This document shows positions 1 to 64,000 of a stretch of 64,000 nt of DNA, piece after piece; the first letter of the stretch is position 1; each line of letters starts with the position of its first letter. The translations under genes and the position numbers were made by a program. The DNA comes from Acidimicrobiia bacterium. GTDB lineage: Bacteria; Actinomycetota; Acidimicrobiia; Acidimicrobiales; Bin134. The stretch is taken from assembly GCA_022826705.1 (NCBI GenBank), contig JAJDUJ010000011.1:62001-126000 (forward strand). The letters run 5' to 3'. The notes below the pieces were generated by a model. The model had not been told where the DNA came from. It did no database searches and saw only the letters and a list, made by a program, of their open reading frames with translations.

Positions 1-1
1 G

Positions 2-286
2 GAAACGGCCGACCCCGAGATCATCCCCAAAGACGACGTGGTTGCCAACTGGCGGATCGCCAAGGGGGAAATCGCCGACAACTGCTTCCAGGCCGCAGTG
101 CAGGCCCTCAAGGCGTGCGGCACCGGCAACACCGGGATGGAGGGGGCGATTTCCCGGGGTCTTCGCGACCTGTCGATGGGGTTGGTGCAGGGCTTTCCCG
201 CCGAGCGGGGCCGCCTGGAGGCAGCCTCGTATCTGGTGTTCGGCAAAGAAGGTGACCAGTTCGGCACTACCAAGGGCGCCGAATGA
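2..286 (+). CDS. Probable acyl-CoA dehydrogenase, C-terminal end (5' truncated by window)
   Basis: Reading frame is open from base 2, so only the last 94 residues are present. The fragment is alpha-helical, with an A-x3-A-x7-CGTGNTG segment followed by an RGLRD segment. This resembles the last helices of acyl-CoA dehydrogenases, where a glycine-rich turn precedes a conserved Arg-Asp near the flavin. The catalytic domain lies outside the window, so the family call is tentative. The stop codon overlaps the next start (ATGA at 283-286), indicating translational coupling with the small membrane protein that follows. Confidence 0.45.
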   Translation, partial: ETADPEIIPKDDVVANWRIAKGEIADNCFQAAVQALKACGTGNTGMEGAISRGLRDLSMGLVQGFPAERGRLEAASYLVFGKEGDQFGTTKGAE

Positions 287-537
287 ACCCGCTGCGGAAG
301 CTCCCCTGGTTCTTCCCCGGGATGGGAGCGTTCTTGTACCTGACGGGGATGAACGACGAGTTCCTGCACATCGTTGGGAATCTGTGGCTGGACGTCGGTC
401 GCTGGGGGCAGACCGGCTTGGTGATCGCCCTGCTCGCCCTGGTGGCCTATTTCACGCTGGATGCGCTCAACCGCCGGCGCTCGGCCTACCGCTCGGCGAT
501 CCGGGCCGCCGACACGACCCGTTCTGCCCGACTATGA
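283..537 (+). CDS. Small membrane protein, unknown function
   Basis: An 84-residue protein with one clear membrane segment (about residues 44-61, rich in Leu/Val/Ala) and a basic, Arg-rich C-terminal tail that would sit in the cytoplasm. The N-terminal part has aromatic residues but no recognisable motif. The start overlaps the upstream stop by 4 bases and the next gene begins 28 bases after its stop, so it probably belongs to one transcript with the ABC importer. I do not recognise the family. Confidence 0.6.
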   Translation: MNPLRKLPWFFPGMGAFLYLTGMNDEFLHIVGNLWLDVGRWGQTGLVIALLALVAYFTLDALNRRRSAYRSAIRAADTTRSARL

Positions 538-565
538 ACTTCAGCCCTATGAAAAGGTGTGTCCG

Positions 566-2011
566 ATGATCTCTTTCGCCAATCGCCGCTCTTCATCGCT
601 CCTTTCTCGTGCCCTGGGACTGCTGATGGTGACCGTGCTGGTGGCTGCGGCCTGCTCACAGGAAGCTGGCGAGGCGCCTTCAGCCCCGACCGCCGCCCCC
701 ACCGCGGCCCCAACCACAGCCGCAGATCCCGATGTACCTGATGCACCCGACGAACCAGAGGCGCCGGCCCCCGAGCCCGAGGACACCACCGGCGGCCTGA
801 CGCCCGCCGGACCGGACACCCCTGGAGTCTCCGATGACACGATCACTATCTCGTTCATCATCACTGATACCTCCGCAGTGGCCGCCGCTTTCGGCTGGGA
901 GACCCCGGATGAGGGCGACCGCGAGGCCCAAGTGGCGGCGCTTATCGACCACTTCAATGCCACCGGCGGCATCGCCGGTCGCCAAGTCGAGGCCAAGGTC
1001 ACCGTGTTCAACGCCATCACCGACAGCCCGATATCCGAGGAGGCCCTCTGCAACGCCATCACCCAGGACGACAAGGCCTTCGCGGTGGTAATGACCGGCC
1101 AGTTCCAGGAGAACGCCCGGCCCTGCTACCGAAATGCCAACACCCTCATGTTCGATGCCACGCTGTATCCGGTGGACAACGCGGGGTTCGAGGAGTTGGC
1201 CCCCTACTACTGGTCGCCGATGCTCCCTTCCTATGACGACCTGGTGGGCGGCCTGGCCACGGGGCTCATCGAGGACGGCTGGTTCGAAGGGGGCACGCTG
1301 GGGATCATCGCCATCGACTCCGAGCTGAGCCAGCGGGTGTACGACGAGCAGTTCGCCCCCCGGCTGGCCGCCGCCGGAGTGGAGGTGGCCTCGTACAACA
1401 CCATCGACCCCACCGACGGGACGTCGTTCAACAACGACCAGCTCCAGGCCATCATCAACTTCAAGGAAGCGGGGGTGGACAAGGTGGTGGCCATCGGCGG
1501 GTCTCGGCTGGTGTCGTGGTTCATCGACACCAGCATCACCCAGAACTACGCCCCCGCCTACGCCGTGACCAGCCACGACGCCCCCGAGTTCAACGTGTTC
1601 AACTACCCGGAGATGATGCCGGGGGCCAGCGGCATCAGCGTGCTGCCCGGCTACGACGTGAACGACGACCAGTACCCGTTCCCGGCCAGCGAGGCCGAAC
1701 AGGAGTGCGCCGACATCTTTGCCGATGCTGGTTTGGAGTTCACCGAGCGGGCCAACATCCGCACCGGGCTCATGTACTGCGACGTGCTGCGCCTGCTGAA
1801 GGCCGCCACCCCGCATATGACCGAGGTGAGCGCGCAGGGGGTCACCGACGCGCTGTGGGCCCTGGGCGGCTCGTTTGAGGCTGCGTCGGTCTACGGGGTG
1901 GAGTTCACCGAGGGAAGCTACGCCGGAGGCGATCTCTACCGGCGCTTCCGATTCGACTCCGACTGCGAGTGCATGGCGCTGGTCGGCGATCCGGTGGACT
2001 TCGACGGGTAA
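566..2011 (+). CDS. ABC importer substrate-binding lipoprotein, LIV type
   Basis: A 481-residue extracytoplasmic solute-binding protein. The ATG at 566 gives a lipoprotein signal peptide with an Arg-rich n-region, a hydrophobic core and lipobox VAAAC (Cys about residue 31), followed by a Pro/Ala/Thr/Glu linker of about 65 residues. Upstream in-frame ATGs would bury this signal inside the protein, so they were rejected. The body, from about residue 90, starts with a 'DDTITISFIITD' type first strand and continues as a type I periplasmic-binding fold of the branched-chain amino acid/amide class. Three ABC subunits follow directly. The ligand cannot be told from sequence; LIV-type proteins also bind amides, urea and aromatic acids. 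Confidence 0.85.
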   Translation: MISFANRRSSSLLSRALGLLMVTVLVAAACSQEAGEAPSAPTAAPTAAPTTAADPDVPDAPDEPEAPAPEPEDTTGGLTPAGPDTPGVSDDTITISFIITDTSAVAAAFGWETPDEGDREAQVAALIDHFNATGGIAGRQVEAKVTVFNAITDSPISEEALCNAITQDDKAFAVVMTGQFQENARPCYRNANTLMFDATLYPVDNAGFEELAPYYWSPMLPSYDDLVGGLATGLIEDGWFEGGTLGIIAIDSELSQRVYDEQFAPRLAAAGVEVASYNTIDPTDGTSFNNDQLQAIINFKEAGVDKVVAIGGSRLVSWFIDTSITQNYAPAYAVTSHDAPEFNVFNYPEMMPGASGISVLPGYDVNDDQYPFPASEAEQECADIFADAGLEFTERANIRTGLMYCDVLRLLKAATPHMTEVSAQGVTDALWALGGSFEAASVYGVEFTEGSYAGGDLYRRFRFDSDCECMALVGDPVDFDG

Positions 2012-2020
2012 TCGGCCGCC

Positions 2021-4033
2021 ATGGTCAACGAGCCTGAGGGGCGCCCGGGCAATCCCCGCCTCTTGGCCGCGGTCTCCTGGCAGGGGGCTGCCTTGGCCTC
2101 GCCTCTGCCGATTCTGCTGTTCCGACGAGCAGAGATCGCTGAGCGGCTCGACCGGCTGGGGGCGGTAACCGGAGAGGCTGCCCTGCTGGGCGCAGTGGCG
2201 GTGGTGGCCGCGCTGATAGTTCCCCGGTTGCGGGACAAGCTCCCCGCCGGAATGCTGCTGATGCTCGGCGGGATGGTGGCCGCGGTGGGGCTGGGGCTGA
2301 TGGCCTGGACCATCGAGCTGACCCTGTTCACTGTCGGCGGCGTGCTGCTGGCGGTGGGCGCGGCCCCTGGTCTGGTGACCCATCGGGTTCTTTTGACCAG
2401 CGATGTTCGACCCGCCGATCGGTTCCGCACCATGTCGTGGTATTGGGGGGCAGTGGCTGTGGGCGTGTCATGGCCGCTGCTGGTTCGCACTTTCAGCTCG
2501 ATTGGCTACGAAACGATGCTGTGGATCAGCGCGGCGCTGTCGCTGGTGAGCGCGCTGTTGGTGGGCCGTCACTCCTTGGCCCACGACGAGGACCAAGAAG
2601 TCGAGGTGACCGTTGCCCGCGTGGATGTGCCCTGGGCTCGGCGGTCCTACGGAGCGGCCTTCGCCGTGGGTGCGGTAGTGATCGGCGGCGCCGACGCCGC
2701 CCAATCTCTCCTGCTAGGGGAATGGCAGCGTAGCGCCGCGCAGAATGCCGCGGTGCTGGCCGTCGGGTCGGGGGCGGCCACACTCATCAGCCTGTTCGGC
2801 CCGTGGTATCACCGGCTGCACCGACTCGGGGGCAGCCGCCGATCAGATGCCATCGGCACCCAATTGCTGATCGCCGGCGCGCTGATATTCCTGGGCGGCC
2901 TCTCGTTCACTTACATCGGCCTGGTGGTGTGCTGGTTGTTCGCCGGCGGGGCCATCGCCATGGCCGCCGCCGGGCTGGATGCCGCGGTGTTCCCGGCTCT
3001 GGCTCCCGCGGTTCGACGAGCGGTGTCCGCCCGCCAGGTGTTCTGGGTTGGAGCGGGCGGGTTGGCTGGCGCGCTGGTCAATGCCCAGGTGATAGGGGCA
3101 TGGTCGGATCAGTGGAAGATCGGATGGCTGGGCTTGCCCCTGCTGGTTGCGGGGTGGGCCATTCGCCGGTTTGCGGCCCCGGCACGCGACTCCGAGACCG
3201 CGGTGGTGAGAGCACAGGCCACCACCGTGCCCCGACGAGTTTATGACGCGGGCTCTGATTCGCCGCTGCTATCGATCGAGCAGGTGTCGGTGGCCTATGG
3301 ATCGGTACAGGTGCTCTTCGAGGTAGACCTCCGAGTAGAGGAGGGCGCGGTGGTCGCCCTGTTGGGCACCAACGGCGCCGGGAAGACAACGCTGTTGCGG
3401 GCCATCTCCGGCCTCGAGCCCACCATCGGCGGGCGCATCGTGTACGCCGGATTGGATATCACCAAGACCCGCCCTACCTGGCGGGTCGGCATGGGATTAC
3501 ATCAGATCGTGGGAGGAGAGGCCGTGGTCGGCCCCCTCACCGTGGCCGACAACCTCAGCCTCTTCGGCCACGGAGTCGGCCGAACTCAGCGCGACGAGGG
3601 AATTGCCGAGGCCTACGGCCTCTTTCCCCGCTTGGCCGAGCGGTCGAGCCAGCGGGCGGCCACCCTGTCGGGCGGCGAGAAGCAGATGCTCTCGTTGGCC
3701 AAGGCCATCATCGCTCCACCCCGCCTGCTGCTGATCGACGAGTTCTCGCTGGGGTTGGCCCCGACGGTGATCGCCGACCTGCTGCCGGTGGTCCGGCGCA
3801 TCGCCGACCAGGGTGCGGCGGTGCTGCTGGTGGAGCAGTCGGTGAACATCGCATTGTCGGTTGCCGACCACGCCTATGTGATGGAGAAGGGCGAGATCGG
3901 CTATTCGGACCCCGCCGAGGAGCTCCGATCCAGACCCGACCTGTTGCAGGCCGCCTATCTCGAGGGCTTGGCCCAAGCCCTCCGCCACGCTCCCGCCCCC
4001 CAGAGCAATGGCGGCGGGATCGGAGCGCAGTGA
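2021..4033 (+). CDS. Fusion: MFS-like permease domain + LivF-type ABC ATPase
   Basis: A 670-residue protein in two parts. Residues 1 to about 390 are a polytopic membrane region with about 10-12 hydrophobic segments, resembling a major facilitator permease, with a charged loop near residues 190-205. Residues about 415-650 form a complete ABC ATPase of the LivF class: Walker A GTNGAGKTT (from about 449), signature LSGGEKQ (about 549), Walker B LLLIDEF (about 570) and a following VEQ switch. The ATPase serves the LivHMG chain encoded next, with which it overlaps by one base. The attached permease domain is unusual for LivF. It may anchor the ATPase to the membrane or take part in transport; this is inference. 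Confidence 0.8.
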   Translation: MVNEPEGRPGNPRLLAAVSWQGAALASPLPILLFRRAEIAERLDRLGAVTGEAALLGAVAVVAALIVPRLRDKLPAGMLLMLGGMVAAVGLGLMAWTIELTLFTVGGVLLAVGAAPGLVTHRVLLTSDVRPADRFRTMSWYWGAVAVGVSWPLLVRTFSSIGYETMLWISAALSLVSALLVGRHSLAHDEDQEVEVTVARVDVPWARRSYGAAFAVGAVVIGGADAAQSLLLGEWQRSAAQNAAVLAVGSGAATLISLFGPWYHRLHRLGGSRRSDAIGTQLLIAGALIFLGGLSFTYIGLVVCWLFAGGAIAMAAAGLDAAVFPALAPAVRRAVSARQVFWVGAGGLAGALVNAQVIGAWSDQWKIGWLGLPLLVAGWAIRRFAAPARDSETAVVRAQATTVPRRVYDAGSDSPLLSIEQVSVAYGSVQVLFEVDLRVEEGAVVALLGTNGAGKTTLLRAISGLEPTIGGRIVYAGLDITKTRPTWRVGMGLHQIVGGEAVVGPLTVADNLSLFGHGVGRTQRDEGIAEAYGLFPRLAERSSQRAATLSGGEKQMLSLAKAIIAPPRLLLIDEFSLGLAPTVIADLLPVVRRIADQGAAVLLVEQSVNIALSVADHAYVMEKGEIGYSDPAEELRSRPDLLQAAYLEGLAQALRHAPAPQSNGGGIGAQ

Positions 4034-6801
4034 TGGGCTCGTTCGACGTCTCCGGCCCGCTGCTGCTGCTGGGAACCATCTTCGGCTTGGGCTACGCCTT
4101 GCTGGGCATCGGACTGGTTTTGGCCTTTCGATCCAGCGGCTTCATCAACTTCGCCCATGGCTCCATCGGATTGGTGGCCGCCTCGATGATGTCGGTGGTG
4201 GTCAAGGACTACGGGGTGCCCTACTGGTTGGGCTTCGTCGGCGCCCTGATCGTGGCGGCGCTGCTCGCGGCCGGAATCGAGTCGTTCGTGGTCCGAAAGC
4301 TGGCCGCCGCACCCAAGGTGCTGGCCATGGTCGCCACCCTGGGAGCGGCCGAGGCGCTGCTGCTGCTGTCGCTGTCGTTCTCCAAGGGGGGCCTGGGCGG
4401 GGGCAACTTCCCCCAGCCGCCGGGATTCCCCCAATTCGACCTCACCGTGTTCGTGTCGCCGTCGGCCACCGCGCTCTTGTGCCTCTCGCCGGTGGTGGTC
4501 GGCGGGCTCTACCTGTTCCTCCAGCGGAGCCGATTCGGCCTCGCCATCCGGGGGGCGGCGGCCAACCCCGACTCGGCCACATTGGCCGGGGTGGATCCCC
4601 GGCACATGGCCATGCTGTCGTGGGCGCTGGCCGGGGGCATCGCCGCCTTCGCGGCCATGCTCATCATCCCCAACCAGTCGACGGTCACCGCCGACGCCCT
4701 CGGCCCCGACTTCATCATCCGCGGCCTCGCGGTGGCGGCCCTGGCCCGATTCGCCAACCTTCCCATCGCGCTCCTCGCCGGGCTGGGAATCGGACTGGTC
4801 GAGCAGATCCTGGCCTCCAATCCCGAGGCCACCGGCTGGTTCGAGGTGGCCCTGTTCCTGCTCATCCTGGTGGGAGTGGCCATGCAAGTGCGCGTGGGCC
4901 GAGAGCTTTCGGAGCGCTGGTCGAGCCTGTCGCCCAGCCGCCGCCTCCCCGACTCGTACCGCGACATCTGGTTGATCCGGAACCTGGGCTGGGTTGTCGG
5001 CGGAGTCGCCGCCGTGGCCGCCGCGCTGGTACCGCTGGGGATCAGCAACCGCTCGGCGTTCGTGCTGTCGACCATCGTTGCCTTCGCCACCATCGGCATC
5101 TCGGTGAGCTTCCTGACCGGCCTGGCCGGCCAACTGTCGCTGGGCCAGGTGGCCTTCGCCGCCATAGGCGCGGTGGCCGGTGTTCGGGTGGCCGTAGACA
5201 CCGGCAGCCTGCTGCTGGGCCTGCTGTGCGGCGGAGCGGTAGGTGCGGCGGCGTCGGCCGCAGTGGGGTTACCCGCCCTGCGGGTGCGGGGCCTGCTGCT
5301 GGCCATCGCCACGCTGGCCTTTGCCCTGGCCACCTTCAGCTGGCTGCTCCGCCAAGACTGGGCGTTCGGCGCCGGTTTGTCGTCGCGCCCCGCAAGCGTG
5401 CTCGGAATCGAACTCACCACCTCACGGGCCTTCTACTTTGTGGCGCTGGCGGTGTTCGCCGGCGTGCTGGCCATCGCCCATGTGCTGCGCCGATCCTCGT
5501 TCGGGCGCTCACTGGTGGCGGTGCGCGACAACGAGGCCGCGGCCCGGGTTTTGCAGATCGCCCCCCGGCGCATGCTGCTCCAGGCCTATGCCTTCGCCGG
5601 GTTCGTCGCCGGAGTGGGCGGCGTGATCCTGGCCATGAGCAACACCTTCGTCACCCGCAGCATCTTCACACCCAGCGACAGCATCAACGTGGTCTCGCTG
5701 GCTGTCATCGGAGGCCTCTCGGAATTGACCGGTCCCCTGTTCGGTGCGGCCTATCTGATCGGCATCCGGGAGTTCTTCGATCTGGAGCTCTCCGCCCTGG
5801 CCGGGCTGAATGCGGCCTGGCTGATCTTGATCCTGGAACAGCCTCGGGGCTTCCACGGGCTGCTGGAAACCACTCGGCGCAATTTGATCGATCAGATCGC
5901 CCGATTGCGAGGTGTCGACCCGGTCGCAGCCCGTGACGAGGAGGCCGAGCACGAGGCTGGCGCGGCTTCGGTGGTGCCCGCAGAATCAGCCCCGCCTACA
6001 AGATCTGGCGGGACGGTGCTGGAAGTAAGGGGCCTCACCCGCAGCTTCGGCGACTTGGTGGCGGTTGACGACGTGTCGTTCACCGTCACCGAGGGCGAGA
6101 CGCTTGGGCTAATCGGACCCAACGGTGCTGGCAAGACCACAGTGTTCGAGCTGGTCAGCGGATATCTGCGCCCCCACGCGGGCACGGTGCTGTTCGAGGG
6201 CGCCGATGTCACCGGACTGACCCCGGAGGCCCGTAGCCGCCGGGGTCTGGTGCGCTCCTTTCAGAACGCCCCGCTGTTTCCCACCATGACCCCCCGAGAC
6301 ATCGTCTTCCTGGCCAACCAGCGGGCGCACCAGCACGGCTTCGTGGTCGGCGGCTCGCGCACCGAGCGGGAGCTCGAAGACCACACTTCTGACACGCTGG
6401 CCATGTTCGGCCTGAACCAATTGGCCGATCAGCCGGTCAGCCTGCTGTCCACCGGCACCCGGCGCCTGGTGGAGTTGGCCGCCAACGTGGCCCTGCGCCC
6501 CCGCCTGCTGCTCATGGACGAGCCGTCAGCCGGCATCGCCCAGGCGGAGACCGAGGCCCTGGGCGCGGTGATCGCCCAAATCCGGGAGGCCTACGGCATC
6601 ACGCTGGTGGTGATCGAGCACGACATGCCGCTGCTGACCTCGGTGTGCGACCGCCTCATCGCCCTGGAGGTGGGGGCGGTGATCGCCGAAGGCACCCCTG
6701 CCGAGGTGCAGGCTGATCCCGCGGTGGTGCAGAGCTATCTGGGGGGCGACCCTGCCGCCATTGCCAGGAGCGGATCGGTCACGCCCCCTCCACCTCAGTA
6801 A
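4033..6801 (+). CDS. Triple fusion LivH-LivM-LivG: ABC permeases + ATPase
   Basis: A 922-residue chain that carries three subunits normally encoded separately. Residues 1 to about 295 are a LivH-like permease (FRSSGFINFAHGS motif near the start), about 310-610 a LivM-like permease (TGLAGQLSLGQVAF motif), and about 655-915 a LivG-like ATPase with Walker A GPNGAGKTT (about 695) and Walker B LLLMDEPS. The ABC signature reads LSTGTRR rather than LSGGQ, a tolerated variation in LivG proteins. A GTG one codon upstream (4030) is an alternative start; the ATG at 4033 sits directly on the previous stop. With the binding protein and MFS-LivF it completes an importer. Its last 23 bases overlap the convergent SDR gene. 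Confidence 0.88.
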   Translation: MGSFDVSGPLLLLGTIFGLGYALLGIGLVLAFRSSGFINFAHGSIGLVAASMMSVVVKDYGVPYWLGFVGALIVAALLAAGIESFVVRKLAAAPKVLAMVATLGAAEALLLLSLSFSKGGLGGGNFPQPPGFPQFDLTVFVSPSATALLCLSPVVVGGLYLFLQRSRFGLAIRGAAANPDSATLAGVDPRHMAMLSWALAGGIAAFAAMLIIPNQSTVTADALGPDFIIRGLAVAALARFANLPIALLAGLGIGLVEQILASNPEATGWFEVALFLLILVGVAMQVRVGRELSERWSSLSPSRRLPDSYRDIWLIRNLGWVVGGVAAVAAALVPLGISNRSAFVLSTIVAFATIGISVSFLTGLAGQLSLGQVAFAAIGAVAGVRVAVDTGSLLLGLLCGGAVGAAASAAVGLPALRVRGLLLAIATLAFALATFSWLLRQDWAFGAGLSSRPASVLGIELTTSRAFYFVALAVFAGVLAIAHVLRRSSFGRSLVAVRDNEAAARVLQIAPRRMLLQAYAFAGFVAGVGGVILAMSNTFVTRSIFTPSDSINVVSLAVIGGLSELTGPLFGAAYLIGIREFFDLELSALAGLNAAWLILILEQPRGFHGLLETTRRNLIDQIARLRGVDPVAARDEEAEHEAGAASVVPAESAPPTRSGGTVLEVRGLTRSFGDLVAVDDVSFTVTEGETLGLIGPNGAGKTTVFELVSGYLRPHAGTVLFEGADVTGLTPEARSRRGLVRSFQNAPLFPTMTPRDIVFLANQRAHQHGFVVGGSRTERELEDHTSDTLAMFGLNQLADQPVSLLSTGTRRLVELAANVALRPRLLLMDEPSAGIAQAETEALGAVIAQIREAYGITLVVIEHDMPLLTSVCDRLIALEVGAVIAEGTPAEVQADPAVVQSYLGGDPAAIARSGSVTPPPPQ

Positions 6802-7585
6802 ACAGATCGCGCCTGCGGAACGAAGCGGTCATGAACCGGGCGAAGGCCTTGCGCCGGGTCAGCCACACCACCCGAGCGCCCGACTTGTCGGCGGCCAGGA
6901 TGTGATCGGCCAGCCAGGGGGTGACGGTGTGGACGTGGTCGCCCAGGATGTTGAAGATCTTCTTCGACTTCTCCCACTGCTCCGAGGTGAGGTCGTAGTC
7001 CCCGGTGAGCAGGTCGGTCACGACAATGCCCGGCGACACGGTGCATATCTGCACGGGGGTGTCGGCAGTGTCCTTGCGCAGGGCCTTTTGCAGATAGCGG
7101 ACCGCCCGCTTGGTGGCCCCGTAGGCCGCCATGCCGGGTTGGGTGGCGCCATCGGAACCGAACCCCTCGGTGTTCCACACCTGGCCGTGGCCTTGGCCCA
7201 CCATGTTGGCGACGGCCGTCTTGCTGGCCAGCAGCGCCCCGGTGAGGTTGGTATTGACCAAAGCAGCCAGGTCATCGTCGTGCTGCTCCCACAACGGCTG
7301 GCGGGTGATGCTGACGCCCGCGTTGTTGATCCACACGTCAACCCCGCCAAAGGCATCGGCGGCGCGGTCCCACAGCCCTTGGAGCTGTTGGGGATCGGTG
7401 ATGTCGCAGGCCGCGCCGCACACCTTGGACTCGCCGTAGTACTGGCCCAATTCAGCCACCACTTCCTCCACCTGGCCTGCCGACCGTCCGCTCACCGCCA
7501 CTTCGCATCGGCGCTTCAAGAACTCTCGGGCCAACCCGTTGCCGATCCCCCTCGTGCTGCCGGTGATGACGATGCGCTTGGTCAC
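6779..7585 (-). CDS. SDR oxidoreductase of the NOL/NYC1 (chlorophyll b reductase-like) type
   Basis: A 268-residue short-chain dehydrogenase with TGSTRGIG cofactor motif, WINNAG, and active-site YGATK. Beyond generic SDR features it follows the plant chlorophyll(ide) b reductase NOL/NYC1 closely in the parts that distinguish that group: the aligned segments read GFGSDG where NOL has GAGSxG, then SPGIVVTDLL, and a C-terminal LT-x8-F-x-TASFRRRDLF segment matching NOL's tail. NOL/NYC1 reduce the C7 formyl group of chlorophyll b. This similarity is from memory, not computed. The gene lies 19 bases downstream of a chlorophyllase-like hydrolase on the same strand, in a cluster with PaO-like and RCCR-like genes. 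Substrate remains inference. Confidence 0.75.
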   Translation of the reverse strand: MTKRIVITGSTRGIGNGLAREFLKRRCEVAVSGRSAGQVEEVVAELGQYYGESKVCGAACDITDPQQLQGLWDRAADAFGGVDVWINNAGVSITRQPLWEQHDDDLAALVNTNLTGALLASKTAVANMVGQGHGQVWNTEGFGSDGATQPGMAAYGATKRAVRYLQKALRKDTADTPVQICTVSPGIVVTDLLTGDYDLTSEQWEKSKKIFNILGDHVHTVTPWLADHILAADKSGARVVWLTRRKAFARFMTASFRRRDLFTEVEGA

Positions 7586-7604
7586 TTTGGGCTCCTCCTA
7601 TTGC

Positions 7605-8564
7605 TCAACGTCGTTCCCAGTGACTGACTGACGACTGGTCGACCAATTGCTCCATATTGGCCCGACTCGGCCGGCCCAGGCTGGCGGCGGTGAACGCGGC
7701 GATGAGGTCGCCGAGCAGTTCCCGGATGGCTGGGTCGGCGGTCGCGGAGTCGGACTCCAGGAAGGAGCGGCCGCTGGTGGTGTCCACCGGGTCGCAGATG
7801 GCGAAGTGTCCTGCGCCGGCCAACTCGACCAGCCAGGAATCTCCCTGCTGCCGATGAATAGCCTCGGCAAAGGTCCGCCGGACGGGGTCGTGGGCGCCGT
7901 CGTCGGTGCGGTAGCGGTCGCGGCTGGCCGCGATGACCCCGTCGTCGGCACCGCCCAGCAGCAGCATCGGAACTTTGGCCGGAATGGGCACGACGGCGGC
8001 CTCGCCATGCCCCAGAGCCGTGGCCACCATGGTGTGGGCGGCGTAGGCGAACACCGCCTGCAAGCCCAGCACCCAAGACGGATCGCTGTTGTGCAGCGCT
8101 GCCGTGCCACCCGCCGAATGGCCGCCCACCACCACTCGATCCAAGTCCAGGTGCCCGGCCACCGGACTGTGCTCATCGGCGCCCAATTCAGCCAAGCAGG
8201 CCAGCAACGGCCCGAGTGCGGTGGAGGAGGGCCGGGTGCCGATGGTGTCGGGGGCCAAAGCGGCCAGGTCGAGACCAGGGGTGATGCCCCGCCCCGCCGG
8301 GCCCAGCGACCCGATGGCGGCAAAGGTCACCACGCCCAACCCGTCGGCCACCAGCCGATGGGCCAGCCACCGATAGGTGTCGGGCGCCACATTGATGCCC
8401 GGCAGCAAGACCACCACCGGCCATGGGGCATCAGAGTCGTCGGCTGGCACTTGTCCGGTCAGGCGGGCCTCGTCGAGGCGGCTGTCGTCACCGGGGTAGA
8501 ACAGCGTTCCCAGCGCGGCATCCCCGCTGGCATCAAAGGAGAAGTGCAGCCCTCGGACGATCAT
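7605..8564 (-). CDS. Alpha/beta hydrolase, chlorophyllase/PAF-acetylhydrolase-like
   Basis: A 319-residue serine hydrolase. The oxyanion region is VVVLLPGIN, the nucleophile elbow is GGHSAGG (plants' chlorophyllase has GHSRGG), the probable acid is in LGGADDG, and the catalytic His lies in GAGHFAICD, which aligns with the YGHLDMLDDD segment of chlorophyllase. Chlorophyllase cleaves the phytol ester of chlorophyll; related proteins hydrolyse PAF or polyesters, so the substrate is not proven. It is the first gene of a two-gene minus-strand operon with the NOL-like SDR. An IclR-type operator candidate sits 22-41 bases upstream of its start, shared with the divergent gene at 8645. Confidence 0.65.
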   Translation of the reverse strand: MIVRGLHFSFDASGDAALGTLFYPGDDSRLDEARLTGQVPADDSDAPWPVVVLLPGINVAPDTYRWLAHRLVADGLGVVTFAAIGSLGPAGRGITPGLDLAALAPDTIGTRPSSTALGPLLACLAELGADEHSPVAGHLDLDRVVVGGHSAGGTAALHNSDPSWVLGLQAVFAYAAHTMVATALGHGEAAVVPIPAKVPMLLLGGADDGVIAASRDRYRTDDGAHDPVRRTFAEAIHRQQGDSWLVELAGAGHFAICDPVDTTSGRSFLESDSATADPAIRELLGDLIAAFTAASLGRPSRANMEQLVDQSSVSHWERR

Positions 8565-8586
8565 GCGGCGCTCTCGGTCGCAGCGC

Positions 8587-8605
8587 TGTTTCGCTCAGAG
8601 GAACA
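8587..8605. promoter_or_regulatory. Candidate IclR operator in divergent promoter (site 1)
   Basis: The 81-base gap between the hydrolase (8564, minus) and the next gene (8645, plus) contains TGTTTC-GCTCAGA-GGAACA, a near-perfect inverted repeat with 6-base arms. The same element occurs at 15160 and 18482, each time in a divergent promoter. The CGCTCAGAGGAA part is identical to the copy at 18482 in front of the IclR gene. Role as operator is inferred from recurrence, position and symmetry. Confidence 0.6.
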
Positions 8606-8644
8606 CGGTTTCATCAGCTTCCAGCACACTCTACGATTCCCAAG

Positions 8645-9100
8645 GTGAGCGACACCAGAAACTACGGCCCGGCCTCGCCTCGGCCGTACCAGTGCTTTAT
8701 GGGCCACTGGGAGGGGCTGTGCAAGAGCTTCACCCCCCACGGCGATTTCCTCGAATCCAGCGCGGTACACATGGACGTGTACTGGCTGGACGACAACACC
8801 TGGCACCTCCACGAGCATTTCGAGAACCTCTACGGCGTGGGCGAGACCATCTTCGACACCCCGATCCAAGTGGACGGCAAGCGGTGCTTTGCCGACAGCG
8901 AGCAGCTCAGCCTCGAAGGGGCCGAGCTCACCCCGTACAACTACGTCTTCACCATCGACAGCCGGGTGAGCAACAACATCGTCTACAACAACCACTACTT
9001 CCTAGACCCCGACACCCGTCGCATCATCACCCACAAGGTGCGCGACGGCGCCACCAACCTGTTCCAGATCCAGGACTTCACCCGGGTGCAGCGGCCATGA
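8645..9100 (+). CDS. Beta-rich calycin-like protein (DUF3598-like?), first gene of plus operon
   Basis: A 151-residue protein starting at GTG 8645; an internal ATG at 8699 is a possible alternative start. It opens with a GHWEG motif and continues as alternating short beta strands rich in Trp/Tyr/His, the pattern of lipocalin/calycin barrels. It resembles cyanobacterial DUF3598-type proteins in the 'GxWxGxxxxxxPxG' opening, but I cannot confirm that. No enzyme motif is visible. It overlaps the next gene by 4 bases (ATGA) and starts a four-gene operon. Given its cluster with tetrapyrrole-type enzymes, binding of a pigment or bilin-like ligand is a plausible but unproven role. Confidence 0.6.
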   Translation: MSDTRNYGPASPRPYQCFMGHWEGLCKSFTPHGDFLESSAVHMDVYWLDDNTWHLHEHFENLYGVGETIFDTPIQVDGKRCFADSEQLSLEGAELTPYNYVFTIDSRVSNNIVYNNHYFLDPDTRRIITHKVRDGATNLFQIQDFTRVQRP

Positions 9101-9915
9101 TCGTCCAGAGCGCCCCCGGAGGCGAGGCCAGCGCCCCCCATTTCGTGATCGCCATGCACCAGCACACCGCCTTCGCCGGTTGCCTGGCCGCCAACTTCGG
9201 CAATGACGAGTTCGACGGGCTCGAACCGGCCGAGCCGATGCAGTTCATCGTCGACCACCACGATCAGGGCTGGGCCGACCTCGACGCCCAGGCCCCCCAG
9301 AACCCCGACACCGGCCTTCCCTACAACCTGACGGCCACGCCGCTGCCCCAGATTGTGACCACGTCAGCGGGATCGCCGGCGTTCAACGAGGCCCATCACC
9401 CGTTCAGCGGCATCATCTCGTCGATGCACACCTACGGCCTGTACCGGGGACGGTACGGGTTGAGCGACAAGATCTTCTTGGACGTGATCCCCGACGAGCT
9501 GCGCCCTGAGGTCAACGCCATGCTGGGCAACGAGGAGAGCCGCCAGCGCCGTCTGAAAGAGCAGCTGGCCACCGACGATCCCGACCACGCCAGCGACGAG
9601 TACCTGTTCCACGCCTACAAGCAGCTCCAGTTCTTCGACACCATCTCCCTGTACTTTCACCTGGCTCCTGAGGGAGAGCGGGGCCCCTCTGAGTTCCTCA
9701 ACGTGCCCCGGGCGGTGGGCGACGACGTGACCATCTCGGTGGTCGAGCGTCCTGGCGGGGAATACAGGTTGGATCCCTACCCGTTTGGCGAAGACGGACT
9801 CGAGCTGGCCACCGAGGGTCGGTATCTCGCCCCTCAGCCTCCCGGTACCGACCTCGGCGCGGTGCTGGCCGACACGCCGGTGTCGACCCAGACGGTGCGC
9901 CTGGTCGGAATGTGA
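9097..9915 (+). CDS. DUF3891 family protein
   Basis: A 272-residue protein that matches the layout of DUF3891: an AMHQHTAFAG His-rich start, VDHHDQGW, an NPDTGLPYN segment, then SSMHTYGLYRGRYG and a later LQFFDTISLYF segment. The His/Asp residues are arranged like a divergent HD-type metal-binding helical domain. No biochemical role is established for DUF3891. It is translationally coupled to both neighbours (ATGA at 9097, GTGA at 9912), so it acts with the two calycin-like proteins around it. Metal-dependent chemistry on the cluster's substrate is possible but only inference. Confidence 0.7.
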   Translation: MIVQSAPGGEASAPHFVIAMHQHTAFAGCLAANFGNDEFDGLEPAEPMQFIVDHHDQGWADLDAQAPQNPDTGLPYNLTATPLPQIVTTSAGSPAFNEAHHPFSGIISSMHTYGLYRGRYGLSDKIFLDVIPDELRPEVNAMLGNEESRQRRLKEQLATDDPDHASDEYLFHAYKQLQFFDTISLYFHLAPEGERGPSEFLNVPRAVGDDVTISVVERPGGEYRLDPYPFGEDGLELATEGRYLAPQPPGTDLGAVLADTPVSTQTVRLVGM

Positions 9916-10814
9916 GCAAGGGGTCGTTCTCCCAAGGAGTCGGCGAGTGGATCGGCGCGGCTGAGGTCTACGACGCCGACGGCCGCTTTGCCGGAATGGG
10001 GCGCGACACCCGATCAGTGAAGGCTGACGACCAGGCCGGTCGGGTGACGGTGGAGGTCGAGTTCGACGGGCCGTTCTCCCTGTCTGGCGTCTACACCATC
10101 GCCGACCACGGCTCGCACCGCACTTATGAGGGACCCCTCAACATCGGCTATGCCGAGGCGATGGGCGATGGCCTGGTGGCCGCCCACAACTACTGGCCCG
10201 ACCTGGGGCTGTCGCAGCGTTTCTTCCTGATGGTGCTGCCCGACGGCACCCACCAGCTCTCGCTGGCCCTGCTCAGCCGAGGCGACCAGCTCCAATGGAC
10301 GGTGGTGGGGGAATATCAGCGTCAGATCGACCCGTCCGACCCCGCACCTCGTCCGGTGGCGCCGATGGACCCGCGGGCCTTGCGCGACGACCCCACCGCC
10401 GGCCGTGGCGACCTGCTGTTGCTGCGTCCTGGCCGATGGTCGGGCCAACTGCACCGCCTCGACGCCGACTACACGCCCACCGGACCGGCCGATTACACCG
10501 AGACAGTCGTTGACCAGGGCCACTCGTGGGAAGTGGGACTCTCGGGCGCGGACTACTCCCCCGGCCTGTCGTTCACCCTGCTGTCTGACGGCTGGACGGC
10601 GTGGACCCCGGAGGGCGATCTTATGGGCAGCGGCAGCCTCAGCGGCGGCCGGGGCTTCAGCGGACAGCTCCACCTCCACAGCCAAGGGCTCCGGGTGTGG
10701 CGACGCGAGGTGGTATCGCGCGATGGCTCCACCAAGGCGGTTCTCCACATCTGGTATCGGGGCGAGCAGCGCCTCGGAGCGGCCTACGGGGCCTTGGCCT
10801 TCGAACCGGCATGA
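9912..10814 (+). CDS. Two-domain beta-rich protein of the cluster's 'GEW' family
   Basis: A 300-residue, Trp/Gly-rich protein that appears to hold two related beta-barrel-like domains, beginning GVGEWIG (about residue 10) and PGRWSG (about residue 172). Shared marks with its neighbours at 10811 and 11484 are a GxWxG opening, an R-x-Y-x-GP segment and an LPDG turn. There is no signal peptide, so it is cytoplasmic. It starts at GTG in a GTGA overlap and ends in an ATGA overlap with the next gene. Family not recognised; lipocalin-like ligand binding is a guess from its composition and its partners. Confidence 0.6.
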   Translation: MSKGSFSQGVGEWIGAAEVYDADGRFAGMGRDTRSVKADDQAGRVTVEVEFDGPFSLSGVYTIADHGSHRTYEGPLNIGYAEAMGDGLVAAHNYWPDLGLSQRFFLMVLPDGTHQLSLALLSRGDQLQWTVVGEYQRQIDPSDPAPRPVAPMDPRALRDDPTAGRGDLLLLRPGRWSGQLHRLDADYTPTGPADYTETVVDQGHSWEVGLSGADYSPGLSFTLLSDGWTAWTPEGDLMGSGSLSGGRGFSGQLHLHSQGLRVWRREVVSRDGSTKAVLHIWYRGEQRLGAAYGALAFEPA

Positions 10815-11470
10815 GCGAGAAGGACCGCTTCAGCGGCGACTGGTTGATCAACGAGTACGTCTACGACCCCGACGGCACCTTCCGGGGCGAAGTGGCCCAG
10901 CGCCGGATCGTCGAGCCCACCGGAGAGAACCAGCTGCGGGTGACCCAGCAATGCCATCCCTCCCCCGAACTGGCCGACCACCCCATGGCCGCCTTCGCCG
11001 GCGAGTGGGTATTCGATCTAGAGGTCGCCGGTGACCAGCGCCGCTATCTCGGCCCCGACGTAGTGGGCGTCGGCACCGTGTGGCAGCCCGGCGCCCTCAC
11101 CGGCCAAGGACTCTGGCCCCGATTCGGCTACGAGTTCGAGTCCTACAGCGTCCTGGTCGCCCCCGACCGCCAACTCACCGGCGGCTTCTTCTCCCTAGCC
11201 GGCCGCTCAGTAGCCGACATCGTCGGCGTAGCCGTCCCCGAAGCCTCCGGCGTACAGCCCCGCCTCGACTTGTCAGCCCCCGCCCCCAAGCCCAACGACC
11301 ACTGGCCCCTGAAACGAACCGTCGGCCCCATGCTCGTAGCCGCCGACCAATCCTCCCCCACACACCACCGCCGACTCTGGACCATGCACGACTCCATCGG
11401 AGCCACCGGCATCCAAATCACCGAAGACGTGGACGATGGGGGCCGCTCGGTGTCGGTGACCGTGGGCTAG
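10811..11470 (+). CDS. Beta-rich protein of the cluster's 'GEW' family
   Basis: A 219-residue protein starting at the ATG in an ATGA overlap with the previous gene. Features: FSGDWL opening, AGEWVFD near residue 58, RRYLGPDVVG near residue 77, and FFSLAGRSVADIVG, each with counterparts in the proteins at 9912 and 11484. No enzyme motif or signal peptide is visible. It is the last gene of the plus-strand operon; a 13-base gap separates it from the convergent gene at 11484, which encodes another member of the family. Function unknown. Confidence 0.6.
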   Translation: MSEKDRFSGDWLINEYVYDPDGTFRGEVAQRRIVEPTGENQLRVTQQCHPSPELADHPMAAFAGEWVFDLEVAGDQRRYLGPDVVGVGTVWQPGALTGQGLWPRFGYEFESYSVLVAPDRQLTGGFFSLAGRSVADIVGVAVPEASGVQPRLDLSAPAPKPNDHWPLKRTVGPMLVAADQSSPTHHRRLWTMHDSIGATGIQITEDVDDGGRSVSVTVG

Positions 11471-11483
11471 GCCTTGACGGCGC

Positions 11484-12425
11484 TTATGCGTCGGAGGTGT
11501 AGGTGAGGGGGCCGAAGACTATGTCGGTCATGCGGTCGCCGTCGTAGAGCTTCCAGGCGACGGCGAGGGTGTAGTCGCGGTCGATGATGAACTCTCGGCC
11601 TTTCACTTTGAAGGGTTCGCTGACGTGGTGCTGGGAGGTGTAGAGGGCTCGGCCGTAGGCGATGGCGTTGCCCCATAGGTCGGGGCCGTCGTAGGTGTAG
11701 CGGTTGCCGTGCGAGCGGGTGCGGATGAAGGTGTGGGAGTAGTCGATCTCCCCGGAGAGCTCCAGGGTGTGGGTGGCGCGCACCAGGTCGATGGGATCGT
11801 GGCGCCAGCGCACATTCACAGTGCCCCGGCGCTGCTGGTCGGCCCCGAACACTTCGCATTCTCCGATCCATTCGCCTCCGATGCGGTCGGGCACGGTGTG
11901 GGGCCAGGCGGCCATCTCCCGCTCGGCCTCAATGTGGGCGTCGATCCACGCCTTGGTTTCGGGATTGGTGTCGTAGTCGTGGGCGTTCAGGTACACCCCG
12001 TTGAACACCGAGAAGATGGTGGGACCCTCATACAGCAGCGACGAGTACACCTGGGTCACCCCGTCGGGGAGGATCTGGTTCATGGTGTTGAGGTCGGCCC
12101 GCCAGCCCGGCGCGTAGTAGTGGGAGTCCACCAGTGAGCCATAGGGGTGGCCGGCCCCGTAGAAGTCGGGGCCCTGGTAGATGCGGTCGTTGCCCCGGTC
12201 GTCCACTCCGAACTCGAAGTCCCTGATCTCGAACCGGTTGCGCAGCGGGCCGGTGTTCATGAAGTTGCACTGCATCCAGTAGGTGACCTTGCCGTCGGCG
12301 AAAACGCTGGCCCGGCTGACCTTGTTGAACCCGGTGTGGTTGCCCTCGGCGTCGAACACCGACGGCAGGCCGTACCACTCACCGGTGATGCGCTGTTGCC
12401 ACTCGGAGGCTTGGGATTCGCTCAT
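11484..12425 (-). CDS. Two-domain beta-rich protein of the cluster's 'GEW' family
   Basis: A 313-residue protein with two clear repeats. Domain 1 (about 1-165) has ITGEWYG, RIYQGPDFYG, HYYAPGW and a VYSSLLYEG segment; domain 2 (about 180-313) has IGGEWIG, YTYDGPDLWG and FIIDRDYTLAVAW. The repeated Y-x-GPD-x2-G motif is also in the 10811 product, so the family has expanded inside this cluster. It is the last of four minus-strand genes (RCCR-like, PaO-like, RCCR-like, this), 10 bases after the preceding stop. It may bind or modify a tetrapyrrole-derived ligand; no direct evidence. Confidence 0.62.
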   Translation of the reverse strand: MSESQASEWQQRITGEWYGLPSVFDAEGNHTGFNKVSRASVFADGKVTYWMQCNFMNTGPLRNRFEIRDFEFGVDDRGNDRIYQGPDFYGAGHPYGSLVDSHYYAPGWRADLNTMNQILPDGVTQVYSSLLYEGPTIFSVFNGVYLNAHDYDTNPETKAWIDAHIEAEREMAAWPHTVPDRIGGEWIGECEVFGADQQRRGTVNVRWRHDPIDLVRATHTLELSGEIDYSHTFIRTRSHGNRYTYDGPDLWGNAIAYGRALYTSQHHVSEPFKVKGREFIIDRDYTLAVAWKLYDGDRMTDIVFGPLTYTSDA

Positions 12426-12435
12426 TTCAATCCGT

Positions 12436-13170
12436 TCATTGCAGGGTGGATGGGGAGCGGGCCGCGGTCTTCAGGCTGGCCTGGATGTCGGCGCTCGTCT
12501 CGGGGCCAAGCAACTGATCGACCCGGGCCCACACGGGGTCGACCGCCGGGTTGAAGATGGCGGCCCGGTTGCGGGCATCGCGATCGGAAAGCTGCTCGGC
12601 GGTGGCACCCCCGGTGGCCTCGTCGGGCACACCGGCTTCCACCAGTCCCAGCCAGTGGTCGCGGTAGGAGGCCACCGCGCCGAACACGGCCCGGAAGCCA
12701 TCCTCGTCGGCCCGGTGGGCCAGCATCCACGCCGACATGAGCTGCCACTGGCGGGGAGAAAGGTGGGCGGGGGTGAGCCCCTCGATCTGCATGGTCTCGT
12801 CGTGAACCTCGGTTAGGGGGCCGTAGCAGTGGTCGATGTAGGCCAGGTTGGCGCCCGGGTCCAGCCGAGGGATCAGATCCAAGTGGAAGGCGTAGTGCGG
12901 TCCGGCCAACACCGAGTCGACCGTGAAGTGGGGCACCGGGCTGGCCGCCGGGGTGAAGGCGAAGCACATGTGGCTGTCGAGCCCGAATGCCTCCACGGTC
13001 ATGCCCACGTACACCAGTTCCGCCACCCCGTCGCGGGTCAGCACCCGATGGGCCCCGACCGGCGATCCGTCCATGGCCGAGGCCAGCGGGGTATGAACGG
13101 TCTCCTCCAGATCCAGTCGGCTGGCGATGGCCTCCACTGTGCCGAGGCAGAGATCACCCGAAAGGCTCAT
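12436..13170 (-). CDS. Second RCCR/bilin-reductase-like protein
   Basis: A 244-residue protein that I read as a diverged relative of red chlorophyll catabolite reductase and ferredoxin-dependent bilin reductases. The key part is VPHF (about residue 83) followed by AFHLDLIPRLDP, matching the APNF...LILDLPxRKD core of plant RCCR, then YIDHCYGPL, and a C-terminal D-x2-NR-x14-W-x3-DQLLG stretch where RCCR has its conserved R-x-D...MFGEE end. These enzymes reduce linear tetrapyrroles without a bound cofactor, taking electrons from ferredoxin. It overlaps the PaO-like gene by 4 bases. Weaker match than the copy at 14319. Confidence 0.55.
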   Translation of the reverse strand: MSLSGDLCLGTVEAIASRLDLEETVHTPLASAMDGSPVGAHRVLTRDGVAELVYVGMTVEAFGLDSHMCFAFTPAASPVPHFTVDSVLAGPHYAFHLDLIPRLDPGANLAYIDHCYGPLTEVHDETMQIEGLTPAHLSPRQWQLMSAWMLAHRADEDGFRAVFGAVASYRDHWLGLVEAGVPDEATGGATAEQLSDRDARNRAAIFNPAVDPVWARVDQLLGPETSADIQASLKTAARSPSTLQ

Positions 13171-14306
13171 GATCGGTCCTCCCCCACGGCGGGGAACACC
13201 CAGGCGTTGGCCAGCTCGGGGTCGCCGGTGCGCCCCGGCGAGGGAATCACCGCCGCGGCCCGCATGGCCTCCTCATCCGACGGGGTTTCGAGGCCCCAGC
13301 CCTTGTCAATCTGCTCCTGACGCCAGCGGCGGTAGGCCAGTTGGATGGAGTCAGACTTGACGTGGAGCTCAGCAGACAGATCGAACGGCAACAGCTCCGG
13401 TCGCTGGCCCTCAACGGTGGGCTGGTCTTCCAGGAAGATCTTGATGGTGCGGTCGTAGGAGTTCTTGTCGGCCCAGCCCCCGGTGAAGAACGTGCGCAGC
13501 ATGCAGAACTTAGAGACGGTGACGTGCTCGTCGCGGGGCACCGCGGCGGTGAAGATGCGGATCTCGCCCATGGGCAGCCGCACGATGAGCATCGACACGT
13601 TGGGCGGGTAGAACCCGGTGGAGGTGCTCACCGGCGGGCGGTCCTTCTTGGAGATGAACCGCCACAGGCCTGACGGTCGGGGCGGTTCGAGCTCCACGGT
13701 GGCGGTGACCGATGCCAAGTGGCCGTTTACGCGGGTTTCGTCGAGGTCAAAGTCCTGGATCTCGGGGTGATCTTTGTTGCCGAACGAGCCGGAATGCACG
13801 AAGGGAGTGTGGGCGATGTCCACCGCGTTCTCCAGCACCCGGTCGTAGTTGGCCTGCCAGGTGAATTCGCCGATGATCGCCCGGTAACCCTCCGCCCTGG
13901 CCTCAGTGTGCTCTTCAAGGCCTTCCAATTCGGGCACCGGGGGCCGATTCTCGGGGGCCAGATCGCCCAAGAACACCCACACGAAGCCGTAGCGCTCGAT
14001 GCAGGGGTAGGTGTCGATCCGGGCTTTGCGGGGGATGGGCAGGTCCACCCGGTTGGCTGGTATTTCCACACAGGCCCCGTCGGCTCCGTAGCGCCAGCCG
14101 TGATAGGGGCACTGCACGCAATCGCCCACCACCGTGCCGCCGGCCAGTGAGCCACCCCGGTGCACGCACAGGTCGGACTGGGCGTTTACCGTGCCGTTCG
14201 GACTGCGCCACAGCACCAAGTCGTGGCCGTGGACCCGGGCCAGCACCGGCTGGTCGGTCACCCACTGCCCGAACTCCACGGCATACCACTGGTTCTTGAT
14301 CAACAT
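13167..14306 (-). CDS. Rieske oxygenase, pheophorbide a oxygenase (PaO)-like
   Basis: A 379-residue Rieske non-haem iron oxygenase. It begins NQWYAVEF, carries the Rieske cluster motif C-x-H-x16-C-x2-H (CVHRGG ... CPYHGW), an IPANR segment typical of the PaO/Tic55/cyanobacterial subgroup, and mononuclear iron ligands in ENAVDIAHTPFVH (D-x2-H-x4-H). Plant PaO opens the macrocycle of pheophorbide a to red chlorophyll catabolite using ferredoxin electrons. The C-terminal membrane segment and CxxC of plant PaO are not visible. It lies 12 bases after an RCCR-like gene and overlaps another, the product pair expected for PaO. Substrate not proven; related bacterial Rieske enzymes demethylate or hydroxylate other rings. 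Confidence 0.75.
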   Translation of the reverse strand: MLIKNQWYAVEFGQWVTDQPVLARVHGHDLVLWRSPNGTVNAQSDLCVHRGGSLAGGTVVGDCVQCPYHGWRYGADGACVEIPANRVDLPIPRKARIDTYPCIERYGFVWVFLGDLAPENRPPVPELEGLEEHTEARAEGYRAIIGEFTWQANYDRVLENAVDIAHTPFVHSGSFGNKDHPEIQDFDLDETRVNGHLASVTATVELEPPRPSGLWRFISKKDRPPVSTSTGFYPPNVSMLIVRLPMGEIRIFTAAVPRDEHVTVSKFCMLRTFFTGGWADKNSYDRTIKIFLEDQPTVEGQRPELLPFDLSAELHVKSDSIQLAYRRWRQEQIDKGWGLETPSDEEAMRAAAVIPSPGRTGDPELANAWVFPAVGEDRS

Positions 14307-14318
14307 GCCAGCTCCCCC

Positions 14319-15131
14319 TCAGCCGGGTCGGGGCAAAACCCGGTCGCCGCCCCACAGAGCCCGCACCAGACGGTCGGTCATCTCCTCCCCGAAGAAACGC
14401 ACCCCCATGACGTTGGCCGGGTCTCTCTCGGCGATGTTACGCCGCCGGGTCAGATCGTCGGCGGCCAGCTGCTCCCGGCGCTCCAGCGGCACGGCGTCGG
14501 TCTCGTCCACCCACGCCAGCCACTGGTCGACCCGCCGGTGAGCCAGCTCGCTCACCTGGTTGAGCCGACCCTCGTCGTAGGTCTGGCCCGGAGTGGTAAA
14601 GCAGACGGCCACTTCGCTCAGCGCTTGGCGCACGTACAAGGCCCGGGAAGTAAAAGGCGCCAGCCCCTCGTCGGCCCGCAGCTCCAAGAACTCCTCGTTG
14701 AGCGGACCATAGAACTTGTCGAGCGAATCGGTGTCGAGCATGAGATCGGAGCGGGGGTTGTAGTCGATGTAGAACCACAGGTCGGGAAGCGTTCCCCAGG
14801 CGATGCCCAGATGGGGCACATCGATGTGAGGACCGAGCCAGGCGGTGACGTGCATGTTGGTGAACCCCAGCGGCGGGTTGCCGATCCACGAGTGGATCAG
14901 CCAGTCCATCTCCGGGCCGGTGTAGCCGGCCAGCCGCCCGGCGGGGAACTCGGCTTCGCCCCGATACGACTCCAGGTCTTCGGTGCTGGGATCGCGGGTC
15001 AGCTCGAAGCGGGCCTCGATCTTGGCCATGAGCTCTTCGGTGATCGACCACAGTCGGTTGAACGTGGGTGTGGCGTTTGTCGGGCTCCGTTCGTCGAAGA
15101 TGTCTTGGACGCCCTTCAGCGTCTCGCGCAT
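14319..15131 (-). CDS. Red chlorophyll catabolite reductase (RCCR)-like protein
   Basis: A 270-residue protein that matches plant RCCR along its length: DWLIHSWIG (RCCR DFVIGSWIH), P-H ... YIDYNPRSDLML (RCCR LILDLPxRKDLVL), FYGPL, SRALYVRQALSEVAVCF (RCCR SPSLFVRSAFSPTA), a WLAWVDE helix, and the C-terminal RRRNIAE...FFGEEMTDRLVRAL, matching RCCR RRKSIED...MFGEEVSSRVVHAI. RCCR reduces red chlorophyll catabolite to the primary fluorescent catabolite with ferredoxin. Comparison is from memory of the plant sequence. It is the first gene of its operon; a perfect inverted-repeat operator candidate lies 29-47 bases upstream. The substrate-contact Glu of plant RCCR does not seem to be kept. Confidence 0.78.
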   Translation of the reverse strand: MRETLKGVQDIFDERSPTNATPTFNRLWSITEELMAKIEARFELTRDPSTEDLESYRGEAEFPAGRLAGYTGPEMDWLIHSWIGNPPLGFTNMHVTAWLGPHIDVPHLGIAWGTLPDLWFYIDYNPRSDLMLDTDSLDKFYGPLNEEFLELRADEGLAPFTSRALYVRQALSEVAVCFTTPGQTYDEGRLNQVSELAHRRVDQWLAWVDETDAVPLERREQLAADDLTRRRNIAERDPANVMGVRFFGEEMTDRLVRALWGGDRVLPRPG

Positions 15132-15159
15132 TGGTGCTCCGGTCTCGTCAGCGGCACAC

Positions 15160-15178
15160 TGTTCCGGTAAGCGGAACA
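15160..15178. promoter_or_regulatory. Candidate IclR operator in divergent promoter (site 2, perfect palindrome)
   Basis: TGTTCC-GGTAAGC-GGAACA is a perfect inverted repeat with 7-base spacer, located in the 117-base gap between the RCCR-like gene (start 15131, minus) and the CitE-like gene (start 15249, plus). It is the clearest of the copies seen at 8587, 15160, 18482 and 18586. Its position suggests control of both transcripts. Confidence 0.65.
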
Positions 15179-15248
15179 ACGTTTCGTTAGTCTGACAGTA
15201 GGGCCAGGCCAAACCAGTGTCAACCAACCGCGAGGAGCCAAGAATTCG

Positions 15249-16088
15249 ATGAGCCGCACCACGCTTTATGTCCCCGGAGATCGCCCCGACCGCTTCGACA
15301 AGGCGCTGGCCTCGGGGGCTGACGCCATCATCTGCGATCTCGAGGACGCGGTGGCCGAAACGGCCAAGGCAACCGCTCGGGAAGCGGTGGGCCAATGGCT
15401 GCGGGCCAATCCCGGTGTGCCGGCCTGGGTGCGGATAAACAACCGCCCCGACATGGTGGACAAGGACGCCGAGTTGGTGCGCTCGCTGGTTTCCGACGGC
15501 GTGGGCTTTGCCGGGGTGGTCGTGCCCAAAGCCGATGCCGCGGCCTGCTCGATCGACTTCGGCGGCTGCCCGGTGACCGCGCTCATCGAATCGGCGGTGG
15601 GGGTGGCTGAGATATACGAGATAGCCGCGGTGCCCGAGGTGGTGCGCCTCGCCTTGGGCGAGGCCGACCTGGCCGCCGACATGGGCATGCAGCCATCGCC
15701 CGACGCCCTGGAGATGTGGCCCATCCGCACTCGAGTGGTGGTGGCGTCGGTGGGCAAGGGGCTCGAAGCGCCCTGCGGGCCGGTGTTCACCAACCTCGAC
15801 GATGACGCGGGGCTGGCCACCACCAGCGAGTCGCTTCGCCGCCACGGCTTCGGCGGCCGATCGGTGATCCACCCCAAGCAGGTGGCCGCGGTGAACGCTG
15901 CCTTCACCCCCTCCGATGACGAGATCGCCAGGGCGGAGGCGGTGGTGGCCGCCTTCGAGGAAGCCGCCGCCGAGGGTCGGGTGGTTGCGGTGCTCGACGG
16001 CGAGTTCATCGACGCGGCGGTGATGCGCTGGGCCCGGGCAGTACTGGCCCGAGTGCCCCCGGATCGGCTCGTCAACCCGCAGGAGTAG
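15249..16088 (+). CDS. CitE-like CoA-ester lyase (HpcH/HpaI family)
   Basis: A 279-residue TIM-barrel lyase: LYVPGDRPDRFDKA start, CDLEDAV with metal-binding acid, VRIN, PKAD, and ALIESAVGV with the second metal-binding Glu, then LGEADLAADMG. Members split beta-hydroxyacyl-CoA esters such as citramalyl-, malyl- or beta-methylmalyl-CoA into acetyl/propionyl-CoA plus a 2-oxoacid. A GAGGAG ribosome site precedes the ATG. It shares the operator region with the RCCR/PaO operon and overlaps the convergent nitrilase gene by 17 bases at the 3' ends. It is a natural final step for branched C4-C6 diacids activated by the CoA-transferases nearby. Confidence 0.85.
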   Translation: MSRTTLYVPGDRPDRFDKALASGADAIICDLEDAVAETAKATAREAVGQWLRANPGVPAWVRINNRPDMVDKDAELVRSLVSDGVGFAGVVVPKADAAACSIDFGGCPVTALIESAVGVAEIYEIAAVPEVVRLALGEADLAADMGMQPSPDALEMWPIRTRVVVASVGKGLEAPCGPVFTNLDDDAGLATTSESLRRHGFGGRSVIHPKQVAAVNAAFTPSDDEIARAEAVVAAFEEAAAEGRVVAVLDGEFIDAAVMRWARAVLARVPPDRLVNPQE

Positions 16089-17679
16089 CCGGTGCCCGCG
16101 GCGCAGTGAGTGCCGCGGAGGCCCGCCATGGGCGCCCGCCCACCAGGTCGGTGTCCTTGGACACCTCTCGGTTAACTGCCCGGCCGGGATGCAGCGTGCC
16201 GATCAGCAGATCGTCGTGGGGTTCGGCCCGCTGGCTAGTCGGGGTGTTGATGGTGCCGTTGTAGGGGCTTGACCGGTTGGGGTTCCACAGCGAATCGGCT
16301 GGGGGGTCGAGCAGCATGGTGGGCGCGAGTGGTCCAGGGGAACCGCACGCCGCCACGCTGATCCGGTTCTCCGCGGCCCGCTCGACCAGGGCCAGATCGC
16401 ACTCCCAGTGGTGCTCGGGCTGCCAGCACACCGCCACCAGGTGCGCTCCGGCGATTGCGGCCATTCGGAAGGTCTCGGGGTAGCGGTGATCCTCTCCAAC
16501 GATCACCGCCAAGTCGCCGAATGGCGTCGGGTACAAGCTCATCTCGGTGCCCAACCTGGTGACACCGGGATGGCGGTCGCAGTGGTGAATCTGCGCTTGT
16601 TCGTGGACAACTCCGTCGGCCGACCACACCTGGCCGATGTGCTGGCTATCCCGCAGAACAGAGGTCACCACCAGCACTCCCAGAGGGATGCTCAGTGGCG
16701 GTGGCGTCAGCTCGGGCAGCACCACCAAGGAGGCGCCGGCACCGATGGCCTCCCCGACCAGCTCGGGATTGGACAAGGCGCCGGGAACGCATCCAGCGGT
16801 CACCTCGGATTCCAGGTCATCGGCCGGATGGCCGGTGTGGGATTGGGCCAGCGGGCCGTACACCTCAGGGCGACGGCCCCACAGCGGATCCGGCTCAACC
16901 AGGGACAAGTCCAAGTCGGCCACGACCACTGCCTCACCGGTACGGGGGGCCATGGCCAGCACTGTGCCGTCGGGGGCCACGATCTGGCTCTCCCCCGCGC
17001 CGTTCAATGCATCAGGAGGCACGCCCAGCGCCTGGCTGAACGCCGGCACCTGCTCGGCGGGCAGCAGCGGACCGACCCTGTTGGCAGCCACCACGAACAC
17101 CCCGTTCTCCACCGCCCGCACCGGGATGTGGAGCCTGGCCTCGTCGAGGGCGAACGAGTTGAGGCTGTTCAACAGCAGACGGGCGCCCCTCACGGCGAAC
17201 GTGCGGGGCACCTCAAAGGTCACCCCGTCCATGCACGAGTACACCCCCACCGGGCCGAATGCGGTGTTCGCCACTGGACTTACCTCTGCGCCCGCGTTCA
17301 AGTGGGCCCGTTCGTTGCCCATCAGCATCTGCTTGTCGGCCGTAGCGGCCAGCTCCCCTCGGGGATCGATCAGCACATTGGTGGCGGTTACCCGGTCGCC
17401 ACCCCGGGGCACGGTCACCGTCAACGAGGTGTAGACGCCGTGCTCTGCGGATCGCCGGGTCAGCGCCCCCAGCCAGGGGCCGTCGAGCGACACCGCCACC
17501 GAGCGGCAGTGGTCCTGGTCGTCGTACACCGAGAGGTGGTTGCAGAACTCGGGCATCACCACCAGCTCGGCCCCTTCGGCGGCGGCCGCGTCGAGCATCC
17601 GCAGACAGGTGGCCAGGTTCTCGTCGAGGTCGGTGCCGGTGGCGAACTGCACCGCAGCCGCTCGAACCTGGTCCGTCAC
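16072..17679 (-). CDS. Tandem nitrilase-family amidase (second domain inactive?)
   Basis: A 535-residue protein with two carbon-nitrogen hydrolase domains. Domain 1 (about 1-265) keeps the Glu-Lys-Cys triad: VVMPEFCNH, ADKQML and VYSCMDGV. Domain 2 (about 285-500) keeps VVLPELTPP but has GEDHRYPE where the Cys should be, so it looks catalytically dead. A GTG start at 17679 is preceded by AAGGA; it follows the IclR gene by 10 bases on the same strand, so the two are cotranscribed. Likely cytoplasmic amidase or carbamoyl hydrolase acting on a small amide; the substrate is unknown but fits removal of nitrogen in the adjacent catabolic pathway. Confidence 0.75.
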   Translation of the reverse strand: MTDQVRAAAVQFATGTDLDENLATCLRMLDAAAAEGAELVVMPEFCNHLSVYDDQDHCRSVAVSLDGPWLGALTRRSAEHGVYTSLTVTVPRGGDRVTATNVLIDPRGELAATADKQMLMGNERAHLNAGAEVSPVANTAFGPVGVYSCMDGVTFEVPRTFAVRGARLLLNSLNSFALDEARLHIPVRAVENGVFVVAANRVGPLLPAEQVPAFSQALGVPPDALNGAGESQIVAPDGTVLAMAPRTGEAVVVADLDLSLVEPDPLWGRRPEVYGPLAQSHTGHPADDLESEVTAGCVPGALSNPELVGEAIGAGASLVVLPELTPPPLSIPLGVLVVTSVLRDSQHIGQVWSADGVVHEQAQIHHCDRHPGVTRLGTEMSLYPTPFGDLAVIVGEDHRYPETFRMAAIAGAHLVAVCWQPEHHWECDLALVERAAENRISVAACGSPGPLAPTMLLDPPADSLWNPNRSSPYNGTINTPTSQRAEPHDDLLIGTLHPGRAVNREVSKDTDLVGGRPWRASAALTAPRAPATPAG

Positions 17680-17689
17680 TGGCCAGTCC

Positions 17690-18505
17690 TTAGTTGGTGG
17701 GGCGGGCCCCGAGCTTGGTCGAGAGCCCTCGGGTGGCCTCAACCACCGCGGCGGCCGAGCGGGCGATCTTGTCGCGGAACCGCTCCAGCGGTCCGCTGAT
17801 GCTGATCACCGCCACTGGTTGGTGGTTGTGGTCGAGGATGGGCGCGGCCACCGAGCCGGCGTCATGCTGGCGCTCTCCCAGCGACACCGCGAAGCCCTGC
17901 TGGCGGATGCGGTCCAGCTCGGCGCGCAGCTCGTCGACAGACACGATGGTGGCCTCGGTCAAAGAGTCCAGCGGGTTCTCGGCCAGGTAGAGGTCGATCT
18001 CGCCGTCGCTGAGCCAGGCCAGGAACGCCTTCGACGACGCGCCGGCATGCAGAGGAAACGACCCGCCGATGGGCACGGTCATCTTCACCTCGCGGGGAGG
18101 AGTGATCTGAGCCACGTATACCCGGCGGTTGCCGTGGCGCACCGACAGGGTGGCGGTCTCGTCGGTCTCGGCGCTGAGCCGGCGCATCTCTTCCAGCGCC
18201 AAGTCCCTCACGTCGAGTTGATCTCGGTAGGCCGCGGCCAACTCCAGCACCGCGGGCCCCAGCGCGTAGCGCCGGCTCTCGGGGTCGACGATGAGCAGGC
18301 CGCGTTCGCACAGGGAGGTGAGAATCCGGTGGACCACCGCCTTAGACACCCCCAGCTCGCGCGAAATCTCGGTGACGCCCAGCGTGCTCGACGACCGCGA
18401 GAACAGGAACAGCACATCCACGGCTCTCTCGATTGCCGCCACTCCCCGACCCGAACCAGACACCGAGTCCGAATTTTCTGCTGTTCCGCTCAGAGGAATG
18501 ACCAT
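17690..18505 (-). CDS. IclR-family transcriptional regulator
   Basis: A 271-residue regulator with an N-terminal winged helix-turn-helix (AIERAVDVLFLFSRS ... VTEISRELGVSKAVVHRILTSL) and a C-terminal IclR effector domain (VGGSFPLHAGASSKAFLA, then VSISGPLERF). IclR proteins bind palindromes and respond to small aromatic or carboxylic acids. An operator candidate lies over codons 2-8 if the ATG at 18505 is used; the in-frame GTG at 18463 would place it just upstream, which may be the real start. This location suggests autoregulation. Genes with the same element include the PaO/RCCR operon and the NOL/hydrolase operon. Confidence 0.88.
   Translation of the reverse strand: MVIPLSGTAENSDSVSGSGRGVAAIERAVDVLFLFSRSSSTLGVTEISRELGVSKAVVHRILTSLCERGLLIVDPESRRYALGPAVLELAAAYRDQLDVRDLALEEMRRLSAETDETATLSVRHGNRRVYVAQITPPREVKMTVPIGGSFPLHAGASSKAFLAWLSDGEIDLYLAENPLDSLTEATIVSVDELRAELDRIRQQGFAVSLGERQHDAGSVAAPILDHNHQPVAVISISGPLERFRDKIARSAAAVVEATRGLSTKLGARPTN
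18482..18500. promoter_or_regulatory. Candidate IclR operator near its own gene (site 3)
   Basis: TGTTCC-GCTCAGA-GGAATG has a perfect left arm and a four-of-six right arm, and shares its spacer with site 1. It sits at the 5' end of the IclR gene in the gap facing the CoA-transferase operon, as expected for an autoregulatory site. Confidence 0.55.
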
Positions 18506-18585
18506 ACCGCGAAGCTGGTGTCTTCACCCATAATTCCCTGTTGATGGTTGCCTGAACCCGCCAAATTGGGGAACACTACAAGCAA

Positions 18586-18604
18586 TGTTCCACTGGGAGA
18601 AACG
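18586..18604. promoter_or_regulatory. Candidate IclR half-site/operator before CoA-transferase operon (site 4)
   Basis: TGTTCC-ACTGGGA-GAAACG, a weaker inverted repeat ending 9 bases before the ATG at 18614. A GGAACA half-site also lies about 16 bases further upstream. Its overlap with the ribosome-binding region would let a bound regulator block the plus-strand operon. Confidence 0.4.
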
Positions 18605-18613
18605 TCGTTCCGC

Positions 18614-19804
18614 ATGATTGGCCCTATCGCCGATCTACGGGTCATCGACGCCTCCACCGTTCTGGCCGGACCGCTGATCGGCCAGATCATGGCTGATTTC
18701 GGTGCCGACGTGATCAAGGTCGAGCACCCCCTCACAGGTGACAGCCTGCGGGGCCACGGTGCGCAGAAGGACGGCCAGGGACTCTGGTGGAAGATGGTGG
18801 CCCGCAACAAGCGCTGCTTGGGCTTGGATTTGAGCCATCCCGAGGGCGCTGAGGTGTTCTTGGACCTTGCTTCCACCGCCGACGTGGTGATCGAGAACTT
18901 CCGGCCCGGCACGCTTGAGCGCTGGGGTCTGGACTGGGATGTGCTGTCCGACCGCAATCCGGGCCTGATCTTGTGCCGGGTCACCGGGTACGGGCAGACC
19001 GGCCCCTACGCCGATCGGCCCGCGTTCGGCACGCTGATCGAGGCGATGAGCGGTTTCGCCCACATGACCGGCGAGGCCGACCAACCCCCTACCCTGCCGC
19101 CCTTCGGCTTGGCCGACAGCGTGGCCGGTTTCAGCGGAGTGGCTGCGGTGATGATGGCAGTCCACCACCGCCAGGTCACCGGCAAGGGCCAGGTGGTGGA
19201 TTTGTCGATCCTGGAGACGCTGGCCGCCGCGCTCGGCCCCCATGTGGTCACCTGGGACCAGACCGGCCACATCGCCCAGCGATCGGGCAACCGCTCATCC
19301 AACAATGCCCCCCGCAACACCTACCTCACCGCCGACGGCTGCTGGGTGGCGGTGTCGAGCAGCGCCGACGCCGTGGCCCGCCGAACTATGGAACTGGTGG
19401 GCCGAGGAGATCTGGTGTCCGAACCCTGGTTCGCCACCGGAGCCGGTCGAGCCGAGCACGCTGAAGAGATCGACGAGGCCCTGTCCTCATGGATCGGCGA
19501 ACGGACGCTGGCCGACGTTGTGGACGCGTTCGCCGCCGCAGAAGTTGCCGTGGCGCCGGTCTACGACGTGGCCCAATATGCCAGCGACCCCCAAGTGCAG
19601 GCTCGGGAGGCGATCACCGCGGTAGACGACCCCGACCTGGGTCCGGTTCGTATGCAGAACGTGCTCTTCGGACTTTCAGCCACGCCGGGGACCATCCGGC
19701 ACACCGGTCGTGATCTGGGCGCGGATACCGACGAGGTGCTGAAAGAGGTTGGACTGAGCCTTGAGCAAATCGAAGATCTGCGGGCCAAGAAGGTTGTGGC
19801 ATGA
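18614..19804 (+). CDS. Class III CoA-transferase (CaiB/BaiF family), copy 1
   Basis: A 396-residue enzyme of the family-III CoA-transferases: LRVIDASTVLAGPLIGQ start, GADVIKVEHP, ENFRPGTLERWGL, GYGQTGPYADRPAFG, and the catalytic Asp in FGLADSVAG. These move CoA between organic acids through an aspartyl-CoA anhydride. The ATG at 18614 fits the conserved N-terminus; an upstream in-frame extension does not. It opens a four-gene coupled operon (cyclase, MmgE/PrpD, cyclic amidohydrolase). A second copy lies at 24484. Probable acceptor is a branched dicarboxylate such as a citramalate- or itaconate-type acid; inference. Confidence 0.88.
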   Translation: MIGPIADLRVIDASTVLAGPLIGQIMADFGADVIKVEHPLTGDSLRGHGAQKDGQGLWWKMVARNKRCLGLDLSHPEGAEVFLDLASTADVVIENFRPGTLERWGLDWDVLSDRNPGLILCRVTGYGQTGPYADRPAFGTLIEAMSGFAHMTGEADQPPTLPPFGLADSVAGFSGVAAVMMAVHHRQVTGKGQVVDLSILETLAAALGPHVVTWDQTGHIAQRSGNRSSNNAPRNTYLTADGCWVAVSSSADAVARRTMELVGRGDLVSEPWFATGAGRAEHAEEIDEALSSWIGERTLADVVDAFAAAEVAVAPVYDVAQYASDPQVQAREAITAVDDPDLGPVRMQNVLFGLSATPGTIRHTGRDLGADTDEVLKEVGLSLEQIEDLRAKKVVA

Positions 19805-20628
19805 GCAGTACGAGCCGAAAAGCGAACACGGCGGGACTGATCGACTTGGCGGCCCAAGCTGTGGTGTACGACTTGGGCCGAACGCTGCGAAACGGCGTGG
19901 CCCAGTCACCCAACCATCCCCAATTTCACCACTGCCTGGATCGAGTCCACGGCGACCGGGTGCGGGCCGACGGCGGTTCGGCCGCCGCCGACCTGCTCAC
20001 CACCGGGTGTCACGTCGGTACCCACGTTGATGCCCTGGCCCACGTGAGCCACCAAGGGCAGCTCTACGGAGGAATCGACGCCGCCGAGGCCCAAGCGGGC
20101 GGCAGCTTCGCCGTGCTGGGAATCCACGAGCTTCCGCCATTTGTGGGCCGAGGACTGCTGTTGGACGTTCCCGGGCTTTTGGGCGTGGAGATATGCGAGG
20201 GTGGCCACGAAATCACCATCGCCGAATTGGAGAGCGCCGTCGCCCGCCAAGGAACGCCAATCCAACCTGGCGATGCCGTGCTGGTGCGCAGTGGCTGGGG
20301 GGCGCACTTCGACGATCCCGAGCGCTATCTGGGCACTGACACCGGCGTGCCCGGGGTAGGGGAAGCCGGAGCTCGGTGGCTGGCCGACCAGGGTGCGGCG
20401 CTGGCCGGGGCCGACACGCTGGCCTTCGAGTGCCTGCCCGCCGGACAGGGCCATGCCCTGCTGCCCGCCCACCGGGTGCTGCTGGTGGAGAAGGGCATCA
20501 ACATCATCGAGGCGCTGGATCTAGACCGCCTGGCTGCCGACGAGGTGTACGAGTTTGTGTTCGTGCTGTCCCATCTGAACATCTACGGCGCCACCGGCGC
20601 CCCGGTCCGACCGCTGGCCCTGGCATGA
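19801..20628 (+). CDS. Cyclase-family metal-dependent hydrolase (kynurenine formamidase-like)
   Basis: A 275-residue member of the cyclase family (PF04199 type), recognised by the metal-binding HVGTHVDALAH motif near residue 64, with a second His at FVLSHLNIYG near the end, where the family often has an HxxL. Known members hydrolyse N-formyl or amide bonds, isatin, or act on lactones. It overlaps the preceding CoA-transferase and the following gene by 4 bases each. In this pathway it may open a cyclic amide or lactone intermediate; exact reaction unknown. Confidence 0.75.
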   Translation: MSSTSRKANTAGLIDLAAQAVVYDLGRTLRNGVAQSPNHPQFHHCLDRVHGDRVRADGGSAAADLLTTGCHVGTHVDALAHVSHQGQLYGGIDAAEAQAGGSFAVLGIHELPPFVGRGLLLDVPGLLGVEICEGGHEITIAELESAVARQGTPIQPGDAVLVRSGWGAHFDDPERYLGTDTGVPGVGEAGARWLADQGAALAGADTLAFECLPAGQGHALLPAHRVLLVEKGINIIEALDLDRLAADEVYEFVFVLSHLNIYGATGAPVRPLALA

Positions 20629-22034
20629 CCCCGATCCTGTCGCAGCTCGGCGCGCTGGCTCGCGGTCCGGTGCCCGAATCAGTTCGGGCCAGCATCCCTT
20701 CTCGCATCATCGACATCGTGGGAATAGCAGTGCGGGCCAGCTTGCTGGACACTTCCCGTGCCGTCGTGGGGTTTGCTGTCGACCAGGGCTCCGCCCCTCA
20801 AGCCACCCCCATTGGCGGCGGTCGGGCTATGTCGGCGGGCGAAGCGGCGTTTGTGAACGGCGTACTGGCCCACTCGCTGGACTACGACGACACCCATCTG
20901 CCTTCGATCCTGCACCCCAGCGCATCGGTGGTGCCCGCCTCACTGGCTGTGGCTGAATGGCAGGGAGTTTCCGGCGCGGCGCTTATCGATGCAGTAGCGG
21001 TGGGCTTGGAAGTCACGGTGCGGTTGGGCATGGGCGGATACGACGGCCAGGCCCGCCAGTCGGTGTTTTTCGAGCGGGGCCAGCACGCCACTTCGATCTG
21101 CGGCGCGGTGGGGTCGGCGGCGGCCGCTTCCCGGCTGCTCGGCGCCGATGCCCAGGGAATCGCCCACGCCATGGGCATCGCGTGCAGCATGGCCAGCGGG
21201 ATCATCGAGGCCAACCGAGCCGGGGGCACGGTCAAGCGGCTCCACTGCGGCTGGGCCGCCCGAGCCGGGATCACCGCGTCCCAACTCGCCGCCCGAGGCA
21301 TCACCGGCCCGCCCACGGCCGTGGAGGGCCGCTTCGGTCTGTTCCAGGCCTTCCTAGGCGACCAGGCCGACTGCGAGGCGGTCACCGCCGATCTGGGGGA
21401 GCACTGGGAGGCCGACCGCATCTTCTACAAGCCCTATCCGGCCAACCACTTCACCCACACCGGCATTGACGCGGCCATCGCCCTTCGCTCAAAGGGATTG
21501 GACCCCGAAGACATCGCCACCGCCACCCTGGAGGTGGCCCCGCCCACCGTTCGCACCATCGGAGAGCCCATCGAGGCCAAGCGGGAACCGGAAACCGGCT
21601 ACCAAGCCCAGTTCAGCGGTCCCTACACCGTTGCCGCCGGGTTCTTGGGCGGGGGTGGGCTGGGAGTGGGATTGGCCGATTTCACCGATGAGCTGGCCTG
21701 CAACCCGGATCGGCGAAAGCTGATGGCCCGCATTGAAGTAATGGGTGACCCCCGATTGATGGCCATCTACCCCGACCAGCTTCCCGCCCGGCTGACCGTG
21801 ACCACGATCTCGGGCCACACCCTGGTGGAGGAGGTGCTGGCCAACCGGGGCGGTCCCGACCGGCCCCTGTCGGCCACCGAGTTGGCGGCCAAGTACACCG
21901 ACAACACTGCGGGTTTGGTGGCCGACGATGTCGCCAGCCGAATCTACGATGCCTTATCCGGCTTGGCCGCGGCACCGTCGGTCACCGGATTGCTGGCACC
22001 ACTGCTCGACCCCATAGGAAGCAGCCATGACTGA
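20625..22034 (+). CDS. MmgE/PrpD-family protein (hydratase/decarboxylase type)
   Basis: A 469-residue MmgE/PrpD protein: SRIIDIVGIAV, then AFVNGVLAHSLDYDDTHLPSI, HPSASVVPASLA, ATSICGAVGSAAAASRLLG, and KRLHCGWAARAGI, all typical of the fold. Characterised members are 2-methylcitrate dehydratase, cis-aconitate decarboxylase and iminodisuccinate epimerase, so it may hydrate or isomerise a branched di- or tricarboxylate. Start at ATG 20625 in an ATGA overlap; an upstream extension in the same frame lies within the cyclase gene and is rejected. It overlaps the next gene by 8 bases. Confidence 0.87.
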   Translation: MTPILSQLGALARGPVPESVRASIPSRIIDIVGIAVRASLLDTSRAVVGFAVDQGSAPQATPIGGGRAMSAGEAAFVNGVLAHSLDYDDTHLPSILHPSASVVPASLAVAEWQGVSGAALIDAVAVGLEVTVRLGMGGYDGQARQSVFFERGQHATSICGAVGSAAAASRLLGADAQGIAHAMGIACSMASGIIEANRAGGTVKRLHCGWAARAGITASQLAARGITGPPTAVEGRFGLFQAFLGDQADCEAVTADLGEHWEADRIFYKPYPANHFTHTGIDAAIALRSKGLDPEDIATATLEVAPPTVRTIGEPIEAKREPETGYQAQFSGPYTVAAGFLGGGGLGVGLADFTDELACNPDRRKLMARIEVMGDPRLMAIYPDQLPARLTVTTISGHTLVEEVLANRGGPDRPLSATELAAKYTDNTAGLVADDVASRIYDALSGLAAAPSVTGLLAPLLDPIGSSHD

Positions 22035-23487
22035 CACCGTGATCACCGGTGCCAAAGTGGTTCGGCCCGACACGGGCACGGTTGACGAGGTTGACATCTC
22101 CATCACCGACGGAAAGATCAGCGATTTGGCCGTCGGCCTGGCCGCTTCCGCTGAACCCACCACGGTATTCGACGCCACCGGCCTCATCGCCTTCCCCGGA
22201 TCGGTGGACGCCCACACCCACATGGGCATCTACAACCCGTTGGACCAAGATGCCACCAGCGAGAGCCGAGCCGCTGCCCAAGGCGGCACCACCACCGTGC
22301 TCAACTACATGCGGACCGGCCAGTACTACCTCAACCGAGGCGGGCCCTACGCCGAGTTCTTCCCCGAGGTACTGCGCCTCATCGACGGTCGCAGCTATGT
22401 GGACTACGCCTTCCATCTCGCCCCCATGCAGGCCTCCCACATCGACGAGATACCCATGCTGGCCACCGAATTCGGGGTCACCTCGTTCAAGATCTTCATG
22501 TTCTACGGCGGCCACGGCTTGCACGGCGCCAGCGACGACCAGGCCAGCTTCTTGATGACCCCGCCCGACGAGCGCTACGACTACGCCCACTTCGAGTTCA
22601 TCATGCGGGGCATCGCCGAGACCCGCCAGGCCCATCCCGAGCTGGCCGATGTGCTCTCACTCTCCATGCACTGCGAGTCGGCGGAGATCATGACCGCCTA
22701 CACCAAGCTGGTCGAGGCCGAGGGCCGCTTGGCTGGATTGGCCGCCTATTCTGCGTCCCGGCCTCCCCACTCTGAAGGGCTAGCCGTGACCGTGGCGTCA
22801 TATCTGGCCCACGAGACCGAGGTGGCCAACATCAACCTTTTGCACCTGTCGTCGGCCAAGGCCATGGACGCCGCCCTGCGCATGAGCCGGTGCTTCGAGA
22901 ACGTGGACTTTCGCCGGGAGGTCACCATCGGGCATCTGCTGGTGGACATCGAGACCTCGGGCGACCCGTGGGGAAAGGTCAATCCCCCGATCCGACCCCG
23001 ACCCGACGTGGAGGCGCTGTGGGAGCACGTGCTGGCCGGCGAAGTCGACTGGGTGGTGAGCGACCACGCCTGCTGCCGGGCCGAGGCCAAGGTCTCCGCC
23101 GAGAATCCCGATGACATCTGGCTGGCCAAGAGCGGTTTCGGGGGCACCGAGTATCTGCTGAACGGGCTGTATTCCGAAGGCACCAAGCGGGGCTTGGGAC
23201 TGCCCGACATGGCCCGGCTGCTGTCGTGGAACCCGGCGCGGCGCTACGGCCTGGGCACCAAGGGCACCATCGGAGTCGGCTACGACGCCGACATCGCCCT
23301 GCTCGATCCGGGGGTCAGCCATGTGGTGCGAGCCGCCGATTCGGAGTCCAGCCAGGGCTACACCCCGTTCGAGGGCCAAGAGCTCACCGGCAGGGTCAGC
23401 CACGTCTGGATGAGGGGCCAGCGCATCCTGTCCGGCGGGCAAGTGGTGGGCAGCCCCCTGGGCCAGTACCAGAAGAGGCCGACATGA
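22027..23487 (+). CDS. Dihydropyrimidinase/allantoinase-like cyclic amidohydrolase
   Basis: A 486-residue amidohydrolase with complete binuclear metal site: DAHTHMG, carboxylated Lys in SFKIFM, His in SMHCES, His in LLHLSS, and Asp in VVSDHAC. N-terminal and C-terminal composite beta domain (final GRVSHVWMRGQ) fits dihydropyrimidinase, hydantoinase and allantoinase. These open cyclic ureides and cyclic imides. With an isochorismatase-fold amidase at 25694, the pair resembles cyclic imide hydrolase followed by half-amide hydrolase. The last gene of the coupled operon started at 18614. Confidence 0.87.
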   Translation: MTDTVITGAKVVRPDTGTVDEVDISITDGKISDLAVGLAASAEPTTVFDATGLIAFPGSVDAHTHMGIYNPLDQDATSESRAAAQGGTTTVLNYMRTGQYYLNRGGPYAEFFPEVLRLIDGRSYVDYAFHLAPMQASHIDEIPMLATEFGVTSFKIFMFYGGHGLHGASDDQASFLMTPPDERYDYAHFEFIMRGIAETRQAHPELADVLSLSMHCESAEIMTAYTKLVEAEGRLAGLAAYSASRPPHSEGLAVTVASYLAHETEVANINLLHLSSAKAMDAALRMSRCFENVDFRREVTIGHLLVDIETSGDPWGKVNPPIRPRPDVEALWEHVLAGEVDWVVSDHACCRAEAKVSAENPDDIWLAKSGFGGTEYLLNGLYSEGTKRGLGLPDMARLLSWNPARRYGLGTKGTIGVGYDADIALLDPGVSHVVRAADSESSQGYTPFEGQELTGRVSHVWMRGQRILSGGQVVGSPLGQYQKRPT

Positions 23488-23513
23488 TCGCCCCCCGCGC
23501 TGGCCTCAGGAGA

Positions 23514-24431
23514 TCACTTCGGAGTGGGAAATCCCCCGGCCTTGGCCACCAGGCTGGGCACGCCGTGGCCGAGTTGGCTCTCCAGCCAGACAGTCGTGTC
23601 GATGAGCGCGTCGAGGTCGAGCCCGGTGTCGTAGCCCATCTCATGCACCAGATACACCACGTCTTCGGTGGCCACGTTGCCGGTGGCCTTGGGAGCGAAG
23701 GGACAGCCCCCCACCCCGCCGAGGCTGGAGTCGAACACCCGCACGCCGGTGTCGATCGCGGCGGCGATGTTGGCCAGCGCGGTGTTCCGGGTGTTGTGGA
23801 AGTGCCCTCTCAGCGCGATGCCAGGCGCCCGCTCTTGGGCCCCGGCGAACAGGTCGGCCACTTGGGTGGGAACACCGGCCCCGATGGTGTCGGCCAGGGC
23901 CAGCTCGTCGGGTTGGGTCTCGGCCAGCTCACCCACGATGTCAAGCACGCTCTCAGCGGCCACCCGCCCCTCGTACGGGCATCCGCACACCGCAGAAACG
24001 GTGACCGCGGTCTTGACGCCAGAGGCTCGAGCGGCATCGCTGATGTCGCGCCACCGCTGCACCGACTCGGCCACCGTGGCTCTCTGGTTGGCCTGGGAGA
24101 ACGCCTCGGTGGCCACCACCACTCCGCATACCTCGTCGACCCCGGCGGCGATGGCCCGGTCCACCCCCCGCTGGTTGAGAGCCAGCGCGCTGTAGCTCAC
24201 CTCGGCCGACCGGGGCACGCCGGCCATTACCGCATCCCCGTCGGCCATCTTGGGCACCGCCTTGGGGCTGACGAAGCTGGTGGCCTCGATGCGAGTGTGG
24301 CCGGCCGCGGCCAGCCGCTCGATGAGCTCGACCTTTTGGGCGGTGCTGAGGTCGGCGGGGTCGGCCTGCAAGCCGTCCCGGGGGGCCACTTCGACGATTT
24401 GAATGCGCTCGCTCACGATAAATCCGAGCAT
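23514..24431 (-). CDS. HMG-CoA lyase-like enzyme
   Basis: A 305-residue HMGL-like TIM barrel: VEVAPRDGLQ start (metal/substrate-binding Arg-Asp), ATSFVSPKAVP, GHFHNTRNTALAN with metal His pair, and the family signature GGCPFAPKATGN carrying the active-site Cys, then VATEDVVYL. It cleaves 3-hydroxy-3-methylglutaryl-CoA or a related tertiary hydroxyacyl-CoA to acetyl-CoA plus a 3-oxoacid. ATG 24431 or GTG 24416 could start it. Divergent from CoA-transferase copy 2, with a 52-base gap in which GGAGAATCATG appears twice, once at each end. Confidence 0.88.
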   Translation of the reverse strand: MLGFIVSERIQIVEVAPRDGLQADPADLSTAQKVELIERLAAAGHTRIEATSFVSPKAVPKMADGDAVMAGVPRSAEVSYSALALNQRGVDRAIAAGVDEVCGVVVATEAFSQANQRATVAESVQRWRDISDAARASGVKTAVTVSAVCGCPYEGRVAAESVLDIVGELAETQPDELALADTIGAGVPTQVADLFAGAQERAPGIALRGHFHNTRNTALANIAAAIDTGVRVFDSSLGGVGGCPFAPKATGNVATEDVVYLVHEMGYDTGLDLDALIDTTVWLESQLGHGVPSLVAKAGGFPTPK

Positions 24432-24483
24432 ATTGGAGAATCATGCGGAGGACTCTGACGAGACAGGGCCGCGGGGGAGAATC

Positions 24484-25680
24484 ATGTCTGGAGCTCTGAG
24501 CGATATCCGGGTGATCGAAATGGGAACCCTGCTAGCCGGGCCGTTCTGCGGCCAGCAGCTGGCCGACCACGGTGCTGAGGTGATCAAGGTAGAGCCGCCG
24601 GGCACCGGCGACCCCATGCGGGTGTGGGGCCAGGAGAAGGCCGACGGCAAGTCGCTGTGGTGGCCGGTGGTGGGCCGGGGGAAGAAGTCGGTCACCATCA
24701 ACCTGCGGGAGGCCGCCGGCCAGGATCTGGTGCGCCAACTGGCGGCCAATGCCGATGTGCTGGTGGAGAACTTCCGCCCCGGCACGCTGGAGAAGTGGGG
24801 CCTGTCGCCTGCGGAGCTCCACGCCGTCAACCCCCGGCTGATCATCACCCGGGTTTCGGGGTACGGGCAGTCGGGGCCGTATACGTCCCAGCCCGGCTTC
24901 GGCGCCATAGGCGAGGCCATAGGCGGCATCCGCTACACCACCGGCGATCCCGAGAAGATGCCCAGCCGCACCGGCATCAGCATCGGCGACACACTCACCG
25001 CCATGTTCGCCACCATCGGAACCCTCAACGCCCTCCACGCCCGCCAGCGCACCGGCAAGGGGCAGGTGGTGGATGCCGCCTTGTACGAGTCGGTGCTCGC
25101 GGTTATGGAGTCGCTGCTAACCGAGTACCACGTGGCCGGGTTCATTCGAGAGCGCACCGGTTCGATGATTCCCAATATCGCGCCGGCCAACGTCTACCCC
25201 ACTCGCGACGGCAAAATGCATCTGATCTCCGGCAACCAGGACACCGTGTGGAGGCGGCTGGCCGAGGCGATGGGCCGCCCCGAGCTGGGCGAGGATCCCC
25301 GCTACGCCACCCACCTCGCCCGGGGCGACAACCAGCTTGAGCTCGACGAGCTGATCGCCGAATGGACCGCCACCGTCGACGCCGAGGACCTGCACCGGCT
25401 GCTGAACGAGCACGGCGTGCCCAACGGCCAGATGTACCGTGCTCCCGAGATGCTGGCCGACGAGCACTTCGCCGCCCGCCAGGCCATTGCCTGGGTGAAC
25501 AGCCCCGACTTCGGCTCCATCCCCATGCAGAACGTGGTGCCCAAGCTGTCGGACACCCCTGGAGAAATCGAATGGTCGGGCCCGTCGCTGGGCGAGCACA
25601 ACCAAGAGGTGTTCGGTGGCATCCTCGGATTAGACGATGATGCGGTCGGCCAACTCCGAGCCGACGGTGTCATCGGATGA
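24484..25680 (+). CDS. Class III CoA-transferase (CaiB/BaiF family), copy 2
   Basis: A 398-residue paralogue of the enzyme at 18614, with IRVIEMGTLLAGPFCGQ, GAEVIKVEPPGTGDPMR, ENFRPGTLEKWGL, GYGQSGPYTSQPGFG and the catalytic Asp in SIGDTLTAMF. A strong GGGGGAG ribosome site precedes ATG 24484, which matches the family N-terminus; the longer upstream frame is not supported. Followed 13 bases later by the amidase gene. Having two family-III transferases beside both a CitE-like and an HMGL-like lyase suggests two acids are activated and cleaved. Confidence 0.88.
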   Translation: MSGALSDIRVIEMGTLLAGPFCGQQLADHGAEVIKVEPPGTGDPMRVWGQEKADGKSLWWPVVGRGKKSVTINLREAAGQDLVRQLAANADVLVENFRPGTLEKWGLSPAELHAVNPRLIITRVSGYGQSGPYTSQPGFGAIGEAIGGIRYTTGDPEKMPSRTGISIGDTLTAMFATIGTLNALHARQRTGKGQVVDAALYESVLAVMESLLTEYHVAGFIRERTGSMIPNIAPANVYPTRDGKMHLISGNQDTVWRRLAEAMGRPELGEDPRYATHLARGDNQLELDELIAEWTATVDAEDLHRLLNEHGVPNGQMYRAPEMLADEHFAARQAIAWVNSPDFGSIPMQNVVPKLSDTPGEIEWSGPSLGEHNQEVFGGILGLDDDAVGQLRADGVIG

Positions 25681-25693
25681 AGGGTGAGCGCTA

Positions 25694-26326
25694 ATGACCG
25701 ATGACGGGTTGGCCGAGGACTACCGCCAGGCTGGGTTCAGCAACCGATTGGGTTTCGGCGAGCATCCCGCACTGGTGGTGGTGGACTTCTGCCAGGCGTA
25801 CTTGGACGAGCAGTCGCCGCTGTACGCCGGCGTGGAAAACGCCCGAGAGTCGTGCATTCGGATCTTGGCCGCGGCCCGCAGTGCCCGGATTCCCGTGCTG
25901 CACACGAGGGTGGAGTTCCAGCCCGGCGGCGCCGACGGCGGGATCTTCTTCCGCAAGGTCGCCGCACTGGAGTGTTTCGTTCGGGGCAACCCTCTCGCCG
26001 AATACGGCGACGGTTTGGAGCCGGCCGACGACGAGGTGGTGGTGGTCAAGCAGTACGCCTCGGGATTCTTTGGCACATCGCTGGCCTCGACGCTGACCTC
26101 CCTAGGCGTCGACATGTTGATCATCACCGGCGTGTCAACCAGCGGCTGCGTTAGGGCCACCGCCCTCGACGCCTGCCAGCACGGGTTCGTCCCCATCGTG
26201 GTGCGCGACGCCTGCGGTGACCGAGACCAGCGCGTCCACGAAGCCAACCTGTTCGACCTCGACGCCAAGTACGCCGATGTGGTGTCCGAGCAGGAGGTGC
26301 TCGACTACCTCTCGGTCAGGAAGTAA
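25694..26326 (+). CDS. Isochorismatase-fold amidohydrolase, maleamate/N-carbamoylsarcosine amidase-like
   Basis: A 210-residue cysteine hydrolase with the Asp-Lys-Cys triad: VVVDFCQAY (Asp), VVVKQYASGFFGT (Lys) and ITGVSTSGCVRATA (Cys). The GFFGT loop and STSGCVRAT block are like N-carbamoylsarcosine amidohydrolase and nicotinate-pathway maleamate amidohydrolase, which release ammonia from a carbamoyl or half-amide group. It is 13 bases after CoA-transferase copy 2. In context it would follow the cyclic amidohydrolase, turning a half-amide into a dicarboxylate. Its 3' end overlaps the convergent oxidoreductase by 11 bases. Confidence 0.83.
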   Translation: MTDDGLAEDYRQAGFSNRLGFGEHPALVVVDFCQAYLDEQSPLYAGVENARESCIRILAAARSARIPVLHTRVEFQPGGADGGIFFRKVAALECFVRGNPLAEYGDGLEPADDEVVVVKQYASGFFGTSLASTLTSLGVDMLIITGVSTSGCVRATALDACQHGFVPIVVRDACGDRDQRVHEANLFDLDAKYADVVSEQEVLDYLSVRK

Positions 26327-27251
26327 GCACCACTTTGCCGAGCTTGCCCGGGGTGGCGAAGTAGTCATAGGCGGCGGCTGCCTCAGCCAGGGGAAAGGTC
26401 CTAGCAATGGGTACCTGGATTTGACCCGAATCCACCAACGGGAGCACATGGTGCTCCACCTGCCGGGCGACGGCGGCCCGTTGCTCCAGGGGGCGGGGCC
26501 GCAGAGTGGAGGCAAAGAGCCGGAGCCGCTTGACCATGAGCAGTGCCAGATTCAGCGTGATCTCCGACCCCGCGCCCACGCCGATCACCACAATGCGCCC
26601 TTCGGTGGCCAGGGCTTTCAGGTTGGCGGGCCAGTTGGGGGCGCCAACCAGCTCGAGGATCACGTCGAACGGGCCGGCGTCGATGAAGTCCGCTGGGTCG
26701 ATGGCGTGCGCCCCCAATTCGGCTACCGAGTTGCGAGAGTCGGGGTTGCGCACAGTTGCGGTCACCAGGGCGCCGGCGGCCGAGGCGAGCTGCACGGCGG
26801 CCACGCCCACCCCGCCGGCCGCGCCGTGGATACACACCCGCTCCCCCATGCCCAGGCCGGCCTGGGTGAACAGGGCATCGTGGGCGGTGGCGAACACCTC
26901 GGGAAATCCCCCGGCGCTTTCCCAATCCATCGACTCGGGCACCGGCAGGGACAACTGCTCATCTACTACGCACTGCTCAGCCTGGCCTCCCCCCTGGACC
27001 ACCGCCATGACCCGGTCGCCCACCGAGTACCGCTGGCAGCCCGGACCGGTGGCCACCACCTCGCCGGCCATCTCCAGCCCTCCGGTGGTCGGCGCACCGG
27101 GCGGCGGGGGATAGCCGCCTCGGGCCTGGGTTATGTCGGCCCCGTTCAGTCCTGCGGCCCGAACCGCAACCAGCAGCTGCCGGTGGCCTGGTTCCGGGTC
27201 GTCTACCTCGCCGATTGTCGCCTGGCCATCCTCAAATACCACCGCTCGCAT
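26316..27251 (-). CDS. Zinc-free MDR quinone oxidoreductase
   Basis: A 311-residue NADPH:quinone reductase-like medium-chain dehydrogenase: MRAVVFEDG start, GLEMAGEVVATG, GDRVMAV, GAAGGVGVAAVQLA cofactor motif and a C-terminal GKLGKVVL end. The zinc ligands of alcohol dehydrogenases are absent, so it probably reduces quinones or conjugated enones. The frame stays open far upstream, but the ATG at 27251 matches the family start and the extension is antisense to the HD and dcd genes. Whether it belongs to the catabolic cluster is unclear. Confidence 0.85.
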   Translation of the reverse strand: MRAVVFEDGQATIGEVDDPEPGHRQLLVAVRAAGLNGADITQARGGYPPPPGAPTTGGLEMAGEVVATGPGCQRYSVGDRVMAVVQGGGQAEQCVVDEQLSLPVPESMDWESAGGFPEVFATAHDALFTQAGLGMGERVCIHGAAGGVGVAAVQLASAAGALVTATVRNPDSRNSVAELGAHAIDPADFIDAGPFDVILELVGAPNWPANLKALATEGRIVVIGVGAGSEITLNLALLMVKRLRLFASTLRPRPLEQRAAVARQVEHHVLPLVDSGQIQVPIARTFPLAEAAAAYDYFATPGKLGKVVLTS

Positions 27252-27326
27252 CAGCCCTGCAATGTAGTGGTCAAAACGGCCAATTGCGGGGGTGTCGTTG
27301 TGACATCCATGTCGTAGGCTTCGGGC

Positions 27327-27881
27327 ATGGCCACGCTGACTCAAGCCACGTTCACCCGCATGGACGAGTCCACTGCTGAGGACTGGGCGGCAAGCGTCCC
27401 AGCCCACCAATACCTCGAAGAGCGGATAGCCGACCGGGTGTTGCGAGAGCTTCAGGATCTGGCCTCCGGGCCCCAGGGATTCGCCGTCGACCGGCTGGTC
27501 CACAGCATCCAGACCGCCCACCGGGCCGAGAAGGCCGGGCGCGACGACGAGTACTTGGTATGCGCGTTGGTCCACGACATCGGCGACCTGCTCACCCCCC
27601 ACAACCACCCCGATCTGGCCGCGGCCATCCTCAAGCCGTTCGTATCGGAAGCCAATCTGTGGATGGTGCAGATGCACGGTGTTTTCCAGGGCTACTACTT
27701 CTGGCACCACGTAGGCCTGGACCGCAACAGCCGCGACGCCTACACCGACCACCCCCACTACGACCGCTGCGCCGAGTTCTGCGCCGAGTACGACATGCCT
27801 GCGTTCGACCCCTCCTACCCCACGCCACCGCTTGAGCACTACGAGCCGCTGGTTCGCAGCTTCTTCGCCCCCAAAGCGTGA
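27327..27881 (+). CDS. HD-domain protein, possibly di-iron oxygenase-like
   Basis: A 184-residue all-helical protein with VDRLVHSIQTAHRAEKAG, then CALVHDIGD (the HD pair) and MHGVFQGYYFWHHVGLDRNSRD, giving further metal-ligand His residues. The arrangement (HSxQ, DDE, HDxG, HGxFQ) resembles the PhnZ/TmpB and inositol oxygenase branch of HD proteins, which use two irons and oxygen, more than nucleotide phosphohydrolases. Substrate unknown. It stands alone, divergent from the quinone oxidoreductase. Confidence 0.65.
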   Translation: MATLTQATFTRMDESTAEDWAASVPAHQYLEERIADRVLRELQDLASGPQGFAVDRLVHSIQTAHRAEKAGRDDEYLVCALVHDIGDLLTPHNHPDLAAAILKPFVSEANLWMVQMHGVFQGYYFWHHVGLDRNSRDAYTDHPHYDRCAEFCAEYDMPAFDPSYPTPPLEHYEPLVRSFFAPKA

Positions 27882-27920
27882 TGGCGACCGGCGAAGCCGT
27901 ATCCGAGTGGCCTCGCTGAC

Positions 27921-28481
27921 ATGATCCTCTCCGACGTATCCATCGGCAAGGAACTGGAGGCGGGCCGCATCGAGATCGAGCCGCTGGCCGACGGCGCCAT
28001 CCAACCCTCGTCGGTCGACCTGCGCATCGACCGTCACTTCCGGGTGTTCCGCAATCACACCGAGGGGCTCATCGACGTCAAGAAGAATATGGACGCCCTC
28101 ACCGAGCCAGTGGAGATCGAATCCGACGGGGTGTTCATCCTCCACCCCGGCGAGTTCGTGCTGGGATCCACCCTGGAGCGGGTTCGAATCCCCGACGACC
28201 TGGTGGCCCGGCTGGAGGGCAAGTCGTCGCTCGGCCGTCTCGGGCTGCTGATCCACTCCACCGCCGGGTTCGTGGACGCTGGGTGGAACGGCCGCCTCAC
28301 CTTGGAACTGTCCAACGTGGCCACCCTGCCCATCACCCTGTACGCCGGGATGAAGATCGGCCAGATCTCCTTCATCCGCATGACCACCCCCGCCGAGAAC
28401 CCCTACGGCTCTTCCGAGGCCGGCTCCAAGTACCAAGACCAAGCTGGCCCCATTCCTTCCCGCTACTGGAAGAACTGGTAG
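27921..28481 (+). CDS. dcd: dCTP deaminase (possibly bifunctional with dUTPase)
   Basis: A 186-residue trimeric deaminase: ILSDVSI start, PSSVDLRI, FVLGSTLE, ARLEGKSSLGRLGL, the signature HSTAGFVDAGWNG and a KYQDQ...PSRYW C-terminal end. It converts dCTP toward dUTP/dUMP for thymidylate synthesis; actinobacterial homologues such as the Mycobacterium enzyme do both deamination and pyrophosphate release. Length is normal for the family. No obvious operon partner: the next gene is an oxidase with its own ribosome site. Confidence 0.95.
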   Translation: MILSDVSIGKELEAGRIEIEPLADGAIQPSSVDLRIDRHFRVFRNHTEGLIDVKKNMDALTEPVEIESDGVFILHPGEFVLGSTLERVRIPDDLVARLEGKSSLGRLGLLIHSTAGFVDAGWNGRLTLELSNVATLPITLYAGMKIGQISFIRMTTPAENPYGSSEAGSKYQDQAGPIPSRYWKNW

Positions 28482-28560
28482 GAACATCGCTGTCTGGCAT
28501 CATCCGATTTGAGCCGATGCCGCTTTGGTTGATCAGCCGACAATTCAAGGGAGATGCCTG

Positions 28561-29952
28561 ATGACGCTGATCGACGAGCTCGCTGAACTGCTGGGCGATG
28601 GTCTCCTTCTCGACGACGATGCCCGCAGAAGTCGAGCCCGCGATACCTGGCCCCGCTCGGAGTTCGACCAGTGGCAGGGGCAGTTGCATTTGCCCAAGGC
28701 AGTGGCGATGCCGTCGACAGCTGAACAAGTGGCTGCGACCGTGCAGTTGTGCCGGACCCACGGGGTACCCATGATTCCCCGGGGCGCCGGATCGGGCTGC
28801 GTGGGCGGTGTTTTGGCATCATCCGACTCGGTGGTGATCAGCACCGAGCGCTTGAGCGGGCTGCGGTGGCTCGACCCGGTGGACGGCCTGGCGGCGTTCG
28901 GAGCAGGTGCGATGGGGATCGACGCCGAGAACCGGGTGCGGGAGAACGGCTTCACCATCGGTCACTGGCCCCAGTCGATCGAGGTTTCCTCGGTGGGCGG
29001 GTGGGTGGCCACCCGGGCGTCGGGCCAGTACTCCACCGCCTACGGCAACATCGAGGACATCGTCTACTCGGTGGAGGCTGTGTTGCCTGATGGGTCGATC
29101 TATCGGTCGCGGCCCACTCCCCGAGCGTCGGCCGGCCCCGATCTGCGCCAGCTTCTGTTGGGAAGCGAGGGCACGCTCGGAATCATCACCGAGGTGACCT
29201 TCTCGCTGCGCCCGCTCCCCGAGCCGGGAGTGCGCCAGGCGTTCCACTTCGAGGACATGAGCGCGGGAATCGACGCGGTGCGCAGTGTGATCGTGCCCGG
29301 TTGGCGGCCCCCGGTAGTGCGCCTGTACGACGCGGGCGAGACACGCCGCCACTTCCGCGACCACGTGCCCAAAGGCCGCTGCGCGGCCATCTTCTTGCAC
29401 GAGGGACCGACAGGACACGCCGCGCTGGAGGCCACCGCAGTAGCCGAGCTGTGCCGAACGGGTGGTGGAGAGCCGGCTGATCCCGGTGCGGTGGACCACT
29501 GGTTCGAGCACCGCAACACCGTGCCCACTTGGACCGAGCTCTTCGAGCAGGGCCTGGTGGCCGACACCATCGAGGTGGCCACCGGTTGGCGCCACCTGGC
29601 CCGGCTCTACACCGCGGTCGTCGAGGCCATCAGTGCGGTGCCCACGGTGATCGCGGCCACGGCCCACACCTCGCATGCCTACCAGTCCGGGGCCAACCTC
29701 TACTTCACCTTCGCCGCCCAGCCGTCTGATCCCGACGAGTACCAGTCGGTCTACGACGCCTGCTGGACCGCCGCCATGGGGGCGGCTGTCGACTGCGGTG
29801 CCGGAATCGCCCACCACCACGGTATCGGCCGCGTCCGCCGCCCCTGGATGGCCGACGAGCACGGCGACGCCGGCATCGGCGTCCTGCGAGCCGTCAAACA
29901 GGCCCTCGACCCCCAAAACCTCATGAACCCCGGCGTCCTCATCCCTGACTGA
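28561..29952 (+). CDS. FAD-binding oxidase, alkyl-DHAP synthase/glycolate-oxidase-like
   Basis: A 463-residue flavoprotein of the FAD-binding type 4 (PCMH) family. The FAD-binding part has VAMPSTAEQVAATVQLCRTH, PRGAGSGCVGG and SVGGWVATRASGQYSTAYGN, then LLLGSEGTLGIITEV; the C-terminal cap ends HHHGIGRVRRPWM...LDPQNLMNPG, as in alkyldihydroxyacetonephosphate synthase-like oxidases and D-lactate/glycolate oxidases. The HHH/GIG motif near the end lines the active site. ATG 28561 follows an AGGGAG ribosome site and was preferred over GTG 28525. Substrate unknown; likely a 2-hydroxyacid or ether lipid precursor. Confidence 0.8.
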   Translation: MTLIDELAELLGDGLLLDDDARRSRARDTWPRSEFDQWQGQLHLPKAVAMPSTAEQVAATVQLCRTHGVPMIPRGAGSGCVGGVLASSDSVVISTERLSGLRWLDPVDGLAAFGAGAMGIDAENRVRENGFTIGHWPQSIEVSSVGGWVATRASGQYSTAYGNIEDIVYSVEAVLPDGSIYRSRPTPRASAGPDLRQLLLGSEGTLGIITEVTFSLRPLPEPGVRQAFHFEDMSAGIDAVRSVIVPGWRPPVVRLYDAGETRRHFRDHVPKGRCAAIFLHEGPTGHAALEATAVAELCRTGGGEPADPGAVDHWFEHRNTVPTWTELFEQGLVADTIEVATGWRHLARLYTAVVEAISAVPTVIAATAHTSHAYQSGANLYFTFAAQPSDPDEYQSVYDACWTAAMGAAVDCGAGIAHHHGIGRVRRPWMADEHGDAGIGVLRAVKQALDPQNLMNPGVLIPD

Positions 29953-29963
29953 GGATCAGCCAC

Positions 29964-30743
29964 CTACACCGACCGCAGCATGGCGACACCCATGCACCGT
30001 CCCGCTCTGCCGGACTGACCGCGATGGGTGAAGAATCGCCGGGCGTCCAGCGTGTCCATCCGACAGTCTTCAATGTTCTTGAGCCATACACCGGCATCGA
30101 GCAGCTGCTGTTTGACCATGAACGGGATATCGAGGTGCGGCTTCTCCCCCACGTCGTAGAGCACCGCCGGTTGCTGATGGAACTCTCCTTCGGCCTGCAT
30201 GGCTTCGTTCATAGAGACTTCGAGGGAGAGCGGTTGCAGGCAGGGCCCGATTCCGGCCTGGATATCCCGTGGTCGACTGCCGAACTCCCGAACCATGGTC
30301 TCGACAGCCTTCTGGGCGATGCGACCAACCGCTCCGCGCCATCCCACGTGAACGATGCCGATGGCCGGTTGAGTAGGGTCGTAGAGCACCACCGGAGCAC
30401 AGTCGGCCACCAGGACGGCCATAGGGAGATTTGGCGTGCTGGTTACCAGAGCATCGCAGGCGGCCACCCCTAATTCCGCCGAATCGGCCCCCCGACCCCT
30501 GTCCTGCTCGCCGACAACCTTTACCCGAACCCCATGCACCTGGCGGGGCACCACCAAGTCCCGGAAATCGAAGCCGAGGTTGTCGCCCGCGACCTTGCGG
30601 TTGGCGACAACCCGCGCCGTGTCGTCCCCCACCTCGAAGCTCAGGTTCAGGCTGGCCAGCTCCCCTGTGCTCACCCCACCGTCACGGCCCGTGACCGCGG
30701 CCAGCGCCTGATCACTGTCGAAGCTAAACCGGATTGCATCCAT
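29964..30743 (-). CDS. Purine nucleoside phosphorylase/laccase-domain protein (YfiH/PgeF family)
   Basis: A 259-residue member of the COG1496 family (formerly polyphenol oxidase): TGRDGGVSTGE start, PRQVHG with metal His, VLVADCAPVVLYD with the conserved Asp-Cys, HVGWRG and GIGPCLQ. Bacterial members have been described as purine nucleoside phosphorylases/adenosine deaminases and as PgeF, linked to peptidoglycan editing. It is usually located beside ftsZ; here it stands alone, convergent with the FAD oxidase by 11 bases. Confidence 0.88.
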   Translation of the reverse strand: MDAIRFSFDSDQALAAVTGRDGGVSTGELASLNLSFEVGDDTARVVANRKVAGDNLGFDFRDLVVPRQVHGVRVKVVGEQDRGRGADSAELGVAACDALVTSTPNLPMAVLVADCAPVVLYDPTQPAIGIVHVGWRGAVGRIAQKAVETMVREFGSRPRDIQAGIGPCLQPLSLEVSMNEAMQAEGEFHQQPAVLYDVGEKPHLDIPFMVKQQLLDAGVWLKNIEDCRMDTLDARRFFTHRGQSGRAGRCMGVAMLRSV

Positions 30744-30807
30744 TCGTGTTCCTCACGACGAACCGGTCAAAATCGTACGGCAAGTGGAGTTCCCACAGGA
30801 GCAGATC

Positions 30808-31809
30808 ATGCATGAATCCCCGGTGTGGTCCTCGCCGGTCTTGCGGTCGGTACGCGGGGTGGTCGAGCGCTCCCTACACGTTCGCACGTCGGTTGAGGTA
30901 ATCGAGCAAGTGGCCTCGTGGATGGCCTACGAGGAATTCGCCTTTCCGTCTGGCGCTGTCGATGAGGCAATCAGCGACCGGACCGACCCGGAAGAGATCA
31001 TCGACGTCTCGTTCTTCTACGCGGTCATGAACTTTGCCTTCACCGACTTCGACTCCGGGGTGAAGTTCGCCGCCGAATATGGGGGTCGCACCTGGTCGGA
31101 TAGCGAGGGCATGTTCGCCTGCGTTGCCCAGGCGTTGGACGACGGCGTACCGCTGGCCGACGGCGCCTACCTGGCCGAGATCAGTCGAGCCGAACTGGGA
31201 CGCGTGTTCAGCGGGAACATCGAGATCCCCATGCTCGACGAACGGGTCGAGATCCTCAACGCCGCGGGGCAAGTTCTGGCCGAGCGCTACGACGGCAATG
31301 CTCACCGGTTCGTCGCCGACTGTGCGCCCGCCATGTACGACGCGGGCAACGGTCTGTTGGAGCGGCTCGTGGCGGAGTTCCCCCGGTTCAACGACGTCAG
31401 CACCCACGATGGCCATGAGGTGCAGTTGCACAAGCTGGCCCAGCTCTGGCTGTGGCAACTGCACATGGCGCTGGCCGGCGATGGTTCCTTCGCAGTCGCT
31501 GACCTGGATCGGATGACGGCGTTCGCCGACTACATCGTCCCCGTCGCCCTGCGGCTCATGGACATATTGTCCTACGCCCCAGAGCTGGAAGCTGCCATCA
31601 ACAGAGGTGAGCTAATCGCTGCGGACAGCCCTGAAGAAGTGGAGATCCGAGCCCACACTTTGTACGCCACCGCCCTGCTCACCGACGCCATCAACCAGAT
31701 CCGCCCACCGTCGGCGGCACTCGTAGTCCCCCAAGTGGACTTCCGGCTCTGGAAGGCGTACCACGCCACCTTCTGGCCCCACCACCTAACCCGCACCATC
31801 ATGTACTGA
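30808..31809 (+). CDS. Queuosine 5'-phosphate N-glycosylase/hydrolase (Qng1, DUF2419)
   Basis: A 333-residue protein that follows the queuosine salvage family closely: VSFFYAVMNFAF near the start, a W...GMFACVAQALDDGVPL segment, LDERVEILNAAG, then FADYIVPVALRLMDIL, EVEIRAHTLYATALL, and the C-terminal PHHLTRTIMY, which matches the PHHRTRSIxY end of Qng1. The enzyme releases queuine from queuosine 5'-phosphate so it can be reused for tRNA modification. AGGAG lies before ATG 30808, so the 30784 GTG was not chosen. No other queuosine gene is in the window. Confidence 0.85.
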   Translation: MHESPVWSSPVLRSVRGVVERSLHVRTSVEVIEQVASWMAYEEFAFPSGAVDEAISDRTDPEEIIDVSFFYAVMNFAFTDFDSGVKFAAEYGGRTWSDSEGMFACVAQALDDGVPLADGAYLAEISRAELGRVFSGNIEIPMLDERVEILNAAGQVLAERYDGNAHRFVADCAPAMYDAGNGLLERLVAEFPRFNDVSTHDGHEVQLHKLAQLWLWQLHMALAGDGSFAVADLDRMTAFADYIVPVALRLMDILSYAPELEAAINRGELIAADSPEEVEIRAHTLYATALLTDAINQIRPPSAALVVPQVDFRLWKAYHATFWPHHLTRTIMY

Positions 31810-31881
31810 CCACTGGAGTCGAGGTCCTCGGGGTCTCAACAGCCCGAACACGCCCGTCGGATGTCATCAGCGCGGAGAGAG

Positions 31882-32817
31882 CTAGGAGCGGGTCGCTGCT
31901 GGGGGCAGTCTGGCTTGATAGGCGTTGGTGAGGCGGGGCCACCACCGATTCCAGAACGAGCCCGAGGTCTCGGCGAGGGCGCGATCAATCTCTTGGGCGT
32001 AGGACTGCATCAGCTGCGAATTGCGGAATAGCTCGCTATGGGTGCTGGCTACCGAGTGCGCGGCCAAGAAGGCCCGACGCGCCTCCGTGCCGGGCCATCG
32101 GTCTGGAAGGAGCTCGGTCGGCAAGAGCGGATCGTCGCGCATGACCGCTTCGGTGGCGACGATGGCCGAGACCATGGAAGCGGCCACCTGGTCGCCGTCC
32201 ATCGTTGGGGCCTGCTCGGCTATGGACGCCAATTGCCGGCCAACCACCTCGTACCGCCCGGCGAGGTCGGCCAACGGCCAAAGCCGCTCGACCAGATGCT
32301 CGTCGGACAGTTCCTCCCCGACTCGGATCGTTCGGGTGTCGAAAGTCGTCACGGCGTCGGACACCTCGAGGTGGTCGGCGAGCTGGAAGACGAAGCCAGT
32401 CAGATCGTAGGCGTGGACGTAGAGCCCCGACTGGACAGGGGCAGCCCCAAACTCGACCAGCAGGTTGCGAATCGCATCGCGGGCCCCCCGACGCCTCTCT
32501 GGAATCCCAAACCCGACCAGCCGCCAGGACCTATCCCAAGGTTCAAGCCCGGCATCGACTCGATGCGCATAGGCTGACCAGCCAAGATCCACGTCGAGAG
32601 CGGCCCGCCCCGCATCGGTCACCCAATATTCCGCTGAGCGGCCCCGACCCCCGGATTGAGTCAACAGACCCTCCCTGACAACCCGGCCGAGACAGTCGCG
32701 CATTGCCTTGTCGGAATGGCCGAGCAGGGAGGCCATCGCAAACAAGGGGCCGGCTGACACCCGACCGTTCTGGCCAATCCCCGACAGGACAAGAGCTCGG
32801 GTTGGAACAGAACTCAT
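31882..32817 (-). CDS. PaaX-like transcriptional regulator
   Basis: A 311-residue regulator of the PaaX family: N-terminal winged helix (LVLSGIG ... LLGHSDKAMRDCLGRVVREGLL), central WSAYAHRVDAGLEPWDRSWRLVGFGIPERRRGARD with the family's 'W-R-L-V-x-F-x-I-P-E-x-x-R' block, and a C-terminal helical region. PaaX proteins repress aromatic acid catabolism and bind acyl-CoA ligands. It is divergent from a Rieske oxygenase gene, which it probably controls. Confidence 0.85.
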   Translation of the reverse strand: MSSVPTRALVLSGIGQNGRVSAGPLFAMASLLGHSDKAMRDCLGRVVREGLLTQSGGRGRSAEYWVTDAGRAALDVDLGWSAYAHRVDAGLEPWDRSWRLVGFGIPERRRGARDAIRNLLVEFGAAPVQSGLYVHAYDLTGFVFQLADHLEVSDAVTTFDTRTIRVGEELSDEHLVERLWPLADLAGRYEVVGRQLASIAEQAPTMDGDQVAASMVSAIVATEAVMRDDPLLPTELLPDRWPGTEARRAFLAAHSVASTHSELFRNSQLMQSYAQEIDRALAETSGSFWNRWWPRLTNAYQARLPPAATRS

Positions 32818-32853
32818 AGGGCCACTGTGCTCCTCTCCCTCGGACTTGCCATG

Positions 32854-32893
32854 TTGTCGTATTTTATCAACGACCGTTGTATCTCTGCGACAA
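32854..32893. promoter_or_regulatory. Candidate PaaX operator: long-spaced and nested inverted repeats
   Basis: In the 95-base gap between the PaaX-like gene and the Rieske oxygenase, TTGTCG (32854-32859) and CGACAA (32888-32893) form an inverted repeat with a 28-base spacer. Inside it CAACG-AC-CGTTG (32868-32879) forms a perfect short palindrome. Long-spaced 6-base inverted repeats are known for PaaX operators. The region is locally AT-rich, fitting a divergent promoter. Confidence 0.45.
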
Positions 32894-32912
32894 TCCCGCT
32901 ACATTGCTCCCT

Positions 32913-34010
32913 GTGAGTTCCGCTGCGCTGACGTTCGCCCCCGACCGTGCCCTGCCCAACATCGCCTATCGGGATCCTTCGTTCCTCCAGGCCGAGATGG
33001 ACGGCATCTGGCATGGAGATTGGGTGTTCGTCACCACCGAGGATCATGTTGGCGCTCCAGGCGATCAGCTTCCGGTCATCATTGGCAACCAACCTGTCCT
33101 GTTGTGGCGCAATCAACAGGGCGAGCTGGCGGCAATGTCGAATCTCTGCGCTCATCGGGGAACCCAGCTGGTTGATCGGCCGTCAAATGCCAAGCGAATC
33201 CAGTGTCCGTACCATGCCTGGACTTACAACGACGGCGGTCGGCTGTTGTCGGTGCCGTTCGCGCCGAGCAGCGCCATCGACAAGGCCGCACACTGCCTGC
33301 CGAAGTACCGAATCGAGTCTTGGCACGGCTTGGTGTTCGTGAGCCTCAACCCTGACGTGGAGCCGCTCACCGAGCGTTTCGCGGCCATCGAGCCCCACGT
33401 TGTCGCGCACGGGATCGACCAAATGGTCCATCGCTCAGATCAGCAGGACACACAGGAGTGGGAATGCAACTGGAAGCTGGCGATTGTGAACGCAATGGAG
33501 AGCTACCACTTGTTCCAGGTCCACCCCAAGACGCTCGACCCCTTTACGCCGACTAGGGACGCCTACTACATCACTGGCTCGGCCAGGGCGACCGCCACCG
33601 GTGGCAAGGCGGAAAACCAGGACGACTATCTCCTGATCAGCCTGCCGCCCAACTTCGTGGGTGTGTTCAACTCCGGCGGCTTCTACTGGCAGACGGCCCA
33701 CCCGATCGGCGCTGAACGCTGCGCCATCCGCACTGGCGGGGCTGCTGCCTCATCTTCCGGTGCTCGCACCAATGATCGATTCAGGCGCTGGACTAGCCAA
33801 TTGGCCAGTACCGCGGCGGCCTACTCGCTGCCGGACTTCCTGCCCGAGGACAAAGCCATCTGCGAGAGAGGACAGCGTGGTGCCATCGGGGATTTTGAGC
33901 CCGGACGTCTCGTTCCCATTGAGCGGGTAGTGGCCGACTTCGGCCACTACCTCAATTGGCGGATCAACGGCATTGAGCCGCCCGCCGTCCACACCGAGGA
34001 GATCCGGTGA
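32913..34010 (+). CDS. Rieske oxygenase alpha subunit, choline/carnitine/stachydrine type
   Basis: A 365-residue ring-hydroxylating-type oxygenase: Rieske motif C-x-H-x16-C-x2-H (CAHRGT ... CPYHAW) near residues 80-100, and mononuclear iron ligands in NAMESYHLFQVH. The opening LPNIAYRDPSFLQAEMDGIWHGDWVFV is typical of the betaine/carnitine/stachydrine monooxygenase group rather than of the PaO group, so this gene is not a paralogue of the one at 13167. GTG 32913 gives the family N-terminus. It overlaps the next gene at GTGA and is divergent from the PaaX-like regulator. No reductase is adjacent. Confidence 0.85.
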   Translation: MSSAALTFAPDRALPNIAYRDPSFLQAEMDGIWHGDWVFVTTEDHVGAPGDQLPVIIGNQPVLLWRNQQGELAAMSNLCAHRGTQLVDRPSNAKRIQCPYHAWTYNDGGRLLSVPFAPSSAIDKAAHCLPKYRIESWHGLVFVSLNPDVEPLTERFAAIEPHVVAHGIDQMVHRSDQQDTQEWECNWKLAIVNAMESYHLFQVHPKTLDPFTPTRDAYYITGSARATATGGKAENQDDYLLISLPPNFVGVFNSGGFYWQTAHPIGAERCAIRTGGAAASSSGARTNDRFRRWTSQLASTAAAYSLPDFLPEDKAICERGQRGAIGDFEPGRLVPIERVVADFGHYLNWRINGIEPPAVHTEEIR

Positions 34011-34276
34011 TCCCAAATCCTGCACGACCAACTCAAACCCGATCCTTGCGGTTGTGGCCGACATGGACTGCGGTGGCCGCGGTGTGGGCCTTTTCGCTAT
34101 CCAACCAGATCTGGCTCTTTGCCCTGCTGTTCTTGGCCTGGGCCGCATTCGACATCGTCACCGGCGAGAGCAGCTTCGTCCAGCGCGTCACCCGCCGCGA
34201 GCAACCGGGCACTTATTGGCTGGTGGTCTTCACCTGGGTCGTGCTGTCAGTTTTGTGGCTCGTCTATCCGGGATAG
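34007..34276 (+). CDS. Small two-TM membrane protein coupled to Rieske oxygenase
   Basis: An 89-residue protein with two hydrophobic segments (about residues 20-50 and 70-86) and a basic loop between them. It starts with GTG in a 4-base overlap with the oxygenase stop, so it is coexpressed with it. A role in anchoring or in electron delivery is possible, but it has no Cys or His cluster that would bind a redox cofactor. Family not recognised. Confidence 0.65.
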   Translation: MIPNPARPTQTRSLRLWPTWTAVAAVWAFSLSNQIWLFALLFLAWAAFDIVTGESSFVQRVTRREQPGTYWLVVFTWVVLSVLWLVYPG

Positions 34277-34277
34277 G

Positions 34278-35459
34278 TCAGGCGCTGAGTTCGGCGAGAA
34301 GGGCGGTGGCCAGGGTCCGGTAGTGGGATTCCTCGTTGTAGAGGTGGGCGGAGATACGCAGCAGGCGCTCGGGCGGATCGGGCCAGGCAAACACTGGTAC
34401 CAGGATGTTGTGCCTGTCGGCCAGCGCGTCCATGAGGGGGTCGAATATCTCTGATCCTGAATGGTCGGCGGGCGGGACCGGCACCGATGCGATGGACCCG
34501 ATCATGTCCTCTGGAGCTGGCGGATCGATCCCCAAGGCGTCGAGCAGGATTTCCCGACCAGCCAGGCACAGCTCCCGAATGGCCTTCCGGACCCCGGGCC
34601 AGCCATCGGGGTGCATGGCGGCCACCGCGTCCAGGGCGTCGGGCACCGTGAGCCAGGGGCTGGGATCCTGGGTTCCCGTCCAGTCGAACTGGGCATGGAA
34701 GTCGCTGCTGCTCGATGGCCAGCCGCCGTTGTAGCCGTGGCTGATCACCGGGGGATACACCCCCTCTCGGCGGTCCTCCCGAACCCAGAGCAACGCCGCG
34801 CCTTTGGCCGCGCACATCCACTTGTGGCAGTTGGCGGTCACATAGGAGACGCCGAGAGCAGAAACGTCGAAGTCGATCATGCCGGGGCCGTGGGCGGCGT
34901 CAACCAGCACCGCCACATCGGGCTCTAAGGCGGAGGCGAGCTCGGCGACCGGCATGACCAGCCCCGTTGCCGAGGTCACCGCGTCGATCATCAGGACGCG
35001 GGTGCGATCGGTGACCGCCCCAAGCACAGCATCGACGATCTGCTGCGAAGACTCCAGCGGAAATGGCGCCCGGGCGGTGACCACTTGGGCACCGGTCCTC
35101 TCCGCCGAGACCACCGCCGCGTTCACGCAGGCGTTGTACTCATGGTCGGTGATGAGGATCTCATCGCCGGGCGTGAGGCTCGGCTCCAGCGACCGCATCA
35201 CCGCGTTCACGCCGGTGGTGGCGTTGTTCACGAACACCAGCCCCGCCTCATCGGCCCCCACGAAGTCGGCCACCACCCGGCGGGCGGTATCCAGTTCATG
35301 CTGGTACTCATCGCCGACGAAATACCTGGTGGGGTTGGCCTCCATGCGCCGCCGCACCCGCTCCTGCGCTTCCAGCACATAAGCCGGCGTCGCCCCAAAC
35401 GACCCGTGGTTGAGATGCAGCACCCCGTCTTCAAGCAGCCACGGACTCACAGAAACCAC
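34278..35459 (-). CDS. Class V aminotransferase, isopenicillin-N epimerase/cysteine desulfurase-like
   Basis: A 393-residue PLP enzyme of the class V fold: LNHGSFGATP start, FVNNATTGVNAVMRS, ITDHEYNA, VLVDAAHGPG with the PLP-binding Asp-His, and the Schiff-base Lys in TANCHKWMCAAKG. Closest by feel to isopenicillin N epimerase-like and ergothioneine/selenocysteine-lyase-like proteins. Start GTG 35459 (or GTG 35450). Ends one base from the convergent small membrane gene. Substrate unknown. Confidence 0.85.
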   Translation of the reverse strand: MVSVSPWLLEDGVLHLNHGSFGATPAYVLEAQERVRRRMEANPTRYFVGDEYQHELDTARRVVADFVGADEAGLVFVNNATTGVNAVMRSLEPSLTPGDEILITDHEYNACVNAAVVSAERTGAQVVTARAPFPLESSQQIVDAVLGAVTDRTRVLMIDAVTSATGLVMPVAELASALEPDVAVLVDAAHGPGMIDFDVSALGVSYVTANCHKWMCAAKGAALLWVREDRREGVYPPVISHGYNGGWPSSSSDFHAQFDWTGTQDPSPWLTVPDALDAVAAMHPDGWPGVRKAIRELCLAGREILLDALGIDPPAPEDMIGSIASVPVPPADHSGSEIFDPLMDALADRHNILVPVFAWPDPPERLLRISAHLYNEESHYRTLATALLAELSA

Positions 35460-35552
35460 CGCCGAACCCTACAACGGCGCTCGACGCAGCTATCCGGCAT
35501 TTGCGCAGCCCGCACTCGCCCGTATCATGCGGCATCGACAGGAGGCGACGAC

Positions 35553-36350
35553 ATGTCTGATACGAACCTGGCCGTCGGCAGCCAGATCCATCTCGGTCAC
35601 TCGATGATCACCTTCATCGAGCCGCACCGCGGCGAAGGGCTGCACGAGTACAACCGCTGGTACGAGCACGACCACGCCTATGCCGCCATGTTGGCCGCGC
35701 CGGGCTGCTTCGCCTACCGGCGCTACGTGGCCCCGAGGCGGCTGAAGAACCTGCGCTTCCCCGCCGATGGAGCGGTGGCCGACCCGGTGGACAACGGCTC
35801 ATTCATCGCCCTGTACTGGATGGAGGAGGGGCGCGACACCGACACCTTCGGCTACTCGTTCTCGGTCGGCCCCGACTTGTTCGCCGCAGGCCGGATGAAC
35901 CCCAACCGCGACCACGTGAGCACCGCTGCCTACGACCTGGCCGGATCGGCAGGCCGAGGACCGGCCCCGGTCCCCCCTGAGATCGCCCTCGACCACCCCT
36001 ACGCCGGCCTAGTGGTGGCCTGGATCAGAGGCGACAGCACCGAATCGGTGCTTGCTGCCGCCTCAGCTCTGCGGGCCGAACGCGACCCGGAGCTCCTGGC
36101 CGAAGGCAGCCCCATCGGCCAGATCATCGACTTCGTGCAGGTGGCCAAAGAGGGCGGCCTCCCGCCCCTCACCGGTGAACACCCCGAAGTCCTCCGCCTC
36201 TACTTCTGCGACCAAGACCCCGAACACTGCTGGGACGCCTTCGCCACCCTCGCCGACGACGTCGCCGCCCAAGGCGCCCGCCTAGAACTAGCCGCCCCCT
36301 TCATCCCCACCATCCCCGGCACCACCCGCTACCTAGACGAACTCTGGTAA
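35553..36350 (+). CDS. EthD-like/dimeric alpha-beta barrel protein, unknown function
   Basis: A 265-residue protein that begins after a GGAGG ribosome site at 35541. The N-terminal part has HEYNRWYEHDHAYAAMLAAPG, the 'W-y-x-x-x-H' pattern of ferredoxin-like EthD/stress-response barrels, followed by a CFAYRRYVAP strand. A second similar half (about residues 145-250) ends with TTRYLDELW. Such folds act as small oxygenases, decarboxylases or ligand binders. No metal motif is certain and no operon partner is visible; it converges with the hydrolase at 36356. Confidence 0.6.
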   Translation: MSDTNLAVGSQIHLGHSMITFIEPHRGEGLHEYNRWYEHDHAYAAMLAAPGCFAYRRYVAPRRLKNLRFPADGAVADPVDNGSFIALYWMEEGRDTDTFGYSFSVGPDLFAAGRMNPNRDHVSTAAYDLAGSAGRGPAPVPPEIALDHPYAGLVVAWIRGDSTESVLAAASALRAERDPELLAEGSPIGQIIDFVQVAKEGGLPPLTGEHPEVLRLYFCDQDPEHCWDAFATLADDVAAQGARLELAAPFIPTIPGTTRYLDELW

Positions 36351-36355
36351 CTGGC

Positions 36356-37327
36356 CTAGGGCGCGCTGCGGGCCATGACTGTGGTCCAGAAGGTCATCAT
36401 GTCTTCGACGAATGCGGGGGCGAGGTCGGGGGTTCCGGCTATGTGGGCGCCGCGGGTGGCGAAGCCGGCTTTGGCGGCGTAGAGGAAGCCGTCGAGATCT
36501 ACTAGGGCTGGGTCGGGCTGGTCGGAGGTGGGGAGGATGAAGGCGCCGTCGTCGGCGATGTAGACGGAGGGCGCATTGGGGGCCACTGCGGCATCGGGTA
36601 TGTGTTCGAGGGGGGTGGTGCGGTCGAAGCTGTGGTGGGCGCCGGCCACGATCCTCACGCTGGCGTCGCCGCCAGCGATCCGGATGGCGTGGATGTGGGA
36701 TTGGACCTGGGTGGGTGAGCACCAGTCGTCAAGGTCACCGATGATCGCCCTGACCCGAGTGCTGCCTAGGGCGGGATTGAGGAACTGGTGGCCGCACCAG
36801 GGGTAGGCGGCGTATACACCGGCGAGCTTCGGGGCGGCAGATGCCGAGGCCAGATGCACTGAGGCGGCGCTCAGCACCGCGGAGCCGCCGCGGCTGTGGC
36901 CTTGCGCTCCGATTCGCGAGGCGTCGATTTCGGGTCGGGTCGCCAGAAACTCAGCACTGGCCAAAACATCCCAGGCGCTGGCCGCAAAGGAGTACTGGAC
37001 CTGATTGTCCACGGTGGAAACGACGCCCCGAGGGCCAAAGGGGTCAATGGCGCATGCTGCGATTCCAGCATCAGTGATCGTCGCCGCGTGGGACAGGTGA
37101 TGCGACTGAAGGCCCAGGCTGCCGGGAACAACGATCACCACCGGCAATGGCCCAGCCCCATCGGGCACAAAGAGCTTGGCCCACAAGTCAAGGCGCGGCA
37201 TCGTCGCCGTGTCGGAAATGGCCTGATAGAAGTTCTTGGGATTGGCCGACGGAATAGTCAGCGCTTCACCCGCCAGCCCATTTTCTAAGCAGAAGTCGTC
37301 GTCATAGACAGCCCCGTTATCGTCCAC
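36356..37327 (-). CDS. Alpha/beta hydrolase, dienelactone hydrolase-like
   Basis: A 323-residue hydrolase: VVIVVPGSLGLQ oxyanion strand, GAQGHSRGGSAVL nucleophile elbow with Ser, GDLDDW acid, and VAGAHHSFDR catalytic His. No signal peptide. The fold fits dienelactone hydrolase or acyl-peptide esterases. GTG 37327 is the start. It is not adjacent to other aromatic pathway genes, so the substrate cannot be inferred. Confidence 0.8.
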   Translation of the reverse strand: MDDNGAVYDDDFCLENGLAGEALTIPSANPKNFYQAISDTATMPRLDLWAKLFVPDGAGPLPVVIVVPGSLGLQSHHLSHAATITDAGIAACAIDPFGPRGVVSTVDNQVQYSFAASAWDVLASAEFLATRPEIDASRIGAQGHSRGGSAVLSAASVHLASASAAPKLAGVYAAYPWCGHQFLNPALGSTRVRAIIGDLDDWCSPTQVQSHIHAIRIAGGDASVRIVAGAHHSFDRTTPLEHIPDAAVAPNAPSVYIADDGAFILPTSDQPDPALVDLDGFLYAAKAGFATRGAHIAGTPDLAPAFVEDMMTFWTTVMARSAP

Positions 37328-37440
37328 CGAGTCACCTTAGTGGCCTCTTGAACACCGCCCCCGGGTGTACAACTGCGATACGGAGGAGGCGACATGACCG
37401 CTCCGGGACAGCCCGGAAAAGGCGGGTCAGGCTCAGATCA

Positions 37441-37872
37441 TCAAGAGAAGCGCTTGACGAGGTTGTCCAGGGTGGTGGCGATGGAGTCTTCGATGAGCTC
37501 GTCTTTGACCATCCTCATGGTGAGGGGCCGGAATCGGATATTTCTGTAGTCAGCCGACTCGGTTACCCGGGTGCCGCCCTCTACGGGCTCCAACTCAAAG
37601 CGCCAGCGGTTCTTGATGAAGTGGCACCAGGCGATGAGCTGGTTCTCCTCGTACTCCACCACCTTGCTGGTCACTCTGTAGGGGAAGCCGTAGGCCTTCA
37701 TACCAATCGTGAATTTCGACCCCAGTCGCATGGACCCCTGACCGGCGATGAGCCTTTGAAGGGTTCCGGAGCCATCAATCTCAACATGGCGAGCCGGGTC
37801 GGCTAGCAAGGCGAAGATCTCCTCTGGAGCAGTTGGAACCACTCGGCTGGCGGTAAAGAGTCGATTGCTCAT
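37441..37872 (-). CDS. SRPBCC/START-like ligand-binding protein
   Basis: A 143-residue helix-grip protein: FTASRVVPTAPEEIFALLADPARHVEIDGSG is the classic polyketide-cyclase/START-like opening, followed by KFTIGMKAYGFPYRVTSKVVEYEEN and a C-terminal helix ending NLVKRFS. Members bind hydrophobic ligands or act as cyclases. Single gene between two convergent or tandem minus-strand genes; role unknown. Confidence 0.82.
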   Translation of the reverse strand: MSNRLFTASRVVPTAPEEIFALLADPARHVEIDGSGTLQRLIAGQGSMRLGSKFTIGMKAYGFPYRVTSKVVEYEENQLIAWCHFIKNRWRFELEPVEGGTRVTESADYRNIRFRPLTMRMVKDELIEDSIATTLDNLVKRFS

Positions 37873-37908
37873 GACAATCGCCCAGCCTACGCGAACTCAG
37901 GATTATGT

Positions 37909-39114
37909 TCACCCGTCCAGGTCTCGGGTGAACAGGCGGTAGGCCAGGTAGTCCACGCTGAGATGTGAATTCGACAGGATGACAATGCCTTCGCCGAGTT
38001 CGACGTCGAAGCCGATGAAGGAGGCATAGCCGCCGGTTGCACCGGGGTGCCCTATGAACTGGCGGTCACCCTCGGTTGCGATCATCCACCCCAGCCCGAT
38101 GTCCATGCCGAGCCGGGGACCATGCCGCTGGGGCAGACGAGCCAACTCCATTGCCTGCTGGAGAGGTGACTCGCTCAGGCCGAGATTGGCTTCGAGGAAA
38201 GTCAGAAGGTCGTTGACTGTAGATCGAAGAGCTCCCGCGCCAGCGAGGGTCGGCACGTCCCAGTTGGCGACGGACCGAAGCCGTCCGTCGTGCCCAGGGG
38301 CGAGGCGCTCGCGGAGTGCCTGCGTCAGCTGGACCGCAGTATCGGACATGTGCAGCGGTTCGAGAATCCGCTCATCGATTAGCGTCTCGAAGTCGGCGTC
38401 CTCCCGTAGGGCGAGAGCATGGCCCAACAGACCGAAACCAATATTCGAATACTCGACTGTGTCGCCGATGTCTCGACCTAACTCGTGGGATGACAAGAAG
38501 GTGTTGAGGTCTTCGACGGTGTAGTCGGCGTAGGGATTGGCCAGATTCGCAGGGTTGAAGTTATCGGGCAGTCGGGGCAGCCCGGAGCTGTGCGTCGCCA
38601 GGTGGCCCAGCGTGATCTCCGTACCATTGCGAGTGGGCATCAGTACCTCGTCGCCGAGCAGGCTCTGCACAGGGGTGTCAAGCCTCAGCTCCCCTCGCGA
38701 GACCAGTTCAGCCAGCACAGTGGACGTGAACACCTTCGTTATCGAGCCAATCTCGAAGACAGTGTCCCCGTCGGGCAGAGTCGCGTCGTCTTCGCTTATG
38801 CGGCCGTACCCGACAACCACACGACCGCTGGCGCTAGTCACACCGACCACGACCCCGACACTCTGCTGTTGCTCGTCTACGAATTCCTCTAGGAGCCTGC
38901 GTATCTGCGGCTCACTCAGCGGCTCAATTTCTGGACCGACGGATGTCTGGGCATTCGGCCGGCTCCGCGTTTCAACGTCCGCCTCGCTGGATGTCTGAGA
39001 GTCCGACCCGTTAGGTGGCTGAAGATCCTGGCCGGGTTCCTTCATCGTGTTCCCGCCCGCGCAGGCAACGCACCACAGCGCCAGTCCAACCCCAACCACA
39101 AGCACCCTTCGCAT
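37909..39114 (-). CDS. Lipoprotein serine hydrolase, class C beta-lactamase-like
   Basis: A 401-residue exported protein. The ATG at 39114 gives MRRVLVVGVGLALW then lipobox CVAC; upstream in-frame ATG was rejected. After an acidic/Gln linker the catalytic domain shows S-x-x-K in GSITKVF, Y-x-N in VEYSNIGFG, and an H-x-G equivalent in FIGHPGATGG. Such proteins are esterases, D-aminopeptidases or peptidoglycan enzymes more often than true beta-lactamases. Stands alone before the genomic island. Confidence 0.85.
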   Translation of the reverse strand: MRRVLVVGVGLALWCVACAGGNTMKEPGQDLQPPNGSDSQTSSEADVETRSRPNAQTSVGPEIEPLSEPQIRRLLEEFVDEQQQSVGVVVGVTSASGRVVVGYGRISEDDATLPDGDTVFEIGSITKVFTSTVLAELVSRGELRLDTPVQSLLGDEVLMPTRNGTEITLGHLATHSSGLPRLPDNFNPANLANPYADYTVEDLNTFLSSHELGRDIGDTVEYSNIGFGLLGHALALREDADFETLIDERILEPLHMSDTAVQLTQALRERLAPGHDGRLRSVANWDVPTLAGAGALRSTVNDLLTFLEANLGLSESPLQQAMELARLPQRHGPRLGMDIGLGWMIATEGDRQFIGHPGATGGYASFIGFDVELGEGIVILSNSHLSVDYLAYRLFTRDLDG

Positions 39115-39276
39115 CGCCAAACACCATGGCATCAGGTGGAGCCAAACCAAAGTCGAATCACGTGTTTCCGAAGGACCCCCCCAGATCACACTGCCTCAGA
39201 AGTCTTGCGCACCTAGACGACCTCCAAGTGAACTATGTCGTCAGCAAATACGATTCAAATGCCCAACAGGGCTTGA

Positions 39277-39322
39277 TGGCGGGGGCGGGACTTGAACCCG
39301 CGACCTTCGGATTCTGAGCCCG
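39277..39322 (-). repeat. tRNA-fMet-like 3' fragment, candidate att site (left end of island)
   Basis: 46 bases that on the minus strand match the anticodon-to-3' end of the intact tRNA-fMet at 47274-47319 at 41 of 46 positions, in the same orientation. The 5' half of a tRNA is absent. Two of the differences are paired in the T stem (A-U becomes G-C), so the fragment once folded. A 3'-half tRNA copy at the far end from an intact tRNA is the normal layout of a tRNA-integrated element. The rest of the 442-base gap 39115-39556 holds no gene I can support. Confidence 0.6.
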
Positions 39323-39556
39323 CCTCCATCTCCAACAGTCCTAGGTGTAGCACCTCAATGCAGGGCAGTGGTCTCTCACAGCCTTCAACCCACTTGACTC
39401 TCGTCATAACCATCATGTAATTTCACTACTGGTCTGCTGCAAGCCAGTCCTCTCTCTCTTCAGCTCTCCGCCAGGTCACCTGGAGGGGAGGGGGTTCGGA
39501 CGAGCGCCAGGCCAACCAGAACCCGTGGCCACGGCCACCGCTTTCAGGAGGCAACC

Positions 39557-41554
39557 ATGTCATTTGACTTTGAAAACGCTGATTTTGTGGCGGACAAGCT
39601 TGAAGCAGAGCTTCTTCCACATCAGGAGATCCGCGAGGCGTTTCACAATGAGCTTGAGGCCGTCGTTCGACGAGCGGCTGAGAAGCTAGCCATCGATGAG
39701 CCATACCAACCATGGATTCGAGTTGGTATTGATTGGACACACATTGACGCCGAGATTGGCTCCGGCGACGAACCGGTGTGGCGCCTTTCCGTACTCGGTA
39801 ATGGCGACGGCATGACCCGTGAAGAGCTGCAACGGTATGCAAAGACACTCGCCGTGTCCGGAGCCAACAACAACCAGAGCAAAGGTGGGAACCAGGGGAT
39901 GGGGCTCAAGATCTCTGGGCCCACTCGTCATCCAGCTGGTGTTTCCGTCCGGACTTTGAGAAATGGTGAGGCGACTATGTGCCTGCTCGGCCGCGACCCA
40001 AAGACTGGGTATGACTTTCTCCCTATTGGGCACCATGGCGAGCGCACCATTGATATTTCATCTCAAATGGAGAAGATGTTTCCCAAAGAGATAACCGAGG
40101 TGGGTTCAGGCACCATTGTCACATTTCACGGTATCGACGGCACAGAGCACACATTGCTTGGACAGCCATCCAACTGGATTGAGAAATATCTAAATACTCG
40201 CTATGGGGTCCTCGACACCAATATTGACATCAAGGTAGACGTGCCAGTTGGTCAGGGGCGAAACAACGTCGTGACTAACTCAGCAATGAACCAGGACATG
40301 ATCTCGAATCGGCATCAGGACCCAGACACCATGTACTTCAAGCCTTCTGCTGTGGTTGGGACGTGTGAAGTTTGGAGCGACGCAGCCGAGTGGTACCGAG
40401 AGCAGAGCAATCTCGCTTATGAAACTCACTCGCATGTGCATTGCCCAGGTGATCCTGAGGCAGGTATTCCTCCTGCAAGAGTACACTTCTGGTGTTTCTC
40501 TTCTGAGCCTAAGGGTCGTGATGTAACCAGCAGAACTGCAGGGCCAGGACGCATCGCTGTGATATTCCAGGGCGAACTACATGACTGGCGTGAGGGTATC
40601 GGAGCAAATGGCCTCTTTGCGCGTTTTGGGATCGTTTTCGGCAAGAGCCGAGTCTCACTAATCATTGAGCCGATCGGCGGATACGACGAGGTCGATTCAG
40701 ACTTCGCGCGAGCCCACGTAATGCTGTCAAAGTCCAAGTTGCCGGTCATGGAGCACGACCTCGCACTCGAAACCTGGGCATCCCAGTTCAAGGAAGCAAT
40801 GCCCGAAGCGATCAAGGCAGCAATTAGCGAAGCACGACAAGAGTCACTTGGCGACCACAACGTTACGTCCGAGGTGCTGAAGCGGATTTCAGAAATGCTC
40901 AAACGCCTCCGTCCACAGCACTACAGGCGTCAATCTGGCGGCGCTTCTCGTGCATCAGGCCAAGTGCTTGCAGCAGGCCGAGGCCAAGCCCTAGGCCTCG
41001 GTACCACACCCCCCTCTCCGAGAGGGCCATCAACAGGCTCGGGTAGTGACCCACTACTCGGCCTCCTGGATGATGCAGGTGAAGACGCTCAAGCTGCTAA
41101 GAGCCCTCTTCCTCTCATACACGCAGAGTGGAAAACTGAAGAATGGATCAACTCCCAAGCCGTTGTGGGTGACAATAATGTGACTGATCGCGCGGCAGCC
41201 CTAATCGGCGAAAGCGCTTCTAAAGCTGACCTACTTGCCCTGAACAGTGACTTCAGGGGCTTCACGCGGTTCGTGGAGGAATTGGACAAGGAAATCAACC
41301 CCTCAGGGGACCCTGACATCTCGAGCTTCCTTCTCAACAAGTGTCAGGAGTACACGCTGCAAAAGATGCTTGAGGCAGTACTCGGAGTGCGTCAACTGGA
41401 AAACGGCAACCAGTGGATGGCAAACGAAATCGCAAATGCGCTCGACCCCACAGCCTTGACCACGGCATTTATGGCCGACCGGTACTATACATGGCAGACG
41501 GTCAAACGAGTTGTGAGTTCTAGAGCCTCCCAACTGACTGCTGCTGCAAGCTAG
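39557..41554 (+). CDS. MutL/MORC-like GHKL ATPase of a restriction-modification system
   Basis: A 665-residue protein. The N-terminal GHKL ATPase has the N box around residues 23-40, a G1-type GNGDGM (81-86, replacing the usual D-x-G-x-G with N/D) and a G2-type GGNQGMGLK (110-118). A transducer-like region continues to about 440; residues about 470-505 are a low-complexity Gly/Ser/Pro/Arg linker; the last 150 residues are helical. A strong AGGAGG lies 5 bases before the ATG. GHKL ATPases of the MutL/MORC group in restriction operons have been described. It is followed by a cytosine methyltransferase and a nuclease-like gene. Codon use is visibly more AT-rich than outside the island. Confidence 0.75.
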   Translation: MSFDFENADFVADKLEAELLPHQEIREAFHNELEAVVRRAAEKLAIDEPYQPWIRVGIDWTHIDAEIGSGDEPVWRLSVLGNGDGMTREELQRYAKTLAVSGANNNQSKGGNQGMGLKISGPTRHPAGVSVRTLRNGEATMCLLGRDPKTGYDFLPIGHHGERTIDISSQMEKMFPKEITEVGSGTIVTFHGIDGTEHTLLGQPSNWIEKYLNTRYGVLDTNIDIKVDVPVGQGRNNVVTNSAMNQDMISNRHQDPDTMYFKPSAVVGTCEVWSDAAEWYREQSNLAYETHSHVHCPGDPEAGIPPARVHFWCFSSEPKGRDVTSRTAGPGRIAVIFQGELHDWREGIGANGLFARFGIVFGKSRVSLIIEPIGGYDEVDSDFARAHVMLSKSKLPVMEHDLALETWASQFKEAMPEAIKAAISEARQESLGDHNVTSEVLKRISEMLKRLRPQHYRRQSGGASRASGQVLAAGRGQALGLGTTPPSPRGPSTGSGSDPLLGLLDDAGEDAQAAKSPLPLIHAEWKTEEWINSQAVVGDNNVTDRAAALIGESASKADLLALNSDFRGFTRFVEELDKEINPSGDPDISSFLLNKCQEYTLQKMLEAVLGVRQLENGNQWMANEIANALDPTALTTAFMADRYYTWQTVKRVVSSRASQLTAAAS

Positions 41555-41660
41555 CTTGGGGCCGTAGCAGAAGCGCCTAGGCCAGCAGGGGAGCCCCCTC
41601 GCTTTCTCCACTACGTCGACCCACTCACAAGATGTCGCTGCTCGTTTGTACCCTCGCTGG

Positions 41661-42914
41661 ATGGACAAAGCGATCTATGGCAGACGACGGATCTTGGGAC
41701 AATCATCCGATTCTAAGTCTCAAGCATGTAATTTCAGAGATGTGGGTTCCGGAGATTCCCTCAGTGTTGCAGGCCTGTTCGCTGGCATTGGTGGCATCGA
41801 GTTGGGGTTGCACGAGAACGGTGCAAGAACGAGGCTTCTCTGCGAATGGTGGGAACCTGCGAGAGCAGTTCTCTTCGATCGCTTTCCCGATGCACCAGTA
41901 GTCGGAGACATCCGCGAGCTCGATGGTCTCCCAGACGTCGACCTCGTGACCGCGGGCTTTCCTTGCACTGATCTCTCTCAAGCTGGCAGGACTAGAGGAA
42001 TCACAGGCAGTGAGTCGAGTCTGGTATCTGAGGTGTTCCGACTGCTCAATGGCAGGCGGGTACCGCTGCTGCTGCTAGAGAACGTGCGCAACATGCTCGT
42101 TCTGGACAAAGGCGAGGCGATGCGGTTCCTCGTAGACGAACTAGAGGCCCTTGGGTACCGATGGGCCTACCGGCTAGTCGACTCCAGATTCACTGGTGTG
42201 CCGCAGCGTCGCCAAAGGGTCATTTTCATAGCGTCGCTAGACGACGACCCAGGGCGCATCTTGTTTGCAGACGAAGCTGGCGAGCCTTCCAGCGACCATT
42301 TCAATGATTCTGCATGGGGCTTCTATTGGACAGAAGGAGTGCGGGGTTTGGGGTGGGCCCGTGATGCAGTTCCGACACTCAAGGGGGGCTCAACGATCGG
42401 GATACCTTCACCACCAGCGATCTGGAACCCAAATGGGGCGTTTGATCGACGGCTCGTCACCCCCACCATCGAAGACGCTGAGGAGCTTCAGGGCTTCCCT
42501 CGTGGATGGACCGAGCCAGCGGGGGCAGTCTCTCGCCGCAAGGGCGATCGCTGGAAACTAGTTGGAAACGCGGTAACTGTCGGTGTCGCTCGATGGATCG
42601 GTCAGAGGATAGTGAACCCGGGTTCGCAAGCAGCGGCAGGTCAGCCGATTGTTCGAGGCCAGACCTGGCCCACCGCTGCTTACGGCGCGAAGGGGAGATC
42701 CTTTGCTGTCGATATTTCTCTATGGCCAAGACACGAGCCATACCGCCACTTGTCAGAGGTCGTGAACCTCGAAGAGGCCCCGCCACTCTCGGCGCGCGCT
42801 GCAGCCGGCTTCTTCCACCGGACCCAAAGGAGTTCGCTGAATTTCGCAGACGCGTTTCTAGTTGACGTGGCCGAACATGCAGCAGTGATGGCATCAGAGA
42901 TCCCAGCAGCCTGA
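41661..42914 (+). CDS. DNA (cytosine-5-)-methyltransferase
   Basis: A 417-residue C5-methyltransferase with ordered motifs: I (LFAGIGGIELGL), IV (GFPCTDLSQAG, catalytic Cys), VI (LLLENVRNM), VIII (GVPQRRQRVIF) and X (GNAVTVGVA). The target-recognition region, between VIII and X, is about 95 residues. About 90 residues follow motif X, longer than a minimal enzyme. Start is uncertain: ATG 41661 was chosen, GTG 41742 lies closer to motif I. It would methylate and so protect the site cut by the neighbouring nuclease. The recognised sequence cannot be predicted here. Confidence 0.9.
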   Translation: MDKAIYGRRRILGQSSDSKSQACNFRDVGSGDSLSVAGLFAGIGGIELGLHENGARTRLLCEWWEPARAVLFDRFPDAPVVGDIRELDGLPDVDLVTAGFPCTDLSQAGRTRGITGSESSLVSEVFRLLNGRRVPLLLLENVRNMLVLDKGEAMRFLVDELEALGYRWAYRLVDSRFTGVPQRRQRVIFIASLDDDPGRILFADEAGEPSSDHFNDSAWGFYWTEGVRGLGWARDAVPTLKGGSTIGIPSPPAIWNPNGAFDRRLVTPTIEDAEELQGFPRGWTEPAGAVSRRKGDRWKLVGNAVTVGVARWIGQRIVNPGSQAAAGQPIVRGQTWPTAAYGAKGRSFAVDISLWPRHEPYRHLSEVVNLEEAPPLSARAAAGFFHRTQRSSLNFADAFLVDVAEHAAVMASEIPAA

Positions 42915-43038
42915 CCAGGGCCGTTTCAAGCACTTGGAAATTTGGGGGCTGGCCTGCATTCACCGAAGCTGCCGCAGGGCTCGAAGATGCTCCGAGCATC
43001 ATGATTGCCCGAAGTGTTCCCTTGTAACGTCTGACGTC

Positions 43039-43881
43039 ATGGATGGCCCCGACATCCTCGCCCAAACATTGAGCACACCTGCTCCGACAAAGGGAAAGAA
43101 ACCAGGCCCTTGGCAGTACCACTCAAGGGGAATCAGGCACTCCATTACCTCCTGCTGGGGTGTCCTGTTTGACCTGATCGGAACATCAGCCGTTCTCCGA
43201 GAACACATTGAACAGGGAAAAGTGGTGTTTGGGCTCGACCATGAGATGCGCGACTTCGTCGCCGATCGCGCCAAGAACCTCGACTTGGTCATTGCCAGAC
43301 CTACCGATGGCCACGAACGCACAGGCCGCACCTTCAGGGACCTTCCAGACAGGTACAAAATGGAATTGAACGCAACGCAACAGGGTCGTCTCAAATCACT
43401 ACCGAATCCGGAAGAGGGACCAGTGGGCGCCCCCCTCCTGGCACTTGAGGCCAAAGCCATGTTTACTGCCTTCGCGAAGTCCTATCCGCGGTTCTACGAT
43501 GAGCTCAACTCATCGCACCGCGCAATCCACGGATCCTCGAACAACTCACTAGCCGTTGGGCTGGCCATCATCAATGTCGCCGACCAGTTCATCTCGCCGA
43601 TCTTGAACCCCGACTATCCGACTACTGGGCAAGCCCAGTACACGAAACACAATCAGCCAAGTGACGCCCTGGGCGCGATCGACAAAGTGGAGCAGTTACC
43701 TAGGCGAACTTCAAATGAAGGGACCGGGTACGAGGGCCTTGGAATCATCCTTGTCGACTGCGTAAATGACGGTTCGCCGGTATCCGTCGCAACTCAGCCC
43801 CCAGTGCCCGACAACTATCGATACGAGAATATGGTGACCCGAATCGCCAACGAATACGACGTCCGCTTCCGAAACATCTGA
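43039..43881 (+). CDS. Putative PD-(D/E)XK restriction endonuclease
   Basis: A 280-residue protein with a probable restriction fold: NLDLVIARP (Asp), then about 60 residues later APLLALEAKAM, giving a D-x(n)-E-x-K arrangement on two strands, and a helix-rich end. The name is based on this motif and on its place directly after a methyltransferase in a defence island; I do not recognise a specific family. The frame is open from 42934, but ATG 43039 was preferred because the upstream stretch is Cys/Arg-rich and not conserved-looking. No good ribosome site is seen. Confidence 0.6.
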   Translation: MDGPDILAQTLSTPAPTKGKKPGPWQYHSRGIRHSITSCWGVLFDLIGTSAVLREHIEQGKVVFGLDHEMRDFVADRAKNLDLVIARPTDGHERTGRTFRDLPDRYKMELNATQQGRLKSLPNPEEGPVGAPLLALEAKAMFTAFAKSYPRFYDELNSSHRAIHGSSNNSLAVGLAIINVADQFISPILNPDYPTTGQAQYTKHNQPSDALGAIDKVEQLPRRTSNEGTGYEGLGIILVDCVNDGSPVSVATQPPVPDNYRYENMVTRIANEYDVRFRNI

Positions 43882-44711
43882 TCGCACAGACGCTCCGCAA
43901 GGTCCGACGAGTGGCCAACTACGAAGGCTCCAGATACGAACGCCTCGCTGCACTGCCTGACACCCAGCATTTACATAGGCCGGAGGACAATAGGTCTACA
44001 AGCCTTCGCTAAGTAGTGGGGTGTTGACGACCTCGCAATAGCTGGGGAAACGCGGCTCTCCCGAGAGGTGGTCCACGTTTTTGGGGTGGGGGGGTCCACG
44101 TTTTCTGAGGTCGTGTCTACCCTGGTGAGTGGCCCGCGTCGGAGAATTTCGGCTTTTGGCGAACGATTTGGGGCTCTTTTGCGGTTGCCCAGTACCCGAA
44201 GGGGGGCCTCTGAGCCGCGAGGTGTACGAGGACGTGGCGGCTGTGCTGATCAGCTGGCTGCACCTGGACGCTCAGCGGATCGACGGGTCGGGGAAGCGAG
44301 CCTGTGTCCGGCTGGCGGTGAGCTATGCGTGGGCGGCGAAGGCGTGGGCTTGTGGCGGCCAGTTTGGCTGGGGGCTCCACACTTGCCCTTCCTCTCACGA
44401 AATTGGGGCCACTAACTACACCCGAAGCCTGCCGCAGTCACCGTACCTGACACCCCAACTGGAGCCGAAGACACCGCACAAAGCCACAGGTCGCGAACAA
44501 AACCGCGATAAGCCGCGAAAGTCTCCTGGGGGTGTTCGTGGGTAGGTCTGGCCTGGGCGGTTGAGGGGGTTGCCCGAAGTTCTCCATATTCGCAAGACTC
44601 CGGGTCGGGTCAAAACCACCTGTTTTTCTCTTCGCCGGAGGTGCTCGGTCCGGCTACCGGCAAGATCCAGATGTCAGCTGGAGAGCTGACACAGACACAC
44701 GGTGGTTGCTC
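43882..44711. other. Gene-poor gap with possible insertion-sequence remnant
   Basis: 830 bases without a gene I can support. GGTCCACGTTTT occurs twice in direct orientation (44070-44081 and 44093-44104), which looks like the end of an insertion sequence. Two overlapping open frames (44068-44415 and 44129-44545) have no recognisable product; the second has a helical stretch but degrades into a basic, Pro-rich tail. Most likely decayed mobile DNA. Confidence 0.4.
44673..44690 (-). terminator. Hairpin downstream of DUF2971 gene
   Basis: GTCAGCT-GGAG-AGCTGAC is a perfect 7-base-pair stem with a 4-base loop, 22 bases past the stop of the minus-strand gene at 44712. No T-run follows, so it may stabilise the transcript end rather than act as a classic terminator. 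Confidence 0.4.
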
Positions 44712-45671
44712 CTATTCGTAAGTGATGTTGTGTTGGAACGGCGGCGTGTTCACGGTTTCAAAGTTGGGTGTGAGAGAGGACGGTTGAACGAGTGAGCAGT
44801 CATGCCCGTAGGCTTGCATAACAGATCGGGCTGTTTGGATCATCCACGGGTTCGCTCGTGGAGACACAAAAACACCGTGCCTTAGAAGGTCTGCGATCAC
44901 CTGGATCTTGATGTAGGTGCCGGACGGAGGGGGCACTAACTCGTCCAGGATCACACCTGCTGGTGCGCCAGGGATAGGGGGGAGAGGAGTGCATGTGTGG
45001 GTTCCCTCACCAGCTTTAGCGGATTTGAGAGCCCAAATTTCCACAACCTCACCCGCCGGGCCGACACGTAGCTCACCTAACTTTTTGATCGGGTGGTGAG
45101 TTCCCTTCCCTGGAGCCGCTGGTTTCGGTATGCCGACTTCAGCTACCGCTTCTAGAGTTGAACGGGCGTAAACGACTCGGACTTCGTTTTCGTGCTCAAA
45201 ATCTCGGCTCTTGTGCCGAGCAGCGGAAGTGGGGTCGAAACTCCCAGGAATGTCAACGGTAACTGGTGCAGGGTCGTCGCTGTAGATCACCTGCATCAAG
45301 CAGAAGGCGTCGTCTCTGAGTGATTTTCCTGCCAATGCCCTGAGCAGGCTGCTGACATCGGTGGAAACAGCTATGCCTGTATCCGGTGGAGCATAAGAGT
45401 TCCACATGTGGAGCAGTTCATTAGGCGCCGCAACCCAGCTACTCACCACCGTCTGGCTCGCCGTGTCGTCGAAGTGTCTCTGCACCTGATCCCGGAACTT
45501 TGGAGCCCTTACGTTGACCCATTCCCCCTCTCGTTTGTCCTCCATGCTTGAGAGAGGAGCGAGCCACAACGTCTCAGTCGCGAGAAGATGCACGAACCGG
45601 TCGAAGCTCATATAGCGCCAAAGACGCAAAGAATCGTCAAGTTCACTGTCGTCGTACTTTCGAATGACCAT
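44712..45671 (-). CDS. DUF2971 family protein
   Basis: A 319-residue protein with the DUF2971 opening LWRYMSFDRFVHLLATETLWLAPLS...DKREGEW, a WNSYA segment followed by GIAVSTD, and FEHENEVRVVYA near the middle, all diagnostic of the family. No enzymatic role is established; DUF2971 genes are frequent in defence and mobile islands. ATG 45671 was taken over the TTG 10 codons upstream. It is on the opposite strand from the restriction genes. Confidence 0.78.
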   Translation of the reverse strand: MVIRKYDDSELDDSLRLWRYMSFDRFVHLLATETLWLAPLSSMEDKREGEWVNVRAPKFRDQVQRHFDDTASQTVVSSWVAAPNELLHMWNSYAPPDTGIAVSTDVSSLLRALAGKSLRDDAFCLMQVIYSDDPAPVTVDIPGSFDPTSAARHKSRDFEHENEVRVVYARSTLEAVAEVGIPKPAAPGKGTHHPIKKLGELRVGPAGEVVEIWALKSAKAGEGTHTCTPLPPIPGAPAGVILDELVPPPSGTYIKIQVIADLLRHGVFVSPRANPWMIQTARSVMQAYGHDCSLVQPSSLTPNFETVNTPPFQHNITYE

Positions 45672-45759
45672 ACCGGTAACTGTAGAGATGGACTTCGACA
45701 ACTAGGGCTATTGGGACACCTCGCTGGGTCCACACCGCCAACCCTTCAAAGACTGAGCG

Positions 45760-47058
45760 GTGTATGGCCAAGTGCATACGTATGGCGCTGGTACATCTCG
45801 GGCCAAGGCGACGATCCCCGAGCACTTCTTCGAAGACGGCGAGGGCGCCGCCCTTGCCATCGACACGACCGCCTCGCAGGGGTGGGCGTCGACCCAGGAG
45901 TTCGCCGTGGAGTCCAAGGTCCGGGCGGCGCACGCCGACCCCGACGACGAGGGCTACGACGAATACGGCGACGTCGAGCTCGGAGACGACGGCCGGGTGA
46001 TCCGGGGGGCCGACAAAGAAGCGCGAGCCATATACCAAACAGGCACCGGCAAGCGCATCGCCCGCGTCGTGACCGGCTTCTACCACCTGTACTCCACGAT
46101 CACCAGAACGCTCCGCTACCACGGAGACCCCTACCACATCGAGATCGGGGATCCCGTGGCCAACTTCATCGTCGGCTTCGACGTCACAACCGCCGAAGAC
46201 CCCGAAGCAGGAATAGCCGTCTACGACAGCGCCGCGGACATCGCCGGCGACATCACCCAGGTGCATGCCGACATGGGCTTCACCAAGTACATCGAGCGTT
46301 TCCTCGCCCATCTGCGGGAACGGGGCAGCGACCCCATCCTGCGCCAGCCGGTGACCGCGCTCAAGCACCCCAAGAAGGTCTATGTGGGCAAGAGGAAGCG
46401 CGAGTACTGGTACTACTGCGGCTACTTCTTCCCGCCCTGGCTGTCAGAGGACGACCTGCTCCTCCCCGAAGGCGCCGACCAAAAAACACGAGAGGCCCAC
46501 TTCGCGAGGCTCGCCGGGATGGCCCTTACCCGCAACCAAGCCCTGCCCGGCGGGACGACCCAGCTCGAATGCCCCCAATGCTCCGGGCGGGTCACCAGCG
46601 ACCGCAAAACCCGCAGAAAAAACGTCGAAGAGAACCCGAACGCCGAGCATCTCATCGCCGAGACCACCGTCGACGAGAACGGCGAGCCCCTCTACTGCTG
46701 CGAATCCACCACCATCCACATCACCGCCAAACAAGCCCGCCACTTCCAGCTGCCGCCCTACGGCACCCGAGCGCACCGGATCGCGGCCGGCTACCGCAAC
46801 CCAGTCGAGGGTTCCAACAGCATCGTCAAAGACAAAGGCGGGCTCGAGCCCGGATGGTGCCGAATGTTCGGGCGTTCCGCCCAGCTGTTCGGAGGCCTCA
46901 TGCTCGTCTTGGCCCACAACATGGGAATCCGCTCCCCCAAACCCGCCCCCGAAGAATCGCCGGCGCACGGCCCCACCCGGGAAACCGCGGCTGATACCGA
47001 CCAGGAAGCCGCAGCTGACGCCACCGACCGGCCCGAAACGGCTCGGCCGCCCCCGTAG
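45760..47058 (+). pseudogene. Transposase, probably 5'-truncated
   Basis: 432 residues resembling the catalytic and C-terminal part of a large DDE transposase: AIDTTASQGWAST (first Asp), NFIVGFDVTT, a Cys-pair CPQCSGRV with a second pair CCES further on, and NPVEGSNSIVKDKGG (Glu) followed by LMLVLAHNMGIR. The usual N-terminal 100-200 residues with helix-turn-helix are missing: the frame begins just 60-70 residues before what should be deep inside the protein. The Pro/Ala-rich tail may be read-through of non-coding DNA. It lies at the tRNA end of the island. Confidence 0.6.
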
Positions 47059-47273
47059 CCGCCTGAGCGGAACCCCTCTGCGAACCAGCGGCCCATAGCC
47101 GCTGGCTTCGCCGCGCCCCAAAACCAGCCCGAACACACGCCCTCAGCCGCCGACAGCGAACACCGCACCAATAGCCCGCCTGGACACACGACCAAGCCCC
47201 TTCAGCCAGCAAAACGAGGCCGGTACGGCCAAGCTCGTCAACAAAACCGGGGCAATTGGTAAAGCCCCGCTAG

Positions 47274-47347
<74 letters not shown>

Positions 47348-47376
47348 TCGAGTGGGTTGATTACTTTACCCCCCTC

Positions 47377-47427
47377 CCGCCGGGCTGTCACCTGGTTTTC
47401 CATGGTTCGTTGGTGACAGCCCGGCGG
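47377..47427 (-). terminator. Long perfect hairpin between secreted-protein gene and tRNA
   Basis: CCGCCGGGCTGTCACC (47377-47392) and its exact complement (47412-47427) form a 16-base-pair stem with a 19-base loop. It lies 38 bases beyond the stop of the minus-strand gene at 47465 and 30 bases before the tRNA-fMet start, so it probably ends that transcript and isolates the tRNA. No T-run is obvious. Confidence 0.6.
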
Positions 47428-47464
47428 TCGCCAGGGGGTTCGGCGAGCTTGTTGGGTAAGCGGG

Positions 47465-48382
47465 CTAGGCGGGGTCGGCGAGGGCTTGGATCTCGGCCAC
47501 TGCGATGGCGTGGGGCGGGGCGGTGAGCACTTGGGTGGGGACGGCGGGAGGTGGATTTGTGCAGGCGCCGCCGTTGAAGACGCACGCCACCGAGACGTCC
47601 CAGTAAGCGGTGAGGGCCACTTGGTAGCGGAGGTCGGGTTGGTCGACCGATGAGTAGCGGTAGTAGTGGAAGCAGTTGGATGGCTGGTTCAGCGGGTCGC
47701 GGGCAGGGTCGAAAGCCACCACGTCCTCGGCGTCGCACCAAAGCGTGCTCCCGTCGCCCATGGCGACCCGCAGAAAGCCCAGCCGTCGGGGAGTGGCGGT
47801 AGCGGTGAGGGTCAGTTCGTGGCCGTCAAGCGTGGTGGTCACCGTCTCCGACACCGGGGCGCGATCAGCGGGCGGCACCCACACATAGGTAGGAAGCTGC
47901 ACAATGGCAATCTCGCCGGGCGCGGTCCGCGTGGTCGGCTGGGGAATGGTCATCTGGCCCCAGGCCTCATTGCGCAGCCGAGTGGTCTCCTTCAATGAGG
48001 GCGACGGGGGCTCTTGAGGCGGGGCGGGCTGGTACACCCAGAACGTGACGAGCTGCGTTCCTGCCTGGGTTTGGCACAGCTTCAAGACGTAGGTCTCGTC
48101 GGGGTCGGGGGCACTCACATAGTCGTTCTCCAACCAGGCGTTCAGCTCGGCGTAGTTGCCCTGTCGGAAGTAGCAGGGCGGCGTCGATGGGTTGGCCGGG
48201 TTTGTGTCGGGCTCAGACACTCCGGGTATGTCCACTTCGATCCATACCCCGATCTCCACCTGTCCGTTCTCCGTCTCGACCGATGTGCCCTCATCCTGCT
48301 GCTGCCATCCAGCAGCCGAACCCGCACTGAATACCGCAAGCACGCTGGTGGCGGCCGACACCAGCAGCGCAGTGAGTCGCAT
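47465..48382 (-). CDS. Secreted protein of unknown function
   Basis: A 305-residue exported protein: signal peptide MRLTALLVSAATSVLAVFSAGSA (cleaved near AGSAAG), then beta-rich sequence with paired Cys residues (CYF, KLCQT, WCDAE, NCFHY, ACVFNGGACTN), consistent with extracellular disulfides. GVWIEVDIPG, WGQMTIPQP and TYVWVPP are strand-like segments, but no family was recognised. A hairpin follows the gene. Confidence 0.75.
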   Translation of the reverse strand: MRLTALLVSAATSVLAVFSAGSAAGWQQQDEGTSVETENGQVEIGVWIEVDIPGVSEPDTNPANPSTPPCYFRQGNYAELNAWLENDYVSAPDPDETYVLKLCQTQAGTQLVTFWVYQPAPPQEPPSPSLKETTRLRNEAWGQMTIPQPTTRTAPGEIAIVQLPTYVWVPPADRAPVSETVTTTLDGHELTLTATATPRRLGFLRVAMGDGSTLWCDAEDVVAFDPARDPLNQPSNCFHYYRYSSVDQPDLRYQVALTAYWDVSVACVFNGGACTNPPPAVPTQVLTAPPHAIAVAEIQALADPA

Positions 48383-48476
48383 TGAACTTCCCTTCGGGCC
48401 TTCGGGGGCGCGCGTGGCGCGAGAAGGGGGAAGCTCAGGGGGAAGGGGGCAACTCTCCTATGCCAGCCCTCAGATG

Positions 48477-49655
48477 TCAATAGGCAGTTTGCAACTGGGG
48501 TCGAACCACTGTTCGGCTCACCACCAGCGCAATCAACGAGAAGCACCCGCCGGCGAAGAAGGCCATGGAGTACGACGACACCTCTACCACGCCGCCCAGG
48601 ATAAGCCCGCCCAGCCCGATGGCCAGATCGTAGGCGATGCTGAAGGTGCCGATGGCTTGGCTTCGCCGGTTGATGGGTGCCGACTGTACGGCCAGCACGA
48701 ACAGGGCGGGGAACAGGAATGTCTGGCCCATGGCCAAGAGAGCGGTGCCGATGAATACACCGGGGATCTGCGACCAAAAGGCCACCACCCACAGGCCGGA
48801 GGCCGAGAATGCGTACGACAAGGTGCTGGTGCGCTGGGGTCCCAGTCGGTCGGGCAACCGGGCCAGCAGGATTCGCAGGCTGATGACGCAGATGGCGAAA
48901 GTGGCGAATACTGCCCCGGAGTGGGCGAACCCAACGTCGTCCACATGCAGCTTTATGAAGGCCAGGAAACCGGAGTAGCCCATCAGCCCCAGCCCGAGCA
49001 ACAGAGCCGGGCGGGCGGCAGGCCAGTAAATGAACGAGGTCGGCCACCCCGACAGGGCACCTTCGGGACGGCCGGGCATGGAGACTGCACCCAGCACGGT
49101 TCCGATGGCGCACAGCATCCCGCCCAGCACCCACACCGCGTCGGTGCTGACCGCGGCCGCCAACTGCTCGCCAATGATCGGCCCTGCGGCCAAACCGGAG
49201 TACGCCGTGACCGAGAAGTACGAGCTTGCCTCGCCCCGGCGATGCTCGGGGGCCATGTCTTGGGCGGCAGCGGCGATGCCCACGAAAAACGCCGCTTCCC
49301 CCAACCCGGTGAGAAGCCGGAACAGCACCGCCACCGCCACCGAGGACACCCACAGATTGCCGAGAATGCCGAGGCCGGCCAGCACGCAACCCCACACCCC
49401 CAAGAATCGACGCCCCTTGGAGTCGCCCAGAGGGGCGACAAGCGGACGGGCCACCGCGGCCGAGAGCCCGAATCCGCCCACCGCCAGGCCTACTGCCACC
49501 GGCCCGCCTCCCAAGTCGTTCTCCACAAAGCCGGGCATTACCGGATACACCAGTCCCAGCGACATGAAGTAACACACGCCGCCCAGACACAGCACCACAA
49601 AGCGGGCCGTGAGCAGTGGCTGGGATTCCAGCACCGGCGGATTATCGCCGTTCAT
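48477..49655 (-). CDS. MFS transporter
   Basis: A 392-residue 12-TM major facilitator: LCLGGVCYFMSLGLVYPVMPGF first helix, GDSKGRR between helices 2-3 (the family A motif), RLLTGLGEAAFFVGIAAAAQDM for helix 4, and PDRLGPQRT in the second half. Resembles drug/sugar efflux proteins of the DHA-type. The start codon falls inside the first of three tandem 32-bp repeats (49629-49724), two of which lie upstream and carry their own ATG mini-ORFs. Confidence 0.87.
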   Translation of the reverse strand: MNGDNPPVLESQPLLTARFVVLCLGGVCYFMSLGLVYPVMPGFVENDLGGGPVAVGLAVGGFGLSAAVARPLVAPLGDSKGRRFLGVWGCVLAGLGILGNLWVSSVAVAVLFRLLTGLGEAAFFVGIAAAAQDMAPEHRRGEASSYFSVTAYSGLAAGPIIGEQLAAAVSTDAVWVLGGMLCAIGTVLGAVSMPGRPEGALSGWPTSFIYWPAARPALLLGLGLMGYSGFLAFIKLHVDDVGFAHSGAVFATFAICVISLRILLARLPDRLGPQRTSTLSYAFSASGLWVVAFWSQIPGVFIGTALLAMGQTFLFPALFVLAVQSAPINRRSQAIGTFSIAYDLAIGLGGLILGGVVEVSSYSMAFFAGGCFSLIALVVSRTVVRPQLQTAY

Positions 49656-49724
49656 CAGGGCAGCACCGGCGGATTATCACCGGTCATCAGGGCAGCACCG
49701 GCGGATTATCGCCGGTCATCGCAG
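49629..49724. repeat. Three tandem 32-bp repeats over the MFS start region
   Basis: Units at 49629-49660, 49661-49692 and 49693-49724, nearly identical (CAGCACCGGCGGATTATC then a variable base). On the minus strand each unit carries an ATG: unit 1 starts the MFS gene, while units 2 and 3 read MTGDNPPVL and stop soon after. The period is not a multiple of three, so the copies are not in frame. Recent slippage or duplication of the initiation region. Confidence 0.8.
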
Positions 49725-49736
49725 CAGCACTCTTGA

Positions 49737-50501
49737 CTATCGGCGATCTTCGAGAAATGGATAGCGCGACCGAACCTGTTCTAGGCGGGCGAGGTCGATT
49801 TCGGCGTACAACACGGCCTCTTCGCCTTCGGGGGCGGCGGCCACCTCAATACCAAACGGGTCGATCACCACAGAATCGCCCTGGTAGTCGATGCCGCCTC
49901 CCGTGCCCACCCTGTTCACCCCTACCACGTAGGCCTGGTTCTCGATGGCCCGGGCCGGCAGCAGCGCCGACCAGTGGGCCCGACGGGGCGCGGGCCAGTT
50001 GGCCACCACCACATAGCAGTCGGTGTCGTGGGCCAGACTCCAGAACTCATCGGAAAACCGCAGGTCGTAGCAAACGAACGGGGTGATCCTCACGCCTTCC
50101 ACGGCAACGGTCAGGCGCTCGGAACCGGCGGCATAGTGCTCATGCTCGCCGCCGTAGGAGAACGGGTGGATCTTGTCGTAGACCGCGGCCACCCCGTCGG
50201 GCCCCGCCAGCACGAATCGGTTCACGGGCAGATCGGCCACCGATGGGTCCCGCACCGGCACCGAACCGCAAACCCATACTCCGTGGGTGGCAGCCTGGTC
50301 GGCCAGAAAGCCCACGCTGGGCCCGTCAGGAGCCTCGGCCACCCAGTCGGAGGCCATGGAGAAGCCGGTGGAGTACATCTCAGCCAGCACCACCAGCCGA
50401 GCACCATCGGCCGCGGCGTCGGCCACCTTGGGGGCCAGCAGCTCGAAGTTGGCCTCAGGGTCCTCCCACACGATGTCGTGCTGAACGGCGGCGATCTTCA
50501 T
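49737..50501 (-). CDS. Omega-amidase-like nitrilase family protein (YafV/Nit2 type)
   Basis: A 254-residue C-N hydrolase with catalytic Glu (VVLAEMYSTGF), Lys (YDKIHPF) and Cys (FVCYDLRF), then ENQAYVVGVNRVGTG, all as in omega-amidase/YafV proteins, which hydrolyse alpha-ketoglutaramate or alpha-ketosuccinamate. The start overlaps the stop of the aminotransferase gene by 4 bases, the classic pairing: a glutamine- or methionine-using transaminase makes the keto-amide, and the amidase removes it. Confidence 0.87.
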   Translation of the reverse strand: MKIAAVQHDIVWEDPEANFELLAPKVADAAADGARLVVLAEMYSTGFSMASDWVAEAPDGPSVGFLADQAATHGVWVCGSVPVRDPSVADLPVNRFVLAGPDGVAAVYDKIHPFSYGGEHEHYAAGSERLTVAVEGVRITPFVCYDLRFSDEFWSLAHDTDCYVVVANWPAPRRAHWSALLPARAIENQAYVVGVNRVGTGGGIDYQGDSVVIDPFGIEVAAAPEGEEAVLYAEIDLARLEQVRSRYPFLEDRR

Positions 50502-51664
50502 GAGCCCGTCCCCAGCTTGGCCAACCGCTCCACCGTCTCGTCGAGCACCTCGGGTCGCTTGCAGAAGGCAAAACGCACCAAGTGTCGCCCCTCGTCCTTG
50601 TTGTCGTAGAACACCACGCTGGGCACGGCCACCACACCGCACAGCTCCGGCAGCTTGCGGCACAGGTCCATGCCGTCGTCGAAACCCAGCGGCCGCACAT
50701 CGGCAGTCACGAAGTAGGTGCCTGCCGGTCGGTACACCTCAAACCCGGCCGCGGCCAGCCCATCGGAAAGCTGGTCCCGCCGAGCCATCAGGTTGGCCCG
50801 CAGGCCGTCGAAGTAATCGTCGCCCAGCCGCAGGCCCACCGCGATGGCGTGTTGGAACGGAGCCCCGTTGACGAAGGTCAAGAACTGCTTCGTGGTCGTG
50901 ACCGCGTCCCGCAACTCGGGAATCGCGCACACCCAGCCGATCTTCCACCCCGTGAACGAGAACGTCTTCCCCCCGGAAGACACCGAGATGGTGCGCTCCC
51001 GCATCCCCGGCAGCGAGACCAGGGGAATGTGCTCACCGTCGTAGGCCAGATGCTCGTACACCTCGTCGGTCACCGCCAACAGGTCGTGGCGGCGGCACAA
51101 ATCGGCGATGAACTCGAGCTCCTCCCGGTCGAACACCTTCCCGGTGGGGTTGTGGGGCGAGTTCACCACGATCATCCGGGTGCGGGGCCCGATGGCCGCG
51201 GCCAACTCGTCGAAGTCGAACCGGTAATGGGGAGGCCGCAGCGTCACCAGCCGCCGCTCAGCCCCAGCCATGGCAATCCCCGCAATGTGGGAGTCGTAAT
51301 AGGGCTCGAACAACACCACCTCGTCGCCCGGCTCCAGCAGCGACAGCATGACAGCGGCAATTGCCTCGGTAGCCCCCGCGGTGATGAGCACCTCGGTGTC
51401 CGGATCAAAATCCAGGTCATAGAACCGCTTCTGGTGCTCCGCCACCGCCAGCCGCAGATCAGCAATCCCCAACCCCGGCGGATACTGGTTGTGCCCCGCC
51501 CGAATAGCCGCCACCGCCGCATCCGCCACCTCCCGCGGCCCATCAGTATCCGGAAACCCCTGCCCCAAATTGATAGCCCCCGTAGCCAAAGCCAAAGCCG
51601 ACATCTCCGCAAAAATCGTCGTCCCAAACTCCACCAACCGCTCATTCAAAACCCGCTCCGGCAC
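50498..51664 (-). CDS. Class I/II aminotransferase, KAT III/YbdL-like
   Basis: A 388-residue PLP aminotransferase: GAINLGQGFPDTDGP opening, NQYPPGLG, VLITAGATEAIAAVMLSLL, NSPHNPTGKVF, DEVYEHLAYDG, and the PLP Lys in SSGGKTFSFTGWKIGW. The pattern fits the methionine/glutamine transaminase (YbdL, kynurenine aminotransferase III) group. GTG 51664 start. Coupled with an omega-amidase, it probably recycles 2-oxoacids such as 4-methylthio-2-oxobutyrate with glutamine as amino donor. Confidence 0.87.
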   Translation of the reverse strand: MPERVLNERLVEFGTTIFAEMSALALATGAINLGQGFPDTDGPREVADAAVAAIRAGHNQYPPGLGIADLRLAVAEHQKRFYDLDFDPDTEVLITAGATEAIAAVMLSLLEPGDEVVLFEPYYDSHIAGIAMAGAERRLVTLRPPHYRFDFDELAAAIGPRTRMIVVNSPHNPTGKVFDREELEFIADLCRRHDLLAVTDEVYEHLAYDGEHIPLVSLPGMRERTISVSSGGKTFSFTGWKIGWVCAIPELRDAVTTTKQFLTFVNGAPFQHAIAVGLRLGDDYFDGLRANLMARRDQLSDGLAAAGFEVYRPAGTYFVTADVRPLGFDDGMDLCRKLPELCGVVAVPSVVFYDNKDEGRHLVRFAFCKRPEVLDETVERLAKLGTGS

Positions 51665-51730
51665 GGGCGAATCCTACTTCCCACCTCTCCTTCCCTCCCT
51701 TCCCAAATCCGTGTTGGTATATGCGTAGGC

Positions 51731-51940
51731 GGGGCGGCGGGCCACAAAATGGGTCGTGGTGGGGGGTGGCCCGGCTCAGGGCGCCCGCCGCCCGCAGCTT
51801 TGCGAGGACGGCGGGCTGGGCCGGGACAGGACCCGCCACCACGACCCCATCAAACAAAGCCCGCCGCCCCGCCGGGGGATAGTCAAACAGGACCCGCCAC
51901 CACGACCCCGAAGAAACAGCCCGCCGCCCCGCCGGTGGAT
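51731..51940. repeat. Repeated GC-rich element, three copies (one inverted)
   Basis: The 304-base gap 51665-51968 has two direct copies (51826-51880 and 51887-51940) beginning ACAGGACCCGCCACCACGAC and ending CCGCCGCCCCGCCGG, and an inverted shorter copy (about 51731-51762, GGGGCGGCGGGC then GGGTCGTGGTGG). Such paired and inverted copies could form large hairpins or be a REP-like family. No gene is seen here. Confidence 0.6.
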
Positions 51941-51968
51941 CGCCACCCAGATGTGCTAGCAACCACGC

Positions 51969-54200
51969 ATGAACTCCAACAACCAACCCTACGGCGGCAA
52001 AGTCGGCAACACCGTCGCCGACTCCACCCCCTGGTGGCCCGACCCAGTAACCCCGCCGCCGAACAGCCCCAACGTAGTAATGGTCGTCCTCGACGATGTC
52101 GGCTTCGCCGACCTCGGCTGCTTCGGCTCGGAAATCGAAACCCCCACCATGGACGCCCTGGCCACCGCCGGCCTGCGCTACAACAACTTCCACACCACCT
52201 CCATCTGCTCCCCCACTCGGGCGTCCCTGCTCACCGGACGCAACCACCACTCGGTGGGCATGGCGGTGGTCAGCAACTGGGACACCGGCTATCCCGGCTG
52301 CACCGGGCGCATCACAAACCGGGCGGCCACCCTGGCCGAGATCCTCCGCCCCGCGGGCTACTCCACCTTCGCGGTGGGCAAATGGCACTTGGCCCCCATC
52401 GAGGACACCACCCCCGCCGGCCCCTTCGACCAATGGCCGCTCCAGCGGGGCTTCGACCGCTACTACGGCTTTCTGGACGGCGCCACCAACCACTGGGACC
52501 CCGACCTGGTGGCCGACAACCACCACATCGACCGGCCCGAGAAGCCCGACTACCACGCCACCGAGGACCTGGTGGACCAGGCCATCGCCATGGTCACCGC
52601 CCAGACCTCGGCGTGGCCCGAGCGGCCGTTCTTTCTGTATCTGTGCTTCGGCACCGGCCACTACCCGATCCACGTCCCCAAGCCCTACGTCGACCGCTAC
52701 AACGGCCGCTACGACGCGGGCTGGGGGGCCATCCGAGAAGAGCGGTACCACCGCCAGAAGGGCAACGGCATCGTTCCCGCCGACACCGAGCTGCCCCCGT
52801 TCAACCCCGGCGTGCCTGACTGGAGCGACCTGAGCCCCGACGAGCAGAAGGTAGCCGCCCGGATGCAGCAGGCCTATGCCGGGATGCTCACTCACACCGA
52901 CGAGCACCTCGGCCGGCTCATCGCCACGCTCGAGGAGATCGGCCAGGCCGATAACACCGTTTTCGTACTGCTATCCGACAACGGGGCCACCCAAGAAGGC
53001 GGCCCGTCGGGCCACGAGAACGCCATGCGCTATGTGAACGGCCTCGGCCCCCGGCCCATCGACCAGCAGCTCGCCAATATCGACGACATCGGCGGGCCTG
53101 GCAACTGGATGGTGTACCCCATGGGCTGGGCTATGGCCGGAAACACCCCGCTCAAGTGGTACAAGCAGAATACCCACGCCGGCGGGGTGCGCGACCCGCT
53201 CATCATCTCCTGGGCCGACGGAATCGCGGAGGGGGGCGCGATTCGTACTCAGTACCACCACGTGAGCGACATCACCCCCACGCTGCTTGAGGCCATCGGC
53301 CTGGAGCCGCCCGCCGAGGTGGCCGGGGTCGACCAGATGCCGATGGAGGGCACCAGCATGATGTACTCGTTCACCGACGCTGACGCCCCCACCAGCAAAG
53401 CCGAGCAGTACTACGAGATGTTCGGCCATCGGGCCATGTGGGTCGACGGCTGGAAGGCGGTTACCCGCCACATCCCTGGAGAGAACTTCGACGACGATCG
53501 CTGGGAGCTGTATCACCTGGATCAGGACTTCTCCGAGGCCCGGGACTTGGCCCAAGCCGAGCCAGAACGGCTGGCTGCGCTCGTCGACCGGTGGTGGGAG
53601 GCGGCCCGGGCCTATCAAGTGCTGCCCCTGGACGATCGCATCCTGGAGCGGTTCCACGTGCCCAAGCCCCGGCCCATCACCGGCCGATCCCGATTCGTGT
53701 ACTACGACGGGGCGTACATACCCAGCGACGGCTGCCCCGACCTCAAGAACGTGTCCTATGAGATCACCGTGGAGCTCAGCCGAGCCGATGGCGACGACGG
53801 CACCCTGGTGGCCTGCGGCGACGTGGCGTCAGGCTTCGCCTTGTTCATTCAAGACGGGCGGCTGGTGTGGGACTACAACATGGCCTGGGAGCACTACGTG
53901 GCCGAAACCGAGCCCTTGCCCTCTGGCCCGGTCACGGTGACCGCCGCCTTCGAGCGAACCGGTAGCTACGCCGGCATCGCCCGACTACTGGTGAACGGCG
54001 TTGAAGCCGCTTCAGTGGACATGCCCGTAACCCACAACACCCACATCCACGCGGTGGGCATCAGCGTGGGCTTCACCAAAGCACCCTCCCCCAGCCCCCG
54101 CACCACCGGCCAATTCCCCTTCACTGGCACCCTCAGCCGAGTGGTGATAGACGTCGCCGACGACCGCGAGCTGCCCGACCAGCTGCTGGTTCTCGACTGA
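51969..54200 (+). CDS. Arylsulfatase with C-terminal beta domain
   Basis: A 743-residue type I sulfatase. The active-site core is VVLDDVGFADLGCFG (metal Asp pair) and the sulfatase signature CSPTRASLLTGR, whose Cys is converted to formylglycine by a maturation enzyme. Then GKWHL, LLSDNGATQEGG (metal ligands), and HAGGVRDP. After about residue 545 a beta-rich, sugar-binding-like domain of about 190 residues follows (YYDGAYIPSDGCPDL ... LVNGVEAASV). No signal peptide, so location is unclear. No formylglycine-generating enzyme is in the window. May act on sulfated polysaccharide or sterol. Confidence 0.9.
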   Translation: MNSNNQPYGGKVGNTVADSTPWWPDPVTPPPNSPNVVMVVLDDVGFADLGCFGSEIETPTMDALATAGLRYNNFHTTSICSPTRASLLTGRNHHSVGMAVVSNWDTGYPGCTGRITNRAATLAEILRPAGYSTFAVGKWHLAPIEDTTPAGPFDQWPLQRGFDRYYGFLDGATNHWDPDLVADNHHIDRPEKPDYHATEDLVDQAIAMVTAQTSAWPERPFFLYLCFGTGHYPIHVPKPYVDRYNGRYDAGWGAIREERYHRQKGNGIVPADTELPPFNPGVPDWSDLSPDEQKVAARMQQAYAGMLTHTDEHLGRLIATLEEIGQADNTVFVLLSDNGATQEGGPSGHENAMRYVNGLGPRPIDQQLANIDDIGGPGNWMVYPMGWAMAGNTPLKWYKQNTHAGGVRDPLIISWADGIAEGGAIRTQYHHVSDITPTLLEAIGLEPPAEVAGVDQMPMEGTSMMYSFTDADAPTSKAEQYYEMFGHRAMWVDGWKAVTRHIPGENFDDDRWELYHLDQDFSEARDLAQAEPERLAALVDRWWEAARAYQVLPLDDRILERFHVPKPRPITGRSRFVYYDGAYIPSDGCPDLKNVSYEITVELSRADGDDGTLVACGDVASGFALFIQDGRLVWDYNMAWEHYVAETEPLPSGPVTVTAAFERTGSYAGIARLLVNGVEAASVDMPVTHNTHIHAVGISVGFTKAPSPSPRTTGQFPFTGTLSRVVIDVADDRELPDQLLVLD

Positions 54201-54215
54201 AGGCGAAGCGCGACC

Positions 54216-54263
54216 CCGGCCCGGCACGTCAAATTCAAAACCGGACTCGGCCCACCGGGCCGG
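54216..54263. terminator. Inverted repeat after the sulfatase gene
   Basis: CCGGCCCGG (54216-54224) and CCGGGCCGG (54255-54263) form a 9-base-pair stem around a 30-base AT-richer loop, in the 125-base gap before otsA. A factor-independent terminator without T-run is possible. Confidence 0.35.
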
Positions 54264-54325
54264 AGCCGCTTAGCCGTCAAGATACCAACACCAGTTGGCG
54301 AGCAGCAGCGCGATATTTTGGCCAA

Positions 54326-55726
54326 ATGGCCGCCGGTGACCAGAAGTGGAGTTTCGTGGTCGCGGCCAATCGCCTTCCGGTGAGGCGGGTGTGGGAGGGT
54401 GAGACGGCCAAGTGGGTTCCCAGCCCCGGTGGGCTGGTGTCGGCTCTGCGCCCCGTCATGTCCGGCAATCCCGACGCGGTTTGGGCCGGCTGGACGGGCG
54501 TGCCGGGACCAGGCACCGAGCCGTTCGAAGTGGACGGCTTCCAGTGCCATCCGGTAGGCGTGAGTCAGGGCGAGCTCCAGCTGTTCTACGAGGGGTTTTC
54601 CAACGCCACTTTGTGGCCCCTGTTCCACGACGCCCTAGTGCCCCCCAAGTATCACCGCACGTGGTGGGATGCCTACCGAACCGTCAACCAGCGCTACGCC
54701 GCCACCGTGGCCGATCTCGCCGCCCCCGGCGCCACGGTGTGGATTCACGACTACCACCTACTGCTGGTGCCCGGCCTTTTGCGGGAGGCCCGGCCTGACC
54801 TGCGGATCGGGTTCTTCCTCCACATCCCGTTCCCAGCCCGCGAGCTGTACATCCGGCTGCCGTGGCGGGCCGAGATAGTCGACGGCTTGCTGGGGGCGGA
54901 CTTGATCGGCCTGCAAACACAGCTGAGCGCCGACAATTTCTGCCGGGCGGTGAATCGAATCACCGGCGCCAAAACCACCGGGAGGCTGATCCAGCACGAC
55001 GGCCGAGCCACCCAGGCGGGCGCCTTCCCCATAGGGATCGACACCGACCGGATTTCCCGGCTGGCCGCCGACCCCGCCGTGCAGGCCCGGGCGGCGGAGA
55101 TCCACCAGACCCTGGGCTCGCCCCGCACCGTGCTTCTGGGAGTGGATCGCCTGGATTACACCAAGGGCATCGAGGTGCGGCTGCGAGCCTTCCGGGAGCT
55201 GTTGGCCGAGGGGCGACTCTTAGTGGACGACTGCGTGTTGGTGCAGATCGCCGAGCCCAGCCGCTCCCAGGTCACCGGCTACGCCGAGGTCCGCCGAGAG
55301 GTGGAGCAGATGGTGGGCGACGTCAACGGGAACTTCGGGGTGATGGGCCGCCCGGTGGTCCACTACCTGCACCAGAGCCAGCCCATCGAGGAACTGGTGG
55401 CCATGTACCTGATTGCCGACATCATGCTGGTGACCCCTCTGCGCGACGGCATGAACCTGGTGGCCAAGGAATACGTGGCCTCCCGCCCCGACAACACCGG
55501 AGTGCTGGTGCTGTCGGAGTTCACCGGGGCGGCCCAAGAGCTGCGAACCGCCGAATTGATCAACCCCCACGACATCGAGGGACTGAAATCCGCCATGGAA
55601 GCCGCCGCCCGCCGCCCCCCCGCCGATGCCGAGCCGGCCATGCGGGCCATGCGACGGGTGGTGAGGTCCAATACCGCCCAGCGCTGGGCTGAGCGCTTTC
55701 TCGCCCGCCTGGAGGCCTGCGAATGA
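54326..55726 (+). CDS. otsA: Trehalose-6-phosphate synthase
   Basis: A 466-residue GT20 enzyme: FVVAANRLPV, WVPSPGGLVSAL, WAGWTG, WIHDYHLLLVPGLLR, GFFLHIPFPARELY, ADLIGLQT, GVDRLDYTKGI and LVTPLRDGMNLVAKEY are all in order. It joins glucose from UDP- or ADP-glucose to glucose-6-phosphate. It overlaps the next gene by 4 bases, so phosphorylation and dephosphorylation are coupled. Trehalose protects against osmotic stress and is a precursor in actinobacteria. Confidence 0.95.
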   Translation: MAAGDQKWSFVVAANRLPVRRVWEGETAKWVPSPGGLVSALRPVMSGNPDAVWAGWTGVPGPGTEPFEVDGFQCHPVGVSQGELQLFYEGFSNATLWPLFHDALVPPKYHRTWWDAYRTVNQRYAATVADLAAPGATVWIHDYHLLLVPGLLREARPDLRIGFFLHIPFPARELYIRLPWRAEIVDGLLGADLIGLQTQLSADNFCRAVNRITGAKTTGRLIQHDGRATQAGAFPIGIDTDRISRLAADPAVQARAAEIHQTLGSPRTVLLGVDRLDYTKGIEVRLRAFRELLAEGRLLVDDCVLVQIAEPSRSQVTGYAEVRREVEQMVGDVNGNFGVMGRPVVHYLHQSQPIEELVAMYLIADIMLVTPLRDGMNLVAKEYVASRPDNTGVLVLSEFTGAAQELRTAELINPHDIEGLKSAMEAAARRPPADAEPAMRAMRRVVRSNTAQRWAERFLARLEACE

Positions 55727-58287
55727 ACGAGGCCAGCCCCGTTATGGCGGCCGAAGAAGTGGACGCCCGCTTGCGGGAGCTGGCCCGGGTGCCGGTGCTG
55801 CTGGTGGCCTGCGACTACGACGGCACGCTGGCCCCCATCATCGACAACCCCGATGAGGCCCGGCCCCTCCGGGAATCGGTGGCCGCGCTGCGCCAGTTGG
55901 CCGCCATGCCCGACACCCACGTTGCGGTGATCTCGGGACGGGCGCTGCGGGATCTGGCCGCGCTGAGCCGACTGCCCGAGGAGATCCACCTGGTGGGCAG
56001 CCACGGCACCGAGTTCGACGTCGGCTTTGCCGACGACCTGTCCCCCGAGCAGCGGGACCTGCGCGACCGGGTACTGGGGGAGCTGAACGACATCGCCCGA
56101 CGCGATCACGGGTTCATCGTCGAGCCCAAGCCAGCCGGAGTCGCCTTCCACTATCGCAAGGCCGAACCCGAGATCGCTGCCATCGCGGTGGAAGACGTGC
56201 TTAGCGGTCCGGGCTCCCGGGATGGCGTTCACGTCAAAACCGGCAAGATGGTGGTGGAGCTGTCGGTGCTGGACCTCAACAAGGGCGACGCCCTCGACCG
56301 GCTGAGAACCGACGTTTCGGCCGAGGCGGTGATCTTCGCCGGAGATGATGTGACCGACGAGGACGCCTTCACCCGGCTTACCGGCCCCGACCTCGGTCTG
56401 AAGGTGGGGCCGGGGCCGACCCTGGCCCGGGGCCGCCTGCACGACCCCCAGTCAGTGGCTCAGATGCTGGCCCTTGTGGCCGAGCGTCGACGGGCGTGGC
56501 TCATGGGTGAACACGACCTGGCCATCGAGCGCCACAGCCTGCTCAGCGACCAGCGGACAGTGGCGCTGGTCACCTCTGACGCCTCGGTGAATTGGATGTG
56601 CCACCCCCGGGCCGACTCACCGGCGGTGTTCGCTGGACTGCTGGGGGGCGCCCGAGCCGGGCATTTCTCCATCAGCCGCCACGACGAGAGCCCGCCCATC
56701 TCCCACCGCTACCTGGACGGCACCATGGTGGTCGAGACCCGATGGTCAGATGTGACAGTTACCGACTACCTGGACTGCTCCCGTGGGCGGCCCTTCAAGT
56801 CAGCGGGCCGCACCACCTTGGTCCGAGTCATCGAGGGCACCGGGAAAATCGACATCGAGTTCGCCCCCCGCTTGGACTTCGGCCGGGCCCCCACCGGCCT
56901 GCACGTGATCCACGACGGCCTAGAGATCACCGGGGCCGCCGAATCCATGATGCTGACCGCGCCCGGGTTGAGCTGGAACATTGTGGACGACGGCCCCCAT
57001 CAGACCGCGGTAGCCCAGGTCCAGCTTGATGGCGCGCCGCTGGAGCTGATGCTGCGTCTGGGCGTTCCCGGCCGGTTCGGCTGGTCGGACACCGCGGAGG
57101 CCGATCGCCGCGAGGCCACCGAGCAGTACTGGCGCGACTGGGCGAAGAAGCTCACACTGCCATCGGTGGCCGCCGAGGAAGTGGAGCGCTCCGCGCTGGT
57201 GATCAAGGCGCTGTGCCACCAGCCCTCGGGAGCGATCCTGGCCGCCGCCACCACCAGCCTGCCCGAGGTGATGGGCGGCGTCCGCAACTGGGATTACCGC
57301 TACTGCTGGCCCCGAGACGCCAGCATGAGCGCAGCCGCGCTGCTGGCTCTGGGCAGCAGCCAGGAGGCCTGCCATCTGCTGGATTGGATTCTCGACCGGG
57401 TGGAGCATCTCCCCGGACCCGAACAGCTCCGCCCGGTGTATCCCCTGGTTGGCGATGAAGCCCTGCCGGAGGCGGTGCTGCCCGAGCTGGCCGGATACGC
57501 CGGAAGCCGCCCGGTGAGAATCGGCAATGCCGCCGAGCACCAAGTGCAGCTCGACGTGTTCGGTCCGGTGGTGGACTTGGCCTGGCGACTATGCGAGGCC
57601 CAAGTGACCCTCACCGACCAGCACTGGGAGGTGGTCAAGGCCGTGGTGGGAGCGGTGGCCGCCCGCTGGCACGAGCCCGACCACGGCATCTGGGAGGAGC
57701 GCCGCCCGCCCCGCCACCACGTCCACTCCAAGGTCATGTGCTGGATGGCGGTGGATCGGGCCATCAAGATCGCCGAGCGCATCGACCCCGAGCTGGCCTC
57801 CTACTGGAGCCCGCTTCGCCACCGGATCGCCGCCGATGTGATCTTGAACGGGTGGAACGAGCAGCGCCGCTCCTACACCACCGCCTACGGCTCGACTGAC
57901 ATGGATGCCAGCCTGCTGTGGATCGGCTTGAGCGGACTGCTGCCCCCCGACGACTCCCGCTTCGTCTCCACCCTCAAAGCGGTGGAGAGCGAGCTTCGAG
58001 ACGGCCAGACGGTATACCGCTACCGCCACGACGACGGCCTGCCCGGCGTCGAGGGCGGGTTCTTGATCTGCGCGTCGTGGCTGATCGAGGCCTACGCGCT
58101 CATCGGCCAGCTAGACGACGCCCGGGCCCTGTTCGACCGCTACCTCGACCTATGCGGCCCCACCGGCCTGCTTCCCGAGCAATACGACCCCGCCAGCGAG
58201 CGCCTCCTGGGCAACCACCCCCAGGCCTACTCCCACCTCGGCCTGATCAACGCCGCAATAGCCCTCTCAGCCCCCGACGGCGGCTAG
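55723..58287 (+). CDS. Fusion: trehalose-6-phosphate phosphatase (OtsB) + GH15 glucanase/trehalase
   Basis: An 854-residue fusion. Residues 1 to about 250 are a HAD phosphatase: ACDYDGTLAP (motif I), VISGR, VGSHGTEF, LDLNKGDAL, and FAGDDVTDEDAF (motif IV). From about 265 to 850 comes a GH15-like (alpha/alpha)6 barrel (YRYCWPRDAS, IWEERRPPRHHVHSKVMCW with the general acid, and LLPEQYDPASERLLGNHPQAYSH with the base). Actinobacterial GH15 trehalases look like this. One chain could thus dephosphorylate trehalose-6-phosphate and later split trehalose, or act on another glucan. Overlaps otsA by 4 bases and the convergent CoxL gene by 41. Confidence 0.88.
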   Translation: MNEASPVMAAEEVDARLRELARVPVLLVACDYDGTLAPIIDNPDEARPLRESVAALRQLAAMPDTHVAVISGRALRDLAALSRLPEEIHLVGSHGTEFDVGFADDLSPEQRDLRDRVLGELNDIARRDHGFIVEPKPAGVAFHYRKAEPEIAAIAVEDVLSGPGSRDGVHVKTGKMVVELSVLDLNKGDALDRLRTDVSAEAVIFAGDDVTDEDAFTRLTGPDLGLKVGPGPTLARGRLHDPQSVAQMLALVAERRRAWLMGEHDLAIERHSLLSDQRTVALVTSDASVNWMCHPRADSPAVFAGLLGGARAGHFSISRHDESPPISHRYLDGTMVVETRWSDVTVTDYLDCSRGRPFKSAGRTTLVRVIEGTGKIDIEFAPRLDFGRAPTGLHVIHDGLEITGAAESMMLTAPGLSWNIVDDGPHQTAVAQVQLDGAPLELMLRLGVPGRFGWSDTAEADRREATEQYWRDWAKKLTLPSVAAEEVERSALVIKALCHQPSGAILAAATTSLPEVMGGVRNWDYRYCWPRDASMSAAALLALGSSQEACHLLDWILDRVEHLPGPEQLRPVYPLVGDEALPEAVLPELAGYAGSRPVRIGNAAEHQVQLDVFGPVVDLAWRLCEAQVTLTDQHWEVVKAVVGAVAARWHEPDHGIWEERRPPRHHVHSKVMCWMAVDRAIKIAERIDPELASYWSPLRHRIAADVILNGWNEQRRSYTTAYGSTDMDASLLWIGLSGLLPPDDSRFVSTLKAVESELRDGQTVYRYRHDDGLPGVEGGFLICASWLIEAYALIGQLDDARALFDRYLDLCGPTGLLPEQYDPASERLLGNHPQAYSHLGLINAAIALSAPDGG

Positions 58288-60649
58288 GTGGATCCTGCGA
58301 CCCGGAGATCAATCCCCAGATCCGCTCAGGCGTGGCCGGCATTTCAATATCGTTGATCCCCAGGGGGGATAGCGCGTCGGCAATGGCGTTGACCACTGCT
58401 GGGGTGGAGGCGATGGTGCCAGCCTCACCGATGCCCTTCACTCCCATCGGGTTGGTGGGGCTGGGGGTCACCGTGGAGTCGGTACGGAACGACGGGGTCT
58501 CAGCCGATGACGGCACCAAGTAGTCCAGGAAGCTCACATTTCGGGGCTGGCCTTCGTCGTCGAACGCGGCCTCCTCCCACAGTGCCTGGGCCACCCCCTG
58601 GAGGATGCCGCCGTGAACTTGGCCCTCCACCACCATCGGGTTGATCTGGTTGCCGCAGTCGTCCACCGCCACGTAGTCCACCATCTCCACCTCGCCGGTC
58701 TCGGTGTCCACCTCCACCACCGCCACGTGGGTCCCGAACGGGAAGGTGAAGTTGGGCGGATCCCAGGTCATGTGGCCCTCAAGGTTGGGCTCCATGCCGT
58801 CGGGCAGATTGTGAGCGGTGAAGGCCTCAAAGGCCACCGCGGCCAGCGGCATCTCGGCGTCGGGCTGGCCCTTTACCCGGAAGGTGCCGTCGGAGAACTC
58901 CAAGTCCTCCACGTTGGCTTCCATCTGGTGCGCGGCAATCAGCCGGGCCTTGTCGATCACCTTGTCGGCGGCCATATACACCGCGGTGCCGCCCACCGAT
59001 AGCGAGCGGGAGCCGTAGGAGTCGAGCCCCAGCGGAGAGATGGCAGTGTCGGAGTGCAGCACCTCCACATCGCCGGGATCGACGCCCAGCTGATCGGCCA
59101 CGATCATCGACCAGCACGTCTCATGGCCCTGGCCGTGGGGCGAGGTGCCCGTCACCACCTGCACCTTGGCGGTGGGCAGCACCCGCACGGTGGCCGACTC
59201 CCAGCCGCCGGCCGCATAGTTCAACGAGGCCAGCACCCGGCTGGGAGCCAGACCACACATCTCCACGTAGCTCGAAAGGCCCATTCCAAGTTGTCGGGAA
59301 TCGCCTGAGGCCCGGCGCTCGGCCTGCTGGGCCCGCAGGCCCTCGTAGTCCACCACCTCCAAGGCCCGCTCCAGGGCCTGGGGGTAGTTGCCGCTATCGA
59401 ACACCAGCCCGGGGGCCGACTCGTAGGGGAACTGCTCCGGACCGATGAAGTTGCGTCGCCGAATCTCAGCCGTGTCCACCCCCACCGCGGCGGCCAGCGT
59501 GTCCATCGCCCGCTCGATGGCGTAGGTGGCCTCGGGCCGACCGGCCCCCCGGTAGGCATCGGTGGGCGTCATGTTGGTGAACACCCCCGTACACACGAAG
59601 GAGTAGTTCGGGATGTCGTAGCAGCCGTGGTATAGGAAAGCACCCAACAAGGGCACACCCGGGGTGACGAGTTGCAGATAGGCCCCCATGTCGGCCACCA
59701 GCTTCACCCGCACCGCGCTTATCCGGCCCTCGACGTCGGCGGCCAGCTCAATATCTTGAATCTGCCCTCGGCCCTGGATGGTGGAACTGGCAGCCTCGGA
59801 GCGGCCCTCGGTCCAGCGCACCGGCACGCCGTGGCGCAGGGCCAGCGCAGTACACATGATCTCCTCGGCGTACACGTTCAGCTTCGAGCCAAACCCGCCC
59901 CCAACCGAAGGGGCCACCACCCGCACCTTCTGCTCTGGGAGCCCCAGAGTGAGGGCCACCATGACCTTGAGGATGTGGGGAATCTGAGTAGCCGAGTAGA
60001 TGGTGATGTCGCCCCCGAACGGCGAAGGCACTGCCACCACCCCCCGAGGCTCCATGGCCGCGGGAATCAGCCGCTGTTGGATGTAGCGCTCCGACACCAC
60101 GTGGGCAGCACCGGAGAACGCGGCCTCCACCGCGTCGGCATCAGGAGTCAGCTCCCAGGTGTATGAAGCGTTGGTACCCAGGTCATCGTGGATGACCGTG
60201 CTGTCGGCCAAGGCCTCTTCGAGGTCCACCACCGCGTCGAGGGGCTCGTAGTCCACCTCCACCAGCGCGGCAGCGTCGACCGCCCCATAGCGGTCGTCAG
60301 CCAGCACCACCGCCACCACATCGCCCACATAGTTGGCCTTGTCCACCGCAATGGGCAGATGAGCCGGATTCTTCATGTCATCGGTCACCGGCCAAGCACA
60401 CGGCAGCGGCCCCCAAGACTCCGCCAGATCCGCCCCCGAATAAGCAGCCACCACCCCATCGGCATCAAGAGCAGCGCTCAAGTCCACCGAGTTGATGCGG
60501 GCATGCGCATGAGGACTCCGCACACATGCCACCCATAGCGCCCCCGTGAGGTCCAGATCGTCCACAAACCGGGCCTCCCCGGTAAGCAGTTCAGGATCCT
60601 CCTTCCGAAGCAACCTGCTCCCCACCACCGCCGTAGAGGAATCAGTCAT
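58247..60649 (-). CDS. Molybdenum hydroxylase large subunit (form II CoxL/xanthine dehydrogenase family)
   Basis: An 800-residue large subunit: RKEDPELLTGEARFVDDL start, RSPHAHARI, GGGFGSKL, AYRGAGRPEATY at the molybdenum loop and GVKGIGEAG with the catalytic Glu. The AYRGAGR loop is form II; true aerobic CO dehydrogenases have AYxCSFR, so CO oxidation is unlikely and an aldehyde or N-heterocycle substrate is more probable. No FAD (CoxM) or 2Fe-2S (CoxS) subunit lies next to it. Convergent overlap with the OtsB-GH15 gene. Confidence 0.88.
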   Translation of the reverse strand: MTDSSTAVVGSRLLRKEDPELLTGEARFVDDLDLTGALWVACVRSPHAHARINSVDLSAALDADGVVAAYSGADLAESWGPLPCAWPVTDDMKNPAHLPIAVDKANYVGDVVAVVLADDRYGAVDAAALVEVDYEPLDAVVDLEEALADSTVIHDDLGTNASYTWELTPDADAVEAAFSGAAHVVSERYIQQRLIPAAMEPRGVVAVPSPFGGDITIYSATQIPHILKVMVALTLGLPEQKVRVVAPSVGGGFGSKLNVYAEEIMCTALALRHGVPVRWTEGRSEAASSTIQGRGQIQDIELAADVEGRISAVRVKLVADMGAYLQLVTPGVPLLGAFLYHGCYDIPNYSFVCTGVFTNMTPTDAYRGAGRPEATYAIERAMDTLAAAVGVDTAEIRRRNFIGPEQFPYESAPGLVFDSGNYPQALERALEVVDYEGLRAQQAERRASGDSRQLGMGLSSYVEMCGLAPSRVLASLNYAAGGWESATVRVLPTAKVQVVTGTSPHGQGHETCWSMIVADQLGVDPGDVEVLHSDTAISPLGLDSYGSRSLSVGGTAVYMAADKVIDKARLIAAHQMEANVEDLEFSDGTFRVKGQPDAEMPLAAVAFEAFTAHNLPDGMEPNLEGHMTWDPPNFTFPFGTHVAVVEVDTETGEVEMVDYVAVDDCGNQINPMVVEGQVHGGILQGVAQALWEEAAFDDEGQPRNVSFLDYLVPSSAETPSFRTDSTVTPSPTNPMGVKGIGEAGTIASTPAVVNAIADALSPLGINDIEMPATPERIWGLISGSQDPPSRRRGLRGLLRR

Positions 60650-60725
60650 CTCGCCACCTCCTGCTGCCCCGCGAGCGTATCCCTCCTATATCTCCGGTGC
60701 AGCCGAGCTGCCGCCAATCGGGGGA

Positions 60726-60992
60726 TCAGTTAGAAGCAGCGCTGCGGAGGTCGGCCAATGTCTCCATCCACCACAGGTTGGTCACCGTGGTGTTGCCGGG
60801 AAGCGTGGCTAGGCAATCATCGACTTGGGCGACCACTTCGGGAAGATCAGCGGCGGCAAGACGCAGGTCCAACAGTCCGTCTACCACCCGGGAGCGGCTG
60901 GTGAGCTCTCCATCGATGGCGTCCAGCAGCCGATCCACCAACTCGGTGATCTCGATGAGGGCCGCTGGGTTGCGGACGGTTTCCAATGTCAC
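60726..60992 (-). CDS. Small helical protein, unknown function
   Basis: An 88-residue protein starting GTG after GGAGAGA. Helical heptad-like sequence (LIEITELVDRLLDAIDGEL, then LLDLRLAAADLPEVVAQVDDCL) with no membrane segment and no known motif. It is between the orphan CoxL and the dipeptide transporter genes and may be transcribed alone. Confidence 0.55.
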   Translation of the reverse strand: MTLETVRNPAALIEITELVDRLLDAIDGELTSRSRVVDGLLDLRLAAADLPEVVAQVDDCLATLPGNTTVTNLWWMETLADLRSAASN

Positions 60993-61139
60993 TGCTCTCT
61001 CCTTCGCTACCGGTTGAGGTTACAACCGCCGGACACCCGGATATGTTCCCTTCGCTCCCATGCTATCGACCCTAGCGACATTCCGCGAACGGGGTTCTTT
61101 GCCCCCGCGGCTATCAGGCCAGCCATAATTGACCTTGCT

Positions 61140-62861
61140 ATGACAAAGCACACGAAAATCGATCGATATTCGCGAGTGGTCGCGGCCCTGCTGACACTAG
61201 TCCTGCTAGCCGCTGCCTGTGGCAACGACGACGACTCGCCTCCACCGGATGCCTCAGGGCCCACAGCGGCCCCGGCCACAGATGAAGAGCCTGCGGCGGC
61301 CCCGACACAAGCCGAAGACCCCAGCCCGGAAGAAGAGCAGCCCACCAGCGTGGTCGTCGGTCTGGAGCAGGAGATCACCAACTTCAACAACTTGACGGCC
61401 GGCGACAACCTCCTGGCCGGTCGCCAAATCACCCGGGCCATCTACCCCACCTGCACGCGGACCCGCCCCGATTTCTCCTTCGAGCCGTACTTCTGCGAAA
61501 CCCTGCCCACCATCATCCAAGAGGACCCCCTGGTGGTGGAGTACCGGCTGCGAGCCGACGCCATGTGGAGCGACGGAACCCCGGTGAGCTCCGACGACAT
61601 GGTGTTTTATTTCGAGAACTGCAACGACCCCCAAGATGACTGCGCTGCCACTCAGGGCTTCGACAGCGCAACCTTGGAGGTGGTAGACGACAAGGCCGTC
61701 CGTCTGAGTTGGCCCGAGGGCCAGCCCTTCGTGGAATACATCCTGCTGTTCTCCGGACCGTTCCCGCCCGCCCACCTGGGCCGGGACTGGAGCGACGGCT
61801 TCCGCACCGATCCAGGTGTGGGCGCCGGTCCCTATGTGGTGGACGAGTACAACCCCGGCAGCGATCTGACACTGGTGGCCAACCCCACCTGGTTCGGCGA
61901 AGGTCCCCATATCGACGAGGTCACCTTCCGGTTCATCAGCGACGTGGGCAACCTGCCCCTCGCGCTGGAAAACGGCGAAGTAGACGTGATCTATCCGCAA
62001 CCCCAAGTGGACTTAGTGCAACAGATCAACGGAATAGGCGGAGTGGAATCCTCCATCACCTTCGGCCCCACCTGGGAGCACATCACGTTCAACACTGCCA
62101 CCGTTCCTGTGGAGGCGCGCCAGGCCATCGCATTGGCGCTTGATCGAGAGCTGATCGTGACCGCGCTCATGCGGCCGTTCTCGGAGTCGGCCCAACCACT
62201 GGGCAACCGGATCTACATGAACGGCCAGGCCCAGTATCAAGACAACACTCCCGCTGAGTTCCAACAGCGAGACGTGGCCGCGGCCCGCGCCGTGCTGGAA
62301 GCCGCCGGCTGGGAGCTCGATGGCGACGTATACGCCAAAGACGGTCGGCAGCTGAGCCTGCGTATTCGCACCACCGGCGGCAATGACCGCCGAGAGCAGT
62401 TCCAAGAACTGGTGCAGAACCAGCTGGCTGAGGCCGGAATCAGAATCACCATCGACAACCTGCCCGGCGGGGAGATCTTCGGCCCGGTGTTCGGCTCAAC
62501 CAACGACCCTCCCGGCCCGCCCGGCGACTTCGATCTGGTGATCTTCGCCTGGGTGGGCGGACCGCTGCCGGCCACATCGGCCCTTCAGGTGTTCGGCACC
62601 GGCAGCGACAGCAACCCCGGCGCCTACGTCGACGACCGGGTCAACGAGCTGCTGGTGGAGGCCACCTTCACCCTCGACGCCGACCGCCAAGCCGACCTGC
62701 TCAATCAGGCCGACGCCCTCATGTGGGAAACCCTCCCCAACACGCCCGTGTACCAGCTCCCCTTCTTCTTGGCCTGGAACGACAACCTCCAAAACATCCA
62801 AGACAACCCCACCTTGGAAAGCTTCACCTGGAATCTGGAGGAGTGGGCGCTCGCTAACTAG
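61140..62861 (+). CDS. ABC importer substrate-binding lipoprotein, oligopeptide type
   Basis: A 573-residue family 5 solute-binding protein. ATG 61140 gives a signal peptide and lipobox LAAAC (Cys about residue 29), then an acidic Pro-rich linker; a long upstream in-frame extension was rejected. Family features are YRLRADAMWSDGTPVSSDDMVF, a GAGPYVVDEYNPGSDLTLVANP stretch, and ARQAIALALDRELIV. It binds peptides, opines, nickel or similar outside the membrane and delivers to the DppB/DppC-like permeases encoded next. Confidence 0.9.
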   Translation: MTKHTKIDRYSRVVAALLTLVLLAAACGNDDDSPPPDASGPTAAPATDEEPAAAPTQAEDPSPEEEQPTSVVVGLEQEITNFNNLTAGDNLLAGRQITRAIYPTCTRTRPDFSFEPYFCETLPTIIQEDPLVVEYRLRADAMWSDGTPVSSDDMVFYFENCNDPQDDCAATQGFDSATLEVVDDKAVRLSWPEGQPFVEYILLFSGPFPPAHLGRDWSDGFRTDPGVGAGPYVVDEYNPGSDLTLVANPTWFGEGPHIDEVTFRFISDVGNLPLALENGEVDVIYPQPQVDLVQQINGIGGVESSITFGPTWEHITFNTATVPVEARQAIALALDRELIVTALMRPFSESAQPLGNRIYMNGQAQYQDNTPAEFQQRDVAAARAVLEAAGWELDGDVYAKDGRQLSLRIRTTGGNDRREQFQELVQNQLAEAGIRITIDNLPGGEIFGPVFGSTNDPPGPPGDFDLVIFAWVGGPLPATSALQVFGTGSDSNPGAYVDDRVNELLVEATFTLDADRQADLLNQADALMWETLPNTPVYQLPFFLAWNDNLQNIQDNPTLESFTWNLEEWALAN

Positions 62862-62872
62862 CTTTCCTACTG

Positions 62873-63856
62873 GTGCTCGGGTACGCGACACGCAAGCTGC
62901 TCATATCCGTCGTCGTCCTATTCTTCGCCACCCTGGTGGCCTTCTTGCTGGTGGCCACCGTCGATCCCATCGCCGAACAGCGGGTTTTTCTGCTGTCGCA
63001 ACCCGGCGGAGCCGAGCAAGTCCAACGGCTGGAAGCCAGCCTGGGCCTCGACAAGCCCCTTATCGAGCGCTATGGAAGCTGGCTGGGCGACATGTTCACC
63101 GGGGACATGGGCACGTCCACCGACAACGGGCGGGCGGTCACCACCCTCCTGGGCGAGGCCATCCCGGTCACCCTGCGATTGGTGATCGCCGCCACCGTCA
63201 TCTCGGTGATCCTGGGCGTGGCGGTAGGGGTGGTGAGCGCGATGCGCCAGTACGGGAAGTTCGACAACATCTCCACCTTTTTCGCCTTCCTGTTCTTCGC
63301 CATGCCCGTGTTCTGGCTCGGAGCGTTGCTCAAAGACTTGGGCATCCGGTTCAACGACTGGTGGGGACGCCGGATCTTCTTCACCATCGGCGAGCAGTCG
63401 CCCCGGCTTGATGCCGACTTCTGGGGGACATGGGCCGACCGGGCCGGCCACATCATTCTTCCCGCCCTCACCCTGATCGCGATCCAACTGGCCGCCACCA
63501 GCCGGTTCCAGCGCTCGGCCATGCTCGATGTGCTGGAGAGCGACTACATCCGAACCGCCCGAGCCAAAGGGGTGCCCAGGCGCCGGGTCATCACCCACCA
63601 CGCCCTTCGCAACGCCCTGCTTCCGGTGGTGAGCTACACCGGGCTCACGTTCGGAACGCTGATCGGCGGCACGGTGGTCACCGAGGTGGTGTTCAACTGG
63701 AAGGGCATGGGCCGGCTGTTCCTGGAGTCCCTGCTCAACGGCGATGTGGCCGTGACCCAGGGATGGCTGTTGGCGGTGGGCATCTCGGTGATCATCGTCA
63801 ATCTGCTCACCGATCTGACCTACGGCTTCCTGGACCCGAGGGTGCGAGATGGCTGA
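62873..63856 (+). CDS. ABC importer permease, DppB-like
   Basis: A 327-residue inner-membrane permease: MLGYATRKLLISVVVLFFATLVAFLL first helix, PLIERYGSWLGDMFTGDMGTS loop of the DppB/OppB group, and the EAA-loop region RTARAKGVPRRRVITHHALRNALLPV that contacts the ATPase. GTG start 11 bases after the binding protein stop. Overlaps the next gene by 8 bases. Confidence 0.92.
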   Translation: MLGYATRKLLISVVVLFFATLVAFLLVATVDPIAEQRVFLLSQPGGAEQVQRLEASLGLDKPLIERYGSWLGDMFTGDMGTSTDNGRAVTTLLGEAIPVTLRLVIAATVISVILGVAVGVVSAMRQYGKFDNISTFFAFLFFAMPVFWLGALLKDLGIRFNDWWGRRIFFTIGEQSPRLDADFWGTWADRAGHIILPALTLIAIQLAATSRFQRSAMLDVLESDYIRTARAKGVPRRRVITHHALRNALLPVVSYTGLTFGTLIGGTVVTEVVFNWKGMGRLFLESLLNGDVAVTQGWLLAVGISVIIVNLLTDLTYGFLDPRVRDG

Positions 63857-64000
63857 CATCCCGGCCAACGTGTTCGCCGACACCCCAGCCGAGACAGAGG
63901 TCCGGTCGCAGTGGCGGCTGGTGCTTCGCCGCTTCCTCGCCCACCGATTGGCAGTAGCGGCGGGCGTCGTGCTGGTGGTGGCCTACTTGTTCAGCTATCT
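63849..64000 (+). CDS. ABC importer permease, DppC-like (3' truncated by window)
   Basis: The first 50 residues only: MADIPANVFADTPAETEVRSQ, then WRLVLRRFLAHRLAVAAG and a hydrophobic helix VVLVVAYLFSY at the window edge. An N-terminal cytoplasmic stretch followed by RF-x3-x-L-A is typical of DppC/OppC permeases. ATG overlaps the DppB stop by 8 bases. ATPases presumably follow outside the window. Confidence 0.85.
   Translation, partial: MADIPANVFADTPAETEVRSQWRLVLRRFLAHRLAVAAGVVLVVAYLFSY

Follow-up and report, generated by a model that had tools for sequence, protein, structure and literature searches.

A conserved actinobacterial gene cluster with two bilin-reductase-fold proteins and a Rieske oxygenase, a candidate pathway for tetrapyrrole catabolism

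The window (the whole stretch of 64,000 nucleotides analyzed here) carries a gene cluster for an RCC_reductase-family protein, a second protein with the bilin-reductase fold, a Rieske oxygenase, a double-barrel protein, and putative lower catabolic enzymes. Direct observations comprise the genes with their families or predicted folds, the conservation of their linkage, their co-occurrence, and their conserved residues. This arrangement fits a bacterial counterpart to the PaO/RCCR pair of plants. We give close to an even chance to the proposal that the cluster encodes catabolism of chlorophyll-derived tetrapyrroles of the pheophorbide or phyllobilin type, in which the pigment is opened and taken apart and its pieces enter central metabolism. 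The plant pathway as such is absent: there is no PaO domain, no match to a Mg-dechelatase (in a search that lacked a positive control), and no RCCR central acid. Nor does any feature point to chlorophyll rather than to some other linear tetrapyrrole as the substrate.

The first-pass annotation of this DNA had proposed a PaO/RCCR-type breakdown cluster built on five genes, all of which have open reading frames at the coordinates given below. Neither outcome that it had named as refuting was observed: its two RCCR-like proteins do score or fold as RCCR/bilin reductases, and their neighborhood is conserved. The PaO domain, however, is missing, and the central RCCR residue is changed. The features of the region are as follows.

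461..6801, plus strand: ABC transporter of the branched-chain amino acid type, comprising a binding protein, ATPases, and permeases
6779..7585, minus strand: short-chain dehydrogenase/reductase (SDR; adh_short, 138.5 bits; 71/80 loci)
7605..8564, minus strand: alpha/beta hydrolase, low-score chlorophyllase/PETase-like (near RCCR in 72/80 loci)
8660..9100, plus strand: CAL1, small protein conserved in the acidimicrobial version, start uncertain (near RCCR in 16/80 loci)
9091..9915, plus strand: DUF3891 protein (PF13030, 112.7 bits; 16/80 loci)
9912..10814, plus strand: CAL2, paralogue of CAL4, the double-barrel protein at 11484 (E 1e-13, with 27% identity across 305 columns)
10811..11470, plus strand: CAL3, small protein weakly similar to CAL4 (E 0.007; near RCCR in 17/80 loci)
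11484..12425, minus strand: CAL4, tandem calycin-type double beta-barrel, predicted pigment carrier
12436..13170, minus strand: FDBR2, second bilin-reductase-fold protein with both family aspartates (D85, D211)
13167..14306, minus strand: Rieske non-heme iron oxygenase of the VanA_C type (not PaO), 379 aa
14319..15131, minus strand: RCC_reductase-family (RCCR-like) protein, 270 aa (PF06405; PDB RCCR; 475 homologues at E<=0.001)
15249..16088, plus strand: HpcH/HpaI (CitE-type) C-C lyase (106.2 bits; 29/80 loci)
16072..17742, minus strand: nitrilase-superfamily (CN_hydrolase) amidase, 556 aa (150.9 bits; 72/80 loci)
17690..18505, minus strand: IclR-type regulator (149.7 bits)
18548..19804, plus strand: family III CoA-transferase 1 (409.5 bits)
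19801..20628, plus strand: cyclase-family (PF04199) hydrolase (99 bits)
20376..22034, plus strand: MmgE/PrpD-family hydratase/dehydratase, true start probably further in
22027..23487, plus strand: hydantoinase/allantoinase-type amidohydrolase, candidate imidase (PDB D-hydantoinase, E 7.5e-39)
23514..24431, minus strand: HMGL-like C-C lyase (PF00682, 142.1 bits)
24403..25680, plus strand: family III CoA-transferase 2 (422.4 bits)
25694..26326, plus strand: isochorismatase-family amidase, candidate maleamate-type amidase (128.1 bits)

The Rieske and RCCR-like genes lie 12 bases apart, as had been noted at the outset, and the Rieske and 12436 genes have 4 bases in common. The ORF list begins the 14319 gene further upstream; position 15131 is the start it has in common with its homologues. 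For the transporter, the binding protein scores 30.1 bits, slightly below the cut-off of 31.7, and the permease and ATPases were also matched.

When the same neighborhood was sought in other genomes, as had been suggested, its core proved to be conserved in 79 of 80 loci (the best 80 of 211). The clustering exceeds chance, because synteny and co-occurrence together rule out a chance arrangement. Carriers include culturable Streptomyces, Actinoplanes, Micromonospora, and Nocardioides, so the function of this conserved, co-occurring cluster can be tested by knockout and growth assays. A plasmid-borne cassette was also considered and rejected, as there was no RCCR match among 72,556 plasmid records. 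Distance-matrix correlations between six of the proteins range from 0.67 to 0.93, which, lacking a null model, indicate only shared history.

The 14319 protein matches PF06405 (RCC_reductase) at 54.8 bits (cut-off 24.9) over residues 31-259, and thus the RCCR similarity first reported runs along most of the protein and includes the C-terminal FGEE block. Its PDB sequence matches at E<=1 are three plant RCCR sequences alone (best E 9.6e-9), making plant RCCR the solved protein nearest to it in sequence. It is the sole PF06405 match in the window's genome, and none of 14 control genomes gave one. PF06405 gave no match in G068, one of 24 cluster genomes and the source of locus L041, where tblastn finds an RCCR-like gene at 53% identity; the Pfam-based counts are therefore minima. 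Two NCBIfam phycoerythrobilin reductase models reach 14319 at 16.6 and 14 bits, far under cut-off. The site aligned with the RCCR central acid, which we take to be Glu154 of At RCCR with Asp-99 as its GtPEBB counterpart, is Ala111 in all 34 rows of alignment A1 (the window protein plus 33 of 120 listed homologues) and in 80/80 loci. The second acid, presumably Asp291 of At RCCR and Asp-219 of GtPEBB, is kept as D237 in 80/80 loci. An earlier survey places RCCR in land plants and a few cyanobacteria (PMC2716323); the present family extends RCCR broadly into actinobacteria, alongside a partner protein.

That partner, 12436, had been called a second RCCR-like gene, a description upheld by its predicted fold and by profile-profile alignment, but not by plain sequence searches. 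By themselves the latter yield nothing: there is no Pfam or NCBIfam match, the family set A2 (the window protein plus 30 of 120 listed homologues) finds no ferredoxin-dependent bilin reductase (FDBR) in the PDB at E<=10, and naming the protein by sequence alone failed where fold comparison worked. Its AlphaFold2 model has the RCCR/bilin-reductase fold, an alpha/beta/alpha sandwich across the whole chain, and its family aligns with that of 14319 at E 5e-14 over 224 columns. Residues D85 and D211, which correspond to the Asp-99/Asp-219 pair of GtPEBB, are present in 79/79 sequences. Thus, 12436 represents an added family that has no Pfam model match yet carries both catalytic aspartates of bilin reductases. 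It differs from the FDBRs (PcyA, PebA, PebB, PebS, HY2) in sequence, with 9-17% identity and no sequence-profile match in the PDB. It also differs in setting, since FDBRs sit in an antenna or phytochrome context, whereas the context here is catabolic, with no heme oxygenase among the classified genes.

The Rieske protein was originally labeled PaO-like, which the data do not bear out. Its Pfam domains are Rieske and VanA_C only. PaO domain PF08417 matches none of 24 Rieske family members at E<=1 and none of 25 genomes, while two controls matched. A C-terminal CxxC, which we take to be a PaO feature, is likewise missing from 24/24 members; the CxxC that 16 of the 24 do carry begins at residue 62-67, inside the Rieske region. 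The missing domain and missing motif rule out PaO identity. The Rieske cluster and the non-heme iron motif are both present: residues C47, H49, C66, H69 and D163, H166, H171 are invariant in the 24 members.

Hydrolase 7605 has a GHSAGG motif and invariant S150, D208, and H253, but its proposed likeness to chlorophyllase is weak and was not confirmed: the window protein has no Chlorophyllase match at E<=1, although 16 of 24 family members match PF07224 at E<=0.1 (best 8.4e-8). Its PETase match, at 26.5 bits, falls just below the cut-off of 28. The 6779 protein had been likened to the chlorophyll b reductases NOL/NYC1, a likeness that was not confirmed; Pfam and NCBIfam profiles assign it generic SDR membership only. 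Staygreen (PF12638, Mg-dechelatase) matched 0/24 and 0/1 genomes, and the control genomes likewise had no match. Relative to the plant PAO/phyllobilin pathway, the cluster adds the second bilin-reductase-fold protein, the double-barrel protein, and lower catabolic genes.

The 11484 protein has a tandem calycin barrel fold. It shares just 8-13% identity with DUF3598/BFA1 double-barrel proteins, of which we take the solved DUF3598 examples to be from Nostoc and BFA1 from Arabidopsis, and a match to either carries no information on function. CAL1 (region 8588-9100) has no Pfam match and was likened to calycins by eye alone.

Many loci hold aldehyde dehydrogenases, amidases, maleate-isomerase-type proteins, CoA-transferases, and C-C lyases, and these added lower-pathway genes suggest catabolism. 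In the window, 22027 and 25694 score under the NCBIfam cut-offs (equivalog cut-offs for the former). The MAI protein of other loci appears by sequence to resemble maleate isomerases: for one representative, the solved maleate isomerase 2xed is the best of 11 matches (E 1.3e-13), with arylmalonate decarboxylases ranking after it.

From family and position, we infer the order and every step of a possible pathway. Hydrolase 7605 would take off an ester and SDR 6779 would adjust a side group, after which Rieske oxygenase 13167 might oxidize or cleave the macrocycle or linear pigment, doing the job of PaO without being PaO. The 14319 and 12436 proteins would then reduce the colored linear intermediate with electrons from ferredoxin, probably acting in succession like PebA and PebB, while 11484 and its paralogue 9912 may hold hydrophobic, light-sensitive intermediates. 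Elsewhere in actinobacteria, most versions of the block include flavin monooxygenases and aldehyde dehydrogenases, which could cut the bilane to monopyrroles and oxidize formyl groups. The 22027, 16072, and 25694 enzymes would open imides and amides, freeing nitrogen from maleimide-type fragments. Substituted maleates would finally be converted to acyl-CoA and keto acids, in the window by PrpD, the CoA-transferases, and the CitE/HMGL lyases, and in other versions by maleate-isomerase-type enzymes.

If the cluster acted instead on a linear tetrapyrrole of the heme or phycobilin type, such as biliverdin, bilirubin, urobilin, or a phycobilin, the Rieske enzyme would oxidize an already open bilin. 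The canonical aspartate pair of 12436 speaks for this, as does its model, which is equally near PebB/HY2/PebA and RCCR. In further support, heme oxygenase is present in 13/25 cluster genomes, some 14319 homologues bear a precomputed PF05996 label beside PF06405, and an ABM-domain protein adjoins the second RCCR-like gene of Nocardioides. However, we judge this reading decidedly unlikely. Neither the window's genome, where heme oxygenase is thereby ruled out as entry enzyme, nor eight cluster-bearing MAG genomes (G073, G077-G083) have a heme oxygenase match; the heme oxygenase and RCCR-like genes are on separate contigs in all 12 genomes with both placed; and the window's 14319 has no PF05996 match at E<=1. 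It is fairly unlikely that the substrate is a smaller N-heterocycle of the pyridine, pyrrole, or indole type, with the RCCR/FDBR fold co-opted for a different reduction or for a reaction that needs no cofactor. Coproporphyrinogen oxidase offers a parallel of a related fold with different chemistry. Against such a substrate, two separate bilin-reductase-fold proteins and the double barrel travel together, and 12436 retains both aspartates that act on bound bilin in GtPEBB. Among known systems, aerobic nicotinate catabolism (nic) uses a maleate isomerase, a maleamate-type amidase, an FAD monooxygenase, and an alpha/beta hydrolase, as here; to our knowledge, it has no place for bilin-reductase-fold proteins, this Rieske oxygenase, or the double-barrel protein.

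Perhaps the cluster serves protection rather than nutrition, detoxifying phototoxic porphyrins or chlorins that are acquired from hosts or prey but do not promote growth. Plant PaO/RCCR mutants build up phototoxic catabolites (PMC8219035), and the 10 kb flanks of some loci contain few genes of the lower pathway. We regard this as very improbable, since the lower-pathway enzymes of many loci point to assimilation.

Among described systems, the Pre-PcyA/BBAG clusters of heterotrophic bacteria are similar in that bilin-reductase relatives occur in conserved clusters of non-photosynthetic bacteria (PMC10151467). There, pre-1/pre-3 clusters typically carry genes for heme oxygenase, V4R, Fe-S, and globin proteins, all of them absent from the classified genes here, and the main text of that paper contains no word starting with "actino". 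No description of a bacterial RCCR/Rieske catabolic cluster was found among the literature matches listed (mostly open-access papers, no preprints), nor was a bacterial gene set that recovers chlorophyll carbon and nitrogen found among them.

Chlorophyll is produced and destroyed yearly on a vast scale. The plant pathway stops at linear phyllobilins (PMC8219035). Returning to the preferred chlorophyll reading, we tentatively extend it, while thinking the extension somewhat more apt to be wrong than right, to complete aerobic bacterial mineralization of chlorophyll. The Rieske enzyme and reductase pair would handle opening and reduction of the pigment, with double-barrel carriers shuttling it and maleimide-type fragments ending up as acyl-CoA and keto acids. 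Such a pathway would be spread among soil, sponge, and aquatic Actinomycetota, and a bacterial reductase of this kind might be the ancestor of plant RCCR.

Several minor observations concern the surrounding genes. Sets A4 and A5 have 24 members each and A3 has 33, picked from the 80 loci. Among de novo ORF families (45 loci chosen of 89), 15, 18, and 12 appear antisense or spurious and were discarded by eye, and attempts to identify F17, found in 42/59 loci, gave no family. The plus-strand ORF 23226-24458 (tblastn query G23226) is antisense to the HMGL-like gene at 23514-24431, and its counts were discarded for this reason. The nitrilase-type amidase gene belongs to the core operon in other actinobacteria, and IclR-like genes recur in the flanks of other clusters.

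The five open reading frames that the first-pass annotation had assigned to a possible chlorophyll-breakdown cluster of the PaO/phyllobilin type (6779..15131) are all open at the stated positions. Genes of the conserved cluster, named by start coordinate, are as follows:

6779, SDR
7605, alpha/beta hydrolase (HYD)
11484, tandem calycin-type double beta-barrel protein (CAL4)
12436, second bilin-reductase-fold protein (FDBR2)
13167, Rieske oxygenase
14319, RCC_reductase-family protein (RCCR)
16072, nitrilase-type amidase (NITRIL)

The window (G000:C1:62001-126000) comes from a 3.45 Mb genome. Because the close matches bearing names are Acidimicrobiales/Acidimicrobiaceae and Candidatus Poriferisocius/Poriferisodalis, the host is an acidimicrobial actinobacterium, and titles of related records indicate that it is probably marine or sponge-associated.

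A one-genome-per-species collection was scanned with the 14319 family, and the best 80 of 211 loci were kept, with similarity to 14319 as the sole criterion. The Rieske, 12436, and 11484 genes each accompany the RCCR-like gene at 79 of these 80 loci, at a distance of up to 9 kb (tblastn, E<=1e-8, >60 bits), and thus the neighborhood is conserved in other genomes. The hydrolase (72/80), nitrilase-type amidase (72/80), SDR (71/80), and a CitE-type lyase (29/80) follow, and these lower counts are minima because 16 of the loci span less than 20 kb. Considering scored genes only, the order NITRIL-RCCR-HYD-RIESKE-FDBR2-CAL4-SDR on a single strand recurs in 48 of the 80. Furthermore, across 296 genomes of the phylum, each of the families 14319, 12436, and 11484 is found in 3, and these are the same 3 genomes; among 60 relatives, the 9 genomes with PF06405 are also the 9 with the 12436 family. 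These families form an accessory module inherited together.

Carriers include Streptomyces, Actinomadura, Nocardia, Nonomuraea, Micromonospora, Actinoplanes, Nocardioides, Catellatospora, and a metagenome-assembled genome labelled Deltaproteobacteria (L059). The sole core exception is Nonomuraea corallina (L048), whose RCC_reductase-family gene has no core partner within 10 kb flanks. Actinomadura sp. J1-007 (L031) keeps every core gene, with the Rieske and double-barrel genes inverted and further downstream. Two Nocardioides loci (L090:4574-5401 and L092:10568-11395) carry a second RCC_reductase-family gene, ~18-25 kb from the main one and near a branched-chain-amino-acid-type ABC transporter; in L090 it adjoins a gene for an ABM-domain protein. 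The Microtetraspora glauca cluster holds a luciferase-like monooxygenase (L096:15032-16363) and a dipeptide-type ABC transporter (SBP_bac_5, BPD_transp_1; L096:10038-12541), which suggests another uptake system.

The two reductases appear to differ at the active site. In alignments, Asp-99 (chain residue 101, an offset of 2 by our count) and Asp-219 of the bilin reductase GtPEBB fall on Ala111 and Asp237 of the 14319 family, and Asp85 and Asp211 of 12436 occupy the same two columns. Each pair is invariant, in 80/80 members of the 14319 family (best 80 of 211 loci) and in 79/79 of the 12436 family (the loci among those 80 that carry it). Alignment thus predicts 12436, which keeps the Asp pair, to be a bilin reductase with conventional catalysis, and 14319, which has Ala111, to be an RCCR relative whose center is altered. 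The plant bilin reductase HY2 of vascular plants likewise has Asn rather than Asp-99, according to the paper that supplied the GtPEBB residues.

The Rieske enzyme has the ligands of both the Rieske cluster and the iron. The first-pass description of it as PaO-like is not confirmed, as all 24 family members carry a VanA_C C-terminal domain, a domain search found the PaO domain in none of the 24, and PF08417 is absent from 25 cluster genomes in a search that gave signals in 2 of 14 control genomes, above cut-off in 1. An earlier survey describes bacterial PaO-like proteins as mostly lacking the motif (PMC2716323). Among solved structures, SxtDIOX/SxtT and methylxanthine demethylases come closest to the enzyme. 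In the hydrolase family, the GHSAGG motif, Asp208, and His253 are invariant, with weak similarity to PETase (20/24 members at E<=0.1) and to Chlorophyllase (16/24 at E<=0.1). Profile searches gave SDR 6779 a generic family assignment only. Although the cluster is predicted to act broadly as the plant PaO/RCCR pair does, it is not a member of that pathway, differing by a Rieske enzyme without the PaO domain and by a 14319 protein without the central acid. Likeness at the gene level is already in databases, with one 14319 homologue, among the matches listed, called RCC reductase at its source; among the papers listed by searches of the open-access literature, none is on this cluster.

The upper core is shared, and the lower part exists in two main versions, as judged from differing family counts. 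The 59 loci L031-L089, mostly from other actinomycete families and including a Microthrixaceae (L053) and an Actinomycetota (L078) metagenome-assembled genome as well as L059, carry genes of the maleate-isomerase (56), aldehyde dehydrogenase (51), FAD monooxygenase (47), HpaB/acyl-CoA-dehydrogenase (38), Dabb (35), flavin reductase (28), and PEP-mutase/ICL (18) types, with few for CitE (10), CoA-transferase (5), PrpD (2), isochorismatase (2), or cyclase (1) and none for hydantoinase. The 21 loci L010-L030 instead carry CitE (20), CoA-transferase, cyclase, and PrpD (15 each), hydantoinase (11), and PEP-mutase (4) types, and none of the maleate-isomerase type. The window flanks encode CitE-type and HMGL-like lyases, nitrilase-type and isochorismatase-type amidases, IclR, two family III CoA-transferases, a cyclase-family hydrolase, a PrpD-type protein, a hydantoinase-type amidohydrolase, and a branched-chain-amino-acid-type ABC transporter. 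Some loci bridge the versions: PrpD, two CoA-transferase, HMGL, and isochorismatase genes lie upstream of the Nocardia terrae cluster, and a hydantoinase-type gene lies near a Nocardioides cluster. At 42 of the 59 loci, a gene for a protein of ~290 aa (e.g., L034:15465-16337), with no match in a Pfam search, sits with the SDR gene on one side and the maleate-isomerase-type gene on the other.

A tetrapyrrole cut into monopyrroles would require imide opening, deamidation, and handling of maleate-type diacids, and one article reports chlorophyll products with one or two pyrrole rings in leaves and herbivores (PMC7318184). Such enzymes would also serve other N-heterocycles, and a smaller N-heterocycle is the main rival, to which we assign about a quarter of the probability. 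Some tetrapyrrole is favored at about two thirds. The larger part of that share goes to a chlorophyll-type substrate, which overall falls just short of an even chance: the RCCR family, the Rieske partner, the chlorophyllase-like tendency of the hydrolase family, and a host genome that gave no match to heme oxygenase count for it, and the absence of PaO, Ala111 in 14319, a Staygreen search without positive control that found none in 25 genomes, and the presence of a heme oxygenase in 13 of the 25 genomes with the cluster count against it. A heme-type tetrapyrrole seems unlikely; heme oxygenase and the RCCR-like gene lie on separate contigs in the 12 genomes where both could be placed.

Elsewhere in the window, a second catabolic island (31882-34010) combines a PaaX-type regulator with a Ring_hydroxyl_A-type Rieske oxygenase. 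At 39557-43881, a weak HATPase_c_3 protein (below cut-off), a C5 cytosine methylase, and an unclassified protein stand in a row, possibly forming a restriction- or defense-type island.
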